From NCBI RefSeq assembly GCF_900115675.1, contig NZ_FOXI01000009.1, positions 1 through 64,000 on the forward strand: a stretch of 64,000 nucleotides of DNA, in the 5' to 3' direction. A model generated the notes under the pieces. The model did no database searches and had not been told where the DNA came from. It saw only the letters and a list, made by a program, of their open reading frames with translations. How positions within the stretch are numbered: position 1 is the stretch's first letter; every line of letters begins with the position of its first letter. Origin of the DNA: Halolamina pelagica (GTDB taxonomy: Archaea > Halobacteriota > Halobacteria > Halobacteriales > Haloferacaceae). The position numbers and the translations under genes are program-made. This document shows positions 1 to 64,000 of the stretch, piece by piece.

Positions 1-315
1 CTCGTCGCCGGGCCAGCAGCGGTTCATGTTCGCGTTCACCGAGTCCAGCGGCTCCGGCGCGGTGTAGGAGACGCGGTCGAACGTGATCGGGTCGGCCACG
101 GGGACGGCGACCAGCGTGCCCGAGAAGTCGTCCCGTCGAGCGAGGAGTTCGGCGTGGAGTCGCCGGAGCACCTCGCTCCCGTTGATCTCGCGACCGTGCT
201 GGGCCGCCTGCACGTACAGCGTCGGCCCGTCGCCGTCGCCGTACGTGTGGATCGTTGTCTCCAGTTCGACGCCCGAGGGGAGTCGGGCCAACGTGATACG
301 CTCCGCGTCGTGCAT
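1..315 (-). CDS. Succinylglutamate desuccinylase/aspartoacylase family zinc hydrolase (N-terminal part)
   Basis: The minus-strand reading from ATG at 315 runs off the left edge, so only about 105 N-terminal residues are seen. The visible segment QAAQHGREINGSEVLRRL matches the zinc site (H..E) of the M14-like AstE/AspA carboxypeptidase fold. NMNRCWPG near the edge matches the conserved N-x-N-R-x-x-P-G stretch of that family. These enzymes hydrolyse N-acyl amino acids or related amides in the cytoplasm; the actual substrate cannot be told. It lies 58 nt downstream of the lipoprotein gene at 374-916 on the same strand and could be cotranscribed. It belongs to the core chromosome left of the integrated element. 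Confidence 0.85.
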   Translation of the reverse strand, partial: MHDAERITLARLPSGVELETTIHTYGDGDGPTLYVQAAQHGREINGSEVLRRLHAELLARRDDFSGTLVAVPVADPITFDRVSYTAPEPLDSVNANMNRCWPGDE

Positions 316-373
316 ACCGTGGAAGTCGTTCGCAGGGGACTTTGCACCTCCGGTCGAGGCAGTACTGAATCGG

Positions 374-916
374 TCAGGTCGGCGTGTGCGCTTCGATATC
401 GGCCACGATCTCGTCCAGCGCGCGGATCAGGTCCCGCTCCCGCGGGCCGTCCGCCCACGTCCGGCCGTACGTCGACGTGCGGTTCTCGAAGGTCACGCCG
501 ACCAGCAGGTCCGGGTCGGGATCGCTGTCGGCGACGCCCTCGTTCTCGAACGTCTGCTTGAAGGCGTCGCTGGTCTCCCAGTCGAGCCACGTCGGTTCGG
601 CGTCGTCGCCGAGCAGGCCGATCGCGCGGTCGGCGGCGAGCCACTCGGCCGCCTGCTCGGCGTCGACGCCCGTGTCCCCGGGCAGGAGCAGGAGGTCGGC
701 GTTGTTCCGCCCGCTCACGGTCGGCACCTCGTCGGGCAGCGAGAGGTCGACGCCGTCGGCGACGTAGGTGGGCGTTTGGTGGAGTTCGTCGAACTGGAGG
801 TCCTCGGGCGTGCTGTCGTCGGTGCCCGGGAGACTCGAACAGCCGGCGACGGCAGTCGTGAGTCCGGCGGCTGTGGCGGCGAGGAGTCGTCGACGGGGGA
901 GGGAGTTCGGTGACAC
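374..916 (-). CDS. Tat-exported lipoprotein, function unknown
   Basis: The N-terminus has a twin-arginine signal (LPRRRLLAATAAGL) followed by the lipobox VAGC, so the mature protein should be lipid-anchored outside the membrane. I chose the GTG at 916 because it puts the RR motif about 8 residues in, as is usual for haloarchaeal Tat lipoproteins, and a TTTACC stretch (939-945) lies about 26 nt upstream, as expected for a leaderless TATA box. An upstream in-frame GTG at 952 would add 12 residues. The mature domain is acidic and has no motif I recognise. It is the last core gene before the element. Confidence 0.75.
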   Translation of the reverse strand: MSPNSLPRRRLLAATAAGLTTAVAGCSSLPGTDDSTPEDLQFDELHQTPTYVADGVDLSLPDEVPTVSGRNNADLLLLPGDTGVDAEQAAEWLAADRAIGLLGDDAEPTWLDWETSDAFKQTFENEGVADSDPDPDLLVGVTFENRTSTYGRTWADGPRERDLIRALDEIVADIEAHTPT

Positions 917-1009
917 GGCTGGGCGTTCGTGGCGGACTGGTAAAGTCGTCACTCAGAGATAAAGAGGCGTTTGAGTATGGGACGGCTCAACAACGGGTCC
1001 CTCGCGGAA

Positions 1010-1034
1010 GGATGGGCCCTGGCGGATTTGAACC
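1010..1034. repeat. Left attachment repeat (attL), copy of a tRNA 3' end
   Basis: These 25 bp are identical to 39412-39436 and cover the acceptor 3' strand and T arm of the CAT tRNA. The bases on either side differ from those at the right copy, which fixes the repeat length. Confidence 0.85.
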
Positions 1035-1062
1035 TCAGTCGTTCCGCTTCGCTTCACTCCCT

Positions 1063-1131
1063 GGTTCAAATCGCCAGGCGACAGCCTCGGCTCCTCACTG
1101 TCGTTCGGAGCACTCGGATGGGCCCTGGCGG
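1063..1131. repeat. Additional tRNA-derived fragments beside attL
   Basis: Positions 1063-1078 hold the T-arm sequence in inverted orientation (GGTTCAAATCGCCAGG), one base shorter than the direct copy, so it can form a hairpin with attL. Positions 1116-1131 repeat the first 16 bp of attL in direct orientation. These look like scars of earlier insertions or of a recombination arm-site array. The rest of 953-1238 shows no convincing gene. Confidence 0.6.
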
Positions 1132-1238
1132 GGACAATCCAGAACCTTCGGGACTGTCAGCCATACGTTCCACGTCAATACAGGCTCTCACGAGCCTGCT
1201 TAGATCACCCGCTATTCGCGGCTTCAGGGTAACAACCC

Positions 1239-2255
1239 ATGTCAGACGGCCTCGAACCCCTCGATCCGCGAACCGCGAAGGAAATGTATCTCGACGACCG
1301 TCGCCACGAAGTCGCTTCGGCGACGCTCCAGTCCCACCACTACCGACTCAAACAATTCGTCGAATGGTGCGAAGACCAGGGTATCGAAAATCTCAACGAG
1401 TTCTCCGGACGCGACATCCATCGTTTCCGCGTGAAACGGAGGGACGAGGACGGCGTTGCGACCGCGACGATGAAGGGTCAACTGGCCACCCTTCGAAAGT
1501 TCCTCCGGTTCTGCGCCAGTATCGATGGTGTCGAACAAGGCCTCGATGAGAAAATCATCCTCCCGACAACTACAGCTGATGATGCCCGTGAGGTGATGTT
1601 AGAGCCGGAACGGGCTCAGAAAGTGTTAGAGCACCTTGACCAGTACCGGTACGCGACACTTGAACACGCACTTCTGACTGTGCTCTGGCATACTGGGCTT
1701 AGAATTGGAGCAGCAATCGGACTCGATATCGGCGACTACAGTGCGGAAGAACAGTACATTGAGTTGGTTCACCGACCCGACGAAGGAACGTCACTCAAGA
1801 ATCGATCTAACGGTGAACGATTGGTCGCGCTCAATAATAGGGTGTGCACCGTTCTTGATGATTGGCTGGAGGTGAACCATCCTGGTGTCGTTGATGATCA
1901 TGGGCGTGACCCATTGTTCGCTACAAACCGTGATCGGTTGAGTCGGAATCGTGGACGGACAATCGCCTATCAGTATTCACGCCCCTGCGTGTATGACGGT
2001 ACTTGCCCTCACGACCGGGATATGGATACCTGTGACTCATTACCTACATCGCAGGCTCATTCGTGCCCGTCTTCACTGAGTCCCCATCCGATTCGGCGCG
2101 GATCTATCACGTATCACCTGCAGCAGGATACACCGAAACCTGTCGTCGGTTCCCGAATGGATCTAGGTTTGGATGTGCTGGACCGACATTACGACGAACG
2201 AACGAAAGAGGAGAAACTACGTCAACGCCGCCAGTATTTGCCAGATGATGAGTAG
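1239..2255 (+). CDS. Tyrosine recombinase/integrase of the element
   Basis: The 338-residue protein has an N-terminal SAM-like core-binding domain (about 15-100) and a C-terminal catalytic domain. Visible catalytic residues are R155 in HTGLRIG, H283 and R286/R287 in HPIRRG, H317 and the nucleophile Y318 in DRHYDER. Four cysteines between about 250 and 276 lie in a loop just before the H-x-x-R box and may bind zinc; the recombinase at 20877-22001 has the same feature. Its place next to attL points to it as the enzyme that inserted the element into the tRNA. The start at 1239 has no Shine-Dalgarno sequence and is probably leaderless. It is transcribed into the element. Confidence 0.9.
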   Translation: MSDGLEPLDPRTAKEMYLDDRRHEVASATLQSHHYRLKQFVEWCEDQGIENLNEFSGRDIHRFRVKRRDEDGVATATMKGQLATLRKFLRFCASIDGVEQGLDEKIILPTTTADDAREVMLEPERAQKVLEHLDQYRYATLEHALLTVLWHTGLRIGAAIGLDIGDYSAEEQYIELVHRPDEGTSLKNRSNGERLVALNNRVCTVLDDWLEVNHPGVVDDHGRDPLFATNRDRLSRNRGRTIAYQYSRPCVYDGTCPHDRDMDTCDSLPTSQAHSCPSSLSPHPIRRGSITYHLQQDTPKPVVGSRMDLGLDVLDRHYDERTKEEKLRQRRQYLPDDE

Positions 2256-2548
2256 TTAGGATGGTGCCCTATCTGGCCGACTAATGTTTTCGTTCACCTC
2301 GTGGAGGGAGTCATTGCGATCCTCGGATCACCTTCTTATCGATTAAGATCCAATGGCATTGACCGTCCAGCGTACAACTCTCGGCAGATACGGCTGACTC
2401 TTACCTTCCAGCACCCAGTGAGAGTGCCGCGAGTACATCGTGAGCGCGGTCGTTACCGCACAAGTGGTTGAGGTTCCATTGTTTGAAGTGTACTATGCGG
2501 CTTCGAGCGGGTGGTCGTTTCACGAATCTGCGACTGGGATGATGGTGA

Positions 2549-2668
2549 CTACTCACCAATCTTAATATCGGTGTCACACGCAGGACATGACACGAATCCA
2601 GCGGTTTCTTCTAAATCGGCTTTCTCGCCACTCCACCCACACGCTGGGCATAGCACAGGATTGGTCAC
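2549..2668 (-). CDS. Zinc-ribbon microprotein (39 aa)
   Basis: A short reading frame from GTG at 2668 encodes two CPxC knuckles (CPACGWSG near residue 8 and CPAC near 28), typical of the haloarchaeal two-CPxCG zinc-finger microproteins. It is closely similar in spacing and sequence to the protein at 36098-36220 near the other end of the element (both read CPxCGWxG...CPxC). The plus-strand frame over the same bases has no such pattern. The 293 bp between the integrase and this gene show nothing recognisable. Role unknown, possibly protein or nucleic-acid binding. Confidence 0.65.
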   Translation of the reverse strand: MTNPVLCPACGWSGEKADLEETAGFVSCPACDTDIKIGE

Positions 2669-2701
2669 TGTGCAAGCAATTGTAACACAGAGACACTAAT
2701 G

Positions 2702-2914
2702 CTATTCGTCGCTCGTGGTGTCAATACCGAGTGTCTTGTTCACACCACAGAAACACGTCACGGCGTTGAACCCGAATCCAAGCGCCCCAACGAAAGCAAG
2801 CAGGCCAGTCTTGCGCTTCCCTTTTCGGAGCGTACTAACTGCGACAACGGCCAACAGGGCGGCGAGTAGTGTACGGACGAGTCGGTCGCGGCCACCTACG
2901 TTCTTTTCAGCCAT
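2702..2914 (-). CDS. DUF2892-like small membrane protein
   Basis: The 70-residue protein from ATG at 2914 has two hydrophobic segments (about residues 12-27 and 34-52) separated by a basic KGKRK turn. The pattern NVG..DR..R...A...........K....L...G......A.T.FC matches the YgaP-type DUF2892 family. A longer in-frame start at 3022 would add an unrelated polar leader with no homologous look. It should sit in the cytoplasmic membrane; the molecular function of the family is not known. Confidence 0.7.
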   Translation of the reverse strand: MAEKNVGGRDRLVRTLLAALLAVVAVSTLRKGKRKTGLLAFVGALGFGFNAVTCFCGVNKTLGIDTTSDE

Positions 2915-3120
2915 ATCTGAGTAGTGGGATGCGCTGGGCTTGTGTCTTTCTTCGTTCCTGCTGTGTTGAATAGCGTCCTCTGAGCCACGGCGAAGTGACA
3001 CCGATCTTGAGACCACTAGCATCAGACCTTGACAAGCCGACTCAAATTTCGGCCGTTCCGGTCAGCACCGCTATTCAACACGGCAGCTGATTCGGCAACA
3101 GAACCATTCCGAAAAGAGGG

Positions 3121-4278
3121 TTAGAACATATCGTCGGTCGTCTCTGCCGACCGAAGCGCTCCGAGTGTGGTATAACGAAGTCCCTGCGGATACTTCGACT
3201 CATACGGAACCGGGTCTTCCAACTCGTACAGGCTCTCCGGCTCGAAGCGAATAACCATCTTGTCCTCCGCGATTTTCGCGCCATCGGCGTACTCTTCGAT
3301 TGGGCGAGATAATTCAGCCTCTTCAGTCGGAACAACGTCGTCCACCTTAGCGAAGTATTTGACCCGACGCACGTCGCCGGTCACGTACATCGCAACGTAG
3401 TCAAACTCGCTTCCAACCCGAACGAATCCCCACGCGTTGTTCTCCTTGAGAAACGGTAGACCCGACTCCTTCGTCGGGAACACCGCTACCTTCGCGTCAT
3501 CGTTGCCGTCAATCTCTGCCCGTCGGATTGTCCCGACGATATGATTTCCTGTTGGCTCAATACCACCACTACCGCCACCAACCGGTTCATCAGCACCTCC
3601 GCCGTCGGCATCGATTTCCGAGTCTATGTCTTCCACGAGCCGGTCTATCATTTCTTTTGCCTGTGTTTCTGCCAGTGACGAGATAGAGTTTGAAACCTCG
3701 TCAGCCAGCGTGTTCGAGAGTTCGACTGCTAAGTCGTCCTTGTCCGCCTTGAGGGTTCGGCGGGCTTCACGGAGATCATTAATTCTACCGAGTATCTTCC
3801 CTGATTCGCCCGACTTGATAGCGTCCTTCTCGTAGGCTTTCAGAACGGCGAGACGGTTGGGGAGGTCTTCGAGGTTTACGTCACCGACCAGCTGGACGTC
3901 TACGTTCGAGGCGTCTACACGACGCTGAAAGAAGCGATACTGCTTGCCGTTCGACAGGATACCATAGTTTACGTTCCGATTCATCATATACGACGACAAC
4001 TGTTCCTCGTGGTCGTGTGTGAGGGAGGTATCCGCGCCCTTCGCTTCGAGAAATGCGACGGGCGTTCCGTCAAGAACCAGCGCGTAATCGACCTTGTACG
4101 TCTGCCCGAACGCCTCGACAGAGTACTCAAGTTGAGTGTTCTGAGGAATCTGCCAGTCGAGAAATTCTAAGAAGTCGCGCAGGACAGCCGCCTTCGTGTT
4201 GGCCTCGTCCATCTGCGGCGAAGAGTCAAGAACCGCCTCAGATTGTTCGACATACTTCCTAACAGCGTCCCTATCCAT
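3121..4278 (-). CDS. Stand-alone HsdR N-terminal (PD-(D/E)XK) nuclease-domain protein
   Basis: The 385-residue protein begins with a domain like the N-terminus of type I restriction R subunits: KVDYALVLDGTPVAFLEAKG (about 62-81) supplies the D...E-x-K catalytic pattern, followed by a conserved HEEQLSSYM segment. A predicted coiled coil (about 165-215) and a Gly-rich linker lead to a C-terminal domain of unknown type. There are no helicase motifs, unlike HsdR at 25536-28493, so it is not a full restriction subunit. Such solo HsdR-N proteins are common in archaea and bacteria, sometimes in defence islands. A nuclease role is inferred from the motif only. Confidence 0.75.
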   Translation of the reverse strand: MDRDAVRKYVEQSEAVLDSSPQMDEANTKAAVLRDFLEFLDWQIPQNTQLEYSVEAFGQTYKVDYALVLDGTPVAFLEAKGADTSLTHDHEEQLSSYMMNRNVNYGILSNGKQYRFFQRRVDASNVDVQLVGDVNLEDLPNRLAVLKAYEKDAIKSGESGKILGRINDLREARRTLKADKDDLAVELSNTLADEVSNSISSLAETQAKEMIDRLVEDIDSEIDADGGGADEPVGGGSGGIEPTGNHIVGTIRRAEIDGNDDAKVAVFPTKESGLPFLKENNAWGFVRVGSEFDYVAMYVTGDVRRVKYFAKVDDVVPTEEAELSRPIEEYADGAKIAEDKMVIRFEPESLYELEDPVPYESKYPQGLRYTTLGALRSAETTDDMF

Positions 4279-4345
4279 GTTATTCTGTCACGTCATAGCG
4301 GCGCTTTATCAAACCCTGCGACTGAATCCCGCGTAAGGGTGTCCT

Positions 4346-4777
4346 CTACTCGTAGTAGTTGAAGCGCTTGATGACCTCGCCAAAGGCAACGTTCTGTCGC
4401 ACATCGGTGATCTCGACGGTGACACGCTCGCCCTGTTGGGTGTCGGGGATGATCACGACGAAACCGCGCTCGACACGCGTGATACCGTCGCCCTGTTCCC
4501 CTATATCTTCGATTTCGACGGTTCGCTGTTCGCCTTCCTCGACGGGTGGCGTCTGCGGCGACTGAGGCGACTGTGCCGCTTGCTCGGGCTGTGAATCGGC
4601 GTCAGTATCGTCGGATTCCTCGGTCGTGGGTGACGGAACAACGGCTACACGGTACGTCTCGCCCTGCTGAAGGTCGCCCAGTTGAATCTCTTGCTTGGGG
4701 ACTTCGACAACGTAGGAATCGTCCCGCTTTTCGACGGTAGCAGAAAACAGACAGCGGAGTTGTTCTGAAATCTTCAT
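4346..4777 (-). CDS. TRAM-domain protein
   Basis: The C-terminal half (about 80-143) reads EIEDIGEQGDGITRVERGFVVIIPD...GERVTVEITDVRQNVAFGEVI, a clear TRAM beta-barrel RNA-binding domain. An acidic, Pro/Gln-rich linker separates it from an N-terminal beta-rich segment (about 1-50). Haloarchaea carry several TRAM proteins, thought to act in RNA binding, cold response or translation. This copy lies inside the element 67 nt upstream of the HsdR-N-like gene on the same strand. Confidence 0.85.
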   Translation of the reverse strand: MKISEQLRCLFSATVEKRDDSYVVEVPKQEIQLGDLQQGETYRVAVVPSPTTEESDDTDADSQPEQAAQSPQSPQTPPVEEGEQRTVEIEDIGEQGDGITRVERGFVVIIPDTQQGERVTVEITDVRQNVAFGEVIKRFNYYE

Positions 4778-4832
4778 TGTAGACGGTATACCGAATGGAT
4801 GACGAAGAACACTTGACTCTACTGTTTTTCCC

Positions 4833-4985
4833 CTACTCCGGGGCCACTACGCTCTCACACGCCGGACACTCAGCCCACACGCCGCTGGTTCCGTCGTCCT
4901 TTTCGTATTCAACCAGTAGCCACGCTTCAGAGATACGCTCGCTGCAGTCCGGACACCGGCCGAGTGACGATTCGTCGGCGTTCAT
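4833..4985 (-). CDS. Zinc-ribbon microprotein (50 aa)
   Basis: The frame from ATG at 4985 gives CPDC near residue 11 and CPAC near residue 40, separated by a hydrophobic strand and a VEYEK turn. It is a paralogue of the protein at 37144-37275, which shares CPxC, L(L)xEYE, (V/F)(W)AECPxC and a C-terminal PE. The two sit at opposite ends of the element. Function is unknown; the pattern fits a structural zinc site. The plus-strand frame covering the same bases is a shadow. Confidence 0.65.
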   Translation of the reverse strand: MNADESSLGRCPDCSERISEAWLLVEYEKDDGTSGVWAECPACESVVAPE

Positions 4986-5147
4986 ACAAGAGGGGAGTGG
5001 AAGGAGCGTGTCACAGGTTCCTTCCGTTGGAATCTCTGTCCCCCTCTAACGTAAGTTTTCGGTAGTATTGTCTCTTGAACGCACTGGTTTCCATCAAAAT
5101 GAGTCGTGCGCCAGGGTTAATGTGTCCCGCTAGTTGGAAGAGAGACA

Positions 5148-5303
5148 ATGGGTGTCCGCACAGTCCTCACTCGGTTACTGCCCGGTGACAATACGGAAGT
5201 AGTGTGGGAGTGCCGCCAGTGTGGGACGAATCTTTCGCCGGGCGCTGACGAATGTCCGGACTGTGGGTCCGACGAGATAGGCCGTTATCGGATTTCAGAA
5301 TAG
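5148..5303 (+). CDS. Zinc-ribbon microprotein (51 aa)
   Basis: The frame from ATG at 5148 encodes VWECRQCGTNLSPGADECPDCGSDEIGRY, a rubredoxin-like C-x2-C...C-x2-C zinc ribbon in the C-terminal half after a short basic N-terminus. Haloarchaea have many such short proteins of unknown role. It ends directly at the repeat at 5306-5378. Confidence 0.65.
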   Translation: MGVRTVLTRLLPGDNTEVVWECRQCGTNLSPGADECPDCGSDEIGRYRISE

Positions 5304-5305
5304 TT

Positions 5306-5378
5306 GGCTCTATTGAACTCCTATTTGTCATATACTATCTCCTGTGAAACAGCCGGTAAGTATGATTGCCGACCTACC
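5306..5378 (+). repeat. Degenerate repeat, GGCTCTATTGAACTCC...GGTAAGT type
   Basis: This stretch aligns along its length with 15553-15621 (roughly three quarters identical by eye). The outer part resembles the terminal repeat GGCTCTGTTGAAATCCTA; the inner part reads TGTGAAACAGCCGGTAAGT. It reads left-to-right as a left end. A possible inverted partner is at 12931-12966. Confidence 0.5.
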
Positions 5379-5483
5379 ACTGCAGATTCTGCCAGATATC
5401 GTTTATGTTGAGGGGAGAGTGCTGAATAGACTGCGCGTATTGGACATTTCTATCCGGTGATGGGCACTAGCCTTATACAGAAT

Positions 5484-6812
5484 CTACAAGTAGCCAGACT
5501 GAATCAACAAGGAAATCGCACTTGACACAGCAATCACTAAAGTGAGAATGCCACCTATCCACTGTAATTTCTTTGCTGCCTCATTCTGGGACTTAATCTT
5601 ATTCTGAAGATCGACCGTTTCTATGGTAGAGCTCAATTCGATATCAGACCTAACTAACGTAATAGCATCGTCGTATTTCTCAATCAGATCCTCATATTCC
5701 TCTTCAGCGTAAGTCTCGATCTCGATTGCGTTATCAACCAATTGGGCTATAAAACCGGAACGCTCCCCGAACGGTTTGGACTTCTCAAAAGAGTGCTTTA
5801 TGTTATCAACTTGCCTCGATACTCGTCTCCAGTTCTTCTTTATATCTTGACGATTACTCTGAAAGTTCTTCACGATACCATATTGGTCTTTATAACCGTC
5901 AGAATTGTCTGATAATTCTTCATACTCGGGGTCCTCTTGTGCATGGAACTTGTAATATCCATAGAGAGACCATAGCAACTTCTCAAAAATCATTGATAAG
6001 TTGCTGTATCCTCGACGAGTATACATGGAACCGGTAGGATCACCATCCCTACTATAACGACTATCTGCTCCTTCTTGATAGAAGTTCACGAGTATACTTT
6101 TGAATCTAAAACTGCCTACAGAACTTGTAAAGTTTCTACGACCAGGGAAAACATATCTTTCCTTGTCACCGTACTGCATCAACTCCTCGTTCAGATTAGA
6201 GACATGAATATCGTCTATGCCATACCAGAAGAGGTCCTCCTCACTCATGAAGTCCTCAAACGAGTTCAGAGTCGAATCCGAGAAATCGAACGACCAAAAG
6301 GTTGGGTGATGCATAGACGTTCTTCCAGAACTCCAAGATTCTCTGTTCTTTGTGAATATGCCAACTCCAAGATCATCTGCTATCAGATTGCTGAGTGCCT
6401 CAGAAATCTCTTGCATCAAAACCTCACCCGCAGACTGATACTGATGGCCTATATAATCAATATCATCTTCACGCTTCTCTTGAAGCCTCTCAGCGAATCC
6501 ATCTTGGTCAACAACCCCGTAAACAACACACCGGACTAACTCATTCGTAGATGAGTGCCCTCGAAGATAAACCGCTTCTAGGACTTCATCCAGGAGACCA
6601 TCAACGGAGATCTCATGACAAGTCGTACCCACGGTAGTCGTAACCCGTTGGTGAGTCTCTGTGTCAGTTCCTGGTAGATCTTCTCTGGGATTAACCGCTA
6701 TCTCATTGAACTTTTCGACAAACTCATCCTCCTCCCTCTTCTGTATTGCTTCTATTACCCCGATAGCTTCCAGTACTTCAGGATAATCCACCGGAGGCGT
6801 GCTATCTGACAT
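5484..6812 (-). CDS. Coiled-coil protein with C-terminal transmembrane anchor, unknown function
   Basis: The 442-residue protein is soluble and charged over most of its length, has long helical coiled-coil stretches (about 310-415) and ends with one hydrophobic segment (WIGGILTLVIAVSSAISLLI, about 419-438), so it is probably tail-anchored with its bulk in the cytoplasm. I see no catalytic motif. Base composition is markedly AT-rich compared with the core genes, which suggests transfer. It follows the HEPN-like gene 7043-8644 on the same strand across a 230-bp gap that holds a strong inverted repeat. A membrane effector role is speculative. Confidence 0.6.
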   Translation of the reverse strand: MSDSTPPVDYPEVLEAIGVIEAIQKREEDEFVEKFNEIAVNPREDLPGTDTETHQRVTTTVGTTCHEISVDGLLDEVLEAVYLRGHSSTNELVRCVVYGVVDQDGFAERLQEKREDDIDYIGHQYQSAGEVLMQEISEALSNLIADDLGVGIFTKNRESWSSGRTSMHHPTFWSFDFSDSTLNSFEDFMSEEDLFWYGIDDIHVSNLNEELMQYGDKERYVFPGRRNFTSSVGSFRFKSILVNFYQEGADSRYSRDGDPTGSMYTRRGYSNLSMIFEKLLWSLYGYYKFHAQEDPEYEELSDNSDGYKDQYGIVKNFQSNRQDIKKNWRRVSRQVDNIKHSFEKSKPFGERSGFIAQLVDNAIEIETYAEEEYEDLIEKYDDAITLVRSDIELSSTIETVDLQNKIKSQNEAAKKLQWIGGILTLVIAVSSAISLLIQSGYL

Positions 6813-6999
6813 AGGTTAACGTTTGAGACGATGCATAAATATCTTGGAAGTCGCTGTCTCTTTGGAGAAGCAGACTCTCCTTCCCCTACTGAATAGACCC
6901 TCTATACTCAGCAGCCCATTTGTGAATAGTTCGGATAGAGAAATCGACGGTTCGGTAACTGCTTGCCCTGTATTGAGCACAGCCTCTGAGAACGGTCAC

Positions 7000-7019
7000 T
7001 TATTGAGAGCTCAATAAGG
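7000..7019. terminator. Perfect inverted repeat (terminator or operator)
   Basis: CTTATTGAG and CTCAATAAG form 9-bp perfect arms around AG. It lies just past the stop of the gene at 7043-8644 and 190 bp before the start of the next minus-strand gene, so it could end one transcript or bind a dimeric regulator of the next. The rest of 6813-7042 shows nothing else. Confidence 0.35.
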
Positions 7020-7042
7020 CCTAGGATTGAAAAAGAGCGGTT

Positions 7043-8644
7043 TTATTCGTAAAACGTCTCAATTCTTTGGATTGAACGGAAAATATCGAAAAGACAGATG
7101 GACGTATGGTGGACATTCGCCATACCGTACCGAAGTTGCCCATGTGAGATACGGTTTCGAAGATTCATTCCTGCAGGGTCTACGTACCGATAGTTCAGAT
7201 ATGCGAGGAAGTTCTCATCTACAACGCCGCTCATTTCACGGATTAAACCGCCGAGAGCCCGCTGCTCGCTTTCTTCATTCTCAACGTTCGTTACAGGGAC
7301 ACCATTATGTTCCAGCGTTCTCGCAATTACCCCTTCAAGACGTGCAACACCGATATGGAGTGCCTCAGCGTAGCGGTGAGAAAAGAAAGCGATCACAAAG
7401 TCGGTGAGGAACGCTTGATCATGAGCAGTTAGCCAGTGTGCATCCTCAATCAAGCGATAGAAATGGTGCTCTCTGAGTATATCCCGTGTGACCAGCCGAA
7501 ATAGCACAGAACCAAGGATAGCACTAGTGTGCTGTTCCATTGCGCTGTAATTTGCTGGTTGAGTATCGAACTCCTCACGGGGGTTGCGAACAGCGACGGT
7601 GTCTCCCTCAGGTGAGATAGTACTGCGCGTCACGATTTCACTAATCATGGACCCCTCTGCGATATCTCTGGACGTCTCCAAATCAGGTATGAACACTTCC
7701 TGACTAAGAGCTAATTTGAATGCAGAGCACGGATCACGTTTGTTTACCCACTGCTCGTACGTCTCAACCATCGACTCAACGCCTTCTTCTAGTTCTTCCA
7801 GCTCCTCGTCGCTTGGTTCATGGGTGATTTCCTGCATTTCCTCCTCAATGGCGGTTCGATTTGCTTCACGTACCTCCCGTTTCCATCTTGCAACTCGTTG
7901 ATCATCGACGAACTCTTCGCACCTTTCAATCGCGTTTGAGAGAACCGACGCACGAACCATGTTGCTTCGCCTCCCTTTCTGTTCTGCCTCTGCCTCGAAT
8001 GAGTCCGCGATTGCTTTTTGCTCTGCTGTGATGTCCAGCCCTAGATGCGATTTTAACTCAATCAGCTCCTCCAACAGTTCACGCTCATTACTGTAGTCTT
8101 CCCGTTGTTTTGCGTGATCTATTCGTTCGTTCAGATAGTCGATGGCTCGTTCCAGAGTGGCTTCAGTTCCAGCATACCGATGCGCTTGCAGGGTGTCGAA
8201 AAGACGGCCGACATCCCCAAGGTTGACATTCCGACTAGTGTATTCCGATTCCAGAAATGAAATTGATTTTTCGAGCCACTGTTCTAGGTTGTCATCGTGG
8301 TTGAGTTCTCCGTATAGGGTGATGAGTTCTGAAAGGCAGAGAGTAGCAATGCTGTTCCATTCGTTCTCACGTGCATTTTCGAACGCGACTGGGAACTGCT
8401 GAATTGCAGGCTTCGCCCCTTCCTCGTATGCGTCGTCAGTAGATAACCTCCAATATGCGTAGGAGTGGACGGCTTTGAATACCGGGGCTGCTGATGGGTC
8501 ACCAAGACGGTCTTCGACGGTTTCCACTCCGTCTATTCTCTCGTCTTTGATTTGAGAAAGGAGGTTGTCAAGTGCTATTCGTAAATGGTGCTCTTGTTCG
8601 GCATCATTCTGCGCTCGCTCTAAACTTTCAAGAAGACGGGTCAT
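7043..8644 (-). CDS. DUF4209/HEPN-like domain protein
   Basis: The 533-residue protein is mostly alpha-helical (about 1-330, repeat-like), with a C-terminal domain containing NLRNRISHGQ near residue 500. RNRISHG fits the RNxxxHG signature of DUF4209, which belongs to the HEPN-like group where R-x4-6-H residues form a ribonuclease site. Many HEPN proteins act in toxin-antitoxin or anti-phage systems, so an RNase effector triggered by infection is a reasonable inference, not shown. A small wHTH gene (8686-8928) lies 41 nt upstream on the same strand and probably shares its transcript. Confidence 0.65.
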   Translation of the reverse strand: MTRLLESLERAQNDAEQEHHLRIALDNLLSQIKDERIDGVETVEDRLGDPSAAPVFKAVHSYAYWRLSTDDAYEEGAKPAIQQFPVAFENARENEWNSIATLCLSELITLYGELNHDDNLEQWLEKSISFLESEYTSRNVNLGDVGRLFDTLQAHRYAGTEATLERAIDYLNERIDHAKQREDYSNERELLEELIELKSHLGLDITAEQKAIADSFEAEAEQKGRRSNMVRASVLSNAIERCEEFVDDQRVARWKREVREANRTAIEEEMQEITHEPSDEELEELEEGVESMVETYEQWVNKRDPCSAFKLALSQEVFIPDLETSRDIAEGSMISEIVTRSTISPEGDTVAVRNPREEFDTQPANYSAMEQHTSAILGSVLFRLVTRDILREHHFYRLIEDAHWLTAHDQAFLTDFVIAFFSHRYAEALHIGVARLEGVIARTLEHNGVPVTNVENEESEQRALGGLIREMSGVVDENFLAYLNYRYVDPAGMNLRNRISHGQLRYGMANVHHTSICLFDIFRSIQRIETFYE

Positions 8645-8685
8645 TCAACTGCCCTCCAGCTGCACTTCCATGTACAGAAATGGAG

Positions 8686-8928
8686 TCACTCGTTTGAAAA
8701 TCGTTGTTTGAGCGCTTGGTCGGACCACCAAACAGCCCCGGTTTCACCGACCTTCTTCTTCTGTATAGTACCTGATTCCGCAAGATCCTCTAATCGCTGG
8801 TAGGTTCCACGTCGTCCCATATCGATGGCCTCAGCTACATCACGGGTGGTAAGTACAGGGTCGGGAGATTGTTGGAAGACATCGAGAATTTCCTCATCAG
8901 ATACAGTCGGTTTCCGGCCAGCCGCCAT
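8686..8928 (-). CDS. Winged-helix DNA-binding protein
   Basis: The 80-residue protein is a single wHTH: helix LTTRDVAEAIDMGRRGTYQRLEDLAESG followed by a wing and WWSDQ. Its opening GRKPTVSDEEILDVF matches the start of the protein at 18700-19782 (GREPTVSDSELLELF), so both are built on the same regulator module. It is the first gene of a minus-strand group with the HEPN-like gene and is divergent from 9118-9597. The intergenic region contains two palindromes, so it may repress itself and its neighbour. Confidence 0.75.
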   Translation of the reverse strand: MAAGRKPTVSDEEILDVFQQSPDPVLTTRDVAEAIDMGRRGTYQRLEDLAESGTIQKKKVGETGAVWWSDQALKQRFSNE

Positions 8929-8978
8929 TACCGGTGAGAGATTTTACGCAGGGAAAGTCATTCGCTCGTTCGAAGGTA

Positions 8979-9043
8979 TTAATTCCTGCAAAGGAATTAA
9001 ATGGTGCTAGTGTGACCTTGTGGGTGTGAAAGGTGCACCCACA
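8979..9043. promoter_or_regulatory. Two candidate operators between divergent regulator genes
   Basis: TTAATTCC-TGCAAA-GGAATTAA (8979-9000) has perfect 8-bp arms. TGTGGGTG...CACCCACA (9019-9026 and 9036-9043) has another 8-bp pair. They lie between the wHTH gene starting at 8928 (minus) and the wHTH gene starting at 9118 (plus), where a dimeric repressor would control both directions. Binding is inferred from position and symmetry. Confidence 0.45.
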
Positions 9044-9117
9044 GGACCGATCGGTAACTCACAGACAGTCACCACTAGTAGGAAATCAACCAGCTGTAGG
9101 GAAGCACGAAACGTGAA

Positions 9118-9597
9118 ATGTTCGACCCCACTCACATCTCGAAGAACACTGACGAAACCGCCTCAACAATCCACCATACCTTGCGCGCTTCAAGACGCCG
9201 GTATACGATCTTCCTATTAATCCATTATCACCCTCAATTACGGGTTGCACCTGACCAGACGGAGTTCTCGAATGGGGGCACCTGCTCACTTTCGGTTCGA
9301 GAACTCGCACGTGAGATAGCGAGTCTCGAAGAAGGAATCTCAAAAGACCAAGCAACCGGGGAAAAATATCGTAACGTCTATAATTCGCTTATACAGACAC
9401 ACCTCCCGAAATTAGCCGAGGTAGGTGCCCTGAACTACAATTCAACGAGCAAGACCGTCAAGCCAGACGAAAACCTCGTCGCGCTGGCCATGGCAGCATC
9501 AATCAGCTGCACCGTCAGTGAACTCATATTCTATTCTTCAATCGTTGACCAATCCGACCACGAGGAAGCGATACTCGACGGCACAATCGACGATTGA
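9118..9597 (+). CDS. DUF7344-like winged-helix regulator
   Basis: The 159-residue protein starts with ASTIHHTLRASRRRYTIFLL (about 16-35), the typical first helix of haloarchaeal wHTH proteins that follow the pattern L...RRR..L..L. A middle insert, SVRELAREIASLE, and HTHLPKLAEVGALNYN form the recognition helix and wing. It is the first gene of a plus-strand series (9118-12922) with a nuclease and a recombinase, separated from the nuclease by 31 nt. A regulatory role for that operon is inferred. Confidence 0.7.
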   Translation: MFDPTHISKNTDETASTIHHTLRASRRRYTIFLLIHYHPQLRVAPDQTEFSNGGTCSLSVRELAREIASLEEGISKDQATGEKYRNVYNSLIQTHLPKLAEVGALNYNSTSKTVKPDENLVALAMAASISCTVSELIFYSSIVDQSDHEEAILDGTIDD

Positions 9598-9628
9598 TGA
9601 TAACCCTCGAAGGCAATATGCCACCAGA

Positions 9629-10801
9629 ATGGACTCAGAGAACAACGAGTTTGTCCTACTCACGAACAAGGGCGAGACGACCCAAACCGGTCCCGGAGAT
9701 GCCGTCGAAGCCTCTCCCGAGGTTGATGAAGCGATCAGAAATCTCGACCCGGATACGTTCAAGAATTGGTGGCAGGAACGCCAAGTTGCCGGGAACATCC
9801 GTAATGGACAACCGTATTTTAACGGAGCAAGCCCAGTCCCGCCCGCTCATCGGCACAGTCCGAACAAATTGCTACGATGCAGCCGGCAGGTGTACTACAG
9901 CCAGGAAAACGCGCCAGAAGAGTCGGACGACCCGTCCGGGATTTTCTGGGCTGGCTCCAGGTTCGAAGAAGATGTCATCGTTCCGTTCCTCGAACAAGAG
10001 GTTATCACTGCAGACCAGTACGTTACGAACTCGATTTGGATCGATTTCTCCGTATCAACCGACGTTGGAGACCTCCGGATAAAGGGCGCAACTGATCCTG
10101 TAATCGTCACTCCTGACTATGACCCAGTGCTCCTCACGGAGATCAAGACAAAACGGTCTCTAGACGGCGTCGAACAACCGAATAAACACCACAAAGCCCA
10201 GGCGCACGCGTACATGCAGGGCCTTTCCGAGAAGTTCGAAGAAGAGGTTCGAGAAGCTGTCCTCCTCTATGGCAGTCGAACCACCTTCGACATCACACCG
10301 TTCTATATCCAGTTTGACCCGGAGTTTTGGCGAGAGACAGTAGTTGAATGGGCGGCACAGCACACTTCGTACCGAATGAACAATACGCTCCCGCCAGCAA
10401 ATCCAGAATACGCATGGGAGTGTGAATTCTGTAGCTACGCGGAGCGCTGTGGGATGGGAGAACGAGAATTCGAAGACGAAGGAGCAACCGGGCTACTACC
10501 GCTGTTCACCGAGTACCCGCGTGAGAAAGTCACCGAATACCTCGACACCCACAGTAACGCAAAACTCACCCCAGCCCTGGCATATGCGTTCTCCGACTTA
10601 GCAGAAGAGCACGCAGTGCATGACTGGTCCTGCCGAGGATGCGGAGAGACGTACGAATGGCAGTCAATCGAATGGCGTCCCTCGAACACCCGCCCACCCC
10701 ACTGTCCCTCATGTGAGAAACAAGGTGAGCGTAGATTCTTATCGGGCCCTCAACCGGTGGATCAGCAACCACTCACAGGAGGTGCTGCCGATGGCACGTG
10801 A
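9629..10801 (+). CDS. Cas4/AddB-like Fe-S PD-(D/E)XK nuclease with C-terminal zinc ribbon
   Basis: The 390-residue protein has the four-cysteine Fe-S pattern of Cas4/AddB nucleases: one Cys in LLRCSRQVYY (about 70) and three in WECEFCSYAERCG (about 270). Between them lie the catalytic motifs: D in KGATDPVIV, E-x-K in LLTEIKTKRS and Q-x3-Y in HKAQAHAYM. A second zinc ribbon (CRGCG...CPSC) closes the protein. I chose ATG 9629 because the longer frame would run back into the preceding gene. Such enzymes are 5'-3' exonucleases or DNA-end processors. No cas genes or CRISPR array are present, so the role is probably with the recombinase encoded downstream. Confidence 0.8.
   Translation: MDSENNEFVLLTNKGETTQTGPGDAVEASPEVDEAIRNLDPDTFKNWWQERQVAGNIRNGQPYFNGASPVPPAHRHSPNKLLRCSRQVYYSQENAPEESDDPSGIFWAGSRFEEDVIVPFLEQEVITADQYVTNSIWIDFSVSTDVGDLRIKGATDPVIVTPDYDPVLLTEIKTKRSLDGVEQPNKHHKAQAHAYMQGLSEKFEEEVREAVLLYGSRTTFDITPFYIQFDPEFWRETVVEWAAQHTSYRMNNTLPPANPEYAWECEFCSYAERCGMGEREFEDEGATGLLPLFTEYPREKVTEYLDTHSNAKLTPALAYAFSDLAEEHAVHDWSCRGCGETYEWQSIEWRPSNTRPPHCPSCEKQGERRFLSGPQPVDQQPLTGGAADGT
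10776..10782 (+). promoter_or_regulatory. Strong Shine-Dalgarno sequence
   Basis: GGAGGTG lies 8 nt before ATG 10791, inside the end of the nuclease gene. It fixes the start of the next gene and implies coupled translation, unlike the leaderless first genes. Confidence 0.6.
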
Positions 10802-11348
10802 TTGGATCCAAGTCGATACTCTCCGAGAAACTTGGATCTTCCTGATCATTCAATCCCGAGACCAAGCCCATTCTGCACAACCAAGTGAACCAAAGGCTCC
10901 GGTATACTGGGAGTTCGGAGTAGGGAACGCTGATCAAATCATCACTACAGAGGCTGAACGACTCGACAGTGGCCAAATCGAGTCAAACACAGAACTAATC
11001 GAAGATCTCGAAGAAGCACTAGAACCCTACCGCTACCAAGAAACGATTCTGATCACCCCCACCAGCAGGATGCTTACTACTCTTCGACGAGAGTTGTGCT
11101 CAAACGGAAGTACTACCGCGAGCCTCCGAGGGTTTCGGCATCTCTCATTAGAACACCAGCTCGTAGAGTACCTTGATGCCGAATTACGAGACTACGAACT
11201 CTCACGAGAGGACTGGACAGCACCCCGGTTTACCGAGACAAACTCCCCTGAAGTCGTGAGCACAGGAACAATCCAAGAATTCTGGGAGATCTGGACGGAC
11301 ATATTCCGACTCCTCCCTGCAAATGAACTCGCGGGGGAAGCAGTATGA
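10791..11348 (+). CDS. Unknown protein in nuclease-recombinase operon
   Basis: The 185-residue acidic protein starts at ATG 10791, overlapping the nuclease stop by 11 nt behind a perfect GGAGGTG. It has no motif I recognise; the middle section (about 90-140) looks alpha/beta, with LITPTSRMLTTLRREL, and the C-terminus ends IWTDIFRLLPANELAGEAV. The tight overlap suggests it acts with the Cas4-like nuclease. Confidence 0.65.
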   Translation: MARDWIQVDTLRETWIFLIIQSRDQAHSAQPSEPKAPVYWEFGVGNADQIITTEAERLDSGQIESNTELIEDLEEALEPYRYQETILITPTSRMLTTLRRELCSNGSTTASLRGFRHLSLEHQLVEYLDAELRDYELSREDWTAPRFTETNSPEVVSTGTIQEFWEIWTDIFRLLPANELAGEAV

Positions 11349-11397
11349 CTTCCCAACAATCAGCTAAGCAGCAGTCCCAGTGGCGAGGGGAAATGTG

Positions 11398-11928
11398 ATG
11401 GTAGATGATTCAGAGTCTACCTTCACCCGTCGGAAGTTTACCATCACAGAGACATTAGACGAGACTCTTGCTAAACTCGCCCAACAGCACTACCAGGGCA
11501 ATATCAGCTTGTGTATTCGTGCTGCGATCGAAGACCACCGGAAGACACTGAACGGAACCGGGGATGCACAAACGATGAGAGGTATTCAGAAAGATCTGGA
11601 GCGGTTGGCAGACCGGCAGGACTCACTCTCAGCGGCCATCGACGAACTTGACTTATCTGATGCAGATTCTAGAGAAGTAGCGAAACCCCACCGAGACCCG
11701 AGTGATGGGGGGACTTCATACGCCTGCAATGTAGCTCGGGATGCGATTCGAGAGGCAGAAAGACCAGTCCGGATAGAAGATTTACAGGAACGGCTCGAAC
11801 TGCCACTCTCAGAACTGCAACCAGCACTTGGAACACTACTTGATAGAGGGACCATCGTTCGAACAGATGAACACCCGTCTCGGTTCCAATTGGCCGGGTA
11901 TCATCGGACACAGGGTAAGTATGAGTAG
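11398..11928 (+). CDS. RHH-coiled coil-wHTH regulator upstream of recombinase
   Basis: The roughly 176-residue protein has three parts: an N-terminal ribbon-helix-helix (RRKFTITETLDETLAKLAQQHYQGNISLCIRAAIEDH, about 10-48), a coiled coil (about 60-85) and a C-terminal winged helix (IEDLQERLELPLSELQPALGTLLDRGTI). The same three-part design is found at 17716-18270, and both genes directly precede a tyrosine recombinase. ATG 11398 is preferred over 11380, as a purine-rich GAGGGG lies before it. Its stop overlaps the recombinase start by 8 nt. It may regulate the cassette or help place the recombinase on DNA. Confidence 0.75.
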   Translation: MVDDSESTFTRRKFTITETLDETLAKLAQQHYQGNISLCIRAAIEDHRKTLNGTGDAQTMRGIQKDLERLADRQDSLSAAIDELDLSDADSREVAKPHRDPSDGGTSYACNVARDAIREAERPVRIEDLQERLELPLSELQPALGTLLDRGTIVRTDEHPSRFQLAGYHRTQGKYE

Positions 11929-12922
11929 TGACCAGCAGGATTCGGAGTCGTACAGAGTCGCGGACGAGTATGCGCGGGAGTACCTCAGTCGAAACGAAGG
12001 GGTGACTCTCGCTTCATCATCTGTCGAGACGTATGATGGGCATCTGACGGAGTACGTTTCATTTCTCGATCAGCGTGACCGAACGGTAGTTAATGCGGAG
12101 TTCCAAGATGTCCTCGACTATCTCGACTGGTGTGTTCGGCGCGGAAACCGGAAAAGCACCCTCAGTTCAAAACTCGCCACAATCGGTGAGCTCTACAGGT
12201 ACATCCGCCTTCGAACGGATGTTGGAGATGAGCTAGGGTTGGATCCGATTCGGTTCCAAGAGATCGACCTGAATCAATTCAATACACCGCCGCCAATCGA
12301 ACGGGACGCCCTTTCTCGGGATGAAATTCGGCGGTTGTTCGACGCGTTTGATAGTTTCCGAAACCGTCTGATGGCGATCGTAGGTGTTGAGACTGGGCTA
12401 CGGAATTCCGACATCCGGAATCTCCGTCTTGAGGATATCGATGAGAACACCATTCACGTTCGAAACCCGAAGAACTCGAAGCCCTACGACGTCCCCATTA
12501 GTAACGAACTCGCGTTCGAAATCCAGCACTGGAACCGTCACCACCGTCCTGGCTATTCCGCTGCAGCAGAAAGTCCGTATCTATTTCCAAGTCAGTGTGG
12601 GGAACGCTTAGAAGCAAACGGGAGTTTGAACTCGATTATCCGTACTGCTGCAGAACGAGCTGGGATTCAGGAAGTAATCGGGGAGTCCCAAGTTCGAAAG
12701 CAGGAGGGAGATGGCAAGGAGGTTGAGTGTCGAGAATGGCATCGGGTTACTGTTCATACTCTTCGTCATTCCTTCGTGACGCTGCTAAAGGACGCGGGGG
12801 TGAATCTGAATTATCGGATGTTGGTCGCCAACCATGCCGATTCAGACACTACTCGTGGATATACTCACGGAGAGAATGAGGCGTTCAGTCTGATTCGGAG
12901 CCGTTTCGATCCACCACGGTGA
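11921..12922 (+). CDS. XerC/D-type tyrosine recombinase
   Basis: The 333-residue protein starts at ATG 11921 inside the end of the RHH gene (ATGAGTAG overlap). It has a core-binding domain (about 12-105) and a catalytic domain with R161 (TGLRNSD), H279 and R282 (HTLRHSF), H305 and Y314 (TTRGYTHG), so it appears complete. It is paralogous to 16548-17711. It ends a five-gene run with a Cas4-like nuclease; its target site is unknown, though a degenerate repeat lies right behind it (12931-12966). Confidence 0.88.
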   Translation: MSSDQQDSESYRVADEYAREYLSRNEGVTLASSSVETYDGHLTEYVSFLDQRDRTVVNAEFQDVLDYLDWCVRRGNRKSTLSSKLATIGELYRYIRLRTDVGDELGLDPIRFQEIDLNQFNTPPPIERDALSRDEIRRLFDAFDSFRNRLMAIVGVETGLRNSDIRNLRLEDIDENTIHVRNPKNSKPYDVPISNELAFEIQHWNRHHRPGYSAAAESPYLFPSQCGERLEANGSLNSIIRTAAERAGIQEVIGESQVRKQEGDGKEVECREWHRVTVHTLRHSFVTLLKDAGVNLNYRMLVANHADSDTTRGYTHGENEAFSLIRSRFDPPR

Positions 12923-12930
12923 TTCGGTTG

Positions 12931-12966
12931 GAATTTATCACTGGTTGAGGATTTCAACAGGGTCTC
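12931..12966 (-). repeat. Degenerate right-end repeat (GAGGATTTCAACAGGGTC)
   Basis: Read on the minus strand it gives GACCCTGTTGAAATCCTCA, like the left ends at 29542 and 15553. It sits 8 bp after the recombinase stop. Confidence 0.45.
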
Positions 12967-12970
12967 TTGT

Positions 12971-13294
12971 TTAGAAGTTCGATTTCTCGAACTGGAGCCA
13001 AACAGAATATTTGGATTCACTAGCTTCCAAGTCCGAATAGAGAACGGGGTCGTCTTCAGTGATGTCACTCGCACGAGCCTGACAACGAACCTTATAGCCA
13101 GCCTCTCGAAATTCTTTTTCTATGTAGCTTTCGACGGCGTTTTCGACCCATGACCTAACCTGCTTAATCTCATCTGGTAGATCACTCTCATCAACAGTCA
13201 CTTCAACCTCTGCGACCCCCGAAAGATCAGCACTATCAACTCTTATCCCATCTACTCTTTCAACAATACTCTCTACCGCTGTGTCTTGAGACAT
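12971..13294 (-). CDS. Small acidic protein, unknown
   Basis: The 107-residue protein starts at ATG 13294. TTTAAATAG (13320-13328) lies about 29 nt upstream and would serve as the TATA box of a leaderless transcript. Alternating strands and helices (VEVTVDESDLPDEIKQVRSWVENAVESYIEKEF, about 35-67) suggest a compact alpha/beta fold, but I cannot assign a family. It is convergent with the recombinase at 11921-12922. Confidence 0.6.
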   Translation of the reverse strand: MSQDTAVESIVERVDGIRVDSADLSGVAEVEVTVDESDLPDEIKQVRSWVENAVESYIEKEFREAGYKVRCQARASDITEDDPVLYSDLEASESKYSVWLQFEKSNF

Positions 13295-13634
13295 GATTCC
13301 CATAATCAAATGAAACACCCCTATTTAAACATCTGCCCTGAGAACGTCGCTTATCTTTCTCTCCTTTCGGGTTGTATGGAATAGTTCGAATACGGTATCG
13401 ACTGGTAAGTACAGGGGACTCACTTACCGGCGTAAAGTTCAATTGGGACATCTTTGTAGGAACTAATAATTCGACCTCGATAACATCGGCTTGGTTTTCC
13501 CTAGCCTATCAGTCTGAAGTAGAGAAGCTCAAGCTCCAAACAACGTAAAACGGGTTGCCCGTCATCTAGGACACAATCCTCTCGTACTGCACGGAAAGAT
13601 TTTACACCTGGGGAAAGAATTATCGTTAGCAACC
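13295..13634. other. Intergenic region with TATA box and inverted repeat
   Basis: No gene is evident. It holds the TATA-like TTTAAATAG at 13320-13328 (minus), an inverted repeat GGTAAGT...ACTTACC (13404-13410 and 13422-13428) that resembles the inner part of the dispersed repeats, and the upstream region of the toxin-antitoxin pair with TTTTACA near 13597. Confidence 0.4.
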
Positions 13635-14648
13635 ATGCTCACTCCAGGGGATGAGGATGACCTCCTCAAGGATATTGAGGAGGGAATTCAGATCGCCATG
13701 GATTGGGAGGGATATTCTTCCGATTCTATTGACCCAATCAAGGTCAATAAGTTAGCGCATTTTGCGATTCAAGATTTGGGTGTTCCTGTTACTTACGGGT
13801 GGTACAAATACGGACCAGCTCCTGTATTTGATACCAGTACTGCACGGATTGAGGCGACTCCAGAATCTGAAATTAAAGCATCGGAAGAGTCACGTCTCCC
13901 TGATCCAGGTGATGAACTTTACAGCCCCGAGGAGTACGCTTATTATTTCACTAGAGACTGTACTCACTTCGATAGAATTCTCCAGACCCCGACCAAAGAG
14001 TATCTGATCGAGTTCTATGAAGATCATGCGCCCTCTCCCTATGGAAGTTTGTATAAACAGAGTGTTCAGGTGCAGGTCATTCTTGATAATATTAAGGAAG
14101 ATAACCAATGGCATGCAGAGGCTGAGGACTATTCCAAATCATTGAGTCACGAACTTACTGAATTACATAGAGAGTTGCTCAAAGTTGAGGCACTAAGTGA
14201 GGTGTTCAATACGTATAGTGAATACTCAAAACTCCTCAAACGAGTTATCGCAGAAGCTTCAGATAAAAACGACCTGACGCCAGTTCAAGAACGGTTTATT
14301 AAAAAAGTCGTTAATTTGTTCTACTCTGATGTCTGGAAGTATGCTGCCCTGTTGATTTCGAAGAATACTGTTCATCTCTCCCCTGGCAAAAATGATGACA
14401 AACTGTTGAACGCAATCGATGGAAATCTTCAAACGCTCCGGGGAGACATTGATGACGAAATCAATAGTTTGAGGGGGCAAGCAGTGGCAAGAAATCTCTA
14501 TACGGAGTACTCAAGAGATGGCCCAGATGACGGTCCACAGAGAGAGAAATGCGAAACCACTAATCAAAATGTAGAACCTTGGACAAAAGCTACTGCTGAT
14601 TCGATCACGACAAAACTAGCCGTGAGAACTGATGAAGTTGATAGATAG
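13635..14648 (+). CDS. Probable antitoxin with Panacea/SocA-like N-terminus
   Basis: The 337-residue protein opens with IDPIKVNKLAHFAIQDLGVPVTYGWYKYGPAPVFD (about 33-67). This recalls the KLxYxA...G.P....W.YGP pattern of Panacea/SocA-type antitoxins, though the match is partial. A long helical region follows (about 140-285) and the C-terminus is polar. It lies 5 nt before a MazF-like toxin gene on the same strand, the usual order of antitoxin then toxin. It is much longer than MazE-type antitoxins. The antitoxin role rests mainly on this context. Confidence 0.5.
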   Translation: MLTPGDEDDLLKDIEEGIQIAMDWEGYSSDSIDPIKVNKLAHFAIQDLGVPVTYGWYKYGPAPVFDTSTARIEATPESEIKASEESRLPDPGDELYSPEEYAYYFTRDCTHFDRILQTPTKEYLIEFYEDHAPSPYGSLYKQSVQVQVILDNIKEDNQWHAEAEDYSKSLSHELTELHRELLKVEALSEVFNTYSEYSKLLKRVIAEASDKNDLTPVQERFIKKVVNLFYSDVWKYAALLISKNTVHLSPGKNDDKLLNAIDGNLQTLRGDIDDEINSLRGQAVARNLYTEYSRDGPDDGPQREKCETTNQNVEPWTKATADSITTKLAVRTDEVDR

Positions 14649-14653
14649 GGTCT

Positions 14654-15037
14654 ATGCCAACGGTATCTAGAGGGGACGTAGTTTGGGTAACTTTTCCAGA
14701 TCCAGAAGATATTCCCGACGAAGAATTTGAAAATCCTCATCCAGCTATCATAGTTCAGAACGATACCCGGAATCATAGACACGATACAACCATCGTAGCT
14801 CCGTTAAGCACAAGTCAGTCATCAGAAGAAGAATTTGCAGACGTAGCAATTTCCTCAACAAGTGAAGAGGTTGACGACGACTCCATAGCAAAGCTCGGAC
14901 TACTTAGTGCTGTTTCAGTCCCGGGAAGAATCATGGACCAAAGCGAGGACCCCAATGTTTGGAAGATGGGGGAACTCTCTGCCAGTAAGATGAGTGAGAT
15001 AGAAGCACGTCTAGAGGTTCTATTAGGTATTGCTTGA
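14654..15037 (+). CDS. PemK/MazF family toxin
   Basis: The 127-residue protein has the MazF start SRGDVVWVTFPDPE, then HPAIIVQND (about 29-37) and TTIVAPLSTS (about 45-54), matching the GDVVxV...RPxxVxxN...xxVxPxT core of sequence-specific mRNA endonucleases. LLSAVSVPGRIM (about 83-94) corresponds to the later conserved strand. Canonical MazF has Arg where this has HPAI, so activity should not be assumed. It is coupled (5 nt gap) to the probable antitoxin gene and is AT-rich compared with the core genes. Confidence 0.75.
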   Translation: MPTVSRGDVVWVTFPDPEDIPDEEFENPHPAIIVQNDTRNHRHDTTIVAPLSTSQSSEEEFADVAISSTSEEVDDDSIAKLGLLSAVSVPGRIMDQSEDPNVWKMGELSASKMSEIEARLEVLLGIA

Positions 15038-15544
15038 TAGTACATTCTAACCTGATAATTATTCAATAAGATATTTCGATCATCTCGGAGAGGGATTTTG
15101 GAATACTCTATTTTACTGCCAGGATATATACTATATCTCTCTTACAGCTACTGTAGCATTTTTCGGCTGATAGATAATCTGGCGATTTGGTCACAGGAGT
15201 TACTCACAGATATTTCAACAAGACAAGTACCGAAATATTATAATCTCAATATTACCCAAACTCAGGAATTTAGGCGCGAGAAACTGGCAGAACTGAACGA
15301 TGGTCATTGAATGACCACCTCACCCCTTGAAAGCAGGGTTTCTAGGCCTGAGATGCCCATTTAGTGACCACTATTACACCCTAATGCTCCTCAATAATCC
15401 ATGAGCCTCTCCTGAGTACGGGGTTTACCTACCTGTTCTTCTGAGATCCATTTGATCGGGAATACGGGGTAACTGGACAGCGCTAACTACAGACGAACTT
15501 CTTTTCGCCTCGGGCGCACTTCGCGCACCGCTCGGCGAAAACCC
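15038..15544. other. Gene-free AT-rich stretch
   Basis: A short frame at 15098-15310 has no recognisable feature and low-complexity residues, so I do not call it. The region ends at the target-site duplication of the transposable unit at 15553-16304. Confidence 0.4.
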
Positions 15545-15552
15545 GTTCATGC

Positions 15553-16304
15553 GCCTCTGTTGAAATCCTATTGGTTAGACACCATCTGCTGTGAAACACC
15601 CGGTAAGTGGGGTTGCGCACCTAACACGAATCACTCATACGAGGAATGATTTCTTCGCGTTCTTCTTTCTGAAGAATGGCTTTGATATAGACAGGATACT
15701 CATCCTCTGTATCCGGTGAATCGCTTGCAGAAGTGACGATAATTGAGCTCGGCGCGACCTTTTTCAGAAGGTCATATGAGGGGGAAGGAAATTCAATATC
15801 CGCATTGTCAATCGACGGTACAATTGTCCGGGTGGTTACTAATATCCCCGAATCGTACGGTTGGATAGGGATTTTCTCAACGATACAGTCTGTTCGGTTT
15901 GAAACAGTCCTTCTCAATTCCTGCTCTATATCGTCCAGAGAAGTGTTTCCCATAGAGACTTCAATTAGACTACCCTCTGTTTGAGTCGGGCCAATCGTCC
16001 TTACTGGATTTGATTCGGTAGGAGGGCCTGTCGAAGAAGATGGGGTATCTCCAAGGCAACCTCCTATTGAGACTACAACGAGAGCAGGGAACTTCTGAAT
16101 GGCTGACCGGCGGCCCATCGAATCCATATTCCAATTTATAAATCGAACGGAATAAATGAAAGGGTGTTCCTGACTTATACTCCGTTGTGATTCAGTAAAC
16201 GGTTGCTCTGTACTTAGCGATTTGACTCCGACCTCTTGGCCGACAGACGCTCCGTCTTCAGTAGCACTTGAAAACTATCAGCAGCTTAGGATTTCAACAG
16301 AGCC
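15553..16304. mobile_element. 752-bp transposable unit with 18-bp TIRs carrying a lipoprotein gene
   Basis: The left end GCCTCTGTTGAAATCCTA (15553-15570) and the reverse complement of the right end, GGCTCTGTTGAAATCCTA (16304-16287), differ at one base. An 8-bp direct repeat GTTCATGC flanks it (15545-15552 and 16305-16312). No transposase lies inside, only the lipoprotein gene 15621-16127. An 8-bp duplication and a terminus like GGCxCTGTTGxAA recall the IS6 family, so it may be a non-autonomous derivative moved by a transposase elsewhere in the genome. Family assignment is inference. Positions 16305-16547 to its right hold no gene. Confidence 0.65.
15621..16127 (-). CDS. Lipoprotein, function unknown
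   Basis: The 168-residue protein has a short GRRSAIQKFP start, a hydrophobic stretch and the lipobox SIGGC (Cys near 24), then a Ser/Thr/Pro linker common in haloarchaeal surface lipoproteins. The body (about 50-168) has no motif I know. It is the only gene inside the TIR-bounded unit 15553-16304, which makes it cargo, or the remnant of something larger. Confidence 0.65.
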   Translation of the reverse strand: MDSMGRRSAIQKFPALVVVSIGGCLGDTPSSSTGPPTESNPVRTIGPTQTEGSLIEVSMGNTSLDDIEQELRRTVSNRTDCIVEKIPIQPYDSGILVTTRTIVPSIDNADIEFPSPSYDLLKKVAPSSIIVTSASDSPDTEDEYPVYIKAILQKEEREEIIPRMSDSC

Positions 16305-16547
16305 GTTCATGCCAAATGCCGACGGCGAAGCCGAAGGCTGAGCAGTCGGTGAATCGCGTTCACTACCGGGTCCTTCGGACCGCTGGTTCGCGCGAATGTT
16401 CGATTCGCTCAAACCTCTATACAACAGATTTACCAAAGTTTGTGTCTGAAAAATGGGGTTTAAACAGCGCCACCAAATCCCTACTAGTCAATAAAACCTG
16501 CTAAGAGCTATATAAATTTTAAATAGGATACCAAAATATATCTAGTA

Positions 16548-17711
16548 TCACACGTCCGGGCTTGGGAACGCACTCGACATACCCTCTTTTATATCACTAT
16601 TGTTTCCGAAATAATATTTTTGTGTCGTCTCCATAGAATCATGACACAAGACGAGACTTATATCTTTCAATTCATATCCTTCTTCAGCCAACAAGTTCGA
16701 AAAGGTGTGACGAAGGGTATGTGCGGTAACTCGGTGAAATCGTTTCTCAGGACCTATCCCGAGGATTTCCTGCTGCCGCTCCGTTAATGGCATCGTCCCA
16801 ACTACTTCTTGGATTCCAGCTCGTTCAGCAGCTCTCTTGATAATCGCATTGAACTGTGTACCACTCAATGCCCCTCCCTGTTCACTCGGGAACAAGTATT
16901 TACTGTCCTCTGCATCGGGAAGGGAAGGTCGTTCGACGGACCTCCAGTGTCGCAATCGGAGGGCCAAGTCTTCACTCAATGGAAGGGTATATCGACCTCC
17001 GCTCTTCGTATTCTTCAGTTCAATTTCCCGCCCTTCTATGTCGATATCATCCAGCTCGATTGTCCGAAGGTCCTCACTTCGGGGACCTAACTCAATACCC
17101 GCTTGTACCAGTAGCCGATTTCTGAATGTCTTGAGTTCCTTAAATAGTCGTTTGGCTTCCTCTTTGTCAAGCGGCTCTCGTTCCATTTCTGGCGGAGTTT
17201 GAAATGACGAGGGGGTTATTTCCTCTCTGACAACTTCCCAACGAACTTCAGGTTCCACGTGACGGTAGAGTTCTATGTGTTTCATCACCCCAGTAATCAC
17301 AGTCCGATAAATCTCGATCGTTGATTCCGAACGACCGGAACGAGCGAGCTTTTTCATAAATCTACCCACATCTTTCATAGTCGCATTTTGAAGAAGTGTT
17401 TCGTGCTCGTGGAGATGTTCTATGAAATAGCGGAGTCGGCTCGAATATGTTTTCGCAGTACTCTCTTTGAATTTCGCATTAGTATTGTCTCGTAAGTAGT
17501 CAATGGCATGTCCGCAACCTGGGTCGTAGAGATCTGCTTCGTCCATAAGATCTTGCCAATCCTTGTCGTTCTCTTCTGCCCAGCACGGACAGGTATCGAA
17601 ATCGGATTCAGGGGTACTGGTTTCTGAACCGGAAGTATCCTTATCCGTGGTGGAAGGTGGTGATTCTTCGCTGTTCGTGAAGTCGTCGAGTGTCGTTGTA
17701 GCGTCTGTCAT
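16548..17711 (-). CDS. XerC/D-type tyrosine recombinase
   Basis: The 387-residue protein carries R211 (GPRSEDLR), H331 and R334 (HTLRHTF), H357 and Y366 (TTQKYYFG), so the catalytic set is complete. The N-terminus has an acidic Ser/Thr-rich leader, then CPCW and CGH motifs (41-43, 66) that may bind zinc, before the core-binding domain (about 72-160). It is a paralogue of 11921-12922 and, like it, follows an RHH-wHTH gene, here by 4 nt. The two cassettes point towards each other across the toxin-antitoxin pair and the 752-bp unit. Confidence 0.87.
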   Translation of the reverse strand: MTDATTTLDDFTNSEESPPSTTDKDTSGSETSTPESDFDTCPCWAEENDKDWQDLMDEADLYDPGCGHAIDYLRDNTNAKFKESTAKTYSSRLRYFIEHLHEHETLLQNATMKDVGRFMKKLARSGRSESTIEIYRTVITGVMKHIELYRHVEPEVRWEVVREEITPSSFQTPPEMEREPLDKEEAKRLFKELKTFRNRLLVQAGIELGPRSEDLRTIELDDIDIEGREIELKNTKSGGRYTLPLSEDLALRLRHWRSVERPSLPDAEDSKYLFPSEQGGALSGTQFNAIIKRAAERAGIQEVVGTMPLTERQQEILGIGPEKRFHRVTAHTLRHTFSNLLAEEGYELKDISLVLCHDSMETTQKYYFGNNSDIKEGMSSAFPSPDV

Positions 17712-17715
17712 TTAC

Positions 17716-18270
17716 CTAATCAGGGGTGTTGATGTCGTAACGGTGTTGGTCGTCGGTGTCGATACTGGTGACGAGCCCTTCATCCACGAGAGATTGGATT
17801 GCTTGATGAACATCTGTCACCGACTCATCGCAGACTTCTGCGAGTTCTTGAACTGGCAGTTCGCCCTTGTCCAATAATGCTGAGTAGACGGTGTTTCGGA
17901 CAGCATCAGACACGTCCGTATCACGTGCCTTCACCGAGTTCTGAACAGCAGGATTCGCAGACCCAGTAGAAGCACCACCGAGCTGGCTATTCCCAGGGTT
18001 CATGCTTGAAATGTCGTCCAACCGGTCTTCGAGGGACTGAACCTGGGATGTGAGCTGTTCGATCCGGGAAAGAAGCTGTTCAGTAACTGTGTCACCGTCT
18101 TCGGATACAGATTTGTTGAGGTGCTCAATTGCAGCGCGTAGCGCCTCACTTCGAGACGCATACCGGTCTTCTGCCAGTCGATCCAGCAGGTTGTCGTGTC
18201 GCGGCGTGATGGTGAAGTTCGGCCTCACCATCTCTGTTGACTGATTGGACCTATCGTGTCTTGCGGCCAC
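17716..18270 (-). CDS. RHH-coiled coil-wHTH regulator upstream of recombinase
   Basis: The 184-residue protein from GTG 18270 has an RHH domain (VRPNFTITPRHDNLLDRLAEDRYASRSEALRAAIEHL, about 15-50), a coiled coil (about 60-90) and a C-terminal wHTH (NTVYSALLDKGELPVQELAEVCDESVTDVHQAIQSLVDEGLV). The GTG is preferred to the ATG at 18285 because GGAGGTGATC, which spans that ATG, is a perfect Shine-Dalgarno sequence for it. It has the same architecture as 11398-11928, with low identity. It is coupled to the recombinase 4 nt downstream. Confidence 0.8.
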   Translation of the reverse strand: MAARHDRSNQSTEMVRPNFTITPRHDNLLDRLAEDRYASRSEALRAAIEHLNKSVSEDGDTVTEQLLSRIEQLTSQVQSLEDRLDDISSMNPGNSQLGGASTGSANPAVQNSVKARDTDVSDAVRNTVYSALLDKGELPVQELAEVCDESVTDVHQAIQSLVDEGLVTSIDTDDQHRYDINTPD

Positions 18271-18273
18271 GAT

Positions 18274-18283
18274 GATCACCTCC
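18274..18283 (-). promoter_or_regulatory. Ten-base Shine-Dalgarno sequence deciding a GTG start
   Basis: GGAGGTGATC matches the anti-SD of archaeal 16S rRNA over its full length and is placed 3 nt before GTG 18270. It therefore masks the apparent upstream ATG. Confidence 0.6.
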
Positions 18284-18699
18284 ATTCACCTTGCAGGTAT
18301 GATTCGATCCATCATACCGACGCACGCAGCCGTGGTTATTGCTCGGACGTAGTTCGCTGCCGGTTTGCCTAGAGAACTGTTCCTTTACCGTGGTGTTCAC
18401 GCGGCTCGGCTTCGGGCGCTCTCGAAGCACTTGACCCGCGGAACGTTGCTGCTTTGGTTCGATTACCACACTTGAGAGATGGGGTTGGAACACCAACCAC
18501 GCTGGCAAATCTGACAGAGATATCAAAACCTTCCGCTAGTAAGAAATTCATTCAGACGAGGTGTAGACGATCGAATATAATAATTGGGATTCTGATGCTA
18601 AGAACCCATACAGAGTCTGTGAATACCGTATTCAGGACTTGGGTAGGGAATACGATTCGCTACGAAGCGTGCTCTAATAGGAGGTATAGCTAATGCCTC
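18284..18699. other. Intergenic region, no gene seen
   Basis: This is the upstream region of the RHH/recombinase pair. Short frames on both strands lack any familiar pattern. AT-rich stretches near 18570-18590 could hold promoters, but I cannot define one. Confidence 0.35.
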
Positions 18700-19782
18700 T
18701 CAAAATCCGGTTATCTCATTCTCTACAACTCGAATCACTTGGTCCTGGGTCTCTTCCACCCATTTCTTCACATTGCGGAGGGAACGGCTAGTTTCATCCT
18801 TAAATACTTCATTTGGATCCACGTCGAGAGAACGAGTCCGGGCCACTAACACAGTCGAATCTTCCTCAATTAAGTCACGCCAATTCGCAGTAAAACTGAA
18901 TGCTGCTTCAATACGATCTTTTGACTGAACGATTTCTCGGAGTACTTCCGGATCATCTTGGATTTGTACCCCGTGGCCTAGTTTCGCAGACGAACCCGAC
19001 CACATAGGCTCATCCGAAGTTAAGAGGTAATATAAATCAATACCTTCGAAATCTAAACCCTGAGTTAGTACACTAGTATGATTCTGTGAAGGTTTCCCGA
19101 GAGAATCATGTCTTCCAATGACGTGTGTCCATAACCTGTCGTGACATTCGTAATCTAAGCGATCACGATGAGTGCCCCAATCGTTCCATAAGGCACAATC
19201 TCCATGTTGTCGTAGCCAGGATGCCATCTCAGTCAGCTGCCACTCCTTCTCTGTTTCAAAGAGCCTGAAAAAACAAGACTGATCAAGCGCTTTTTTGACA
19301 CAGTTATTCCAGAGGCTCTCGGGTGATGAGTACGAATCAGGGTCTGCGCCCCACGCAACCAATTTTAGCCTCCCTGCACTATCGCTCTCATTATCAAACA
19401 AGAACTTGAATACTGAGTTAACCGCTTGACGCCGCTGTTGAAGGGCTTCTCCCCTCCCTGGCAACTCTAGCGAATCTACTACTTCGACGTCAATTGATTC
19501 GAGGTCTGCCTCTGTCGATGACCATGTTCGCTTTACGCCGATTCGACTGTGCCACCACAACCGAACACGATTCTGGGCCGTAATCATCCGCGACCCAACT
19601 CGATCGTCCTCGCTCAAAGTTTCGAGTCTGGAGCGAACTTGGCGTTCTCCAATGGGAATCTTCTCGGCGAGTTCGCTCGTTTTCAGAACCGGCACATCGG
19701 CATCATCAAAGAGTTCTAATAACTCAGAATCAGATACGGTCGGTTCTCTTCCTCCTGCAGCTGAATCTTCTCCCATCGCCAA
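18700..19782 (-). CDS. wHTH-fused protein of unknown function
   Basis: The 360-residue protein has an N-terminal winged helix (about 13-80: PTVSDSELLELFDDADVPVLKTSELAEKIPIGERQVRSRLETL, then a wing ending RLWWHSR). It shares the GRxPTVSDxExL opening and the WW motif with the wHTH at 8686-8928. The remaining 280 residues include LKLVAWGADPDSYSSPESLWNNCVKKALDQ and WLRQHGDCALWNDWG, which I do not recognise. A regulatory N-terminus with a sensor or effector domain behind it is the likeliest reading. Confidence 0.6.
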   Translation of the reverse strand: MAMGEDSAAGGREPTVSDSELLELFDDADVPVLKTSELAEKIPIGERQVRSRLETLSEDDRVGSRMITAQNRVRLWWHSRIGVKRTWSSTEADLESIDVEVVDSLELPGRGEALQQRRQAVNSVFKFLFDNESDSAGRLKLVAWGADPDSYSSPESLWNNCVKKALDQSCFFRLFETEKEWQLTEMASWLRQHGDCALWNDWGTHRDRLDYECHDRLWTHVIGRHDSLGKPSQNHTSVLTQGLDFEGIDLYYLLTSDEPMWSGSSAKLGHGVQIQDDPEVLREIVQSKDRIEAAFSFTANWRDLIEEDSTVLVARTRSLDVDPNEVFKDETSRSLRNVKKWVEETQDQVIRVVENEITGF

Positions 19783-20072
19783 TTGCTGGAACCAATCACT
19801 AATTAATCATGACGGTCTCCTCATCACATCCCTCACTAACAGATTGGCACCAATTGGGAGGAGATCAACTAGGAACATTCTCACAACCGGAATGTTTTGA
19901 TATCTAACTCAGTTTTGCAAGCGGGGTTGATGATAGCCTCTCTACACTAAGACGCGATGCGATACCAGAATAAAGCCGAACAGTCTCCCACCGTCTGGGA
20001 GGTAAACAATCGGAGTACCGAGCAACAGTCACGCGGCGACCTACGCGCGCACGGACGTACCAATAGAGAAGG

Positions 20073-20079
20073 GGAGGTG
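20073..20079 (+). promoter_or_regulatory. Strong Shine-Dalgarno sequence for the recombinase pair
   Basis: GGAGGTG lies 8 nt before ATG 20088. The rest of the 305-bp gap from 19783 contains no gene; a minus-strand frame across 19904-20353 overlaps the recombinase and is a shadow. Confidence 0.55.
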
Positions 20080-20087
20080 CTGAAATA

Positions 20088-20876
20088 ATGGAAGACGCAG
20101 TCGAGCAGTATCTTGATTCCATCTCGCGCACGTTTACCGAGGCCACAGTCAGGTCGCACAAAACAACTCTACAAGCCTTCCGGCAGTATTGCGAGAACCA
20201 CGGCCTGACTGAGGAGAAGCTAACACCCGAACAAGCTGCTAAGTTCCACCTCACTACTGCGGATTCAAAAGCATCCTCAACGGTCCAAGGTGAGATAGCA
20301 ATCTTGGGCCGCTTCCTATCCGGAGCCTGGAACACTACGCCTGAAATCGCCACCGCTCAAATCAAAACCGCGGTTAAACGGGAAGGTACGAACGGAGATC
20401 ATGATTCGAATCAAGGACCAAACCTCGCAGTAGTCCAGAACCCCAACTACGACCACAAACAGGTAGAGGAATTCATAACGAGACTGCGGCGCTGTGAATT
20501 CGGAAACCGGGCGCACGTCCTTGTCGAGCTACTGCTTGAAACCCATGGAAGAATTTACCAAATTCAGCAGCTCAATCTGAACGACTTAGACCGGGTAGCC
20601 GGAACCATCGCGCTAAAACTGCGAGGGACCCCCAGCAGTCAAACCGATACCAGAACCGAAAATCTCTCCGAGGAGACTCTCACAGCGCTTTCAACCTATA
20701 TAGATCACGAGCGTGATCCTATCGATAGTACCCCAGAACCGTTGTTGACGACGCATGCAGGGCGTGCTACGACCGATACCCTCCGGCGATCGATAAAGCG
20801 GGCGAGTAAATCACACGGTCAGGATAGTATTGTAACTCCGATTGACATCCGGCGGTTCGCGCTCTCACGAGAATAA
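20088..20876 (+). CDS. Tyrosine-recombinase-like protein lacking the catalytic tyrosine
   Basis: The 262-residue protein has a core-binding domain (about 3-75: EQYLDSISRTFTEATVRSHKTTLQAFRQYC) and the start of a catalytic domain. The usual GLRxxE box is replaced by THGRIYQIQQLNLNDLD (about 150-166). It stops at IDIRRFALSRE, where an active enzyme would continue through H-x-x-R to the tyrosine about 40-50 residues later. Its TAA abuts the ATG of the next, complete recombinase, so the two are translated together. It may be an inactive partner subunit or a decayed gene; the good Shine-Dalgarno sequence and open frame favour a used protein. Confidence 0.7.
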   Translation: MEDAVEQYLDSISRTFTEATVRSHKTTLQAFRQYCENHGLTEEKLTPEQAAKFHLTTADSKASSTVQGEIAILGRFLSGAWNTTPEIATAQIKTAVKREGTNGDHDSNQGPNLAVVQNPNYDHKQVEEFITRLRRCEFGNRAHVLVELLLETHGRIYQIQQLNLNDLDRVAGTIALKLRGTPSSQTDTRTENLSEETLTALSTYIDHERDPIDSTPEPLLTTHAGRATTDTLRRSIKRASKSHGQDSIVTPIDIRRFALSRE

Positions 20877-22001
20877 ATGTCGGAGGCGTTGGCGGAGGCA
20901 TTGGCTGAAATCGACGATCCGGGAACGATCAGTCAACTCCTTCACGAACTTGACGTGGGGGAGGATGACTTTGATTCCGTTCCTGACCAGCGTACGCTCA
21001 AAGAGTTATTCGAGCGGTACCTCCTCCGCCGACGCGATCGGAGCCCATCAACGATTTCCCAGTACAAACGCACGATTCCAGAGTTCATTGACTTCGCCGA
21101 CGAGAAGGGCGTCAAGTATCCAGCCGAATTATCTGAAAGTCTCATCGACGCTTTCGTCGATGAGTTATTTACCAGGTACGAGGCTGCTGCTACGATTATT
21201 ACCTACACGAAGAATGTTCGCGTATGGTTGAACTGGCTCAACAAGCGGGATCTTTGTCCGGCTAATTTACGCGACCTGCTCGACAAGGAAGAACTTGGAC
21301 TGTCACCGAATGCGCGTGATGAGGCCCTGCCCGAATCAGAGGCCATGCATATCATTCAGAAGCACCGGGCACAACGATACGGGACAGCACAGCACGCGTT
21401 AATCGAGTTACTCTACAATTCCGGTCTACGGATTGGGGAGGTTCATTCACTCGATGTTGGGGATCTGCTTTCGGCGAGCAATGATTTACATGTCCGACAC
21501 AGGCCAGACGAGGGGACACGGCTCAAAAATGGGGCAAGTAGTCACGGCTCCCATAGCGATGGTGAGCGGAATATTACACTCAAGCCGACAGTCGTGGATG
21601 CACTGGAAGAGTACATCGCAACAGACAGGGTAGATGTGACGGGAGATTTTGGCCGGGAACCTTTGTTCAGCACACAGCATGGGCGGGCTTCACGTTCAAC
21701 CCTCCGAAGATGGACGTACCAAGCGACGAGCTGCCGGTGGGCCAACGAAGATGCGACAGAGGTTACGTGCGATGGATCCTGTGATCCCGATTCTGACGTC
21801 TGCCCGTATTCGTATTATCCTCATGCGGTCCGTCGAGGGTCGATTGTTAATCATTTGAACGGAGACTTGCCTCACGGGAAAGCAAGCGAACGGTTCGACG
21901 TCTCAATCCCTATTATAAAACGACATTATGATCCGCGGGTGAAGGAAACCCGGAAACAAGAACGAGCGGATGCCGTGCAGAATGCTTGGTCCGATTTCTG
22001 A
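20877..22001 (+). CDS. Tyrosine recombinase/integrase
   Basis: The 374-residue protein has a core-binding domain (about 37-125) and a catalytic domain with R185 (NSGLRIGE), H and R in PHAVRRGSIVNHL (about 316-320) and the nucleophile in IIKRHYDPR (about 350). A Cys-rich loop (CRWANEDATEVTCDGSCDP...C) sits before the H-x-x-R box, as in the element integrase 1239-2255, to which it is the closest relative in the window. It abuts the truncated recombinase-like gene upstream. A tRNA-like fragment lies about 190 bp downstream and may be its own old attachment site, meaning one element inserted inside another. Confidence 0.88.
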   Translation: MSEALAEALAEIDDPGTISQLLHELDVGEDDFDSVPDQRTLKELFERYLLRRRDRSPSTISQYKRTIPEFIDFADEKGVKYPAELSESLIDAFVDELFTRYEAAATIITYTKNVRVWLNWLNKRDLCPANLRDLLDKEELGLSPNARDEALPESEAMHIIQKHRAQRYGTAQHALIELLYNSGLRIGEVHSLDVGDLLSASNDLHVRHRPDEGTRLKNGASSHGSHSDGERNITLKPTVVDALEEYIATDRVDVTGDFGREPLFSTQHGRASRSTLRRWTYQATSCRWANEDATEVTCDGSCDPDSDVCPYSYYPHAVRRGSIVNHLNGDLPHGKASERFDVSIPIIKRHYDPRVKETRKQERADAVQNAWSDF

Positions 22002-22178
22002 AAAGACCTGCTGACCAATTCGTAGTCTCTCATGCTACAGAATTAGTATGGGTCGGCGACTCTCCATACCGCAAACCTAGCCGCGGAATCAACAGCGGTG
22101 CGCCAACCAGGGGAAATAACGGGGATCGTGGGAGAGGGGAACACTCTCACAGGGGAGGGGCCCACCACAGCCCCAAGC

Positions 22179-22240
22179 CCGTGGTAGGGATCGAACCTAC
22201 CTCCGTCCTGACGGGGTTACACCTACCGATTGTTCAGGGA
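22179..22240 (-). other. tRNA-like 3' fragment (T arm and long variable arm)
   Basis: On the minus strand GTAGG-TTCGATC-CCTAC (within 22186-22203) is a perfect T arm, preceded by CCGTC-AG-GACGG, which resembles the long variable arm of a Ser/Leu-type tRNA. The 3' strand CACGGGC has no partner at a 5' end, so no full tRNA can be folded. It is probably an attachment-site remnant. The rest of 22002-22335 shows no gene. Confidence 0.4.
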
Positions 22241-22335
22241 GCCACTTAGTTGTTAGGGAACCCAAATGTCTGATAAGCACAGTTGCTTACCCAATTTGTT
22301 AACCCGTAGTTATGCAAAACCAAGGTTGAAACACC

Positions 22336-22584
22336 ATGCCAACACAGCCAATAACGATGGAGAGCGCCGCCGACCTGAACGACACCGATCACGCCATCAT
22401 CGACCTCCTTAGCGAGGGTCGTGAAACGACTGGTTCTCTCTCTGATAAGTTGGACAAGAGCCCGAACTACATCCGCGATCGGCTGCAGCTGATGCGGCTA
22501 AACGGGTGGGTTCGCTACTACCACGAACCGACCGCCCTACACGAACTTGTGAGAGATCCTCGCAACGACTCCGACAACAAATGA
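22336..22584 (+). CDS. Small winged-helix protein
   Basis: The 82-residue protein is one wHTH: DTDHAIIDLLSEGRETTGSLSDKLDKSPNYIRDRLQLMRLNGWVRYYHEPTALHELV. It is of the MarR/ArsR-like type common in haloarchaeal elements. ATG 22357 (MESAADLND) is an alternative start. It lies 129 bp upstream of the restriction-modification operon on the same strand and could control it. Confidence 0.7.
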   Translation: MPTQPITMESAADLNDTDHAIIDLLSEGRETTGSLSDKLDKSPNYIRDRLQLMRLNGWVRYYHEPTALHELVRDPRNDSDNK

Positions 22585-22685
22585 ACGTCTTACTAAACAG
22601 TCGATTCTGAATCTTTCTGGTTTGTCATTCTGTTTTGAATCTCAAGAACGGTTCAATCGAGAGCGATTCAAATTCACCGCAGAGC

Positions 22686-22692
22686 ATATATC
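22686..22692 (+). promoter_or_regulatory. TATA box of the type I restriction-modification operon
   Basis: The ATATAT stretch is centred about 25 nt upstream of ATG 22714, the spacing expected for a leaderless archaeal transcript. Confidence 0.5.
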
Positions 22693-22713
22693 GATTGGCT
22701 TGAACCTCTGTGT

Positions 22714-24216
22714 ATGGCCATCTCCTTAGACGAACTCGAATCTCACCTCTTCAAATGCGCCGACATAATCCGCGACGCCGTTGACCCAACCGACTACAAG
22801 GAGTTCATCCTCCCGCTCGTCTACTACAAATCCATCTCCGACGAGTTCGAGGTGCAGTACGAACAGAACGTCGAGGAGTACGGTGAGGACTTCGCCCGCA
22901 GAGAGAATCTCTACGACATTCCGGTCGTCCCCGAGGGCTACCTGTGGGACGATCTCCGCGCCGTCAGCGACAACGTCGATCAAGCCCTGAACGAGGCCTT
23001 CGACGCGCTCGTTGAGGAGAACCCCGAACTCTCTGGCGTCTTCCGAGCTGACTTCATTGACGCCGACGCCCTCGACGACGACCGACTCGGACGGCTGATC
23101 GAACACCTGGACACCTACGACCTTGACCGCGACAGCGTTCCCCCGGACATGCTCGGGGAGGCGTACATGGACTTGGTGCGCCACTTCGCGGAGGAGGAGG
23201 GCAAGTCCGGTGGGCAGTTCTTCACGCCGCCGCACATCGTCAACCTCTGCGTTCGGCTCGTCGATGAGTTCGAGGACGGGATGACGTTCCACGACCCGAC
23301 TGTCGGCTCCGGGGGGATGCTCATCGAGGCGGCGCGGTACTACCGCGAGGAGCAGGGCGGCGACCCGTCGAAGATGAAGTTCACCGGGCAGGAGATCAAC
23401 CCCGACATTGCCGCGATTGCGAAGATGAACCTCTCCATCCACGGCCTCGATGGGGATATTCAGCGCGAAGATTCACTTTCCACCCCCGCGTTCACAAACG
23501 ACGACGAGAACGAACTCACGCGCTTCGAACGCGTGCTGGCGAACTTCCCGTTCTCCGCCGATTGGGACAAGGACAGTCTTCAGGACGACCCCTACGGACG
23601 CTTCGACTGGCACGAGAAACTCCCGCGTGCTGACCGAGGGGACTACGCCTTCATCATGCACATGGCAAAGCAGTTGAAGCGTCCCGATCAGGACGGTGCT
23701 GGTGGGAAAGCGGCCATCGTTGCCCCGCACGGCGTGCTGTTCCGCAAGCACGAATCACGGTATCGGGAGTATATGCTGGAGGAGGATATGGTGGAGGCCA
23801 TCGTTGGCCTTCCCGAAAACCTGTTCCAGAACAACTCGATTCCCTCGGCGGTTCTCGTTCTGAATACGGACAAGGCGGAGGAGCGTGAGGGTGAAGTGCA
23901 GTTCATCCACGCCGCCGACGAGGACTTCTACGAGGAGCTGTCGAACCAGAACGAACTCACCGAGGACGGGCTTGACCACATAGTCGAGAACTTCCGCGAT
24001 TGGGCGACTGAGGAGCGCGTGAGTCGGACGGTGTCGCTGGACGAGATTCGAGAGAACGACTACAACCTGAATATCGCGCTGTACGTCGATACGACCGAGC
24101 CAGAGGAGGACATTGACGTGAAGGAAGAACTGGTGAAGCTACGTGAGTTGCAGGCAGAGCGTGACGAGATTGAGGCGACAATGAAGGGGCACATGGAGGC
24201 TCTCAACTATGAGTGA
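22714..24216 (+). CDS. hsdM: Type I restriction-modification system M (methyltransferase) subunit
   Basis: The 500-residue protein has the N-terminal helical domain of HsdM (about 1-140), the lead-in GGQFFTPPHIVNLCVRLV (about 168-185), the SAM motif DPTVGSGGMLIEA (about 194-206) and the catalytic N-x-P-F box as NFPFSADW (about 279-286), where most enzymes have NPPF. It transfers a methyl group from SAM to adenine in the site chosen by HsdS. Its end overlaps the hsdS start by 8 nt (ATGAGTGA). Base composition is close to the core genes, unlike hsdS. Confidence 0.95.
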   Translation: MAISLDELESHLFKCADIIRDAVDPTDYKEFILPLVYYKSISDEFEVQYEQNVEEYGEDFARRENLYDIPVVPEGYLWDDLRAVSDNVDQALNEAFDALVEENPELSGVFRADFIDADALDDDRLGRLIEHLDTYDLDRDSVPPDMLGEAYMDLVRHFAEEEGKSGGQFFTPPHIVNLCVRLVDEFEDGMTFHDPTVGSGGMLIEAARYYREEQGGDPSKMKFTGQEINPDIAAIAKMNLSIHGLDGDIQREDSLSTPAFTNDDENELTRFERVLANFPFSADWDKDSLQDDPYGRFDWHEKLPRADRGDYAFIMHMAKQLKRPDQDGAGGKAAIVAPHGVLFRKHESRYREYMLEEDMVEAIVGLPENLFQNNSIPSAVLVLNTDKAEEREGEVQFIHAADEDFYEELSNQNELTEDGLDHIVENFRDWATEERVSRTVSLDEIRENDYNLNIALYVDTTEPEEDIDVKEELVKLRELQAERDEIEATMKGHMEALNYE

Positions 24217-25543
24217 GGAGGCTAAGTTGGACGAGTCCGCTCAAGAAATGAGTTCTGAGGAAAACCCTGAAAGGCCGGATGATTGGGGTCGTAGGCCTCT
24301 TTCTGAAATCAGCCTTTGGACAGATGCTGGAGGCACACCAAGAACCTCAAATGATGAATATTGGGATGGAGATATTCCGTGGGTTCAGACGGGTGAACTT
24401 ACAAAAAGACATATCAGAAGTACTGAGAAGCACATTACAGAACTTGGTTTAGAAGAATCGACTGCCAAACGATTCCCGCCGGGGACACTCCTGATTGGAA
24501 TGTATGGTGAGCCGACTGTGGGTGAGTCGGCGTTACTTGAGATAGAGGCAACCACTAACCAGGCGTGTTGTGGTGTATCCCCTAATACGGATATTATCAA
24601 TGCGGAATTTCTGCATCAGATGATGCAGTACGAAAAGCCCCGTCTCTATTCTCTCCGTGCAGGCTCTGGACAACAAAACATTCGACAGGGGATTATTCGG
24701 AAGTTCGAGATCGACATACCACCCCTCTCCGAACAGCGCAAGATCGCCACCGCCCTCTACACGGTTGACCGGGCAACTGAGAAAACTGAGGAGATTATCG
24801 GAAGAGTGAGTCGTATCAAGAAGGGGTTCAAGCAAGATGTTTTTTCAAAGGGGTACTTTGACCACCAGTCACATCAAGAAAGTCAAGTTGGGAAGATACC
24901 AGAGTCGTGGAAAATTGAGTCGGCGGCTGACTTGTGTGATGGAATTACCGTGGGTGTAGTTACAGGCGCGACAGACTCCTATGTCTCACCATCTGAAGGG
25001 GTGCCGTTCATACGGTCACAAGATATTCACGAAAATCACATCGAACAGGACTCATTGAAATACATATCTGAAGAATTTCACGAACAGCAGAATAGCTCAG
25101 AGTTACGCGAAGGCGATGTGATTACTGTTCGGACAGGTGAACCAGGAACAAGCTGTGTCGTCCCCGCTGAATTAGATGGCGCAAACTGCTTCTCGTTAAT
25201 AATCTCCCGACCAAAGGAGGAAGTTAACGAGCGGTTCTATAGTTACTACATCAATTCAGAGAAAGCGCTTGATTTCATTGACTCTTGGAAAGCTGGAGGT
25301 GTACAAGATAATTTCAACGTGGGGGTGATGGAACGCTTGCCAGTCCCCGTACCAACTCCGGAAGAACAGCAAGCAATCGTAGATTCGCTTGATGACATTA
25401 ATCACCACCTTGAGTCTGAACGTGAATATCGTAACCATCTCCAGCGACTCAAACGCGGTCTCATGCAAGACCTCCTTTCGGGGAAAGTCCAAACTACCGA
25501 CACTAACATAGAGGTGCCCGAAGAAGTCGCCCAACATGGTTAG
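24209..25543 (+). CDS. hsdS: Type I restriction-modification specificity subunit
   Basis: The 444-residue protein contains two target-recognition domains. Each ends in the conserved P-x-x-EQ helix start: IPPLSEQRKIATALYTVDRATEK (about 170-192) and VPTPEEQQAIVDSLDDINHHLESER (about 388-412), the two spacer helices that set the gap in a bipartite site. LKRGLMQDLLSGKV closes the second. The site itself cannot be read from sequence. The gene is more AT-rich than hsdM and hsdR, as is common for specificity genes that are exchanged. It overlaps hsdR by 8 nt. Confidence 0.95.
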   Translation: MSEEAKLDESAQEMSSEENPERPDDWGRRPLSEISLWTDAGGTPRTSNDEYWDGDIPWVQTGELTKRHIRSTEKHITELGLEESTAKRFPPGTLLIGMYGEPTVGESALLEIEATTNQACCGVSPNTDIINAEFLHQMMQYEKPRLYSLRAGSGQQNIRQGIIRKFEIDIPPLSEQRKIATALYTVDRATEKTEEIIGRVSRIKKGFKQDVFSKGYFDHQSHQESQVGKIPESWKIESAADLCDGITVGVVTGATDSYVSPSEGVPFIRSQDIHENHIEQDSLKYISEEFHEQQNSSELREGDVITVRTGEPGTSCVVPAELDGANCFSLIISRPKEEVNERFYSYYINSEKALDFIDSWKAGGVQDNFNVGVMERLPVPVPTPEEQQAIVDSLDDINHHLESEREYRNHLQRLKRGLMQDLLSGKVQTTDTNIEVPEEVAQHG

Positions 25544-28493
25544 CGTCCCATCCGAGTACGGCGTCGAACGCTCCATCCTCTCGTGGCTTGACGGCGTCGG
25601 ATGGGTAACCCACGGCCAAGACGGCGACAGAGGCGCGAAAACCCTTGACGACGCCTATGGGCGCGACAGTCACGAGGTCATCTACTGGAACCTACTCGCC
25701 GAGCAAGTCGTCGAGATCAACGACGCTGTCACCGAGGAGAACGTCGAGAAGTTCATCTCCTCGCTGAAGCGCGACCTCGATGCGGAGAACCTCATGGACG
25801 GCAACCGTGAGTTCTACCAACTGCTCACCAAGGGCAAGACCTTCTCCGTCCAGCGCGACGACGGCACGAGCGAGACGATCTACGTTGACCTAATCGACTA
25901 CGAGAACCCTGAGGACAATCGCTTCCACGCGGTGAATCAGTTCTCCGTCTCCCGCGAGACGACCATCCGCCCGGACGTGAACCTGTTCGTCAACGGGATT
26001 CCGCTGGTGACGATGGAACTCAAGAGTCTCGCACAGGATAACGACTGGCACGACGCTGTCAGCGACCTGCTGGCGTATCAGGAGGACGTGCCACGGCTGT
26101 TCGTCCCCGGCCTGTTCAACGTCGCCGCCGACACGATGGAACTCCGGTACGGCGCTGTCGGCGCGCCCAAGGAGTTCTACGAGCCGTGGAACGACGCCCC
26201 GGCGACGTTCGAGGACGATAACGAGATGCGGCAGGCGGTGACGGCGCTGTGCAACCCTTCGACGCTTCTCGATCTGGTGAAGCACTTCGTCTTCTACGAA
26301 CGACGAGCTGGCGGTGACGCGAAGATCGTCCCGCGCTACATGCAGTACTACGCGGTGAACCGAATCCTCGACCGCGTCGATGAAGGTGTCCACAAACGCG
26401 GCCTCATCTGGCACACCCAAGGGTCGGGGAAGTCGTTCACGATGCTGTACGCCGCCGAGAACCTGCTCAAACGTTCCGACGTGGCGAAGAACCCGCAGGT
26501 GTTCATCATCGTCGATACGGACAAGCTCAATAGCCAGATGCGCGACCAGCTGGCGAACCTCTCGCTGGAGCGGTGGACGGAGGCGGAGAGTATCGACCAC
26601 CTGCAAGAACTCATCGAGCGCGGGCAGAGCGAGCTGGTTCTCACGACCATCCAGAAGTTCGAGAACGTTGACCCCGACGTCCAAGGAAACGATGAGGTCG
26701 TCGTCATGTCCGACGAGGCCCACCGCTTCATGGAGGCTGACCTCGGTAGCCGCCTCGATGCGGCCTTACCCGACTGCTACCACTTCGGGTTCACCGGTAC
26801 GCCCGTCCGCGAGGGCGAGAAGCACGAAGACCGCAACACGTTCCAGGAGTTCTCTCCCGAGGGTGAGGACTACCTGCACCGCTACTCCGTGAAACAGGGT
26901 ATCGAGGACGGGCTGATTCTGCCGGTGTACTTCACACTCCGTCACGAGATGGAGTGGGAGATCGACGAGACGGGCCTGGACGAAGAGTTCGAGTCGGAGT
27001 TCCAGCGGATGACTACCGAGCAGAAGCGCGAGTTCATCCGCGACAACGTGAATGCGACGACGCTGGCGGAGATCGAGCCGCGTGTTGATCGCGCCGTCGA
27101 GGAGATCGACCAGCACTATGACCAGCACGTTGCCCCGAACGGCTGGAAGGGGATGGTCGTCACGCCGAGTCGGCGGTCGGCGGCGATGTACGGGGAACGC
27201 CTCATCGAGCGGCGTGGGGAGGATGCGGTCGATGTTCTCTACACCGCCACGAAGGACGACCCCGACATTATCGAGCAGTTCCACACGGACTCAGAGGAGC
27301 GCGACAGGATCGTGAAGGAATTCAAGGAGGACGGGAATCCCGAACTCCTCGTCGTCCACAACATGCTCCTGACGGGCTTCGATGCGCCGATACTCAAAAC
27401 GATGTACCTTGACCGCAACCTGAAGAACCACAACCTCATGCAGGCTATTGCCCGGACGAACCGGCCTGCTGAGGGGAAGGAGAACGGGGAGATCGTGGAC
27501 TTCCAGGGCGTGTTCGAGAACATCGACGAGGCGCTGGACTACGACGCTGAAACGAAGGAGTACGCCGCCCGCGACAAGGATGAACTGTTCGATGATCTCG
27601 TTGACCAGGTCGAATCGGTGATGGCGATCTTCGACGGAATCCCGAAGGCCGACACGCAGGAAGCGACTTACGAGGCAGTTAGTCGGGTAAGCACTCATCC
27701 AGAACGCCGTGAGTTCAAGCAGGGCTTCCGTCGGCTAGAGAACCTCTACGAGGCTGTCGCCCCGGATGGTCGCTTGGTGAGCGAAGGTATCGAGGACGAC
27801 TACAAGTGGCTGAGCCGAGTCCATGTCGCCTTCAAGCGCACTACCTCGGGCGACGACGACCCCGAGGAGGACATGCGGGAGAAGACACGGGAGATCATCA
27901 GCGACAACGTCGAAATCACAAAAATCAAGGACGAATTCCCTACCTACAAGCTCGGGGAGGAGTACCTCGAAGACGTTGAAGACCTCGACAATCCCGGCGT
28001 GAAGGCGTCGCAGATCGCCCACGCAACTCGGGAACACCTTCATCCACGGGAGAACCAGAACCCTCGGTACAAACGCCTGAGCGAACGCGTGACCGACATA
28101 GTCGAACGCTGGCAGAACGAGCAGATCAGCGACCCGAAGGCTGTTGAGGCACTGAAGTCGGTCGAAGACGCGGTGATGAGCGTCGAGGAAGATGCCGAGG
28201 AAGAAGGCATGGATGACGCGGAGTTCGCCATCTACACTCACCTCACCGAGGAGACGCCCGACGCTGTCGAGTCTGAGGAACAAGCGGAGGAGATCGCTGA
28301 GGAGATCGTCTCGCAGTTTCATGACCGCGTTGACCGCGACTACCCCGGCTGGAAGACGAACCAGCAGACCATCTCGGAGATTGAACGCATCCTGCTGGAC
28401 GTGATAGTTAATCAGCACGACCTCGGCCACCTAATTCGGGACGACGAGTTTGTGGACGCCCTACGCAACTACCTCATCCAGAACCATGGCTAA
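25536..28493 (+). CDS. hsdR: Type I restriction-modification R (restriction) subunit
   Basis: The 985-residue protein has an N-terminal PD-(D/E)XK nuclease (RPDVNLFVNGIPLVTMELKS, about 145-165), a SF2 helicase-translocase with Walker A HTQGSGKSFTM (about 290) and DEAH box SDEAHRF (about 390), a second RecA lobe (VVTPSRRSA; LLTGFDAPILKTMYLDR; QAIARTNR) and a helical C-terminal region for complex assembly. It translocates DNA and cuts at a distance from unmethylated sites. It starts 8 nt inside hsdS and ends 8 nt past the start of the metallopeptidase gene, so all four genes are translationally linked. Confidence 0.95.
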   Translation: MVSVPSEYGVERSILSWLDGVGWVTHGQDGDRGAKTLDDAYGRDSHEVIYWNLLAEQVVEINDAVTEENVEKFISSLKRDLDAENLMDGNREFYQLLTKGKTFSVQRDDGTSETIYVDLIDYENPEDNRFHAVNQFSVSRETTIRPDVNLFVNGIPLVTMELKSLAQDNDWHDAVSDLLAYQEDVPRLFVPGLFNVAADTMELRYGAVGAPKEFYEPWNDAPATFEDDNEMRQAVTALCNPSTLLDLVKHFVFYERRAGGDAKIVPRYMQYYAVNRILDRVDEGVHKRGLIWHTQGSGKSFTMLYAAENLLKRSDVAKNPQVFIIVDTDKLNSQMRDQLANLSLERWTEAESIDHLQELIERGQSELVLTTIQKFENVDPDVQGNDEVVVMSDEAHRFMEADLGSRLDAALPDCYHFGFTGTPVREGEKHEDRNTFQEFSPEGEDYLHRYSVKQGIEDGLILPVYFTLRHEMEWEIDETGLDEEFESEFQRMTTEQKREFIRDNVNATTLAEIEPRVDRAVEEIDQHYDQHVAPNGWKGMVVTPSRRSAAMYGERLIERRGEDAVDVLYTATKDDPDIIEQFHTDSEERDRIVKEFKEDGNPELLVVHNMLLTGFDAPILKTMYLDRNLKNHNLMQAIARTNRPAEGKENGEIVDFQGVFENIDEALDYDAETKEYAARDKDELFDDLVDQVESVMAIFDGIPKADTQEATYEAVSRVSTHPERREFKQGFRRLENLYEAVAPDGRLVSEGIEDDYKWLSRVHVAFKRTTSGDDDPEEDMREKTREIISDNVEITKIKDEFPTYKLGEEYLEDVEDLDNPGVKASQIAHATREHLHPRENQNPRYKRLSERVTDIVERWQNEQISDPKAVEALKSVEDAVMSVEEDAEEEGMDDAEFAIYTHLTEETPDAVESEEQAEEIAEEIVSQFHDRVDRDYPGWKTNQQTISEIERILLDVIVNQHDLGHLIRDDEFVDALRNYLIQNHG

Positions 28494-29208
28494 CGCACAA
28501 CTCCACGAGATCGAGCTGTTGGGGAACACCATCAAGTACGAAGTACGCCACAGCACCGACGCTTCGAAGCCCCGCATCGACGTGGATATTCACGGCGTCA
28601 CAGTCGTCCTTCCTGAGTCTCCGTCAGTCACGCCGGACGAGCTTCTCCACGACAACGCGGCGTGGGTCGTCGAGAAGACGAGAGGGTTCGAGAAGTACCG
28701 TGAGCAAGTGCCAGAACGCCGGTTCGCGGAGGGTGAGTTCTTCCCGTATCTCGGAGAGGAACACGAGGTTGTTGTCGAACAGCGCCCGTCATCGAGTGTC
28801 GTCGATGGAACGCTTCGACTTGCGAAACACCACGTCGAGGACACCTCCATCGAGCGCGCTCTGGAAACGCTGTACCGACGGAACGCACGACAACGGTTCG
28901 AGCGACGAGCGGACTACTTCGCGGAGCAGATGGGCGTCGGGTACGAGCAGATCGAGGTTCGGAACCAGCGCACTAAGTGGGGAAGTTGTTCCTCGAACGG
29001 AACGCTCGGCCTGAACTGGCGACTAATGATGGCTCCGCCGGAGATCGTCGATTACGTCGTCGTCCATGAACTCGCCCACCTCTGGGAGGCCAACCACAGC
29101 TCGGAGTTCTGGTCACTCGTCGCGGAGCATGACCCCGAGTACGAAGACCACTCGGAGTGGCTCACCGAGAACAGCGCTCGGCTGGTGTTCTCTGAAGACG
29201 ACCTTTGA
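28486..29208 (+). CDS. YgjP-like (DUF45) metallopeptidase in restriction operon
   Basis: The 240-residue protein ends in a zinc metallopeptidase domain: RNQRTKWGSCSSNGTLGLNWRLMMAPPEIVDYVVVHELAHL (about 158-200), with HELAH as the zinc site and a downstream conserved HSSEFW supplying the third ligand region. The N-terminal half is beta-rich. Start ATG 28486 overlaps the hsdR stop (ATGGCTAA). YgjP-like genes often accompany type I systems, but I know of no settled role; proteolytic control of restriction is a guess. Confidence 0.88.
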   Translation: MANAQLHEIELLGNTIKYEVRHSTDASKPRIDVDIHGVTVVLPESPSVTPDELLHDNAAWVVEKTRGFEKYREQVPERRFAEGEFFPYLGEEHEVVVEQRPSSSVVDGTLRLAKHHVEDTSIERALETLYRRNARQRFERRADYFAEQMGVGYEQIEVRNQRTKWGSCSSNGTLGLNWRLMMAPPEIVDYVVVHELAHLWEANHSSEFWSLVAEHDPEYEDHSEWLTENSARLVFSEDDL

Positions 29209-29436
29209 CTACTCTATCGGCGGTCGGAGATCGTGTTCTCGGAAGTCGTGTATCTGATCGTCCTCGATCTCGATCCGGTAGAGCAGGCTGTCTCGTTCGT
29301 TCCCCGTGGTTTCTCCGGCATCGTCGTCGAGTATTCGAACGACAGTTCCGTGCTTCCCATGTAGCTCATCGTGATCGGGATCGGTTTCCTCGGGAATGTC
29401 TACCCGAACACGGTCGCCATTCTCGAAGCGAGGCAT
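29209..29436 (-). CDS. SH3-like (KOW-type) small protein
   Basis: The 75-residue protein from ATG 29436 reads MPRFENGDRVRVDIPEETDPDHDELHGKHGTVVRILDDD...YRIEIEDDQIHDFREHDLRPP, a small beta-barrel of the nitrile-hydratase-beta/KOW kind common in haloarchaea. The longer frame back to 29532 adds a non-homologous leader. Its stop abuts that of the metallopeptidase gene tail to tail, with no spacer. Confidence 0.7.
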   Translation of the reverse strand: MPRFENGDRVRVDIPEETDPDHDELHGKHGTVVRILDDDAGETTGNERDSLLYRIEIEDDQIHDFREHDLRPPIE

Positions 29437-29541
29437 CTGGTAAAGTCGTTCGGACGAGAGTGCTTGACTCTGGCTTATCGACATTCCTGACGAACTCCAA
29501 CGTCTTGTTGCACATGACTCTCGGTGATGCACCCGGATCTA

Positions 29542-29600
29542 GCTCTGTTGAAAGCCTCAGCCCGTGATAGATATGGGGAAGGTCTGTAAGTACAGAGGAT
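29542..29600 (+). repeat. Degenerate left-end repeat before the histidine kinase
   Basis: GCTCTGTTGAAAGCCTCAGCC...GTAAGTACAGAG resembles the left end of the 752-bp unit and 34362-34420. It lies 38 bp downstream of the kinase stop; an inverted relative (31332-31430) lies upstream of the kinase start. Confidence 0.5.
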
Positions 29601-29637
29601 ACAGTTCGCAGAGCGGTCCACTTCACTCAGTACGGGT

Positions 29638-31287
29638 TCACGCCACGGTTTCAACACCGGTAATCTCGAACCGAGCTCCACCAACATCACTCTCAGTCAC
29701 TTCAATCTCCCACCCGTGCGCACCGACCATTTCGTCAACGATAGCGAGCCCAAACCCAGTCCCCTCCTCGCGGGTTGTATATCCCGGCTCGAACACGGAG
29801 TCACGGTCACTCTCGGATATCCCCGGGCCATCATCGGATATGTAGAATCCTTCCTGGTCAGGCAACGCACCAACCGTGACCGTCACATCCGGGCCACCGT
29901 GATCCACAGCGTTTCGAAACAGGTTTTCGAACAGTCGCTGCAGACGGGTCGGGTCCGCTTTGAACTCTAAGTCGTCAGCGACCCGCAATTCCGCAGTATT
30001 TGTTTCCACCATCTTCCAACAGCTGCTTGCAACCGACGAGAGTGACACTGCATCCCACTGATCGACCGGGTTTCCCTCACGGGCGAGCGTGAGAATTTGC
30101 TCAATTAGGTCGTCCATCCGGGTTAAGGCCCGATCAACAGCCTCCGCATGGGGATTATCTGCTGCCATCCCTTCCTCCTCGCGCAGCAACTCGAACCGGC
30201 CAGTGGCCACATTGAGCGGGTTGCGGAGGTCGTGGCTCACTAAACTAGCGAACCGTTCAAGACGTTCGTTCTGCCGCTCTACCTCCTCACGGTACATCTC
30301 ACGGTCGGTCACATCGGTGAGTACGATTGTCCGACCGAGCCCAGCTTTCGCCGTCCCATAGGGGGCCTCTGTAACACGGTAATACCGTATGGAACCCTCC
30401 TGCTGCAGCTTCAGAATCGGGTTATCGCTATCGAGACAATCGGCCACCTCGGGGAGTATCGTCTCCAGATGGATACCCTCTGTACCGTCGAGGTCGGGAA
30501 ACAAGGTCCGTGCAGCACGATTCGTGTCTCGGATGTGGTTGTCCGCGTCGAGCGCGATGATTGGTACGTCCCGTTCACCGGCTAGTTGCACAGCGTCGAA
30601 CCGATCAATGTAGACGAATGCGACACCGACAGCGAAGACGGCCACTCCGAGCGGCTCGTAAGTGATGTCGATGAGGAGAGGCGTCGTGTACCCGGCGATG
30701 TCGAACACGACTGGGAGCCCGGTGATTCCAACGAGCGCAAAGAGCGCACGTGTGTCGAGGTCAATTTGGGTGAACAGTTCTAGTAGCATGAAGTAGCCGA
30801 CAAAGGCCAGTGCATACGAGAGCCCCATTGCAGTCCAGTGAAGCGGACCTGTGTACACAGATAGATGGGGGAACGGGGTGGCAACGGCTGTTGTCGTGAA
30901 ATATGCATGGTGGAGAGGGTTGGTGACCTTCACCGCGACAAGTACGACGTAGACAACGACAGCAAGGCGACGATATGTCGGATTTTGGTGGTACGTCCGA
31001 CCGGTGTACGCAGAGCAGAAATAGAGCCATGCGCCGACAGCTGCGAGACCCACCACTAGTCCAATTGTATACCACCCGAGTTTGAGTTCCGTCGTCGGGG
31101 ACACGAGAAATCCAACATGGGCAGTCGCCCAGCTACCGCTCGTCAGCAGGAGTGCCCATAATCCACGTCGCGTGTCGGAGTCGGTGATACGCTGAAGTTG
31201 GGTGAGGCTTACAAAACAGGCTAGTGCAGCCACGGTGAACAAACAGACGTAGAGTACAAATAGTGGCGACGCCGACAGGACAGCCAT
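29638..31287 (-). CDS. Sensor histidine kinase with 7TM N-terminal region and PAS domain
   Basis: The 549-residue protein from ATG 31287 has about seven transmembrane helices (about 5-215), the arrangement of the 7TM histidine-kinase sensor family, a PAS domain (about 220-330: VPIIALDADNHIRDTNRAARTLFPD), HisKA with the phosphoacceptor in LVSHDLRNPLN (about 355-365) and HATPase with N box NLFRNAVDHGG, G1 DDGPGIS and G2 GTGFGLAIV. There is no receiver domain and no response-regulator gene beside it, so it is an orphan kinase. An upstream ATG at 31341 overlaps the repeat and is less likely. Confidence 0.9.
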   Translation of the reverse strand: MAVLSASPLFVLYVCLFTVAALACFVSLTQLQRITDSDTRRGLWALLLTSGSWATAHVGFLVSPTTELKLGWYTIGLVVGLAAVGAWLYFCSAYTGRTYHQNPTYRRLAVVVYVVLVAVKVTNPLHHAYFTTTAVATPFPHLSVYTGPLHWTAMGLSYALAFVGYFMLLELFTQIDLDTRALFALVGITGLPVVFDIAGYTTPLLIDITYEPLGVAVFAVGVAFVYIDRFDAVQLAGERDVPIIALDADNHIRDTNRAARTLFPDLDGTEGIHLETILPEVADCLDSDNPILKLQQEGSIRYYRVTEAPYGTAKAGLGRTIVLTDVTDREMYREEVERQNERLERFASLVSHDLRNPLNVATGRFELLREEEGMAADNPHAEAVDRALTRMDDLIEQILTLAREGNPVDQWDAVSLSSVASSCWKMVETNTAELRVADDLEFKADPTRLQRLFENLFRNAVDHGGPDVTVTVGALPDQEGFYISDDGPGISESDRDSVFEPGYTTREEGTGFGLAIVDEMVGAHGWEIEVTESDVGGARFEITGVETVA

Positions 31288-31331
31288 AGCGTATTCTATC
31301 AGAGATGTAAATAATAGTCTGCCGGAAACAT

Positions 31332-31430
31332 GCAACCCCACTTACCGACTGTTTCACACTGAATCCCCAGGTGTAATCCGACTCGATGTGGCGAACCGCT
31401 TCGCTAGTGTCTGACCAATAAGATTTGAAT
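31332..31430 (-). repeat. Degenerate repeat upstream of the histidine kinase
   Basis: On the minus strand it reads ATTCAAATCTTATTGGTCAGACACT...GTGAAACAGTCGGTAAGTGGGGTTGC, matching both halves of the left end at 15553-15621 but with about 40 extra bases between them. 35729-35820 shares the extra part. Confidence 0.5.
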
Positions 31431-31477
31431 GGCTAAGTCGTGGGTGTTGCGAGAAGGCTGGTGCGGCATGCGTGCTA

Positions 31478-31786
31478 TTATTCGTCCGGGTCGTAGATCT
31501 TCCGGACCCAGGATCCTTCTGAAAGTTTTAATTGGATTTCTTCGCCGTCATCCCACTGGTTGTCGAACCCGCCGAACATGTAGCCACAGCCTTCGTCAAG
31601 TGTGATATCGTCGTTGAACACCACACAGGGTCGCTGGACATCGCCTCTGTCGCTGTTCCCGAGCATGACCTTCTGGTGCGGTTCGTGATTTCGGAGATCG
31701 ATGGTGTAGTTGACGAACGCTTTCGTCTTGACAAACCCGTTCGTTCCGTCGAACTCGTCAATGTGGATGAACGGCGGGCTACTCAT
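31478..31786 (-). CDS. Unknown acidic protein, operon with zinc-ribbon protein
   Basis: The 102-residue protein has a beta-rich look (FVKTKAFVNYTIDLRNHEPHQKVMLGNSDRGDVQRPCVVFNDDI) and no motif I recognise. Its start overlaps the stop of 31783-32169 by 4 nt, so the two are cotranscribed and probably act together. Confidence 0.6.
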   Translation of the reverse strand: MSSPPFIHIDEFDGTNGFVKTKAFVNYTIDLRNHEPHQKVMLGNSDRGDVQRPCVVFNDDITLDEGCGYMFGGFDNQWDDGEEIQLKLSEGSWVRKIYDPDE

Positions 31787-32169
31787 CGGTTCTCACCACC
31801 GTGAACGACGGTGACCTGACCACAGGTTTGGACGGCGGGTTGTGGGCTACCGCAGGTGGGACAGTGCGTGTGAGTGATCGGGTCTATGAGGTCATCGCAC
31901 GCATCGCACATCACGAGGCCGCTGTGTTGGAGGCGGCCGTCGTTGATGAGTACGGTTCGTAGCCACCCATCACGGACGAGCATCAGTGCGTCTGTGGGTT
32001 CGTAGAGCCGTGCGTGGCTGCACTCGGCTGCTGGCGCGTCAACGGGTGTGGCGCTGAACCAGGCTGATGCGAGCGGTTGGTCTGCAGGGGTTCGTTCGTG
32101 CCAGCGGTCACGGGCGTGTTGTTTGATTAGCGGGAGATACGTCTGGTCGAGGTTGATGAGTACGGACAT
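31783..32169 (-). CDS. Zinc-ribbon protein, unknown function
   Basis: The 128-residue protein has an N-terminal alpha/beta part (about 1-80) and a C-terminal zinc ribbon CDACDDLIDPITHTHCPTCGS (about 87-107). It is the first gene of a two-gene unit. A nucleic-acid or protein-binding role is a guess from the ribbon. Confidence 0.65.
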   Translation of the reverse strand: MSVLINLDQTYLPLIKQHARDRWHERTPADQPLASAWFSATPVDAPAAECSHARLYEPTDALMLVRDGWLRTVLINDGRLQHSGLVMCDACDDLIDPITHTHCPTCGSPQPAVQTCGQVTVVHGGENR

Positions 32170-32707
32170 CTATCGAATGGATTGTTTGGAACAGTTCGTC
32201 GCCGTCTGGGAGCCAGTGGCTGCCAGTAGAACATATCGAACGTTGGCCAGCGTTGCCACTAGCCGCGTCGATATGTGCTATGGTGATTGAGACCCGACGA
32301 AACAGCGCTTCGACAAGGACTGATACCTCTCGGCGATGTGTCGAAGGACCTCTATGGGGTGTCGCTGGCTAACGACGAGAACGATGCGGGCGCGAATCGC
32401 GCGTACGGACTAAGGTACGTACGAAGGGGTTCGCCTGACTGGGCGAAGCGATCAATCTCCCGCGCGTAATGGGCATCGAAGCCTCTTTCGAAACCCGAAG
32501 AGGGGATCAGAATTTTCGAAGGACCCCGAATGGTTTGGGGAGACAATTCGCGCATTAACTGGCAGCCAAGCCGTCTCTCCGCCTTATGGCGGAACCGACG
32601 ACCCTCACTGCGCATATTGTCGCAAGGAATACTTAAACAGAAATTACTTGAAGGAATAGTAGATGAAGTATTGATTCTTATAGCGCATATATGGCAAACA
32701 GACTGTA
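32170..32707. other. Gene-free region of about 540 bp
   Basis: Short frames occur on both strands (for example 32287-32469 plus and 32352-32711 minus) but none shows a familiar pattern or the acidic bias of real haloarchaeal proteins. It may hold decayed genes. It is the upstream region of the zinc-ribbon operon to its left. Confidence 0.4.
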
Positions 32708-33388
32708 TCAACCACCTTCTCCCTTGGTACTAGTGTCCGTGGCAGCGTCTGATTCGTCCCACTCATCCGGACCAAAAAATGCCTCTTTTTTCAATTCTCG
32801 CTTGACGAGCTGGGACACACTATATAGATCCGCTTTCGAAACATCACGCTCATCTAGTAGATCTCGGTAGTCTGAATCGTCAAGCATCCGTGTCGGCAAG
32901 TCATCCGCATCAAGATCGGACAAGACATCGTCAGGGTATCGCCGAGATCGGTCCCACTCGACAACCACTTTAATTGTTGCTAGTGCAACTTTTCCAAGCC
33001 GTTTCTGCCGACCAAACCGATCCAGATTCATCGTTGTAATCGCAGCAACCGCCATACGTTGCTGGTGGGTCGGAAGATCAAGAGCAGAGCAGAACGATTC
33101 AGTAATACGCTTTTTGTCACGAGCAGCTTCACGAGTACTGTGGTTTCCGTCGGACCGATGCCGGCCTTCGTTGTGTCGGATGAGTTTATCAATATCGCCG
33201 CCAGCGCTTCCGATCCCGACACGAGTGTCACCGAACGCATCGTACCCCGTTGTGTACTTCACAGGTGAATGATCGAGTTCTTGTTGCCGGGAGGGCTTTT
33301 GTTCTGGAGTTTCCTCAACAAGATACTGATCAGTCTCCGCTGCCCTGTTGTCGTCTTGTTCTGTTTCGTCGTTTATGCTCTCTCTCAC
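32708..33388 (-). CDS. Protein with TFB/cyclin-like helical domain
   Basis: The 226-residue protein has a disordered acidic N-terminus (about 1-50) and a helical core, TREAARDKKRITESFCSALDLPTHQQRMAVAAITTMNLDRFGRQKRLGKVALATIKVVVEWDRSR (about 85-150). This core looks like the cyclin fold of transcription factor B and of the haloarchaeal proteins annotated as RNA polymerase subunit epsilon. No zinc ribbon or B-finger is present. It may modulate transcription of the element; the family call is tentative. Confidence 0.5.
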   Translation of the reverse strand: MRESINDETEQDDNRAAETDQYLVEETPEQKPSRQQELDHSPVKYTTGYDAFGDTRVGIGSAGGDIDKLIRHNEGRHRSDGNHSTREAARDKKRITESFCSALDLPTHQQRMAVAAITTMNLDRFGRQKRLGKVALATIKVVVEWDRSRRYPDDVLSDLDADDLPTRMLDDSDYRDLLDERDVSKADLYSVSQLVKRELKKEAFFGPDEWDESDAATDTSTKGEGG

Positions 33389-33509
33389 AGTTGACTCCCG
33401 AGTCCTGTGAAGACTATTACCATCTACCCTTTTAATTTATTTGACTAATGGGGGTGTGAGGGTATGTTGAGAGTAGGAGGATTGACCTCCAGAGTCAGGA
33501 TTACGCTCC

Positions 33510-33824
33510 TCATGCCCAGTCGTGATTGTTGATGCCTTCGTAGTGTTTTAAACGGCTGTTGATCTCCCAAGATTCCCAGTTACACTCGTGGTAGAGGACG
33601 TCGGCGAGTTTGTCGAAGTTGCTTTTGTCGAGTTCGATACCGCGGTTTCCACGGTAGGTGATGTAGGGTTCGCTCCGCAGGTCAGCGTAGACCTCACGGG
33701 CGGTCGGATAGTCATCATCGATTGCTGAGAGATTCAGGAGAGCGTCCTCTGTGATAGGTGTGCCCCATCTGTGTTTCGCTATCATCGTCGCCAAGAGGGA
33801 ACATTTCACCGACGGCTTCTCCAT
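33510..33824 (-). CDS. Unknown small protein, probably DNA-binding
   Basis: The 104-residue protein from ATG 33824 follows a TATA box (33847-33854) at 26 nt, which favours this start over the ATG at 33842. The sequence SLLATMIAKHRWGTPITEDALLNLSAIDDDYPTAREVYADLRSEPYITYRGNRGIELD reads like a winged helix with a wing at YRGNRG. It is divergent from the wHTH gene at 33918-34259. Confidence 0.55.
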   Translation of the reverse strand: MEKPSVKCSLLATMIAKHRWGTPITEDALLNLSAIDDDYPTAREVYADLRSEPYITYRGNRGIELDKSNFDKLADVLYHECNWESWEINSRLKHYEGINNHDWA

Positions 33825-33846
33825 ACCAAGTGGATAATCCACGTTC

Positions 33847-33894
33847 TATATAAACTCTGTTAATGACAGTTAACGGTAGTGGAAACACTTATAC
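33847..33894. promoter_or_regulatory. Divergent promoters with central palindrome
   Basis: TATATAAA (33847-33854) is about 26 nt from the minus-strand start 33824. CTTATAC (33888-33894) is about 27 nt from the plus-strand start 33918. GTTAA...TTAAC (33859-33874) lies between them and could bind a dimeric regulator of both genes. Confidence 0.5.
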
Positions 33895-33917
33895 ACGCAG
33901 GGGAGTTTATTCTCTGT

Positions 33918-34259
33918 ATGAGCAATATGGAGCAGGCAGACGACCGAGGGGCGAAGAAGGAACTCCGGAAGGAGCATCCCAGCGGGTGGCTCTATCTTAC
34001 GCGGCACGACGCAGTCCCCATCCTGGTAGACGCGTTGCTCGACCTCCCGCCGAACCGCGAGTTCAACAAAACCGAGCTTGCAGAGCACGCTGGCGTCACG
34101 CGCCAAACCGTTGGCAACTATACTGATCTCCTGCTTGAGGTCGAACTTATTGAGGAAGTACCGAACACATCACCGAGCCGGTATCGAGTCGCGGACAGCG
34201 ACGTCGTCCAAGAACTATTCGAGCTGAACAGCGCGCTCAACAATATCGGTGACGCGTAG
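33918..34259 (+). CDS. Winged-helix DNA-binding protein
   Basis: The 113-residue protein has ILVDALLDLPPNREFNKTELAEHAGVTRQTVGNYTDLLLEVELIEEVPNTSPSRYRV (about 32-88), a clear wHTH with recognition helix VTRQTVGNYTDLL. ATG 33918 fits the TATA box at 33888-33894. It likely regulates itself and the divergent gene through the shared intergenic palindrome. Confidence 0.8.
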   Translation: MSNMEQADDRGAKKELRKEHPSGWLYLTRHDAVPILVDALLDLPPNREFNKTELAEHAGVTRQTVGNYTDLLLEVELIEEVPNTSPSRYRVADSDVVQELFELNSALNNIGDA

Positions 34260-34361
34260 ATGAGACGAAAGCAGGTATTCAGTCTCCGATCTATTCAGTT
34301 AGTACTATTTACTAACGTATTATCGTAGTCGGCTCGGTATCCTGCAAAATTGGAATTGTTT

Positions 34362-34420
34362 GACCGGGTTGAAACCCTCAGCCTGTGACAGATTTGGGTG
34401 TCGGTAAGTACAACCTCTGT
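34362..34420 (+). repeat. Degenerate left-end repeat
   Basis: GGGTTGAAACCCTCAGCCTGTGACAG...GTCGGTAAGTACAACC matches the repeat at 29542-29600. The gap 34260-34584 contains nothing else I can call. It lies left of the gene at 34585-35652, whose other side has an inverted relative (35729-35820). Confidence 0.5.
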
Positions 34421-34584
34421 ATCGATCACGTCAATTCTGACAGAAGTCAAGGCGTTTTCGAAGGCGCTGTTGAACACAGCTCAAAGACCTACTGGATAGA
34501 TTATGGCTCCTCGTAGAAACCGGTCTCAAGGGCTTGGAACCGAAGAACCTGAAGTTCATATGATAGTAGAATAAATGCCTAACA

Positions 34585-35652
34585 ATGCCGACCCTCCGGA
34601 ATGCGACGACGAAACCGGGATGGTTCATTCGTTGGAAGCCCCACCCCGACCATGGTCGTCCGAGCACATACCAGATCACTAACCGAGCACGGCGGCTGCT
34701 GCGAGATATGGGATATCTGGTTCCCAATGAGGGAGACGAGATCGAAATTCCACATAGTCTCTGTCGTCCACTCCGTATCTTAGGTGACCTTCATTTTGAA
34801 AATGAAGAATCCCCGGGTGATGTCGAAATTGACCAAGCCCCGAGTATTCCCACTAATTCTGGTGGGGAGTTACCACCAAAGAAGGAGGTGGAACTTCGTA
34901 AATTCATTAAGAAACATCCCCGGCTAACAGAAGAGAAGGAAGAAGAACTGACTGAAGATCTCAACCGTCTGAATTCAGATGTTGATCTTCAATCAGATTC
35001 GAAATCACCGCCGAGCGATGGACCTGCAGGAGAAGTCAATATTGATCCGGATGACTTCTTCAGTGGTGGAAATGGACTCTCTCCAGAATCTGAGGAAGTA
35101 CTACAAAACAACGAACCAGTAAACGTCGGTGAGGATATCCCTGAGCTGGTTGAAGAAGAAATAGGGCAGATTAGCTATGAGGAATACTACGAATCAATTT
35201 CTGAAGTGTCAGGGCATAAAGAATCACTTCGAGAATTTGATAAACACCCGCGCGATTTCGAGTATATCAGACCAGAAGATGGAGCATTGAGATACGGTAT
35301 TGGTTGGGTTGATCACTATGAGAGTGGAAAATGCTCCTTGTCAGTGTTAGATGGACGACAAGATGCTGATATGGCGGATATAAAATTCAAATTTACAACT
35401 CTGGGAAATTCGGAAATATCACTATTTAAGCATGAGATCCACATTGATGATAGCCAATTCGTGCACTGGTCTGTGACTGCTGATGAGGAGAATATTTCTG
35501 AGGGGCCAACCGACAGCGATGCAGTAAGCGGCGAAGAATTTCATCGGATACTCCACGATCGAAATTGGTTACTGGAGGTTATCGAGGAATTTGTTAGCGG
35601 TCTTGAAAACGTCGAGATTCAAGATCCAGTAGAATGGAAAGGTTTCGACTAA
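34585..35652 (+). CDS. Unknown protein with possible wHTH remnant at its N-terminus
   Basis: The 355-residue protein opens with KPGWFIRWKPHPDHGRPSTYQITNRARRLLRDMGYLVP, which looks like the wing and last helix of a winged helix without its first helices, so the gene may be 5'-truncated or frameshifted. A long acidic linker (about 75-190) leads to a C-terminal domain with beta strands (YGIGWVDHYESGKCSLSVLDGRQDADMADIKFKFTTLG). I do not recognise it. It is AT-rich and flanked by inverted members of the repeat family. Confidence 0.55.
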   Translation: MPTLRNATTKPGWFIRWKPHPDHGRPSTYQITNRARRLLRDMGYLVPNEGDEIEIPHSLCRPLRILGDLHFENEESPGDVEIDQAPSIPTNSGGELPPKKEVELRKFIKKHPRLTEEKEEELTEDLNRLNSDVDLQSDSKSPPSDGPAGEVNIDPDDFFSGGNGLSPESEEVLQNNEPVNVGEDIPELVEEEIGQISYEEYYESISEVSGHKESLREFDKHPRDFEYIRPEDGALRYGIGWVDHYESGKCSLSVLDGRQDADMADIKFKFTTLGNSEISLFKHEIHIDDSQFVHWSVTADEENISEGPTDSDAVSGEEFHRILHDRNWLLEVIEEFVSGLENVEIQDPVEWKGFD

Positions 35653-35728
35653 TTTTGCTACAGTAGACTTGTCTGTTGGACTGATATATAATCTAAGTTT
35701 TGTGTTGGCCGAATAAAATAGAATCGGC

Positions 35729-35820
35729 TGCTAACTACGCACACCTACTGAGTGGCTGTTTCACTCTGAATTAGATGTGAGAATCCCTCTCGTCGTGCAA
35801 AGTCGCTTCGCTAAGTACAA
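35729..35820 (-). repeat. Degenerate right-end repeat
   Basis: On the minus strand it contains TTAGCGAAGCG...ATTCAGAGTGAAACAGCCACTCAGTAGGTGTGCG, related to 31332-31430. It lies between the gene ending at 35652 and the zinc-finger gene at 35826. Confidence 0.45.
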
Positions 35821-35825
35821 AGGAT

Positions 35826-35945
35826 TCAGCTGTCGTTGCGGATTTCATCCCACACATCCCGGCAATCATCGCATAGATAGCCTGTGAAGCCATCAATATC
35901 GTAACGCTCGACATTGGTGGTATCCCCGCACCGTTCACACTTCAT
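35826..35945 (-). CDS. Zinc-finger microprotein (39 aa)
   Basis: The frame from ATG 35945 gives MKCERCGDT...YLCDDCRDVWDE, one treble-clef-like C-x2-C...C-x2-C site. It resembles the larger core-genome protein at 49887-50051 (MKCHYC...LCEQH). It is leaderless and of unknown role. Confidence 0.6.
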   Translation of the reverse strand: MKCERCGDTTNVERYDIDGFTGYLCDDCRDVWDEIRNDS

Positions 35946-36097
35946 AGCCGATCGTCTTCTTTCTCTCGTTATAACATCACGGTTTACTCAACGAGGCTAG
36001 AAGGCAATTTTCTCTTCATACCCGCTCCATATTCAAGATTCACGGCCGATACAGACACCACTACTTTGGACTTGGCAAAGTATAGTACTCCTGTCCT

Positions 36098-36220
36098 GTG
36101 CCTGGATCCGACCCAATACAGTGTCCAGTCTGTGGATGGACTGGACAACAGTCCGAGCTCAAAAAAGCACAGAAAGATCCTACCTGTCCTACTTGCGGTG
36201 AGACGGTGATGATTGAGTAG
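36098..36220 (+). CDS. Zinc-ribbon microprotein (40 aa)
   Basis: The frame from GTG 36098 encodes IQCPVCGWTGQQSELKKAQKDPTCPTCGETVMIE, a two-CPxCG ribbon. It is the paralogue of 2549-2668 at the opposite end of the element; both also start with GTG. Role unknown. Confidence 0.6.
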   Translation: MPGSDPIQCPVCGWTGQQSELKKAQKDPTCPTCGETVMIE

Positions 36221-36310
36221 CTTGCAGGGTCACTGAACTCACCCCACCTCCACGTTCACCCGCTCTGCGGTGTGGTAACTGTACGACATCCTTCGGAAGT
36301 AACCTATTAA

Positions 36311-36961
36311 TCACCGAACAATATACCTTGGTAACCGTTCTTCGTTGAGGTTACTCAAGTCAATACGCTCTTTAGTGAATAAGTCGCCAAATGCCACATC
36401 AAATGTTGCGCGGTCAAAACGGCCCACTTGAAGCGAGGTGATCTTGTGAATGTGCCGTTCTACTCGATCAACCGAATGCCTTCCACCAGGGTGGAAGATT
36501 AGATAAGCACGATAATCATTATCGAACATCGTTTCAAGCCGGCGATGAAGTCCGAGTGCGTTGATCATGTAGTAGACCTCAACAGCGATTTTCAACGGGC
36601 GAGAAATTCGAATGTCCGTAATGACGAAGCTCGGTCGTTCACCAACCCACTTTTCAACATCAATTTCGACTGGAGGTCCTGCAACTTCCTGGATATGGTT
36701 GTAGAGGTCTTTCGCTGTAACTTCCACCGCTAATCGATGCTCCTTAGAGCTGCCATCGGATGCAAAGCAGTCCGAAGACCCGTCCGCGTGACGAAAACAA
36801 CCGAATAAATCGTTACCTCTGTCGTGGTTGTATTTCACCGGTTTACCGCAGATTAGGCAACGAATGTCTCCGATGAGTTGCCGATCCGTTTCGCAGGTTT
36901 CAGGGTGTAGCTCTGTCCCGAGAACAGCCTGTTGGAGAGTGTTACTTTTCGCTACAAGCAT
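36311..36961 (-). CDS. CoiA-like zinc-finger/nuclease-fold protein
   Basis: The 216-residue protein has an N-terminal zinc finger (CLICGKPVKYNHDRGNDLFGCFRH, about 35-58) followed by SSKEHRLAVEVTAKDLYNHIQE and ERPSFVITDIRISRPLKIAVEVYY (about 70-130). The order (zinc finger, helix with E, then D and E on successive strands) resembles competence protein CoiA and related PD-(D/E)XK proteins. The canonical E-x-K lysine is not obvious, so it may be inactive. Likely tied to DNA processing. Confidence 0.5.
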   Translation of the reverse strand: MLVAKSNTLQQAVLGTELHPETCETDRQLIGDIRCLICGKPVKYNHDRGNDLFGCFRHADGSSDCFASDGSSKEHRLAVEVTAKDLYNHIQEVAGPPVEIDVEKWVGERPSFVITDIRISRPLKIAVEVYYMINALGLHRRLETMFDNDYRAYLIFHPGGRHSVDRVERHIHKITSLQVGRFDRATFDVAFGDLFTKERIDLSNLNEERLPRYIVR

Positions 36962-37143
36962 GATTTCCTCGTTCAGGCTGGTCCAGCGAATCGGTTGATA
37001 CGGTACTAGCTACGAGGTCAATTGGCATTGCAGTATGGGCTTGGGAGTGCAGGTAGTTGGTCAATCGCTGATTGAGCCTACGATACTAACTCGCCTTGCC
37101 ACTAGGTGAGGCGGGCTGACTCGCCACAATTACTGGTTTACGG

Positions 37144-37275
37144 CTATTCAGGATGCACTGGTTCTCGGCACTGCGGGCACTCAGCGAAGACGCCGGTTTC
37201 GTATTCGATGAGCAGGAGATCTGTCGGAATGTCGTTCCCGCAGACCGGACAGCTTCCGAGGCTTGTGATCGACAT
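37144..37275 (-). CDS. Zinc-ribbon microprotein (43 aa)
   Basis: The frame from ATG 37275 encodes CPVCGNDIPTDLLLIEYETGVFAECPQCREPVHPE. It is the paralogue of 4833-4985 at the other end of the element. Function unknown. Confidence 0.62.
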   Translation of the reverse strand: MSITSLGSCPVCGNDIPTDLLLIEYETGVFAECPQCREPVHPE

Positions 37276-37357
37276 TAGGGGGAATGGAGCACTGGAGCGT
37301 GTCACACTAGATTCCAGGCTCCAACGGCACTTGGAGAGCTAGCAGCAAAAAGACGGC

Positions 37358-37383
37358 CCAACCACGGTGAAAGTAGTGGTTGG
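37358..37383. terminator. Inverted repeat CCAACCAC...GTGGTTGG
   Basis: Perfect 8-bp arms enclose 10 nt. It lies downstream of the minus-strand gene 37471-37770 and upstream of 37144-37275, so it could be a terminator or an operator. Nothing else is seen in 37276-37470. Confidence 0.35.
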
Positions 37384-37470
37384 TGCTCTTGGTGAAACTC
37401 TCAGCACGTGAACGTTTCAGCAAATGTCCTGAATAGAGTCCCAGCTGACGTATTTGACGCAGTAATCGGA

Positions 37471-37770
37471 CTAATGCCAGACTTCCTCCCCGTGTTTGTC
37501 CCAAGCGTCATCCGGATCTAATCCAGCCTCAATCGCTTCAACGACCCTGTCAACTGTTTCGTTGGTGAACCCCTCTCTTGAATCTCCCTCACCGAGAGAA
37601 ATTTCTTCCCGATGGTAGTCACGGTCGTCAAGAACACCGATTTCCTTCATTACCGCCTTACACCGAGCCCACGTGATTTCACTACCAAGCTCTTCACGGA
37701 TACCGTCTCGGAGTTGAAACGGATTGAGTGGATACCGGTCGTGAAGATTTTTCTCAGAGAACAGATACAC
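37471..37770 (-). CDS. Unknown helical protein
   Basis: The 99-residue protein reads NPFQLRDGIREELGSEITWARCKAVMKEIGVLDDRDYH, which could be a DNA-binding helix pair, then an acidic C-terminus. No family is recognised. A piece of the dispersed repeat (CCGGTAAGTGGGTGTGCGTA, 37770-37789) directly precedes its start. Confidence 0.5.
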   Translation of the reverse strand: MYLFSEKNLHDRYPLNPFQLRDGIREELGSEITWARCKAVMKEIGVLDDRDYHREEISLGEGDSREGFTNETVDRVVEAIEAGLDPDDAWDKHGEEVWH

Positions 37771-37832
37771 CGGTAAGTGGGTGTGCGTATTCTACGAGCT
37801 TCCCTAATCTGAACCCCTGTATAGGCGAGGAT

Positions 37833-37840
37833 ATTTAATA
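37833..37840 (+). promoter_or_regulatory. TATA box of the AlbA_2 gene
   Basis: ATTTAATA within an AT-rich stretch is centred about 26 nt before ATG 37862, consistent with leaderless transcription. Confidence 0.5.
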
Positions 37841-37861
37841 TCAAAGCATAACCATAGCAAT

Positions 37862-39070
37862 ATGATTCCGCCCAGTCTTGACGACCTCTCAGTTGAAGAT
37901 CTCCGACAACTTGTGGAAACAGGGGTACCGGAGAAACAGGAGCTCGAATTCAAACGTCAACTCGATCCACGAAACAAAAGTCACAAAGAAAAATTCCTGG
38001 CCGAAGTCACTTCTTTCGCTAACACTACTGGTGGCGACCTAATTATCGGGATTCCGGATCCTGAAGATGTTGACGAAGAAGACGAAGCCGACCTCTGGTG
38101 GATTACCGACTACGACCGCGACAAATACAAGCTGGATTGGGAAAACTTGATTCGCACTAGTACCGATCCCCGCCTGCGAACTCACGAGATACGGACACTA
38201 CCCAACCCTGATGGAACTGGATTCGTCGCCATCGTTCGTGTCCAGGCCAGTACGGTCTCACCGCACCGCGTTACACTTGGTTCGAAAAAACCGTTCTACG
38301 GACGGAACTCCGCCGGCAAATACCAGTTCGATGCTGGACAACTTCGGGAGAAGTTCATAGAGCAGTATAGTCTCCGCGAAGAGGTAGAAGGCTTTCTGAC
38401 AGATCGAATCGCCAAGATTCGTAGCGGGGATACACCTGCTCCATTCGAACCAGGGCCATGTATGGTACTGCACGCAATCCCGGCGACCGCGTTCAACCTG
38501 CGAGCGGAAATCGACATCAGTTCGAGTGGTAGTAATGCGTCCAATGGATTGCCGCTATTCCACCGGGATAAGGGCGGTCAGACGTATTCACACGCTCGTC
38601 GGAATGTCGATGGGATTGTGAACTCACAGGATATTGGTGACTTCCGCAAGACCTCGGAAGAAGATGAACCCCAGTCAGAATACGTCCAAATATTTAATGA
38701 CGGTCGTATCGAGGCCGTTCACTCATTCCACTTCAGGAGTGAATTTTCCGAAGACGATAAGATCGGTTTCTGGACGCTCTATGAAATCCTCTTTGACCGG
38801 TTACCAGACTATACTGGATTCTTAGCGGAGCGCGATGTTTCTCCACCTATCTTCCTCTATCTGACCTTCGTCGATGCAGAAGGGTTCGTAACCACTTCAG
38901 ATAAGAATCGAGACTCAAAGAAGTTGGATCGAGAGGTTGCTACATTGCCGGTTGTAACTCTAGAATCCTACGAGAGGAATGCGAAGGAGGTGACGAAAGA
39001 GTTCATGCAGCATATCTGGCACGCGTTCGGTGAGCTTGGTGATCCGTTTGATACTTACGAGGAACCATAG
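37862..39070 (+). CDS. AlbA_2/Schlafen-type DNA-binding domain protein
   Basis: The 402-residue protein begins with the AlbA_2 domain: ELEFKRQLDP...HKEKFLAEVTSFANTTGGDLIIGIPD (about 26-65), with the conserved E-F-K, ANT-GG and G(I/V) features. YGRNSAGKYQFDAGQLRE (about 147-164) marks its end. The rest (about 165-402) is unlike typical ATP-dependent helicase partners and is unassigned. Such domains occur in transcription regulators and in some defence proteins with nuclease activity. It is the last gene before attR. Confidence 0.8.
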   Translation: MIPPSLDDLSVEDLRQLVETGVPEKQELEFKRQLDPRNKSHKEKFLAEVTSFANTTGGDLIIGIPDPEDVDEEDEADLWWITDYDRDKYKLDWENLIRTSTDPRLRTHEIRTLPNPDGTGFVAIVRVQASTVSPHRVTLGSKKPFYGRNSAGKYQFDAGQLREKFIEQYSLREEVEGFLTDRIAKIRSGDTPAPFEPGPCMVLHAIPATAFNLRAEIDISSSGSNASNGLPLFHRDKGGQTYSHARRNVDGIVNSQDIGDFRKTSEEDEPQSEYVQIFNDGRIEAVHSFHFRSEFSEDDKIGFWTLYEILFDRLPDYTGFLAERDVSPPIFLYLTFVDAEGFVTTSDKNRDSKKLDREVATLPVVTLESYERNAKEVTKEFMQHIWHAFGELGDPFDTYEEP

Positions 39071-39411
39071 GGGATACCTGTATTAAACGATAGGTAGCTT
39101 GACTGTACTTAGGGATTCGAGTACTAGTCCTATAGTGAGGATTTCAGTAAAGCCAATCAGTAGAACTCGCGCGCGATACTTCGCAGGCCGTTGTAGGAGA
39201 ATGTCAGAGAAAGCTAATACCCGAAATGACCGATTGATTTAGTCACAACCCCCCTTCGTATATCTCAGAAGCCCGGAGAGCGGGTATCCGCGTATAACGT
39301 ATGGTTGAACTCCGAACGAGAATGGCCCTGAGAAATCACGGTGAAATGGCCAAAGCAGCGTTAGAAGGCCTGAATGAAGCAATTCCATCGGCTAACGATC
39401 ATTCAGATTCT
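39071..39411. other. Right end of the element, gene-free
   Basis: No convincing gene is present; a 63-residue frame (39301-39492) reads into the tRNA. It contains GTACTTAGGGATTCGA (39106-39121) and GAGGATTTCAGTAAAGCC (39137-39154), which resemble the right end of the 752-bp unit. Confidence 0.45.
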
Positions 39412-39436
39412 GGATGGGCCCTGGCGGATTTGAACC
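39412..39436. repeat. Right attachment repeat (attR) within the tRNA 3' end
   Basis: Identical over 25 bp to 1010-1034. Twenty-two of the bases are the tRNA acceptor strand, discriminator and T arm; three lie beyond its 3' end. Confidence 0.85.
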
Positions 39437-39528
39437 ACCGATCGCCCGGTGTCCCACAGTGCCGACACGAGTGTATCGACGATCTGATATGAGCCGGGTG
39501 CTCTGAGACCAGACTAAGCTAAGGGCCC
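39415..39528 (-). tRNA. tRNA-Met (CAT), with intron
   Basis: The acceptor stem GGGCCCT (39528-39522) pairs with AGGGCCC (39422-39416), with discriminator A at 39415. The D arm (GCTT...GAGC), anticodon arm CCCGG-CTCATA-A-CCGGG and T arm GGTGG-TTCAAAT-CCGCC all fold. The anticodon loop is interrupted after position 37 by an intron of about 37 nt; 77 nt remain after removal. Haloarchaeal elongator tRNA-Met is known to carry an intron here, so elongator Met is preferred over Ile2. No CCA is encoded. It is the integration target of the element. Confidence 0.85.
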
Positions 39529-39572
39529 CGTCTTTCGGATCGAACCGCGAACCGCTTTAGGCTATCGGTCCG

Positions 39573-40283
39573 TCACAAACTACTCTTCAGTAGTAGAGCC
39601 TCGATAGGTGCCTCCCCGCGTTGGATCACCACGACCTCCTCCCCGGCTTCCTGGAGGTGTGAGATCTTGTCCTCGAACCCATCCTCGTTCGGTCGAGTAC
39701 TATCAGCGTACCCGTCCACCTCGATCCAAAGGTCCTGTTCCGGAAGGTGAAAGTCCGCAATCCACTCCGTGTCTTCGATCGGAGGATGTGGAACGTACTC
39801 GATCTCTCGCTCGAATAGCGCTTTTGCAACACGTTCCTCTTGGGTACTCGCTAACTCCTCTCCTTTCGGGCCCGAACAACTGGTTCCGTGCTTTTCCCCG
39901 GCGGGCACTCCGGCGGCGTTACAGGCATCCCGCCAAGAACCGAACTGTTTCTTTATTACGCTCGTCGGATATACACCGAGATCGTCGTACTGTCGATGCG
40001 TCAAATGTGGCGTTTCAACCGCCATATACGCCCCAGCAAGATCCCTGCACATCCGAGGCTCTTCCGTATTCCCGTACGCAAGTACCTGCGTTTCCTCCAA
40101 TCCAGCGTCCGCTAGAACGTCGAGCCAGTTCCCGTCCGCGTATTTGTAGATCGTCGAAAGAGAAGGAAACCGGTCGTCAGCTGCTGCTTCCGCTGTCGTA
40201 GGGGAGCGGCCGAGTTCTTCGGCGAGATCCTGCGTGACTTCGACCAAAGCCTGATGGGACCACTGGCCGCCGGACGGGGGCAT
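39573..40283 (-). CDS. Homing-endonuclease-repeat protein with Vsr/PD-(D/E)XK-like nuclease domain
   Basis: The 236-residue protein from ATG 40283 has two helical repeats of the homing-endonuclease-associated type (LGRSPTTAEAAADDRFPSLSTIYKYADGNWLDVLADAGL, about 18-56, and the segment ending TSVIKKQFGSWRDACNAAGV near 120). A C-terminal nuclease-like domain follows: EERVAKALFEREIEYVPHPPIEDTEWIADFHLPEQDLWIEVDGY, with D and E-x-D where PD-(D/E)XK/Vsr enzymes have catalytic acids. It lies outside attR, between two tRNA genes. DNA cleavage is inferred. Confidence 0.7.
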   Translation of the reverse strand: MPPSGGQWSHQALVEVTQDLAEELGRSPTTAEAAADDRFPSLSTIYKYADGNWLDVLADAGLEETQVLAYGNTEEPRMCRDLAGAYMAVETPHLTHRQYDDLGVYPTSVIKKQFGSWRDACNAAGVPAGEKHGTSCSGPKGEELASTQEERVAKALFEREIEYVPHPPIEDTEWIADFHLPEQDLWIEVDGYADSTRPNEDGFEDKISHLQEAGEEVVVIQRGEAPIEALLLKSSL

Positions 40284-40351
40284 GTTGGTAGTTCGACTCC
40301 TGATGTGACAAAAGCATCTGGCCGGGACAGACGTACCTTCGAAAGGATCGA

Positions 40352-40424
40352 CGCCGTCGCCAGGGCTCGAACCTGGGACAACCACGTTAACAGCGTGGTG
40401 CTCTACCAGCTGAGCTACGACGGC
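40352..40424 (-). tRNA. tRNA-Asn (GTT)
   Basis: The full cloverleaf is visible: acceptor GCCGTCG/CGACGGC, D arm GCTCAGCTGGTAGAGC, anticodon arm CCACG-CTGTTAA-CGTGG with GTT, T arm CCAGG-TTCGAGC-CCTGG and discriminator G. The length is 73 nt, with no intron and no encoded CCA. Confidence 0.95.
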
Positions 40425-40525
40425 TCATTCCCACGTACCGCGGTTTCACTCATATGGGTTTCGTTTCCCCGCGACACCGCCGACCGACCGACACGGTTTC
40501 CCCGCGTCCCGGAATACGCTCGCGC

Positions 40526-41938
40526 ATGACCGACGACGCCCTCGACGCCGTGCTCGACCGCGTGAGCGAGCGCGTCACGCCCGACGCCGACGAGCGCGAG
40601 CGCCTGCGCGCCGTCACCGCGGAACTGACCGCGCGCGCCGAGGCCGCCATCGACGACCTGCCCGTCGACGCCGACGTGACCCAGGTCGGCTCCAGCGCCC
40701 GCTCGACGTGGCTCGCCGGCGATCGGGACATCGACCTGTTCGTCCGCTTCCCCACCTCGGTCGACCGCGCGGAACTGGAGCGGTACGGCCTCGACGTGGG
40801 CCACGCGGTCCTCCCGGACGGCCACGAGGAGTACGCCGAACACCCCTACGTCAAGGGCGAGCACGACGGGTTCGACGTGGATCTGGTGCCGTGCTACGCC
40901 GTCGACTCCGCACGGGAGATCCGGTCGGCGGTGGACCGGACGCCGTTCCACGACGCGTACCTCCAGGCCCGATACACGCCCGAACTCGCCGCGGGCGCCC
41001 GCCTCTGCAAGCGCTTCATGAAGGGCGTCGGCGTCTACGGGAGCGACCTCCGCACCGAGGGGTTCTCCGGCTACCTGGTCGAACTCCTAACCTTGGAGTA
41101 CGGCGGGTTCGTCCCGCTCGTCGAAGCCGCCGCCGAGTGGCACCCGCCGGTTCAGTTCGATCTGCGCGGGAGCGGGGGGCCGGCCGAGGTCCCGCCCGAG
41201 GAGGCCGAGGCCGCCGCGTTCGACGACCCGCTGGTGGTCATCGACCCCACGGATCCCGACCGCAACGTGGCCGCCGTGCTCTCGACGGCCAACCTCGCGC
41301 GGTTCCAGCACTACTGCCGCGAGCTCCTCGACGGGCCCCGGGAGTCGCTGTTCTTCCCGGAGCCCGCCGACCCGATCGACGCCGATAGCGTCCGCGAGCA
41401 TCTCGACCGACGCGGGACCCACGCGGTCGCGGTGGCCTTCGACACGCCCGACGTGGTCGAGGACCAGCTCTACCCCCAGCTCCGGCGCTCGCTCGGCGGC
41501 GTCACCGACGAACTCGACCGACGGGGGTTCGACACCCTGCGGGCGACGACGTTCGCCGACGGCGTGGGCGAGGACGCCGCCGGGCGGTCGGTACTGTTCG
41601 TGGAAACCGTCGTCGACGAACTTCCCGCAGTCGAACGCCACGAGGGACCGCCAGTCCACGTCGGCGAACACGCGGCCTCGTTCTACGACGCCTACGCCGA
41701 CGATCCGTCGGTGTACGGCCCGTTCGTCGAGGACGATCGCTACGTGGTCGAGCGCGAGCGCGACCACCGCTCGCCCGAGGCGTTCCTCCGGAGCGACGCG
41801 CTGTTCGACGTGGCGCTCGGGACCCACGTCGAGACCGCCCTCGAAGACCAGTACGAGGTGCTCGTCGGCGACGACGTGGCAACCCTCGCTGGGACGTTCG
41901 GCGAGGAGCTCCGGAACTACGTCGAGCCCGAGGTCTGA
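40526..41938 (+). CDS. cca: CCA tRNA nucleotidyltransferase (archaeal class I)
   Basis: The 470-residue protein has the class I nucleotidyltransferase signature QVGSSARSTWLAGDRDIDLFVRFP (about 53-76: GS...R, then D-x-D metal ligands), the later catalytic acid region DGFDVDLVPCY, and the archaeal C-terminal domains. It adds CCA to tRNA 3' ends, needed here because the tRNA genes lack CCA. I used ATG 40526 rather than 40454, as homologous sequence begins at MTDDALDAVLDRV. It lies next to tRNA-Asn in divergent orientation. Confidence 0.95.
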   Translation: MTDDALDAVLDRVSERVTPDADERERLRAVTAELTARAEAAIDDLPVDADVTQVGSSARSTWLAGDRDIDLFVRFPTSVDRAELERYGLDVGHAVLPDGHEEYAEHPYVKGEHDGFDVDLVPCYAVDSAREIRSAVDRTPFHDAYLQARYTPELAAGARLCKRFMKGVGVYGSDLRTEGFSGYLVELLTLEYGGFVPLVEAAAEWHPPVQFDLRGSGGPAEVPPEEAEAAAFDDPLVVIDPTDPDRNVAAVLSTANLARFQHYCRELLDGPRESLFFPEPADPIDADSVREHLDRRGTHAVAVAFDTPDVVEDQLYPQLRRSLGGVTDELDRRGFDTLRATTFADGVGEDAAGRSVLFVETVVDELPAVERHEGPPVHVGEHAASFYDAYADDPSVYGPFVEDDRYVVERERDHRSPEAFLRSDALFDVALGTHVETALEDQYEVLVGDDVATLAGTFGEELRNYVEPEV

Positions 41939-41959
41939 ACCAGTTCGCGCGCTGCCGGC

Positions 41960-42967
41960 TCAGAGATCGTGGATATCGCGGATCTCGTCGATCAGCGTCA
42001 CGACCTCGTCGGTCGGCTCGTCGTCCCCGGGGATCGGGTCGCGGCCGTCGAACGTCTCGTGGACGACGGCGACGCTCTCCGAGAGCGTGTCGAGGCCGTA
42101 CCCGCCCTCGAGGACGAACGCCAGCGCGGCGTCGAGATCGTCGGTCAGCTCCCGGACCGCGTCGGTGAACTGGGCGTACCCCTCGGTGGAGACGCGCATC
42201 CGCGAGATGGGGTCGTGGCGGTGGGCGTCGAAGCCCGCGGAGACCAGCACCAGGTCGGGGTCGAACCGCTCGAAGGCGGGGGCGATAGCTTGCTCGAACG
42301 TGTGGCGGTACTCTGCGTCGCCACAGCCGGCCGAGAGCGGCACATTGAGCGTCGCCCCCTCGCCCGCCCCGTCGCCGGTCTCCTCGACCGCGCCGGTGCC
42401 CGGGTAGAGCCCCTCCTCGTGGGTCGAGGCGTAGAACACGTCCGGATCGTCGGCACAGATCTCCTGGATTCCGTTGCCGTGGTGGACGTCCCAGTCCCAG
42501 ATCGCCACGCGGTCGACCGCCTCGTTGGCGTCGATGGCCGCCCGCGCAGCGACGGCCGCGTTGTTGAAGAAGCAGAACCCCATCGCCTCGTCTGACTCGG
42601 CGTGGTGGCCCGGGGGCCGGCCGATGGCGAAGGGAGTGTCACGGCCGTCGGCGCCGTCGACGGCCGCCTGCGCGGCCCAGATCGCGAGTCCCGCGGACTT
42701 GCGCGCCACGTCGTAGGTGTCCTCGCCGGCGACGGTGTCCGGGTCCCACTCGCCGCCGCCGCCCTCGCAGAACTCCCTGATCTCGTCGACGTACTCGGGG
42801 TCGTGGGCGCGTTCGAGCGCCTCGCGGTCGGCCGCGGGCGCGTCGACGTACTCGACGCAGTGACGGTCCTTCAGCGTCTCGCGGATCGCCCGCATCCGGT
42901 CGGGCGACTCGGGGTGTCGGGGGCCGGTGTCGTGGTCGAGACAGCGGTCAGAGTAGCCGAACTGCAT
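41960..42967 (-). CDS. Histone deacetylase family protein
   Basis: The 335-residue protein shows the class I/II deacetylase motifs: RPPGHHAESDEAMGFCFFNNAA (about 118-139) with the catalytic HH pair, WDWDVHHGNG (about 157-166) with zinc ligands D and H, and SAGFDAHRHDP (about 241-251) with the third ligand. It removes acetyl groups from lysine or small amines. Its ATG overlaps the stop of the histone gene (TAATG), so the two are translationally coupled, which suggests a histone or chromatin-linked substrate; that link is inference. Confidence 0.93.
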   Translation of the reverse strand: MQFGYSDRCLDHDTGPRHPESPDRMRAIRETLKDRHCVEYVDAPAADREALERAHDPEYVDEIREFCEGGGGEWDPDTVAGEDTYDVARKSAGLAIWAAQAAVDGADGRDTPFAIGRPPGHHAESDEAMGFCFFNNAAVAARAAIDANEAVDRVAIWDWDVHHGNGIQEICADDPDVFYASTHEEGLYPGTGAVEETGDGAGEGATLNVPLSAGCGDAEYRHTFEQAIAPAFERFDPDLVLVSAGFDAHRHDPISRMRVSTEGYAQFTDAVRELTDDLDAALAFVLEGGYGLDTLSESVAVVHETFDGRDPIPGDDEPTDEVVTLIDEIRDIHDL

Positions 42968-43398
42968 TACTCGAACAGGGCGAAGTACGTCTCGATGTCC
43001 TCGGCCTGTACGGTTCGGCGGTCCGCGTGGCGGGCGAGTTTCGCGGCCGCGCGGGCGACGTTGTCGGCGTAGTCCTCCAGAATGTCCGCCAGCGCGATGC
43101 GGGCCTCCATCGACACCCGGTACCGGTCGTCGATGTGCAGGCGGGCGATGCGGTCGACGGGCGCGACCGGGAGGCCGACGGCGTCGCGGTCGACGACCTT
43201 GCCGACGCCGAAGTCCTCGGCCATGAGGGTCTTCCGGCCGTCCTCCGTGGCTTCCTCGGCCGCTTCGACGGCGAGTTCGGCGCCGCGGTCCTGGATGCGG
43301 GCCGCCAGTTCCTCTGCCGCGTCGGCGCTGACGCGGAGTCCGTCCGCGTTGCGACGGATGATCGCGTCGACGGGGGCGAACGGCAGCTCGACGGTCAT
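42967..43398 (-). CDS. Archaeal histone with two fused histone folds
   Basis: The 143-residue protein holds two HMf-like folds: ELPFAPVDAIIRRNADGLRVSADAAEELAARIQDRG (about 4-39) with its third helix at KTLMAEDF, and LPVAPVDRIARLHIDDRYRVSMEARIALADILEDYA (about 77-112) with its third helix at RRTVQAEDIETYF. This head-to-tail double histone is the haloarchaeal form. The length equals the usual size. It starts at ATG 43398, 26 nt after a TATA-like box, and is followed by the deacetylase gene. Confidence 0.93.
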   Translation of the reverse strand: MTVELPFAPVDAIIRRNADGLRVSADAAEELAARIQDRGAELAVEAAEEATEDGRKTLMAEDFGVGKVVDRDAVGLPVAPVDRIARLHIDDRYRVSMEARIALADILEDYADNVARAAAKLARHADRRTVQAEDIETYFALFE

Positions 43399-43420
43399 AC
43401 CGATACGCTGGGCGTGGCGC

Positions 43421-43427
43421 GTAAAAC
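43421..43427 (-). promoter_or_regulatory. TATA box of the histone-deacetylase operon
   Basis: On the minus strand GTTTTAC is centred about 26 nt before ATG 43398, the spacing of leaderless haloarchaeal promoters. Confidence 0.45.
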
Positions 43428-43620
43428 GCTTCCCCTCCGCTCTCAGGGCGTCACAGAGTGTGTGCGGGTCGGGTCGGTCGGTGTCGGAGTGGCGGCGACC
43501 GGATACGTTAGGAGTGATAGCGTCGCTGCACAATCCGTTCGTCGCGTTGCTCCGTGAAAACGTGACAGCCGTTCGACTCACGGACTCCTCGCTGTCGCTC
43601 GTCGTCGTAGTTCGTCGAAA

Positions 43621-43634
43621 ACGTCCGGACGGAG
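43621..43634 (-). repeat. Partial copy of the tRNA-Arg 3' end
   Basis: ACGTCCGGACGGAG repeats 43700-43713, the end of the tRNA-Arg gene, 79 bp downstream of it. It looks like an old attachment scar. The remaining 43428-43700 has no gene. Confidence 0.45.
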
Positions 43635-43700
43635 TCCACGCGAGCGGAGCGAGCGTGGGCACGTCCGGTCGTGACTGAACGAACGAAGTGAGTGAAGGAA

Positions 43701-43773
43701 CGTCCGGACGGAGATTTGAACTCCGGTCCCTGGCTCCGCAAGCCAAGAGGATAGTCCACTACCCTACCCGGAC
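43701..43773 (-). tRNA. tRNA-Arg (GCG)
   Basis: The acceptor GTCCGGG pairs with TCCGGAC (one G-T), the anticodon arm TTGGC-TTGCGGA-GCCAG gives anticodon GCG, the T arm is CGGAG-TTCAAAT-CTCCG and the discriminator is G. The gene is 73 nt with no intron and no CCA. Confidence 0.93.
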
Positions 43774-43896
43774 TCATCTCCACAAACGCCCGACCCGCAT
43801 AAGTCGGTTCCGGTTCCCGGGCGGCGTGGGGCGAAGGAACAAAGCAGGTTTTGTCCATACCGCGCGCTTATGCAACCACTCGTCGTCGGGAACACT

Positions 43897-44382
43897 ATGG
43901 AACGCAGAACGTTCCTCACGGGCGCCGCCGGGGCGCTCGCGACGATCGCCGGCTGTGTTGGGTCGGCCCCGGAGACGCCCGACGACGGTCCCGCGGCGAC
44001 CGACACGCCGACGCCGACACCGGCGGCGCCGACGATCATCGCCCGGTCGCTCGAACCGCGACAGGACTGTGAGCAGCCCGGGAGCGCCACGGTCTCCACG
44101 GACGGAACCACCGTCACCGTCGACGGCTGCATCGTCGGCAAGAACGGCTGCATGGTGGCGTCGCTCGCGTCGGCGACCTACGACGCCGACGCGGACGAAC
44201 TCGGGGTACGCGTGGCGACCCGCGACGAGTCCGACGAGGACGAGATGTGCACGCAACAGCTCGTCGAACGCGGCTACACCGTCACCGTCGAGTTCGACGG
44301 CGGGCTCCCGGGGACGACGACGGTCACCCACGACGGGGTGGACGGCGAACAGCAGGTCGCCCGGAGTCGGACGGGCGAGTGA
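43897..44382 (+). CDS. Tat-exported lipoprotein
   Basis: The 161-residue protein starts MERRTFLTGAAGALATIAGC, a compact twin-arginine lipoprotein signal with Cys at residue 20, then a Thr/Pro linker. The body has four Cys (near 49, 68, 75 and 114) that could form disulphides outside the cell. ATG 43897 is preferred to 43870 because the RR lies at positions 3-4 as usual. Function unknown. Confidence 0.8.
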   Translation: MERRTFLTGAAGALATIAGCVGSAPETPDDGPAATDTPTPTPAAPTIIARSLEPRQDCEQPGSATVSTDGTTVTVDGCIVGKNGCMVASLASATYDADADELGVRVATRDESDEDEMCTQQLVERGYTVTVEFDGGLPGTTTVTHDGVDGEQQVARSRTGE

Positions 44383-44432
44383 TCGGCCCTGTGTGACCGG
44401 AGGACTAACGGCCCCGCGGGCGAACGGACGGT

Positions 44433-45104
44433 ATGGGCATTCTCGACTCGCTGAAGTCCGTACTCGGCGTGCGTGCGGAGGCCGACGCGTCGAGCGCGGC
44501 CGACCCCGAGGCGCTGTTCGGTATGAGCACCGCCTACGTCACGATGGAGGCGGAACTCGGCTACCGCTCGGCCGGCGCGGCCGCGCTCTGTTTCTCCCGG
44601 GTCGACAGCACCGCCTTCGCCGACGCCGTCGACGAGGTGGAAACGATCCTCCGTGCGGGCGAGGCGGAGACGGGAACCGAGTTCCGCCGTCACGAGGACG
44701 ACCACGGCTACCACTGGGTCATCCTCGTCGACGACGACCCGGAGGACCTCGTGACGAGCGTCCACTTCGCGGCCGACGAGTTCATCGAGCAGGGCTTCGG
44801 CTCCCGACTGCTGGCCGCCGTCTTCGGCTTCGAGAAGGGCGACAGCGACGCTGCCGACGCTGGCGGGAAACAGGGAGAGTGTGGCGCGAGCGCCACCAGC
44901 GCCAGCACCGAGCAGGCCTACTGGATCTACTCGTTCCGCCGCGGCGCCTACTACCCCTTCTGCCCCAGCGGCGACCACGACCGCAACACCAAGGCGGAGT
45001 TCAAACTCCGCTCGGTGCTCGACGGGGAACTCGACGTCGAGGACGACGAGTCCCACTGGTACCCGCTCTGGCCCGACTCGCCCGGCGGCCACCCCTGGGA
45101 GTGA
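44433..45104 (+). CDS. PspA-associated protein PspAB-like
   Basis: The 223-residue protein reads MGILDSLKSVLGVRAEADASS...LFGMSTAYVTMEAELGYRSAGAAALCFSRVDSTAF and ends YWIYSFRRGAYYPFCPSGDHDRN...ELDVEDDESHWYPLWPDSPGGHPWE. This is the pattern of the haloarchaeal protein annotated PspAB, thought to work with the PspA/Vipp1 membrane-stress protein. A Gly/Ser-rich linker (about 143-160) divides the two halves. It is followed after 2 nt by a small membrane protein. Confidence 0.75.
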   Translation: MGILDSLKSVLGVRAEADASSAADPEALFGMSTAYVTMEAELGYRSAGAAALCFSRVDSTAFADAVDEVETILRAGEAETGTEFRRHEDDHGYHWVILVDDDPEDLVTSVHFAADEFIEQGFGSRLLAAVFGFEKGDSDAADAGGKQGECGASATSASTEQAYWIYSFRRGAYYPFCPSGDHDRNTKAEFKLRSVLDGELDVEDDESHWYPLWPDSPGGHPWE

Positions 45105-45106
45105 GG

Positions 45107-45496
45107 ATGGGCGACGGGCCCGCAGTTTCCGACCACTATCGCTCGACCGAGGGCGAGGACGCCGGCGCGATCTTCCGGGTCGTCGGCGTCGACGCCCGAA
45201 CCTCGACTGCCGACCGGACGCAGTCCGAGGCCGTCGACGAGGTGACGCTACTCCGGCTCACCGACCGGGACGGGAGCCGCGAAGCGACCGGCGACCTCCG
45301 GCACGTCAGTCGCCAGCGACTCGATCGCGCGTTCACGCCCGCGAGCGACCCCGATCCGCGCTTCGAACTGCCCGACTACCTCGCGGGCCTGCTGCTTCTC
45401 GCCGGCGTCGCGCTCGCGATCCACCCCGCCGGCGATCGACTCGGTGGCGCGATACTGGCCGTCGGTGGAGCCTACCTGCTCTGGCGCCGCCACTGA
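45107..45496 (+). CDS. Small membrane protein
   Basis: The 129-residue protein has a soluble N-terminal beta-rich part (GAIFRVVGVDARTSTADR...EVTLLRLTD, about 20-60) and two C-terminal hydrophobic helices (LAGLLLLAGVALAIH and LGGAILAVGGAYLLW, about 92-127). It starts 2 nt after the PspAB-like gene, so the two form an operon, and a membrane-stress partner role is plausible. Confidence 0.7.
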   Translation: MGDGPAVSDHYRSTEGEDAGAIFRVVGVDARTSTADRTQSEAVDEVTLLRLTDRDGSREATGDLRHVSRQRLDRAFTPASDPDPRFELPDYLAGLLLLAGVALAIHPAGDRLGGAILAVGGAYLLWRRH

Positions 45497-45639
45497 GCTG
45501 CAGCTCCGCTCGACTCCCCCGACAGCCGAGTCGGCGTCACGCCCATGGCGCCGCGTCGTCCTGTTTCAACGTTCACACTCGATCGGTCCGCCCTCTCTAT
45601 CGGGCGGCTATTTCACTTTCACCTTGCTGTTAACGAGGG

Positions 45640-45645
45640 TTTATC
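45640..45645 (+). promoter_or_regulatory. TATA-like box of radA
   Basis: TTTATC lies about 27 nt before ATG 45670, within an otherwise GC-rich region. Confidence 0.4.
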
Positions 45646-45669
45646 CCCGGGGACGCACAACGCAGGTGT

Positions 45670-46701
45670 ATGGCAGAAGACGACCTCGAAAGCCTACCCG
45701 GCGTCGGCCCCGCAACCGCAGACAAGCTCACCGATGCTGGGTTCGACAGCTTCCAGAGCATCGCCGTCGCGAGCCCCGGCGAACTCTCGAACTCCGCGGA
45801 CGTGGGCGACTCCACGGCCGCCGACGTGATCAACGCCGCCCGCGAGGCCGCCGACGTCGGCGGCTTCGAGACCGGCGCGACCGTGCTCGAACGCCGCGAG
45901 CGCATCGGCAAGCTCTCCTGGCTGATCGACGACGTGGACGACCTGCTCGGCGGCGGGATGGAGACCCAGTCCATCACCGAGGTGTACGGCGAGTTCGGTA
46001 CCGGGAAGTCCCAGGTCACCCACCAGATGTCCGTCAACGTCCAGCTCTCGAAGGAGAACGGCGGGCTCGACGGCGGCGCGATCTTCATCGACACCGAGGA
46101 CACGTTCCGCCCCGAGCGGATCGACGACATGATCCGGGGGCTCGACGACGAGGTCATCGCCGAAGAGCTCGAACGCCGCGGGATCGAGGGCGAACCCGGC
46201 GACGAGGAGGCGATGGAACAGCTGCTCGAGTCGTTCCTCGACAACATCCACGTCGCGAAGGCGTTCAACGCCAACCACCAGATGCTGCTGGCCGAGAAGG
46301 CCCTCGAACTCACGAAGGAACACGAGGAGGACGACTGGCCGGTCCGCCTGCTCTGTGTCGACTCCCTCACGGCGCACTTCCGAGCGGAGTACGTCGGCCG
46401 TGGCGAACTCGCCGAGCGCCAGCAGAAGCTCAACAAGCACCTCCACGAACTCGACAAGGTCGGCAACCTCCACAACGTCGCCGTCCTCGTCACGAACCAG
46501 GTCGCCTCCAACCCCGACTCCTACTTCGGCGACCCGACCCAGCCCATCGGCGGGAACATCCTCGGCCACAAGTCCACGTTCCGCATCTACCTGCGCAAGT
46601 CGAAGGGTGACAAGCGGATCGTCCGCCTCGTCGACGCGCCAAACCTCGCCGACGGCGAGGCGGTCATGCGCGTCCAGGACGGCGGTCTGAAGCCCGAATA
46701 A
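45670..46701 (+). CDS. radA: DNA repair and recombination protein RadA
   Basis: The 343-residue archaeal RecA/Rad51 homologue has an N-terminal helix-hairpin-helix domain ([17 protein letters not shown], about 7-23), the linker motif, Walker [10 protein letters not shown] (about 108-116), Walker [16 protein letters not shown] (about 232-246) and the C-terminal [33 protein letters not shown]. It forms filaments on single-stranded DNA and catalyses strand exchange. No intein is present. Confidence 0.97.
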
Positions 46702-46729
46702 GCGACGCGTTCCCCTCGGTTCTCCCGAC

Positions 46730-46951
46730 TCACTCCTCGGCCCGACTCGAGAGCGCGTCGACGTCTGCGCGTGTCGCGTCGCGATCGTCGGGCAGTCGTT
46801 CGATACAGTCGAAACAGAGGAAGAACTCCGAGCCGTCGGCGAGTTCCAGATCCATCCCCTCAGTCGACCCGCCCGCGAACGTCCAGAAGTCGCCGATCCC
46901 CCCGCCGATTCGGGTCCGCCGGTCGCAGCCGTCACAGCGCTGAGTGGCCAT
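46730..46951 (-). CDS. Zinc-finger protein, unknown
   Basis: The 73-residue protein has MATQRCDGCDRRTRIGGG (C-x2-C) and FFLCFDCIERLPDD (C-x2-C) flanking a short beta segment, forming one zinc site. Small proteins of this kind are common in haloarchaea. It is convergent with radA. Confidence 0.75.
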   Translation of the reverse strand: MATQRCDGCDRRTRIGGGIGDFWTFAGGSTEGMDLELADGSEFFLCFDCIERLPDDRDATRADVDALSSRAEE

Positions 46952-47073
46952 CGGCGACGCTTCGAGCGCGAGTCGGTTAGGCGCTCCGGCGGGGGCCTGC
47001 TCGCGCCGCGACCGGCGCGAACGGCGGTGCCGCGGCTGGGCGGGGGAGGCTGCCGGAGGAAGGGGAGTGCTGA

Positions 47074-47247
47074 TCAGTCTTCTTTGATCTCCTCGAACTG
47101 GTCGAGCAGTGCCTCGGCCGAGTCGCCGGAGTCGTAACTGACGGTGCCGCTGAACTCCTCTGGGGCTTCCTCGAACTCGGCGTCCGCCTGTGAGGTCAGT
47201 CGCTCGCGGCGTTCGTGTTCACCTTCGTCATAGGCACCAAATGACAT
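47074..47247 (-). CDS. DUF5786-like small acidic protein (57 aa)
   Basis: The frame from ATG 47247 encodes MSFGAYDEGEHERRER...EEFSGTVSYDSGDSAEALLDQFEEIKED. I recognise this as the conserved haloarchaeal family DUF5786 (moderate certainty on the number). It is nearly all charged, with no hydrophobic core, so it may be disordered or bind a partner. Function unknown. The gap 47248-47400 holds its promoter and that of the next gene. Confidence 0.75.
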   Translation of the reverse strand: MSFGAYDEGEHERRERLTSQADAEFEEAPEEFSGTVSYDSGDSAEALLDQFEEIKED

Positions 47248-47400
47248 GGTAACTAGTCCCTTTGTGGTTACCTCGCATATACGTGTCGGTTAGTTTCACC
47301 CCCGACCCACGTGGGTACCAGACGCCACGGGCACGCTAGTTACCCGGACGGAGCCGGCATGGCTCGAAAACTGTAAACCCCCGCATCACCGAGAGAACGT

Positions 47401-48417
47401 GTGGCAAAGCCGCTTCGGTTCCGATACGCCCCCGGGTCGTGGTCCGAGGCGCGCGTTCGCAACGAGCTCTTGCAGGCGCTGCAGGCCAACATCGGGGCGG
47501 AGATGCGCGATCCGTGGTATCAGTCGCCGACGGGCTTCGACGCCGTCCGGTTCGAGATGGACAACGGCGACGTGGCACTGTTCTGCTGGGACGACGACGC
47601 CGGCTACTGGCTGGGCAACACCGAGACGCCCTCGGTGCTCTGGCGCACCAACAAGCAGGGGCTCGAGGAGGTTCCCCACCCGATCCAGCGCTGGGCCGAA
47701 CGGGAACTGTTGGCCCAACTGGCCGAGGAGTCGCCGTGGCTCGACGAATACCCCCACGTCTCGTGGTTCTTCCTCCCCGTCTTCCTCTCGAAGGACGGCC
47801 GACACACCACCCGGGAGTTCTTCCACGACCACGCCGCCGGGTTCCCCGACGCCGGCCGGGACGAAGCGCTGTCGTTCTACGAGGACCTGCTCTCGACGGG
47901 CGCACTGGACCCCTACCGCGAGACGATGGCCGGGAAGCTCGGCACCTCCGAGACGATGGACCTCACCCGGATGACGGCGACGATGGGCGAGTTCAACGCC
48001 GCCTACCTCCTCCTCGAGGCCGGCTACGACGTGACCCCCGAGGCGGCGGTGACGACGGGCCACTCGATCGACTACCGCGCCAGCCGCGACGGCGACGAGG
48101 AGGCGTCGCTGGTCGAGGTGACCCGGCCCCTGCCGCCGAAGCACCGCGCCGCGGGTTCGCCGATCACCGCGATCCGGGAGACGGCCGAGACGAAATCTTC
48201 GGGCCAGCTCGAGGAGCACGGCGGCGGCGTCACGCTGTTCGTCGACTGCTCCTCGTTCCCCGACGACGACTGGCTGGCCATCGCCGGCGAGCAGCCGGAG
48301 GTGCGCCACCGGCCGGCGGTCGTGTTCCGCCTCCGCCCCTCAGGCCACGTCGAAGCCTACCGGAAGGGCGGGCTCCCGCTGGACCTGGGCGACGCGGTCG
48401 AGTGGATCGACGACTGA
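47401..48417 (+). CDS. DUF5784-like conserved haloarchaeal protein
   Basis: The 338-residue protein starts at GTG 47401. It begins with a helical segment (RVRNELLQALQANIGAEMRDPWYQ). A later part (NAAYLLLEAGYDVTPEAAVTTGHSIDYRA....SLVEVTRP, about 200-245) has a D/E-x-V arrangement that recalls a degenerate PD-(D/E)XK fold. I believe it is the family DUF5784. Function unknown. Confidence 0.7.
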   Translation: MAKPLRFRYAPGSWSEARVRNELLQALQANIGAEMRDPWYQSPTGFDAVRFEMDNGDVALFCWDDDAGYWLGNTETPSVLWRTNKQGLEEVPHPIQRWAERELLAQLAEESPWLDEYPHVSWFFLPVFLSKDGRHTTREFFHDHAAGFPDAGRDEALSFYEDLLSTGALDPYRETMAGKLGTSETMDLTRMTATMGEFNAAYLLLEAGYDVTPEAAVTTGHSIDYRASRDGDEEASLVEVTRPLPPKHRAAGSPITAIRETAETKSSGQLEEHGGGVTLFVDCSSFPDDDWLAIAGEQPEVRHRPAVVFRLRPSGHVEAYRKGGLPLDLGDAVEWIDD

Positions 48418-48462
48418 CTCGGCATCGCAAGCGGTTTCTCCCGGCGCCGACACGGTCCGCCA

Positions 48463-49287
48463 ATGAGCGTCGTCGCCGACCTCCACACACACACCACCGT
48501 CTCCGACGGGACGTTCTCGCTGGACGCGCTGGTCGAGACCGCCCGTGCGGAGGGGCTGGACGCCGTCGCCGTCACCGACCACGACCGCTACCACCCCGAG
48601 CTGTCTGTCCCCGTCGAGCGCCGCGATGACATGCTCGTCGTACGGGGGATCGAACTCCGCGTCGAGACCCCCGCGGAGCGCGTCGACCTGCTCGGCTACG
48701 GCCTCGAACCGACCGACGCGCTGACCGCGGAGGTCGAGCGCCTCCAGCAGGACCGCATCGACCGCGGGCGCCGGATCGTCGAGCACGTCGAGGCGGAGTT
48801 GGGCGTCGACCTCGGGATCGAACCCCACGAGGGACTGGGCCGGCCCCACATCGCCCGCGCAGTCGTCGAGAGCGACGCCGACTACGACACCGTCGGCGCC
48901 GTCTTCGAGGACCTGATCGGCGACGACGGCCCGTGTTACGTCGCCCGCGAAGTGCCCGACTTCGAGACGGGCCGGGAACTGCTCGAGGAGGCCTGTGCGT
49001 TCGTCGGCCTCGCACACCCGTTACGGTACGACGACCCCGCGGCCGCACTGGAACTGGCTTCCGATCTCGACGCCGTCGAGCGCTACTACCCCTACGACCG
49101 GCCGGTCTCACCGGACGGCGAGGACGCGCTCGACCTGCGGCCCGTCGAGGCCACCATCGCCGACCACGACCTGCTGGCGACCGGCGGCACCGACGCCCAC
49201 GAGGGGGAGTTGGCCGTCGACGGCCTCCCGCAGACGGCGTGGGAGCGCGTGCGCGATCGCCTGCCCGAGCCGGTCGAAACGGTCTGA
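48463..49287 (+). CDS. PHP-domain phosphoesterase
   Basis: The 274-residue protein carries the PHP metal-site motifs: DLHTHTTVSDGTFSLDALVETARAEGLDAVAVTDHD (about 5-40), the mid-motif VRGIELRVE, GLGRPHIARAVV (about 125-136) with H, and GTDAHEG (about 242-248). Members hydrolyse nucleotides or phosphate esters, for example 3',5'-nucleoside bisphosphates. The substrate here is not determined. Confidence 0.9.
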   Translation: MSVVADLHTHTTVSDGTFSLDALVETARAEGLDAVAVTDHDRYHPELSVPVERRDDMLVVRGIELRVETPAERVDLLGYGLEPTDALTAEVERLQQDRIDRGRRIVEHVEAELGVDLGIEPHEGLGRPHIARAVVESDADYDTVGAVFEDLIGDDGPCYVAREVPDFETGRELLEEACAFVGLAHPLRYDDPAAALELASDLDAVERYYPYDRPVSPDGEDALDLRPVEATIADHDLLATGGTDAHEGELAVDGLPQTAWERVRDRLPEPVETV

Positions 49288-49363
49288 TCGCGCGGTCGCT
49301 GCAAGCGAGAATGCTGCCGGGGGAGAGAAACTGATTTACCCGCGACTCCGGTAGCGCCGGAGC

Positions 49364-49885
49364 GTGAACGAGGGGATCGTCGCCGAGATGCCGGGGTGGC
49401 TCCAGTCGCTGTTGAACTCCGACTGGGCGCTGGTCGTCCTGTTCGGCGTGTTCGTGCTCGAGGGCGCGATGCTGATGTACTTCGTCCCCAGCGAGCTGAT
49501 CGTCCCCGGATCGCTCGCGCTACTGGGGCACAGCCCCGAGACGCTGCTGCCGGTGCTGGGCGTCGCCGTACTCGGTGCGACCGTCGGCCAGTTCGCGCTG
49601 TTTCTCGTCGCCGAGCGCGCCGGCCGGGAGTACCTGCTCCAGAAGCGGTGGTTCCGCGTGAGCGAGCGGGCGCTCACCCGATTCGACGGCTGGTTCGACC
49701 GCTGGGGCGCCCCCGCGGTCGCCGGCAGCAACGCGATGCTGTTCACCCGCGGGATGCTGACGGTTCCCGCGGGGCTGGCGAAGATGGACCCGAAACGGTT
49801 CGTGGCACTGTCGGCGGTCGGGACGCTAGTGTTCGAGTCGGCACTCGCCGGGCTCTACGTCTTCGGCGTCGACGTGCTCTGGTAG
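49364..49885 (+). CDS. DedA family membrane protein
   Basis: The 173-residue protein has the DedA/VTT features: a re-entrant segment VPSELIVPGSLALLGHSPET (about 44-63) and FDRWGAPAVAGSNAMLFTRGMLTVPAGLAKMDPKRFVALSAVG (about 111-153), with the conserved R and G-x-x-x-M pattern, plus several TM helices. It is shorter than most DedA proteins. Relatives are proposed lipid flippases. It starts at GTG 49364. Confidence 0.85.
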   Translation: MNEGIVAEMPGWLQSLLNSDWALVVLFGVFVLEGAMLMYFVPSELIVPGSLALLGHSPETLLPVLGVAVLGATVGQFALFLVAERAGREYLLQKRWFRVSERALTRFDGWFDRWGAPAVAGSNAMLFTRGMLTVPAGLAKMDPKRFVALSAVGTLVFESALAGLYVFGVDVLW

Positions 49886-49886
49886 C

Positions 49887-50051
49887 TTACTCCGCACGGT
49901 CGATCTCGGTCCGCTCGCGCAGCGCTTGCAGTCGCTCGTCGTCGGCTAACTCCTCGACGCGCTCCTGGAAGTGCTGCTCACAGAGGCCGACTTTGACGCC
50001 GTCCGTCTCCGCGGCGTAGATGGCGTCGTCCTCGCAGTAGTGGCACTTCAT
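49887..50051 (-). CDS. DUF6757-like zinc-finger protein
   Basis: The 54-residue protein reads MKCHYCEDDAIYAAETDGVKVGLCEQHFQERVEELADDERLQALRER: a C-x2-C...C-x2-H zinc site followed by a helix. It starts at ATG 50051. It is convergent with the DedA gene, with 1 nt between stops. I believe it is DUF6757. It is a longer relative of the element-borne 35826-35945. Confidence 0.75.
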   Translation of the reverse strand: MKCHYCEDDAIYAAETDGVKVGLCEQHFQERVEELADDERLQALRERTEIDRAE

Positions 50052-50140
50052 ACTCACAGGTACACGCCCCACTCGGTTAAGAACGCGGGTAGCGGCCGCC
50101 GGAGCGACGCGGTTTTGCCGCCGGAGGCTCTGGTGGCGGC

Positions 50141-51145
50141 ATGAACAACACGCCCCGTCCCGGCCGCGACGACGCCCGGCGGCCCCGCCGCCTGCGGGCC
50201 GACGGCGTCCGCTCGCTCGTCTCGGAGACCGGCCTCTCGGCGTCGGACCTGATCGCCCCCGTGTTCGTCGACGCCACGACCGACGAGCGCGTCCCGATCG
50301 ACTCGATGCCCGGCCACGAGCGAGTTCCCGTCGACGACGCCGTCGCCCGCGTCGAGGAGGTGCTCGCGACCGGCGTGGAGGCCGTGATGGTGTTCGGGAT
50401 CCCCGAGTTCAAGGACGACCGCGGCACCCGCGCCTACGCCGAGACCGGCGTCGTCCAGCGCGCCGTCCGGCAGATCACCGCGGAGACCGACGCCTACGTG
50501 ATCACCGACGTGTGTCTCTGTGAGTACACCGAGCACGGCCACTGCGGCATCGTCGAACCCGGCGCCGAGGAGGACCCCCACCTCACCGTCGAGAACGACG
50601 AGAGCGTCGACCTGCTCGCGGCGACCGCGGTCTCCCATGCCGAGGCGGGCGCGGACATGGTCGCGCCCTCGGCCAGCCTCGACGGCATGGTCGGCGCGAT
50701 CCGCGACGGGCTGGACGAGGGGGGGTTCCGGAACCTGCCGATCATGTCCTACGCCGCCAAGTACGAGTCGGCGTTCTACGGGCCGTTCCGCGACGCCGCC
50801 GACGGCGCGCCCGCCTTCGGCGACCGCCGGCACTACCAGATGGACCCCGCCAACGCTCGGGAGGCCCGCCGCGAGGTCGAACTGGACGTGGGGGAGGGCG
50901 CGGACGTGCTTATGGTCAAGCCCGCGCTCCCGTACCTCGACGTGGTCGCGGACGTGCGCCGCGAACACGACCACCCCGTCGCGGCGTACAACGTCTCCGG
51001 GGAGTACGCGATGCTGCACGCCGCCGCCGAGAAGGGCTGGCTCGACCTCGACGCGGTCGCTCACGAGTCGCTGCTGTCGATCAAGCGCGCCGGCGCGGAC
51101 CTGATCCTCACCTACTTCGCGGAGGACGTGGCCGAGTCGCTCTGA
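50141..51145 (+). CDS. hemB: Delta-aminolevulinic acid dehydratase (porphobilinogen synthase)
   Basis: The 334-residue protein has the zinc-type cysteine motif DVCLCEYTEHGHCG (about 123-136), the two Schiff-base lysine regions PIMSYAAKYESAFYGPF (about 202-218) and LMVKPALPYLDVV (about 258-270), and the family start RPRRLR. It condenses two 5-aminolevulinate molecules to porphobilinogen in haem and cobamide synthesis. No other haem genes lie beside it. Confidence 0.97.
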   Translation: MNNTPRPGRDDARRPRRLRADGVRSLVSETGLSASDLIAPVFVDATTDERVPIDSMPGHERVPVDDAVARVEEVLATGVEAVMVFGIPEFKDDRGTRAYAETGVVQRAVRQITAETDAYVITDVCLCEYTEHGHCGIVEPGAEEDPHLTVENDESVDLLAATAVSHAEAGADMVAPSASLDGMVGAIRDGLDEGGFRNLPIMSYAAKYESAFYGPFRDAADGAPAFGDRRHYQMDPANAREARREVELDVGEGADVLMVKPALPYLDVVADVRREHDHPVAAYNVSGEYAMLHAAAEKGWLDLDAVAHESLLSIKRAGADLILTYFAEDVAESL

Positions 51146-51154
51146 ATCGCTGCT

Positions 51155-51317
51155 CGCGGCTCACGGCTCACTTCGTTCGCCGTTCGCTTCGAGGTGGTTT
51201 GCCACCGCTCCCTTCGGTCGCGGTGTTTGCTGCGACTACTGACCGCGGCTCACGGCTCACTTCGTTCGCCGTTCGCTTCGAGGTGGTTTGCCACCGCTCC
51301 CTTCGGTCGCGGTGTTT
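51155..51317. repeat. Tandem direct repeat of 74 bp
   Basis: Positions 51155-51228 and 51244-51317 are identical over 74 bp, with a 15-bp spacer. Each copy contains short CTTCG/TTCGC-rich inverted stretches. It fills most of the gap between hemB and the universal stress gene. Confidence 0.85.
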
Positions 51318-51371
51318 CCCCACCTCGCTTCCGACGGAAACGGTTTTGCGTCGGCGGCCTGACTCCCACCC

Positions 51372-51779
51372 ATGGATCCGTTCGACCTCGTGCTCGTGGC
51401 CGTCGACGGGAGTGAGGAGTCCACTCGGGCCGTTGAGTACGCCGTGGAAGTCGCCGACGCCTACGACGCCGCGGTCCACGTCGCCTACGTGCTCGGCGAG
51501 GACGTCGCGGAGAACTACGAGGACGAAGGGTACGCCGAAACCGCCGAGGAGATCGCCGACGAGCGCGGCGTCGGGATCGGGACCAGCACCGTCTCGGGGT
51601 TCTCGAAGAGTCGCCTCTCCCAGCACCCCGGCAGCGTCGTCCTCGACGCCGCCGAGGAGCGCGGCGCGGACTTCATCGTCCTCCCCCGGGAACCACAGAC
51701 CGGCAGCCGGGCGGCGGTACTGGAGAAAACTGCGGAGTACGTGCTCTGCTACGCGAGTCAGCCCGTACTCTCGGTCTGA
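51372..51779 (+). CDS. Universal stress protein
   Basis: The 135-residue UspA-fold protein starts FDLVLVAVDGSEESTRAVEYAVEVADAY, and its C-terminal half has VVLDAAEERGADFIVLPREPQTGSRAAVLEKTAEYVLCYASQPVLSV. The usual G-x2-G-x9-G-S/T nucleotide loop is altered (REPQTGSRAAVLEKT), so ATP binding is doubtful. Its 3' end overlaps the convergent acetyltransferase gene by 22 bp. Confidence 0.88.
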   Translation: MDPFDLVLVAVDGSEESTRAVEYAVEVADAYDAAVHVAYVLGEDVAENYEDEGYAETAEEIADERGVGIGTSTVSGFSKSRLSQHPGSVVLDAAEERGADFIVLPREPQTGSRAAVLEKTAEYVLCYASQPVLSV

Positions 51780-52327
51780 TCGTCGAGTCGGATCGCCATC
51801 TCCAACTCGAAGCTCTCGGCGTCGGTCGTCTCGAACCCGATCTTCTCGTACAGCCCCACGGCGGCCCGGTTCCAGCGCTCGACAGTGAGCCAGACCTCCG
51901 AGATCCCCTGCTCGGCGCCGTAGCCCAGCGTCGTCTCGATCAGCGCCGTCCCGATGCCCGCGCCCTGGTGGGACTGCAGCACGAAGATCGCGAGCTCGTA
52001 CGGCGAGTCCGTGCCGTTCTCGGGGACGAGCGTCACGTGGCCGACCACGTCGTCGCCGTCCCACGCGAAGACGTTGTAGCAGTCGTCGTCGAGGATGCGA
52101 TCGAGCCAGTCCCCCAGCTTCGAGGGGCGACTCGGCGGGATCCCCTGTGCGCGGTCGGCGGGGTCGAACGCCTCGTACATCGCTCGCAGCGCCTCGCGGT
52201 CCGCGTCGGTCCCGTCGTACACCCGGAGCTCGATCGTTCGACCCTCGGCGTCCTCGACGGTCCGGGGCGGCGACGGGAAGCCGCCGGCCCGGTCGTCGGG
52301 ATAGCGCTCTGGTCCGGTCATGCTCAC
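51758..52327 (-). CDS. GNAT family acetyltransferase
   Basis: The 189-residue protein has the acetyl-CoA motif A in LAIFVLQSHQGAGIGTALIETTL (about 120-142, Q/R-x2-G-x-G/A) and a late VGLYEKIGFETTD strand, both typical of GNAT N-acetyltransferases. It starts at GTG 52327, overlapping the stop of the upstream stress gene (GTGA), which decides between this and the inner ATG 52321. Substrate unknown. Confidence 0.9.
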   Translation of the reverse strand: MSMTGPERYPDDRAGGFPSPPRTVEDAEGRTIELRVYDGTDADREALRAMYEAFDPADRAQGIPPSRPSKLGDWLDRILDDDCYNVFAWDGDDVVGHVTLVPENGTDSPYELAIFVLQSHQGAGIGTALIETTLGYGAEQGISEVWLTVERWNRAAVGLYEKIGFETTDAESFELEMAIRLDDQTESTG

Positions 52328-52692
52328 CGGACCAGCTTGACGCTCGTGTGGGCGTTCAACAGGACGAACTCCGCGATACTGCCCACGTTGATCTTCCCCA
52401 TCGGGCTGGTCTGGCCGCCGCCCAGCGCGATCTCGTCGAACTCCTCGCGCTCGGCGATGTCGACCAGTTCGCTCCCCGGATCGCCCTCGACCTGTCGGAT
52501 CTCGGCATCGATACCGGCGTCGTCGAGTTCCGCCCGAGTCCGCTCGGCGATCTCCTCGCGCGAGCGGGGCGACCGCGGGTTCTCGACGATCGCGACCGTG
52601 AGGTCGTCGCCCACCTCGGCCGTCCGGGCGACTACCCGTTCCAGCGCCCGTACGGAGTCGTCGCTTCCGCCGATCCCGAGCAGCACCTTCAT
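52324..52692 (-). CDS. Universal stress protein
   Basis: The 122-residue protein from ATG 52692 begins MKVLLGIGGSDDSVRALERVVART and ends IALGGGQTSPMGKINVGSIAEFVLLNAHTSVKLV. This holds the G-x2-G-x9-G-S ATP-binding loop of the UspA family (GGGQTSPMGKINVGS). It is coupled to the GNAT gene by a 4-nt overlap. Confidence 0.9.
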   Translation of the reverse strand: MKVLLGIGGSDDSVRALERVVARTAEVGDDLTVAIVENPRSPRSREEIAERTRAELDDAGIDAEIRQVEGDPGSELVDIAEREEFDEIALGGGQTSPMGKINVGSIAEFVLLNAHTSVKLVR

Positions 52693-52779
52693 GGCCGGCC
52701 GCACGACCGCTCGGCTGATAAACCCCGCGGGCCGGCGCCGGTGAACAACCCTATGTCCGTGGGTGTGTCAGGTGGGTGC

Positions 52780-53472
52780 ATGAGCGACGATCCGACGCCG
52801 ACGGGGGAGGCGGCCGACCGCGACGCTGGGGGCGACGAGGCGCCGAGCGACGACGGGGCGACCGACGACGAGTTCGACCGCGACGACGCCGCCACGAACG
52901 GCGCGGGCGACGTGGAGCAGGGCCCCGAATCGGACCCCCTCGCCGACGTGCCCGAGGACGTCCAGGAGTACGAACGCTTCACCAAGATGGACCGCGCGGA
53001 CTACGACCGCGTCAACGAGTTCCTCCGCGAGCGGACGTACATCACCGCCCGCGAGTGGGCGATCGCGCGGCTCTGTGCGGACTTCCGAACGGAGACCGGC
53101 GTCGAGATGACCAAGATCGGCGAGAATCTCCCGCGACTGGTGCCGTTCATGACGGACACCTACAGCCCGCAGGCGGTGAATCAGGCCCGGGCCTCCTTCG
53201 AGGAGAAGGTCACCAAAGCGGGGGCGACCTTCCTCTACGGCGCGATGTCGGGGTTCTACACCGCCGAGGAACTGGACGACACCATGTACGAGGTGACCGA
53301 GATCGCGAAGTTCCTGCTGGAGGTCGAGGGCGTCGACCTCTCGGTGGAGGAGGAACTCGAAGCCGAAGACGAGATCTCGCAGGTGATGCGCGAGGTGCGG
53401 GAAGCCTCCGCGCAGGTGCGCGGCGAGGAGGTCAAGTGCCCCGAGTGTGGGCACGTCCACGAGACGGAGTAG
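52780..53472 (+). CDS. DUF5806-like conserved haloarchaeal protein
   Basis: The 230-residue protein has a disordered acidic N-terminus (about 1-60), a helical core (YERFTKMDRADYDRVNEFLRERTYITAREWAIARLCADFRTETGVEMTKIGENLPRLVPFM, about 63-123) and a C-terminal CPECGHVHE half-site. I believe it is DUF5806. The core looks like a DNA-binding helical fold, but no function is established. Confidence 0.7.
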   Translation: MSDDPTPTGEAADRDAGGDEAPSDDGATDDEFDRDDAATNGAGDVEQGPESDPLADVPEDVQEYERFTKMDRADYDRVNEFLRERTYITAREWAIARLCADFRTETGVEMTKIGENLPRLVPFMTDTYSPQAVNQARASFEEKVTKAGATFLYGAMSGFYTAEELDDTMYEVTEIAKFLLEVEGVDLSVEEELEAEDEISQVMREVREASAQVRGEEVKCPECGHVHETE

Positions 53473-53523
53473 TCGTCGAGACGGGGGACTCCGGCTGAAT
53501 CTCGGTCGTTTTTCGCAGTATCG

Positions 53524-54627
53524 CTACCCCTCGAACCCGTCTTCCCACCGGAACATCCCGTTGCACTGCACGACTTCGCCGTCTACCTCCATCCGCGAGT
53601 CCTCGCTCATGTCCGTGATCATGTCGACGTGGACCGCGGAGTCGTTGGCCTCGTCCTCGCTGCCCTCGGGGAGGTTCGACTCGTAGGCCCGACCGAGCGC
53701 GAGGTGGACCGTGTCGCCCATCTTCTCGTCGAAGAGGATGCTGTCGGTGAACTGGTCGATACCGCGGTTCATCCCGATGCCGAGTTCGCCCAGCCGTTTG
53801 GCGCCCTCGTCGGTGTCGAGCACCTCCGCGACGGCGTCCTCGTTCTGTTCGGCCGCGAAGTCGACGACCTCGCCGTCCTCGAAGGTGAGGTGGACGTTCC
53901 GGACGCGCTGGCTGTTGATCGTCATCGGCACGTCGAAGAACACCTCGCCCTCCGTCGCGTGGGGGGCGGTGAACACCTCGCCGGAGGGGAGGTTGTGCGA
54001 GTCGTAGACGACGCTGGCCGCGGAGTTGACCGCCGTCCGCCCCTCGATGGACATCGTGAGGTCGGTGTCCGCCTTCACGATGCGGACCTCGCTCCCCTCG
54101 TCGAGCAGCTCCTTCATCCGGGCCATCTCGTCGGCGAGCTCCTCCCAGTCCCGGATGACGGCGTCGTAGACGAACGCCTGGTACGCCTCGTAGCTCATGC
54201 CGGCCTGCTGGGCCAGCGCGCGGGTCGGGTGGACCGTCGACACCCAGTCGGTGTCCATCCGCGCCTCGCGGATCCCCTCCCGGGCACGCTTTTTCGCCTG
54301 GCGCTTCGCGGCCGGCACGTCGGCGCTGGCAGTCGTGTTGCGGCCGCCGCCGAGGCGGAGCACACTGTCGGCGTGCTCGTACAGGGCGCGCTCGTACTCG
54401 GGGTCCGCGTCGAACTCGCCGCTGTGGGCCAGCGCGTGTGCGCGGTCGATCTCGTCGGCGTCGTACAGCGTCACCACGTTGGCGTCGCGCTTCCCCAACT
54501 CCTCGGCGACGGCGACGGCGAGGTCGTGGGCGCCCTCCGAGACGGAGAGCACCACGTCGTCGCCCGCCTCGATCCGGGCGCTCCAGTCGACGAGCGTCTC
54601 GGCGTGTTCGCGGATGCGGTCGTCCAT
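53524..54627 (-). CDS. M29 family aminopeptidase
   Basis: The 367-residue protein matches thermophilic M29 metallo-aminopeptidases: an N-terminal alpha/beta domain (about 1-150), SSGEVFTAPHATEGEVFFDVPM-like sequence (about 213-233) supplying the metal-site E, and HVDMITDMSEDSRMEVDG near the C-terminus supplying H and D ligands. It removes N-terminal residues from peptides in the cytoplasm. Confidence 0.92.
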   Translation of the reverse strand: MDDRIREHAETLVDWSARIEAGDDVVLSVSEGAHDLAVAVAEELGKRDANVVTLYDADEIDRAHALAHSGEFDADPEYERALYEHADSVLRLGGGRNTTASADVPAAKRQAKKRAREGIREARMDTDWVSTVHPTRALAQQAGMSYEAYQAFVYDAVIRDWEELADEMARMKELLDEGSEVRIVKADTDLTMSIEGRTAVNSAASVVYDSHNLPSGEVFTAPHATEGEVFFDVPMTINSQRVRNVHLTFEDGEVVDFAAEQNEDAVAEVLDTDEGAKRLGELGIGMNRGIDQFTDSILFDEKMGDTVHLALGRAYESNLPEGSEDEANDSAVHVDMITDMSEDSRMEVDGEVVQCNGMFRWEDGFEG

Positions 54628-54757
54628 GCTCGGGGCGTGGGGTGGGTCGGCAAAATACCCGCGGGATACCCGCCGGGATCACCCGGTAGCTCCCCCCGCC
54701 TCCAGTCCGACTGCCTGCGGGGGGAAGATTGAGGAACGGACCATCCGAACGCCGCCC

Positions 54758-56197
54758 ATGGCTCGAACCGTCCTCGTCGGCGGCACCGTCGTGACCGTCG
54801 ATGCCGACCGGCGCGTGCTCGATCCCGGCGCCGTCGCCGTCGATGGCGACGCCATCGTCGCCGTCGGCCCGCGCGAACAGGTTCTCGCCGAGCACCCCGA
54901 CGCCGACCGCATCGACCTGGCCGACCACGTCCTGCTCCCGGGCCTGGTCGACAGCCACGGCCACGCCGGCCACAGCCTGACGAAGAACCTCGCCGACGGC
55001 GCCGGCGACGACTGGCTCGATCTGGTCAAGGAGATCTACTTCGAAGCGACCGGGACGCCGTTCTGGCGGGCGGAGGGGCGATTGGCCGCGCTCGAACGGC
55101 TCCGCGCCGGCGTGACGACCTCGCTGTCGTACGTCGGGTCGATGCCCCGCGTCGACGATCCGAGGTTCGCCGCCGCGGCGGCGACTGGCTACCGCGAGTT
55201 CGGCCTGCGCCACGTCGTCGCCGTGGGGCCGCCGGACGGCCTGCCCGTCGACTGCGCGGACCCGGAGGCCGGCACCGAAACGACGGTCGACCTCGACCGG
55301 GCGATGGCGACGACCGGGGCCGTCGTCGACGACCTCCACGGCAACGCCGACGGGCGGATTCAGGTCGCGGTCGCGCCCTCCTCGCTCGTTCCCGAGATGG
55401 ACGAGGCCGGGAACGCGACCGAAGCGAGCGTGGATCAACTCCGACGGGTCACTGAGTTCGCCGAGCGGGAGGATCTGGCCATTCACGCCCACGCTTACGA
55501 GGGCGAGATCGCTGCGGCCGACGCGGCCGACCCGGAGGTCCTGACCGAGCGCCTGTCGCTCGCACACTGTGCGGGCATCGACAGCGAGGAGGTGGCACTC
55601 ATGGCCGAGAACGGCGTGGCCGCCTCACACGGCCCGCTGACGCACGCCTACGCGTGGGACCGGTTCCCGGTCGTCGAAGCCATGGAGCAGGGCGTCACCG
55701 TCGCCGTCTCGACCGACGGCAGCGCGCCGGACCGCTCGTTCGACCTGCTCTCGCAGGGCCGCATCGCGGCACAGCTCCAGCGGGCCCACCACGGGGACAC
55801 GAGCCTCCTCCCGGCCGGCCGCGTGCTGGAAGCGATGACCGTCGACGCCGCGGCCGCCCTCGGTCTCGGGGACGAAGTGGGGTCGCTCACTCCCGGCAAG
55901 CGTGCCGACGTGGTGGCGATCGACCGCCGCTCCGCGAAGCTCGGCCCCCACCTCGATACAGGACAGACCGTCCCCAGGCTGGTCAACTACGCCGACGGGG
56001 GCGACGTGTCGTTCGTGATGGCCGACGGCGCGGTCCGGCTGCGTGACGGGGCGGTCGTCGCCCCCGAGGCACCGACCGTCGAAGCGGTGCTCGACGACGC
56101 CGCGGCGGCCGCGGGGACCGCACTCGATCGCGTCGACGCGGCGGACGCACTGGAGCCACATCCCGACCTCTGGGGCGCGGTCCGGTACGGCGAGTAG
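54758..56197 (+). CDS. Amidohydrolase (TRZ/ATZ, MTA/SAH deaminase-like)
   Basis: The 479-residue protein has the TIM-barrel amidohydrolase design: N-terminal beta sandwich, metal motif LLPGLVDSHGHAGHSL (about 51-66), HAHAYEG (about 246-252), SLAHCAGID (about 267-275), VSTDGSAPDRSFD (about 320-332) and C-terminal PGKRADVVAID. This fits the chlorohydrolase/5-methylthioadenosine deaminase group. The first motif reads HGH where many have H-x-H-L. Substrate is not determined. Confidence 0.88.
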   Translation: MARTVLVGGTVVTVDADRRVLDPGAVAVDGDAIVAVGPREQVLAEHPDADRIDLADHVLLPGLVDSHGHAGHSLTKNLADGAGDDWLDLVKEIYFEATGTPFWRAEGRLAALERLRAGVTTSLSYVGSMPRVDDPRFAAAAATGYREFGLRHVVAVGPPDGLPVDCADPEAGTETTVDLDRAMATTGAVVDDLHGNADGRIQVAVAPSSLVPEMDEAGNATEASVDQLRRVTEFAEREDLAIHAHAYEGEIAAADAADPEVLTERLSLAHCAGIDSEEVALMAENGVAASHGPLTHAYAWDRFPVVEAMEQGVTVAVSTDGSAPDRSFDLLSQGRIAAQLQRAHHGDTSLLPAGRVLEAMTVDAAAALGLGDEVGSLTPGKRADVVAIDRRSAKLGPHLDTGQTVPRLVNYADGGDVSFVMADGAVRLRDGAVVAPEAPTVEAVLDDAAAAAGTALDRVDAADALEPHPDLWGAVRYGE

Positions 56198-56253
56198 CCG
56201 CCCCCGGCCACGGAACCGCAACGGCTACCCGTACTTCGCTCACACCCACACGC

Positions 56254-57153
56254 ATGCAACTGGGCGTCATCGGACTCGGACGGATGGGACAGATCGTCGT
56301 CGACCGGTGCCTCGACGCGGGCCACGACGTGGTCGCGTTCGACCTGAGCGCGGAGGCCACCGCCGAGGCCGCGGGGGCGGGCGCGACCCCGGCGGACGGC
56401 GTCGACGACCTCTGTAACCGGCTCGGCGCGGAGAAGCGAATCTGGCTGATGGTGCCGGCGGGCGACCCCGTCGACGCCACGCTCGACGACCTCGAACCCC
56501 ACATCGGCGAGGACGACGTGGTGGTCGACGGCGGCAACTCCCACTTCGAGGAATCGGTCCGCCGGGCCGAGGAGACCGACGCCGCGTACCTCGACTGCGG
56601 CACCTCGGGCGGCCCGGCGGGCGCCCACCTCGGCTTCTCGCTGATGGTCGGCGGGCCCGAGTGGGCCTACGAGGCGATGGTCCCCGTGTTCGACGCCGTC
56701 GCGACCGGCCACGAGGGTCACGACCGCATGGGGCCCGCGGGGTCGGGCCACTACGTGAAGATGGTCCACAACGGCGTCGAGTACGCGCTGATGCAGGCCT
56801 ACGGGGAGGGGTTCGAACTGCTCGCGAACGGGCGCTACGACCTCGACCTCGAAGCCGTCGCCAACACGTGGAACAACGGCGCCGTCATCCGCTCGTGGCT
56901 GCTCGAACTCTGCGAGGAGGCGTTCCGCGAGGAGGGCAACGACCTCGGCGACGTGGCCGACCACGTCGCCGGCGGATCGACGGGGACGTGGACGGTACAG
57001 GAGGCGCTGGAGCAGGAGATTCCGGTGCCGCTGATCTACCAGGCGCTCGCCGAGCGATTCGGCTCGCGGGCGCCCGACGAGGGGCGGTTCGCCCGGCGGC
57101 TGGCGAACCGCCTCCGCTACGGGTTCGGTCGCCACGAGATCGAGCGCCAGTAG
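56254..57153 (+). CDS. gnd: 6-phosphogluconate dehydrogenase (decarboxylating), short form
   Basis: The 299-residue protein has the Rossmann start GVIGLGRMGQIVVDRCLDAGHDVVAFDLS (about 3-31), DGGNSHFEESVRRAEE (about 91-106), DCGTSGGPAGAHLGFSLMVGG (about 114-134) and the catalytic SGHYVKMVHNGVEYALMQAYGEGF (about 165-188, with K and N). It converts 6-phosphogluconate to ribulose 5-phosphate. The short length and the Asp after the second strand point to the NAD-using form, known in haloarchaea for the oxidative pentose phosphate route. Confidence 0.93.
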   Translation: MQLGVIGLGRMGQIVVDRCLDAGHDVVAFDLSAEATAEAAGAGATPADGVDDLCNRLGAEKRIWLMVPAGDPVDATLDDLEPHIGEDDVVVDGGNSHFEESVRRAEETDAAYLDCGTSGGPAGAHLGFSLMVGGPEWAYEAMVPVFDAVATGHEGHDRMGPAGSGHYVKMVHNGVEYALMQAYGEGFELLANGRYDLDLEAVANTWNNGAVIRSWLLELCEEAFREEGNDLGDVADHVAGGSTGTWTVQEALEQEIPVPLIYQALAERFGSRAPDEGRFARRLANRLRYGFGRHEIERQ

Positions 57154-57281
57154 CGCTCGCTGGGGTCGGCCCGTGTTCGGCCAGCGCCTCGACGGGGCCG
57201 TACACCGCCTCTCGGGCGCCTCCGTCGTACGCCGACAGGGCGTCGGGTTCGAAAACGCCTCCCGGTCGAACGTTCGATCCG

Positions 57282-58175
57282 CTACAGCTCCGCCTCCCGG
57301 AACCAGACGATCCCCACCGCCAGCGGGATCACCAGCCAGAGCAGCATCGCCGCCAGCACGACGGCGTCGCCGAACGCCGGCGAGAGCTCCGGCCCGAGCG
57401 CCCGTGCGGCCTGCTGGTTCGGGATCATCCCGAAGAGCATGCTGAACATGCGGATGCGGGCCTCCAGGTCGCTCATGAACAGGCTGTCCACGAGAGTCTT
57501 GTACGCCTGGATCGGGTTCAGGATCTTGAGTGCCAGGCGGAGCCGGAACTGGTCGGGCGTCGACAGCCCGAACAGGTCGGTCGCCGCGCGGTTGACGCCG
57601 GTAACGAAGAAGTTCCAGAGGAACCAGAAGATCGCGAACAGCCCGCCGGCGCCGACCAACGCCTGCTGGTTCGTGTTCGCGGCCGCCGAGACGCCGACGG
57701 CGATCCCGACGAACACGACGCCCAACAGCGCCGTCAGCAGCGCGAACTGGACGTAGACGAGGATGTCCAGTCCCGACGCCGCCGGCAGCAACGCCAGGAG
57801 GGCGACGACGAAGCCGATCAGCACCGGGAGCGTGACGACGGCGCTGCGGCCGAGGAACTTCCCGAGCACCACGTCGTCCCGGGAGTGCGGCAGCGAGAGC
57901 AGGAGTTTGATCGTCCCCGACTCCCGTTCGCGGGTGATCGAGGCGTAGGTGACCACCAGCGCGGTCAGCGGGATGATGATCGCCGTCCCCTGCTTCAGGT
58001 AGAAGAGGAACCCCCGGAGGATCGCGGCTGCCTCCTGCTGGTTGCCGCCGCCGACGTAGAGTCGCCCGACGGCGGCGCCGGCGAACACCAGCACCGAGAG
58101 CGCCGACAGCACCCAGAGCCACCGGGAGCGCACCGCGTCCTGGAAGTCCTTCCGGGCGACGGCCTCCCAGCTCAT
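57282..58175 (-). CDS. ABC transporter permease
   Basis: The 297-residue protein has about six transmembrane segments and the ABC-2 features SWEAVARKDFQDAVRSRWLW at the start and TRERESGTIKLLLSLPHSRDDVVLGKFLGR (about 70-100), typical of NosY-like export permeases. It pairs with the ATPase gene by an ATGA overlap. Substrate unknown. Confidence 0.92.
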   Translation of the reverse strand: MSWEAVARKDFQDAVRSRWLWVLSALSVLVFAGAAVGRLYVGGGNQQEAAAILRGFLFYLKQGTAIIIPLTALVVTYASITRERESGTIKLLLSLPHSRDDVVLGKFLGRSAVVTLPVLIGFVVALLALLPAASGLDILVYVQFALLTALLGVVFVGIAVGVSAAANTNQQALVGAGGLFAIFWFLWNFFVTGVNRAATDLFGLSTPDQFRLRLALKILNPIQAYKTLVDSLFMSDLEARIRMFSMLFGMIPNQQAARALGPELSPAFGDAVVLAAMLLWLVIPLAVGIVWFREAEL

Positions 58176-59122
58176 GCGTCCACCCCCTCAGCGGCATCGC
58201 CCGCCGCGTCGCTCGGGGCCTCGCCCTCCGTGTACGCGAGGAACAGGTCCTCGAGCGAGGACTCCCGGGTCGAGAAGTCCTCGACGGCGACCCCCGCGTC
58301 CTCGAGCGCGCCGATGACGGCCGTCTTGGCTTCGGAGTCACACTGCACCGTGACCGTGCTGCCGTCGGTCGACGCGGCGTCGACGCCGTCGAGGGCACGC
58401 ACCGCACCGAGGTCGTCGTCCGTGACGCCCCCGGCCGTGATCTCCAGGGTCGCACCGGTCCCGACCGCCTCGCGGAGCCCCTCGATGGAGTCGCGGGCGA
58501 CCAGTTTCCCGTCGCGCAGGATGCCCACGCTGTCACAGACCGCCTCGACCTGCCCCAGCACGTGGCTGGAGAAGAAGACGGTCGCGCCGCGGTCGGCCTC
58601 CTCGCGTACGATGTCGCGCATCTCCTTCGCCCCCGCAGGGTCGAGCCCCGAGGAAGGCTCGTCGAGGATCAACAGGTCGGGGTCGCCCACGAGCGCCATC
58701 CCGAGTGCGAGGCGCTGGGCCATCCCCTTCGAGTAGCCGCCGGCCTTGCGGTCGCCGTCGCCGGCGAGCCCCACGCGGTCGAGCACGGCGTCGGGATCGG
58801 CGTCGACCCCCTTCGACTCGATGGCGAACTCGACGTGCTCCCGCCCCGTCAGGCGGTCGTAGGTCGAGAACCCCTCCGGGAGCACGCCGGTCCGTTCCCG
58901 GACCGCGACGCTGTCGGCCTGCGGGTCCATCCCCAGTACCTCAACCCGCCCCGCGGTCGGGCGGACGAAGTCGAGCAGGACGTTGATCGTCGTCGACTTC
59001 CCGGCGCCGTTGGGGCCGAGGAAGCCGAACACCTCGCCCTCCGGTACCGTCAGGTCGAGTTCCTCGACGGCGGTCACGTCGCCGAACCGCTTGGTGACCC
59101 CGTCGAGTTCGATGGCGGTCAT
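58172..59122 (-). CDS. ABC transporter ATP-binding protein
   Basis: The 316-residue protein has Walker A GPNGAGKST (about 35-43), the signature region GGYSKGMAQRLALGMAL (about 128-144), Walker B LLILDEPSSGLDP (about 150-162) and the H-loop FSSHVL. An extra C-terminal domain (about 215-305) is common in ABC-2 exporters. ATG 59122 starts the homologous sequence MTAIELDGVTKRFGD. It is the first gene of the two-gene exporter operon. Confidence 0.95.
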   Translation of the reverse strand: MTAIELDGVTKRFGDVTAVEELDLTVPEGEVFGFLGPNGAGKSTTINVLLDFVRPTAGRVEVLGMDPQADSVAVRERTGVLPEGFSTYDRLTGREHVEFAIESKGVDADPDAVLDRVGLAGDGDRKAGGYSKGMAQRLALGMALVGDPDLLILDEPSSGLDPAGAKEMRDIVREEADRGATVFFSSHVLGQVEAVCDSVGILRDGKLVARDSIEGLREAVGTGATLEITAGGVTDDDLGAVRALDGVDAASTDGSTVTVQCDSEAKTAVIGALEDAGVAVEDFSTRESSLEDLFLAYTEGEAPSDAAGDAAEGVDA

Positions 59123-59202
59123 GGGCCGGCTTGCCTCGGTTCCGGATAAAGGGTTTCGGCCGCGTGATCGGCACGCCGGCGGAGAATCGGGACGGTGTCG
59201 AG

Positions 59203-59460
59203 TCAGAGTTCGTCGTCCGGGTCGTGGCTCTCGGCGACGCGTTCGGCCTCGGCGGCGTAGCGCGCGACGGTCTCGGGGTCGTCGACGGGGTCGAGCCGGT
59301 CGTCCTCCACGTCGAGTGCGGCCGTCGGGCCGTCCCGGCGGGCGAGGCTGTCCAGCGCGGCCTGCCGGGTGAACGCGCGCTCGCCGTCCGGCGTGGCGTA
59401 GGTCATCGTCACGAGGTTGCGGCTGTCGACGTCGCGGTCGACGAGCCAGACGCGGGTCAT
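59203..59460 (-). CDS. Small acidic protein, unknown
   Basis: The 85-residue protein MTRVWLVDRDVDSRNLVTMTYATPDGERAFTRQAALDSLARRDG...ESHDPDDEL has a short beta-rich N-terminus and a helical acidic tail. I do not recognise a family. It lies between the ABC ATPase and uvrC genes. Confidence 0.65.
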   Translation of the reverse strand: MTRVWLVDRDVDSRNLVTMTYATPDGERAFTRQAALDSLARRDGPTAALDVEDDRLDPVDDPETVARYAAEAERVAESHDPDDEL

Positions 59461-59563
59461 GGTAAGTCCTTACGCTGCGGGCGGTTTGTAGCCGGCGGTC
59501 GTTCACGCCGCCGCGACACCGCGGGCGTCACGCTGAAACGCGCCGACCCCCTACCCCGGATAG

Positions 59564-61312
59564 ATGGACGCGAGCGAGGTGCGCGAGCGTGCCGCCGGCC
59601 TGCCCCGGGAGCCCGGCGTCTACCAGTTCCTCGAGCGGGACGGCGACGCCGACACCGTGCTCTACGTGGGGAAGGCGGTCGACATCCGCGACCGCGTGCG
59701 CTCCTACGCGGACCCGCGCAGCGACCGCATCCGGAAGATGGTCGGCCGGGCGGACGCCGTCGACACCGCCGTCACCGACACCGAGACCCAGGCCCTCCTC
59801 CTGGAAGCGAACCTCATCAAGCGCCACCAGCCCCGGTACAACGTCCGGCTGAAGGACGACAAGTCCTACCCGCTGGTCCAACTCACCGAGCACGAGTACC
59901 CCCGCATCGAGATCACCCGCGACCCGGACGACGCCGCCACCGTCTTCGGGCCGTACACCCGGAAGGGCGAAGTCGAGACGGTCGTGAAGGCGATCCGGGA
60001 AACGTACGGCTTGCGGGGCTGTTCGGACCACAAGTTCCGGAACCGCGACCGGCCCTGTCTGGACCACGAGATGGGGCTGTGCTCGGCGCCCTGCGTCGAC
60101 GCCATCGACGCCGCGGGCTACGCCGAGGACGTGGGGAGCGCGATCCGGTTCTTCGAGGGCGAGACGGGCGTACTGGCCGACCCGCTCCGGCGGGAGATGG
60201 AGCGCGCCGCCCAGGACGAGGAGTTCGAGCGCGCGGCCAACGCCCGCGACCGGCTCGAAGCGGTCGAGTCGTTCCACGGCGAGGGCGGCGAGGCGGTCTC
60301 CTCGCCCGGCAGCCGGCGCGAGGTCGACGTGCTCGCGGCGGTAGTCGAAGGCGGCGACGCCACCGTCGCGCGGCTCCACGCCGACGCCGGCCAGTTGGTC
60401 GATCGCTCCCGCCACCGCCTCGACGCGCCCGACGGCGAGGACCGCGTCGCCGGCCTGCTCTCGGCCTTCCTGACCCAGTACTACGCCGAACGGGAGCTCC
60501 CGGACGCGATCCTGCTCTCCGAGCGCCCGGACGACGCGGACGTGCTCGACTGGCTGGAGGGCGCGGGCGTCGAGGTGTCCGTTCCCGGCGCGGGACGGGA
60601 GGGGAAGCTCGTCGAACTGGCGCTGAAGAACGCCCGCAGCGGCGTGGGCGGCGCCGACGACCCGGTGGGGGCGCTCGGCCGGGCGCTCGACGTCCCCCGG
60701 CCCGAGCGCATCGAGGGGTTCGACGTGAGCCACGCCCAGGGGAAAGCCGTCGTCGGCAGCGACGTGTGCTTCGTCGGCGGCAGCGCCGAGAAGGCCGACT
60801 ACCGCCGGAAGAAGCTGGCCGACCGCAACGACGACTACGCCAACATGCGCGACCTGGTGCGCTGGCGGGCCGAGCGCGCCGTCGAGGGGCGTGACGACCG
60901 CCCCGATCCGGACCTCCTGCTCGTCGACGGCGGCGAGGGGCAGTTGGCCGCCGCCCGGGACGCGCTGGCCGAAACCGGCTGGGACGTGCCCTGCATCGCG
61001 CTGGCGAAGTCGGAGGAGCTGGTCGTCACGCCCGACGGTGTCGAGCGCTTCGACGACGACGCGCCCCACCTCCACCTACTCCAGCGCGTGCGCGACGAGG
61101 CCCACCGCTTCGCGGTCCAGTACCACCAGAGCGTCCGTGACGAGGTGTCGACGGCGCTCGACGAGGTCGAGGGGATCGGCCCCCAGACGCGCCGGCGGCT
61201 GCTCCGCCGGTTCGGCTCGGTCGACGCCGTCCGCGAGGCCGGCGAGGCGGCGCTCCGGGACGTGGAGGGCGTCGGACCGACGACGGCCGAGCGGATCGCG
61301 CGACGGCTGTGA
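59564..61312 (+). CDS. uvrC: Excinuclease ABC subunit C
   Basis: The 582-residue protein has the GIY-YIG nuclease ([31 protein letters not shown], about 18-48), the Cys cluster C-x9-C-x6-C-x3-C ([26 protein letters not shown], about 151-177), a UVR helix ([17 protein letters not shown]), the RNase H-like C-nuclease ([20 protein letters not shown]) and tandem HhH motifs ([30 protein letters not shown]). It makes both incisions in nucleotide excision repair with UvrAB. Confidence 0.97.
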
Positions 61313-61428
61313 CCCGGTGACACAAACCGTCGTTTTAGACTACAGTAACTACTTGTCAGGAGGGAACGAACCGCCGCCCGTTCGCCGCCCTCCGCCCTCC
61401 ATGGCGAGTCATCGGCGTACGCCAAACC

Positions 61429-62721
61429 ATGAAACGAGTCATACTGATCGTGCTACTCGTCGCGCTGGCCAGCGTGCCAGTCGCGACGGCAGTCGCACCG
61501 GCCGACGGTGGGACGGGCGCGACGATCCCCGCTCAGAACGACGCGGTATCGACGACGACCGCCACCGGCGACGACGGTGGCGACGACGAGCCACAGAACT
61601 TCACGCGGCTCTACGTCGACGCACAGAACAGCTACCTCGACCTGAAGCCGGGCGAGAGCGAGACGTTCACCGTCACCGTCGAGAACGACGAGGACGAGGC
61701 GGTCGACGTGAACCCCCACGTGTTCACCTCGCCGACCGACCGGAGCCCGATCGAGTCGTCGTGGGTCGAGATCGACGGCCCCGACAGCATCGACTCGGGT
61801 GAGGAAGCCGAGTACGAAGTGAGCGTCGAGGTCCCCGAGGACACCGAGATCGCGCGCTACTCCGGCATGATCGCGTTCACGGACCAGACCGTCGCGACGG
61901 CGCCCAACCGACCGGATCGACCGGTCCACGCGGCCCACATGAGCGTCGAGGTCTGGAAGGAGCCGACCGTCGAGATCCTCTCGGAGACGTACATCAACAC
62001 GCAGGTCGAGGCCGGCGACTCGGTCACCAAGCAGATCGTGATCGAGAACACCGGCGACGAGTCGGTGCCGCTGAGCCCCGAGCGCGCCGAGCAGCGGGGT
62101 CACTGTTACGGTACGCACTGCCCGCAGCAGGTCGACCAGTCCTGGATCGAGATCGACGCGCCGAACCAGATCGCGCCGGGTGAGACCGCGACGGTGACGA
62201 TCACCCTCTCGCCCGACGCCGAGGCCGACCGCGGCCGCTACGACACCTCGATCGACCTGGGGCTCGACGACCCCAACCGGCGTGACGACAACACCTACTG
62301 GCAGGAAGTCAACCTGAACTTCGTCGTGTGGGAGCAACCCGAGGAGCCCTACGAGGCCGACTTCACGGTCAGCGAGCGCACCGACAACGTCACGCTGACG
62401 CTCAACCCCCGGAACTACCGCGCGGCCGAGAACGCCGACGACCCGAGCTTCGACGTGACGTTCGTCTCGCCCGACGGCGAGCGCATCGACGCCGAGCGCG
62501 TGCAGGTCACCGAGCGCGGCTCCGTCAACCTGGGCGCCCAGCGCCAGCAGGGCGCGACCGAGGACGGCGCCTACGCGACCCACAGCGGGCAGACCGAGTT
62601 CGTCTACGTGCTCGATTCGCCCGACGCGGGTGAGTGGACCGCCGAGATCATGCCCGACAACACGATCGGGTTCCAGTACGAGCTCACGAGAAACGAGTCC
62701 GACGACGAGTTGGACGAGTAA
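61429..62721 (+). CDS. Secreted protein with Ig-like/CARDB-type repeats
   Basis: The 430-residue protein has a Sec signal (MKRVILIVLLVALASVPVATAVA) and then beta-sandwich segments with the pattern LKPGESETFTVTVENDEDEAVDV (about 71-93) and QVEAGDSVTKQIVIENTGDESVPL (about 190-213), like CARDB/NEW3-type domains. No C-terminal anchor is visible. It probably sits at the cell surface or is released; partner unknown. Confidence 0.8.
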   Translation: MKRVILIVLLVALASVPVATAVAPADGGTGATIPAQNDAVSTTTATGDDGGDDEPQNFTRLYVDAQNSYLDLKPGESETFTVTVENDEDEAVDVNPHVFTSPTDRSPIESSWVEIDGPDSIDSGEEAEYEVSVEVPEDTEIARYSGMIAFTDQTVATAPNRPDRPVHAAHMSVEVWKEPTVEILSETYINTQVEAGDSVTKQIVIENTGDESVPLSPERAEQRGHCYGTHCPQQVDQSWIEIDAPNQIAPGETATVTITLSPDAEADRGRYDTSIDLGLDDPNRRDDNTYWQEVNLNFVVWEQPEEPYEADFTVSERTDNVTLTLNPRNYRAAENADDPSFDVTFVSPDGERIDAERVQVTERGSVNLGAQRQQGATEDGAYATHSGQTEFVYVLDSPDAGEWTAEIMPDNTIGFQYELTRNESDDELDE

Positions 62722-62784
62722 CCGCGCTCCGGTTACCGCGATCCCCCGTTTTTCCCGGCGCGATACTGACCGCCCAGCGGCGGC

Positions 62785-63237
62785 TCAGTCGACCAGTTCG
62801 ACCACGAACCAGTAGTCGGCGACGGCCCGGGCGTCGGCGCCGTTGCCGGGGGAGACCAGTTCGACTTCCCAGCGCCCGCCCGCGGCGATGCGGTCGGCGC
62901 GAGCCTCGTTCTCGTCGAGCAGTTCCCCGTCGTCGTCGACGAAGCGGGCGACGGCGCGTACGTCGGTCACGGCTGACTCGCCCCCGTTCTCGATCACGGC
63001 GTCGACGGCGACCAGTTCGCCGTCGCTCCCCTCGTTCGAGCGGCTCAGTTCGTGTTCGACCACGTCGAGGGGACCGGTATCGGGGATCCGGACCGTCGCC
63101 GGCGTCGGGGTCGGCGTGGGGCGGTCGGTCCGGCTTTCCGCCGTCGGTTCGGTCCCGTCGCTGGAGCCGGCACAGCCGGCGAGGCCGCCAGCGGTGGTCA
63201 GGAGGGCAGTGCGCGCGAGGAGGGCACGGCGGCGTAT
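62785..63237 (-). CDS. Tat lipoprotein with an apparent ATA start
   Basis: The frame runs from a stop upstream (63252-63254) through IRRRALLARTALLTTAGGLAGC, a clear twin-arginine lipoprotein signal, to a FxxLC/CARDB-like beta domain (VAVDAVIENGGESAVTDVRAVARFVDDDGELLDENEA). No ATG, GTG or TTG occurs between that stop and the RRR motif. The only codon in the usual start position is ATA at 63237. Either ATA is used or the start has been changed by mutation or sequencing error. A GTG inside (63063) would lose the signal. Confidence 0.65.
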   Translation of the reverse strand: MRRRALLARTALLTTAGGLAGCAGSSDGTEPTAESRTDRPTPTPTPATVRIPDTGPLDVVEHELSRSNEGSDGELVAVDAVIENGGESAVTDVRAVARFVDDDGELLDENEARADRIAAGGRWEVELVSPGNGADARAVADYWFVVELVD

Positions 63238-63273
63238 ACCGGCGGCTCGGTTCGGGAGTGTATAGCTCCCGTG

Positions 63274-64000
63274 CTACTCCCGGAGCAGCCACGCGGCGAC
63301 GACGAGCCACGGGAGCGCGGCCAACAGTCCCACCGGCGTCGGCCCGAGCAGGCTGTTGGGCTGGCCGGCGACGAACAGGACGGCGACGCCCGCGATCGCG
63401 TTGATGGCGCCGTGGCCGACGCTCGCGGGCCAGACGCTCCCCTCGCGCTCGGTCAGGACGGCCAGGAACGTGCCGGCGCCGACGGTGAAGGCGAGGAAGG
63501 CCAGCATCCCGGTCCACGGGAAGCCGGGGTAGGCGAAGCCGTAGTTGTACCCCATCGCCAGGATCGGCCAGTGCCAGATCCCCCAGACCACGCCGGTCAG
63601 CACGATCGCCCGGCGGCGCCCCAGCGGGGCGAGTTTCGGCAGCAGGTACGCCCGCCAGCCGAACTCCTCGCCGAACGCGAACAGCCCGTTGATGATCGGC
63701 GCGATCGTGAGCGCGCTCAGGATCTGGATCGCCGCCAGCAGCCACGGGTCGATCCCGACGCCCATGCTCGCTACTTGGGCGCGGAACGCGGCCATCGTGG
63801 GATCGAACTGCCCGGGGAACGCCGCGAAGTAGAGCGCGCCGCCGACGACGGTCAGCACCGCCGGCGCGACCCACGCGGCGGCGTAGGTCCACACGGTCCC
63901 GTCGAAGTCGGGGGAGAGCCGGTGGCGTTCCCAGCCCTCGCCCGTCGCGAGTCGGGCGGCGACGTTGCCGAGCGCGGGGCCGAACATGTAGGCGGTCGGC
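63274..64000 (-). CDS. CPBP family intramembrane protease (partial)
   Basis: The frame covers at least 238 residues and probably starts beyond the right edge, since the open frame continues past ATG 63987. It shows the CPBP/Abi motifs FAFGEEFGWRAYLLPKL (E-E-x3-R), WGIWHWPI and a late VGHGAINA, among several transmembrane helices. These proteins are glutamic intramembrane proteases of the Rce1/Abi group; the client is unknown. Confidence 0.9.
   Translation of the reverse strand, partial: PTAYMFGPALGNVAARLATGEGWERHRLSPDFDGTVWTYAAAWVAPAVLTVVGGALYFAAFPGQFDPTMAAFRAQVASMGVGIDPWLLAAIQILSALTIAPIINGLFAFGEEFGWRAYLLPKLAPLGRRRAIVLTGVVWGIWHWPILAMGYNYGFAYPGFPWTGMLAFLAFTVGAGTFLAVLTEREGSVWPASVGHGAINAIAGVAVLFVAGQPNSLLGPTPVGLLAALPWLVVAAWLLRE

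Follow-up and report, generated by a model that had tools for sequence, protein, structure and literature searches.

What does a Cas4-like nuclease do in one operon with a tyrosine recombinase? Site-specific recombinases are generally held to need no dedicated nuclease; the two are found together in a 64,000-nucleotide stretch of Halolamina pelagica DNA (hereafter, the window). The operon comprises five plus-strand genes at 9118-12922, namely wHTH, nuclease, 185-aa protein, RHH-wHTH and tyrosine recombinase, and a small divergent gene lies next to them:

8686..8928, minus strand: small winged-HTH protein, divergent from the operon, with a conserved position
9118..9597, plus strand: DUF7344 winged-HTH protein, gene 1 of the operon (DUF7344 profile, E 8e-17)
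9629..10801, plus strand: Cas4-like PD-(D/E)XK nuclease (PDDEXK_1 and cas4 TIGR00372 profile matches)
10791..11348, plus strand: 185-aa protein, predicted DnaQ/TREX-like fold of the RNase H type (structure model and homologue alignment)
11380..11928, plus strand: RHH-wHTH DNA-binding protein (start at GTG 11380 or at an internal ATG further on)
11921..12922, plus strand: YR1, tyrosine recombinase (profile match and catalytic residues)

The genes are tightly packed. The gap between the wHTH and nuclease genes is 31 nt, the nuclease and 185-aa genes overlap by 11 nt, the RHH-wHTH and YR1 genes overlap by 8 nt, and a GGAGGTG sequence is located at 10778-10784, ahead of the 185-aa gene. The initial annotation had described this packing correctly in all its positions, gaps and overlaps. 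It had also proposed looking for the same neighbours elsewhere, and they are indeed neighbours in other genomes. In a sample of 194 Halobacteria genomes (labelled G064, G118 and so on), the 185-aa protein is present in 10, the nuclease in 27 at any strength (24 with strong matches), and RHH-wHTH has strong matches in 7-8. The 185-aa gene lies immediately 3' of the nuclease gene in nine of its ten genomes and adjoins a YR1-type recombinase in all ten. The association of the nuclease with the 185-aa protein has a Fisher p of 1.4e-8, a value made too generous by kinship, as genomes were treated as independent. Given this association and the fact that the gene order of the operon was found again across other genera and families, the arrangement is more than chance; the five-gene operon is real and conserved.

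The nuclease matches the cas4 TIGR00372 profile with an E value of 2e-11 and 44.2 bits, below the curated cut-off of 65. No cas1 or cas2 was found among the window genes scanned or the neighbours examined, and PADLOC gives Cas4 models only for the nuclease. Because of the low score and the absence of cas1 and cas2 among the scanned window genes, we consider the protein a Cas4-like nuclease and not a CRISPR Cas4. Residues D156, E171-x-K173 and Q191 of the PD-(D/E)XK/RecB motif are invariant in 21 aligned homologues, which answers the doubt, raised at the outset, about the conservation of the motif. Also invariant in these homologues are the Fe-S cysteines, one N-terminal and three C-terminal (C84, C265, C268, C274), and a C-terminal zinc ribbon (C335/C338/C359/C362). 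Judging by the cysteine pattern of the Cas4 family, the nuclease is predicted to carry an Fe-S cluster, and both features by which the family was tested, the PD-(D/E)XK motifs and the four cysteines, are present. A profile search against the PDB gave one match only, Cas4 SSO0001 (4ic1). The predicted structure (mean pLDDT 72, with low confidence in the N-terminal Cys region) has 4ic1 as its top fold match, followed by MGME1, EXO5, RecE and AddAB types, and lambda exonuclease is also among the matches. The original label "Cas4/AddB-type" can thus be kept in its Cas4 part, SSO0001 being first by both profile and fold, while "AddB-type" is less apt. A viral origin of the nuclease was considered and rejected, since the nuclease had no match in phage records or in viral contigs.

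The 185-aa protein was assigned to no family by profile search. Its structure model, built with ten sequences (pLDDT 77), is similar to DEDDh exonucleases over almost the full length: TREX1 (Z 12.9, 155 residues aligned, rmsd 3.4), 3'hExo (Z 12.8) and Pol III epsilon (Z 12.5). Ten homologues share the invariant residues N46, R81, R99, R113, G114, W165, L174, P176 and G182. As for the DEDD catalytic acids, no acidic column is invariant in these homologues, and D9 alone is nearly so. Since the acidic columns are not invariant, the active site looks lost, and on the strength of the model the protein is probably a nucleic-acid-binding partner and not an exonuclease.

The initial annotation had recognised the operon; it had missed the larger array (1239-22001) that includes it and the 38.4-kb tRNA-Met island (1010-39436) in which this array lies. 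The GC content is 0.516 inside the island against 0.69-0.70 outside. The main features of the island beyond the operon are as follows:

1010..1034, no strand: attL outer copy, 25-bp direct repeat GGATGGGCCCTGGCGGATTTGAACC, equal to the 3' end of tRNA-Met
1116-1131: attL inner copy, 16 bp
1239..2255, plus strand: YR0, SNJ2-type tyrosine integrase adjoining attL
16548..17711, minus strand: YR2, second tyrosine recombinase
17716..18285, minus strand: RHH2, RHH-wHTH partner of YR2
20088..20876, plus strand: YR3, tyrosine-recombinase-fold protein without the catalytic C-terminus
20877..22001, plus strand: YR4, SNJ2-like tyrosine recombinase with intact catalytic set
22714..28493, plus strand: type I restriction-modification operon (HsdM, HsdS, HsdR), cargo
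39412..39436, no strand: attR, second copy of the 25-bp repeat GGATGGGCCCTGGCGGATTTGAACC
39415..39528, minus strand: tRNA-Met(CAU), intron-containing, integration target (ARAGORN with introns)

The 25-bp direct repeat at the island ends is perfect, and YR0 starts 205 bp inward of its left copy. An attL core of at least 14 bp beside YR0, with tRNA-Met 31-40 kb off, was also found in G064, G118, G181 and G078. A search of congeners with the left and right flanks of the window island joined together revealed near-empty sites, with a flank-to-tRNA-Met distance of 335 bp in G218 and about 0.8 kb in G219; the site holds about 2.8 kb in G074 and about 4.6 kb in G042. The island is a site-specifically integrated element at the tRNA-Met attachment site, and its insertion was most likely carried out by YR0. 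This recombinase shares 46% identity with the SNJ2 virus integrase across 99% of the YR0 length and, having both IntSNJ2 homology and a tRNA attachment site, is an SNJ2-type integrase. G057 was considered as a small 11-kb island and rejected, as its att copies are inverted; the more fitting view is that an inversion has split the island.

The island contains five tyrosine-recombinase genes (YR0, YR1, YR2, YR3 and YR4). YR3 stops ahead of the HxxR...Y motif in 14 of 14 relatives and is expected from its sequence to be catalytically dead; the motif is retained in YR4, always located immediately 3' of YR3, and in YR0. Close relatives of YR0 (at least 70%) were found in 14 genomes and those of YR4 (at least 53%) in 15; the two occur together in 13 genomes, on one contig (p 2e-17), and in G114 they converge with almost no gap. 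YR0, YR4 and YR3 form the co-occurring core of the island. The YR4 gene of G064 is interrupted by a multi-copy IS.

The full order small wHTH, wHTH, nuclease, 185-aa, RHH, YR1, RHH2 (or RHH), YR2, YR3, YR4 can be seen in G064, G078, G118 and G023; Natrialba chahannaoensis and Natronomonas sp. CBA1123 have the same order as G064 from small wHTH to YR4. YR1 has its whole catalytic set conserved (R161, K184, H279, R282, H305, Y314). Its neighbour RHH-wHTH, whose RHH half is putatively assigned by similarity to the RHH2 paralogue and whose wHTH half is assigned by profile, is a candidate recombination directionality or architectural factor. The YR2-RHH2 pair is inverted in the window and G176, and YR2 is co-linear in G064, G078, G118 and G023. 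An invertible YR2-RHH2 module was considered and rejected, since no matching inverted repeats occur in the flanks.

Besides the restriction-modification operon, the window cargo includes a candidate defence protein PDC-S39, an HsdR_N protein, a MazF-like toxin and a Schlafen AlbA_2 protein; the G040 island carries a GmrSD-type enzyme. Three copies of AGGATTTCAACAG are located between YR1 and YR2, GGATTTCAACAG has only four copies in the genome, and in G078 the same sequence stands at the border of an IS5-family-like copy (the name IS5 is taken from an annotated relative). Integron-like capture at AGGATTTCAACAG was rejected because of this border and because other loci have no equivalent site after YR1. 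Given the G078 border, the AGGATTTCAACAG copies are more likely IS5-type transposon ends than capture sites.

The nuclease, used as a query over about 85,000 species genomes, was found in 35 loci, all haloarchaeal by genome title. Three classes of neighbours can be distinguished. The first consists of the 185-aa protein, RHH and YR1; the second, of a serine recombinase (SR1), a TFIIB-family (TFB-like) protein and a second serine recombinase (SR2); in the third, Cdc6 is located upstream and a DDE transposase downstream. A recognised recombinase is not directly beside the nuclease in about 6 of the 35 named loci. On a tree of 56 nucleases (a quick tree, with SH-aLRT as its only support), nine changes of partner class are needed, against a minimum of 2 and a shuffled mean of 22; starred branches force at least five changes for the SR label and at least five for the YR label, and the DDE class comes close to forming a single group. 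An exchange can be seen directly in G181 and G064, where islands occupy the same chromosomal place and the DNA of small wHTH, wHTH and nuclease is 87% identical; behind it lies an SR module in G181 and a YR module in G064. Across haloarchaeal species, one nuclease family has recombinases of three unrelated kinds as partners; this suggests that the nuclease is specialised for assisting the movement of mobile DNA.

We consider it reasonably probable, though well short of certain, that the operon is a swappable nuclease-recombinase mobility module of the defence-carrying tRNA-Met island. YR0 would insert and move the island at tRNA-Met, and the wHTH proteins would regulate the module. A further site-specific recombination may be carried out by YR1 and its RHH-wHTH partner, and the Cas4-like Fe-S nuclease, with the help of the DnaQ-fold 185-aa protein, would trim or nick the single-stranded ends or intermediates that arise in it. 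The nuclease and recombinase would be exchangeable halves, the latter being a tyrosine, serine or DDE enzyme in sister elements. We infer that the nuclease processes recombination intermediates, although co-location does not establish a joint reaction; the joint action of the two enzymes on one DNA, the cleavage polarity and the function of the 185-aa protein are conjectured in the same way. The fact that the attachment site is adjoined by YR0 and not by YR1 counts against this reading, as do the plasmid nuclease genes that follow Cdc6 and the loci with no recognised recombinase directly beside the nuclease.

The wHTH-nuclease-recombinase operon could instead be an independent element nested inside the tRNA-Met island, with YR1 as integrase and its own target. 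It lies far from YR3/YR4/YR0 in G037 (1.1 Mb) and G181 (1.13 Mb), it occurs in a tRNA-Met island of G040 where YR0, YR3 and YR4 were not found, and related serine-recombinase versions are located near tRNA-Glu or tRNA-Arg. However, the nuclease is present in 10 of the 15 YR4 genomes (p 2.5e-7), in the same region in nine of them, the nuclease-recombinase-YR3-YR4 order recurs across several families, a search for short repeats revealed no convincing terminal repeats specific to the operon, and no clean empty site was found for the solo operons of G040 and G037. We regard nesting as rather unlikely, if well worth keeping in mind; it overlaps the mobility-module reading in that the nuclease still serves a recombinase. 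Lower still is the chance that the nuclease serves replication or repair in haloarchaeal plasmids and islands, acting in RecE/lambda-exonuclease-like end resection or as a Cdc6/Orc1 partner, with recombinases as mere neighbours in mobile DNA. The plasmid nuclease genes located directly behind Cdc6 could have such a role, and RecE, lambda exonuclease, EXO5 and MGME1 are among the fold matches. The YR and SR versions, however, have no Cdc6, and their next gene, often overlapping, is a recombinase or its partner; the Cdc6 version itself has a DDE transposase 1-2 kb on.

Two other readings start from the cargo. If DNA-end processing let new defence cassettes insert beside the module, insertions such as those that separate the wHTH gene from the nuclease gene in G118 (McrBC), G078 and G177 would be explained, as would the different modules behind the closely related nucleases of G064 and G181. 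Yet no shared junction sequence was found at the cargo borders, the AGGATTTCAACAG repeats resemble IS5-type ends, and homologous recombination at the nuclease gene accounts for the module swap, so that we think capture decidedly unlikely. The initial proposal is borne out as to a conserved, integrase-type unit that is equipped with a Cas4/RecB-type nuclease and has no cas genes nearby; its self-contained DNA-capture machine is so far not supported: the island borders fit YR0, the nuclease also has serine and DDE partners, and the repeats are likelier IS5-type ends. Least probable of all seems a defence system in which incoming foreign DNA is the target of the nuclease and the recombinases take no part. 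The operon does lie amid restriction and candidate defence genes, but PADLOC matched it to Cas4 models only, cas1/cas2 were absent from the neighbours examined, and the operon with its constant recombinase neighbours persists while the cargo differs from island to island.

If the mobility-module reading is right, the constancy of a Cas4-type nuclease whose partner shifts between tyrosine, serine and DDE enzymes would be a sign that an unrecognised step of end processing is shared in the movement of mobile elements, and that mobile-element Cas4 has a role outside CRISPR. The module would also help to explain the accumulation of defence genes at haloarchaeal tRNA-Met. A bolder version, to which we give only a slim chance, is a general-purpose Cas4-like end processor adopted by three unrelated recombinase classes, which together with its DnaQ-fold partner prepares ends so that islands move and gain defence cassettes; this would mirror, with recombinases, the Cas4/DnaQ trimming of CRISPR adaptation.

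No description of a nuclease-recombinase module was found in the main texts of the open-access literature searched, which is not proof of absence; a review of archaeal tyrosine recombinases uses neither the term Cas4 nor the term nuclease. Mobile-element Cas4, or solo-Cas4, is a named category (PMC5704561), and the main text of that survey does not contain the terms haloarchaea, integrase or transposase. The nuclease resembles this category as a Cas4-family nuclease in mobile DNA, and in some casposons a Cas1 integrase is accompanied by a Cas4-like nuclease. The partners here, however, are tyrosine, serine or DDE enzymes, the nuclease has an extra C-terminal zinc ribbon, and no Cas1 homologue was matched among the window proteins scanned. 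The SNJ2 target is tRNA-Met (PMC5867852), as for the island, and YR0 resembles the integrases of SNJ2-type elements and pleolipovirus proviruses; the island differs in its four further recombinase genes, nuclease module and defence cargo, and ten island proteins tested gave no PHROG structural matches.

The closest parallels are bacterial. GInt elements (ginABCD; PMC5385486), reported absent from archaea, are likewise multi-tyrosine-recombinase islands with recombinases at one end, variable cargo and site-specific insertion with direct repeats, and their GinC lacks catalytic residues, as YR3 does. Their recombinase genes share a single ginABCD operon with that of a helper, GinD, and no Cas4-like nuclease is described (PMC5385486), whereas the island has three core recombinases in two converging units, YR3-YR4 and YR0, instead of three consecutive recombinase genes, and an extra nuclease-recombinase operon. 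SE elements, according to the available passages of PMC10214605, are reported only from Gammaproteobacteria and combine two active recombinases with a Tfp free of catalytic residues, comparable to YR4, YR0 and YR3, and with a Srap helper; these passages describe no nuclease. The dead recombinase is common to both, while the gene order differs from the intA-tfp-intB-srap block. By analogy, the module may work like the GInt and SE elements without being a member of either, and multi-recombinase islands with a dead recombinase subunit are now placed in archaea, separately organised.

Within the 38.4-kb island integrated at tRNA-Met, and at its right end (attR), the following repeats and neighbouring features were distinguished (window coordinates):
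12948-12960, 15557-15569 (minus strand) and 16288-16300: copies of AGGATTTCAACAG, at cassette edges
18491-18545 and 19878-19932: arms of an inverted repeat of 55 nt (80%), one on each side of a 360-aa gene (18700-19782)
39573-40385: HNH_repeat (homing-endonuclease-associated) protein, just beyond attR, between tRNA-Met and tRNA-Asn

The AGGATTTCAACAG copies are probably the ends of an IS5-type transposon or of a MITE with a lipoprotein-like gene (15621-16127); in the compared locus L070, the sequence is also present downstream of the tyrosine recombinase YR2. The 360-aa gene and its repeats (18491-19932) look like a small transposable cassette, and the N-terminus of the product is similar to the island's small wHTH protein.

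In two congeners, inserts of 2.8 kb (G074:C1 1342256-1345096) and 4.6 kb (G042:C1 2369253-2373876) occupy the same tRNA-Met site as the island. The att is doubled, with copies about 106-112 bp apart, in the window (1010-1131) and in two other genomes (G181:C3 3351188-3351326; G177:C1 129260-129400), with similar spacing in G104:C4 (~506000-506200). Between the copies lies a strong hairpin made of inverted tRNA T-arm-like sequence.

An inversion apparently broke the island of G057 (C1 187650-239902); it takes in tRNA-Met and the nuclease-serine recombinase module, and the att copies are inverted. In G064, the tyrosine recombinase YR4 is split by a 1.6-kb IS (C1 1185438-1187068; L071 2438-4068), which has several near-identical copies in that genome.

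Other versions of the Cas4-like nuclease module were located as follows:
L011, L013-L016, L086, L088, L166-L170, L177: Cdc6-nuclease unit
L012 8026-8811; G079:C2 1793951-1794934; G181:C3 3331544-3332341; others too: TFB-like protein of the serine-recombinase version

The former unit recurs on plasmids or chromosomes as Cdc6, then the nuclease and, farther along, usually a DDE_Tnp_1 transposase. The serine-recombinase version, of which the TFIIB-family (TFB-like) protein is a constant member, is a mobile element carrying its own general transcription factor.
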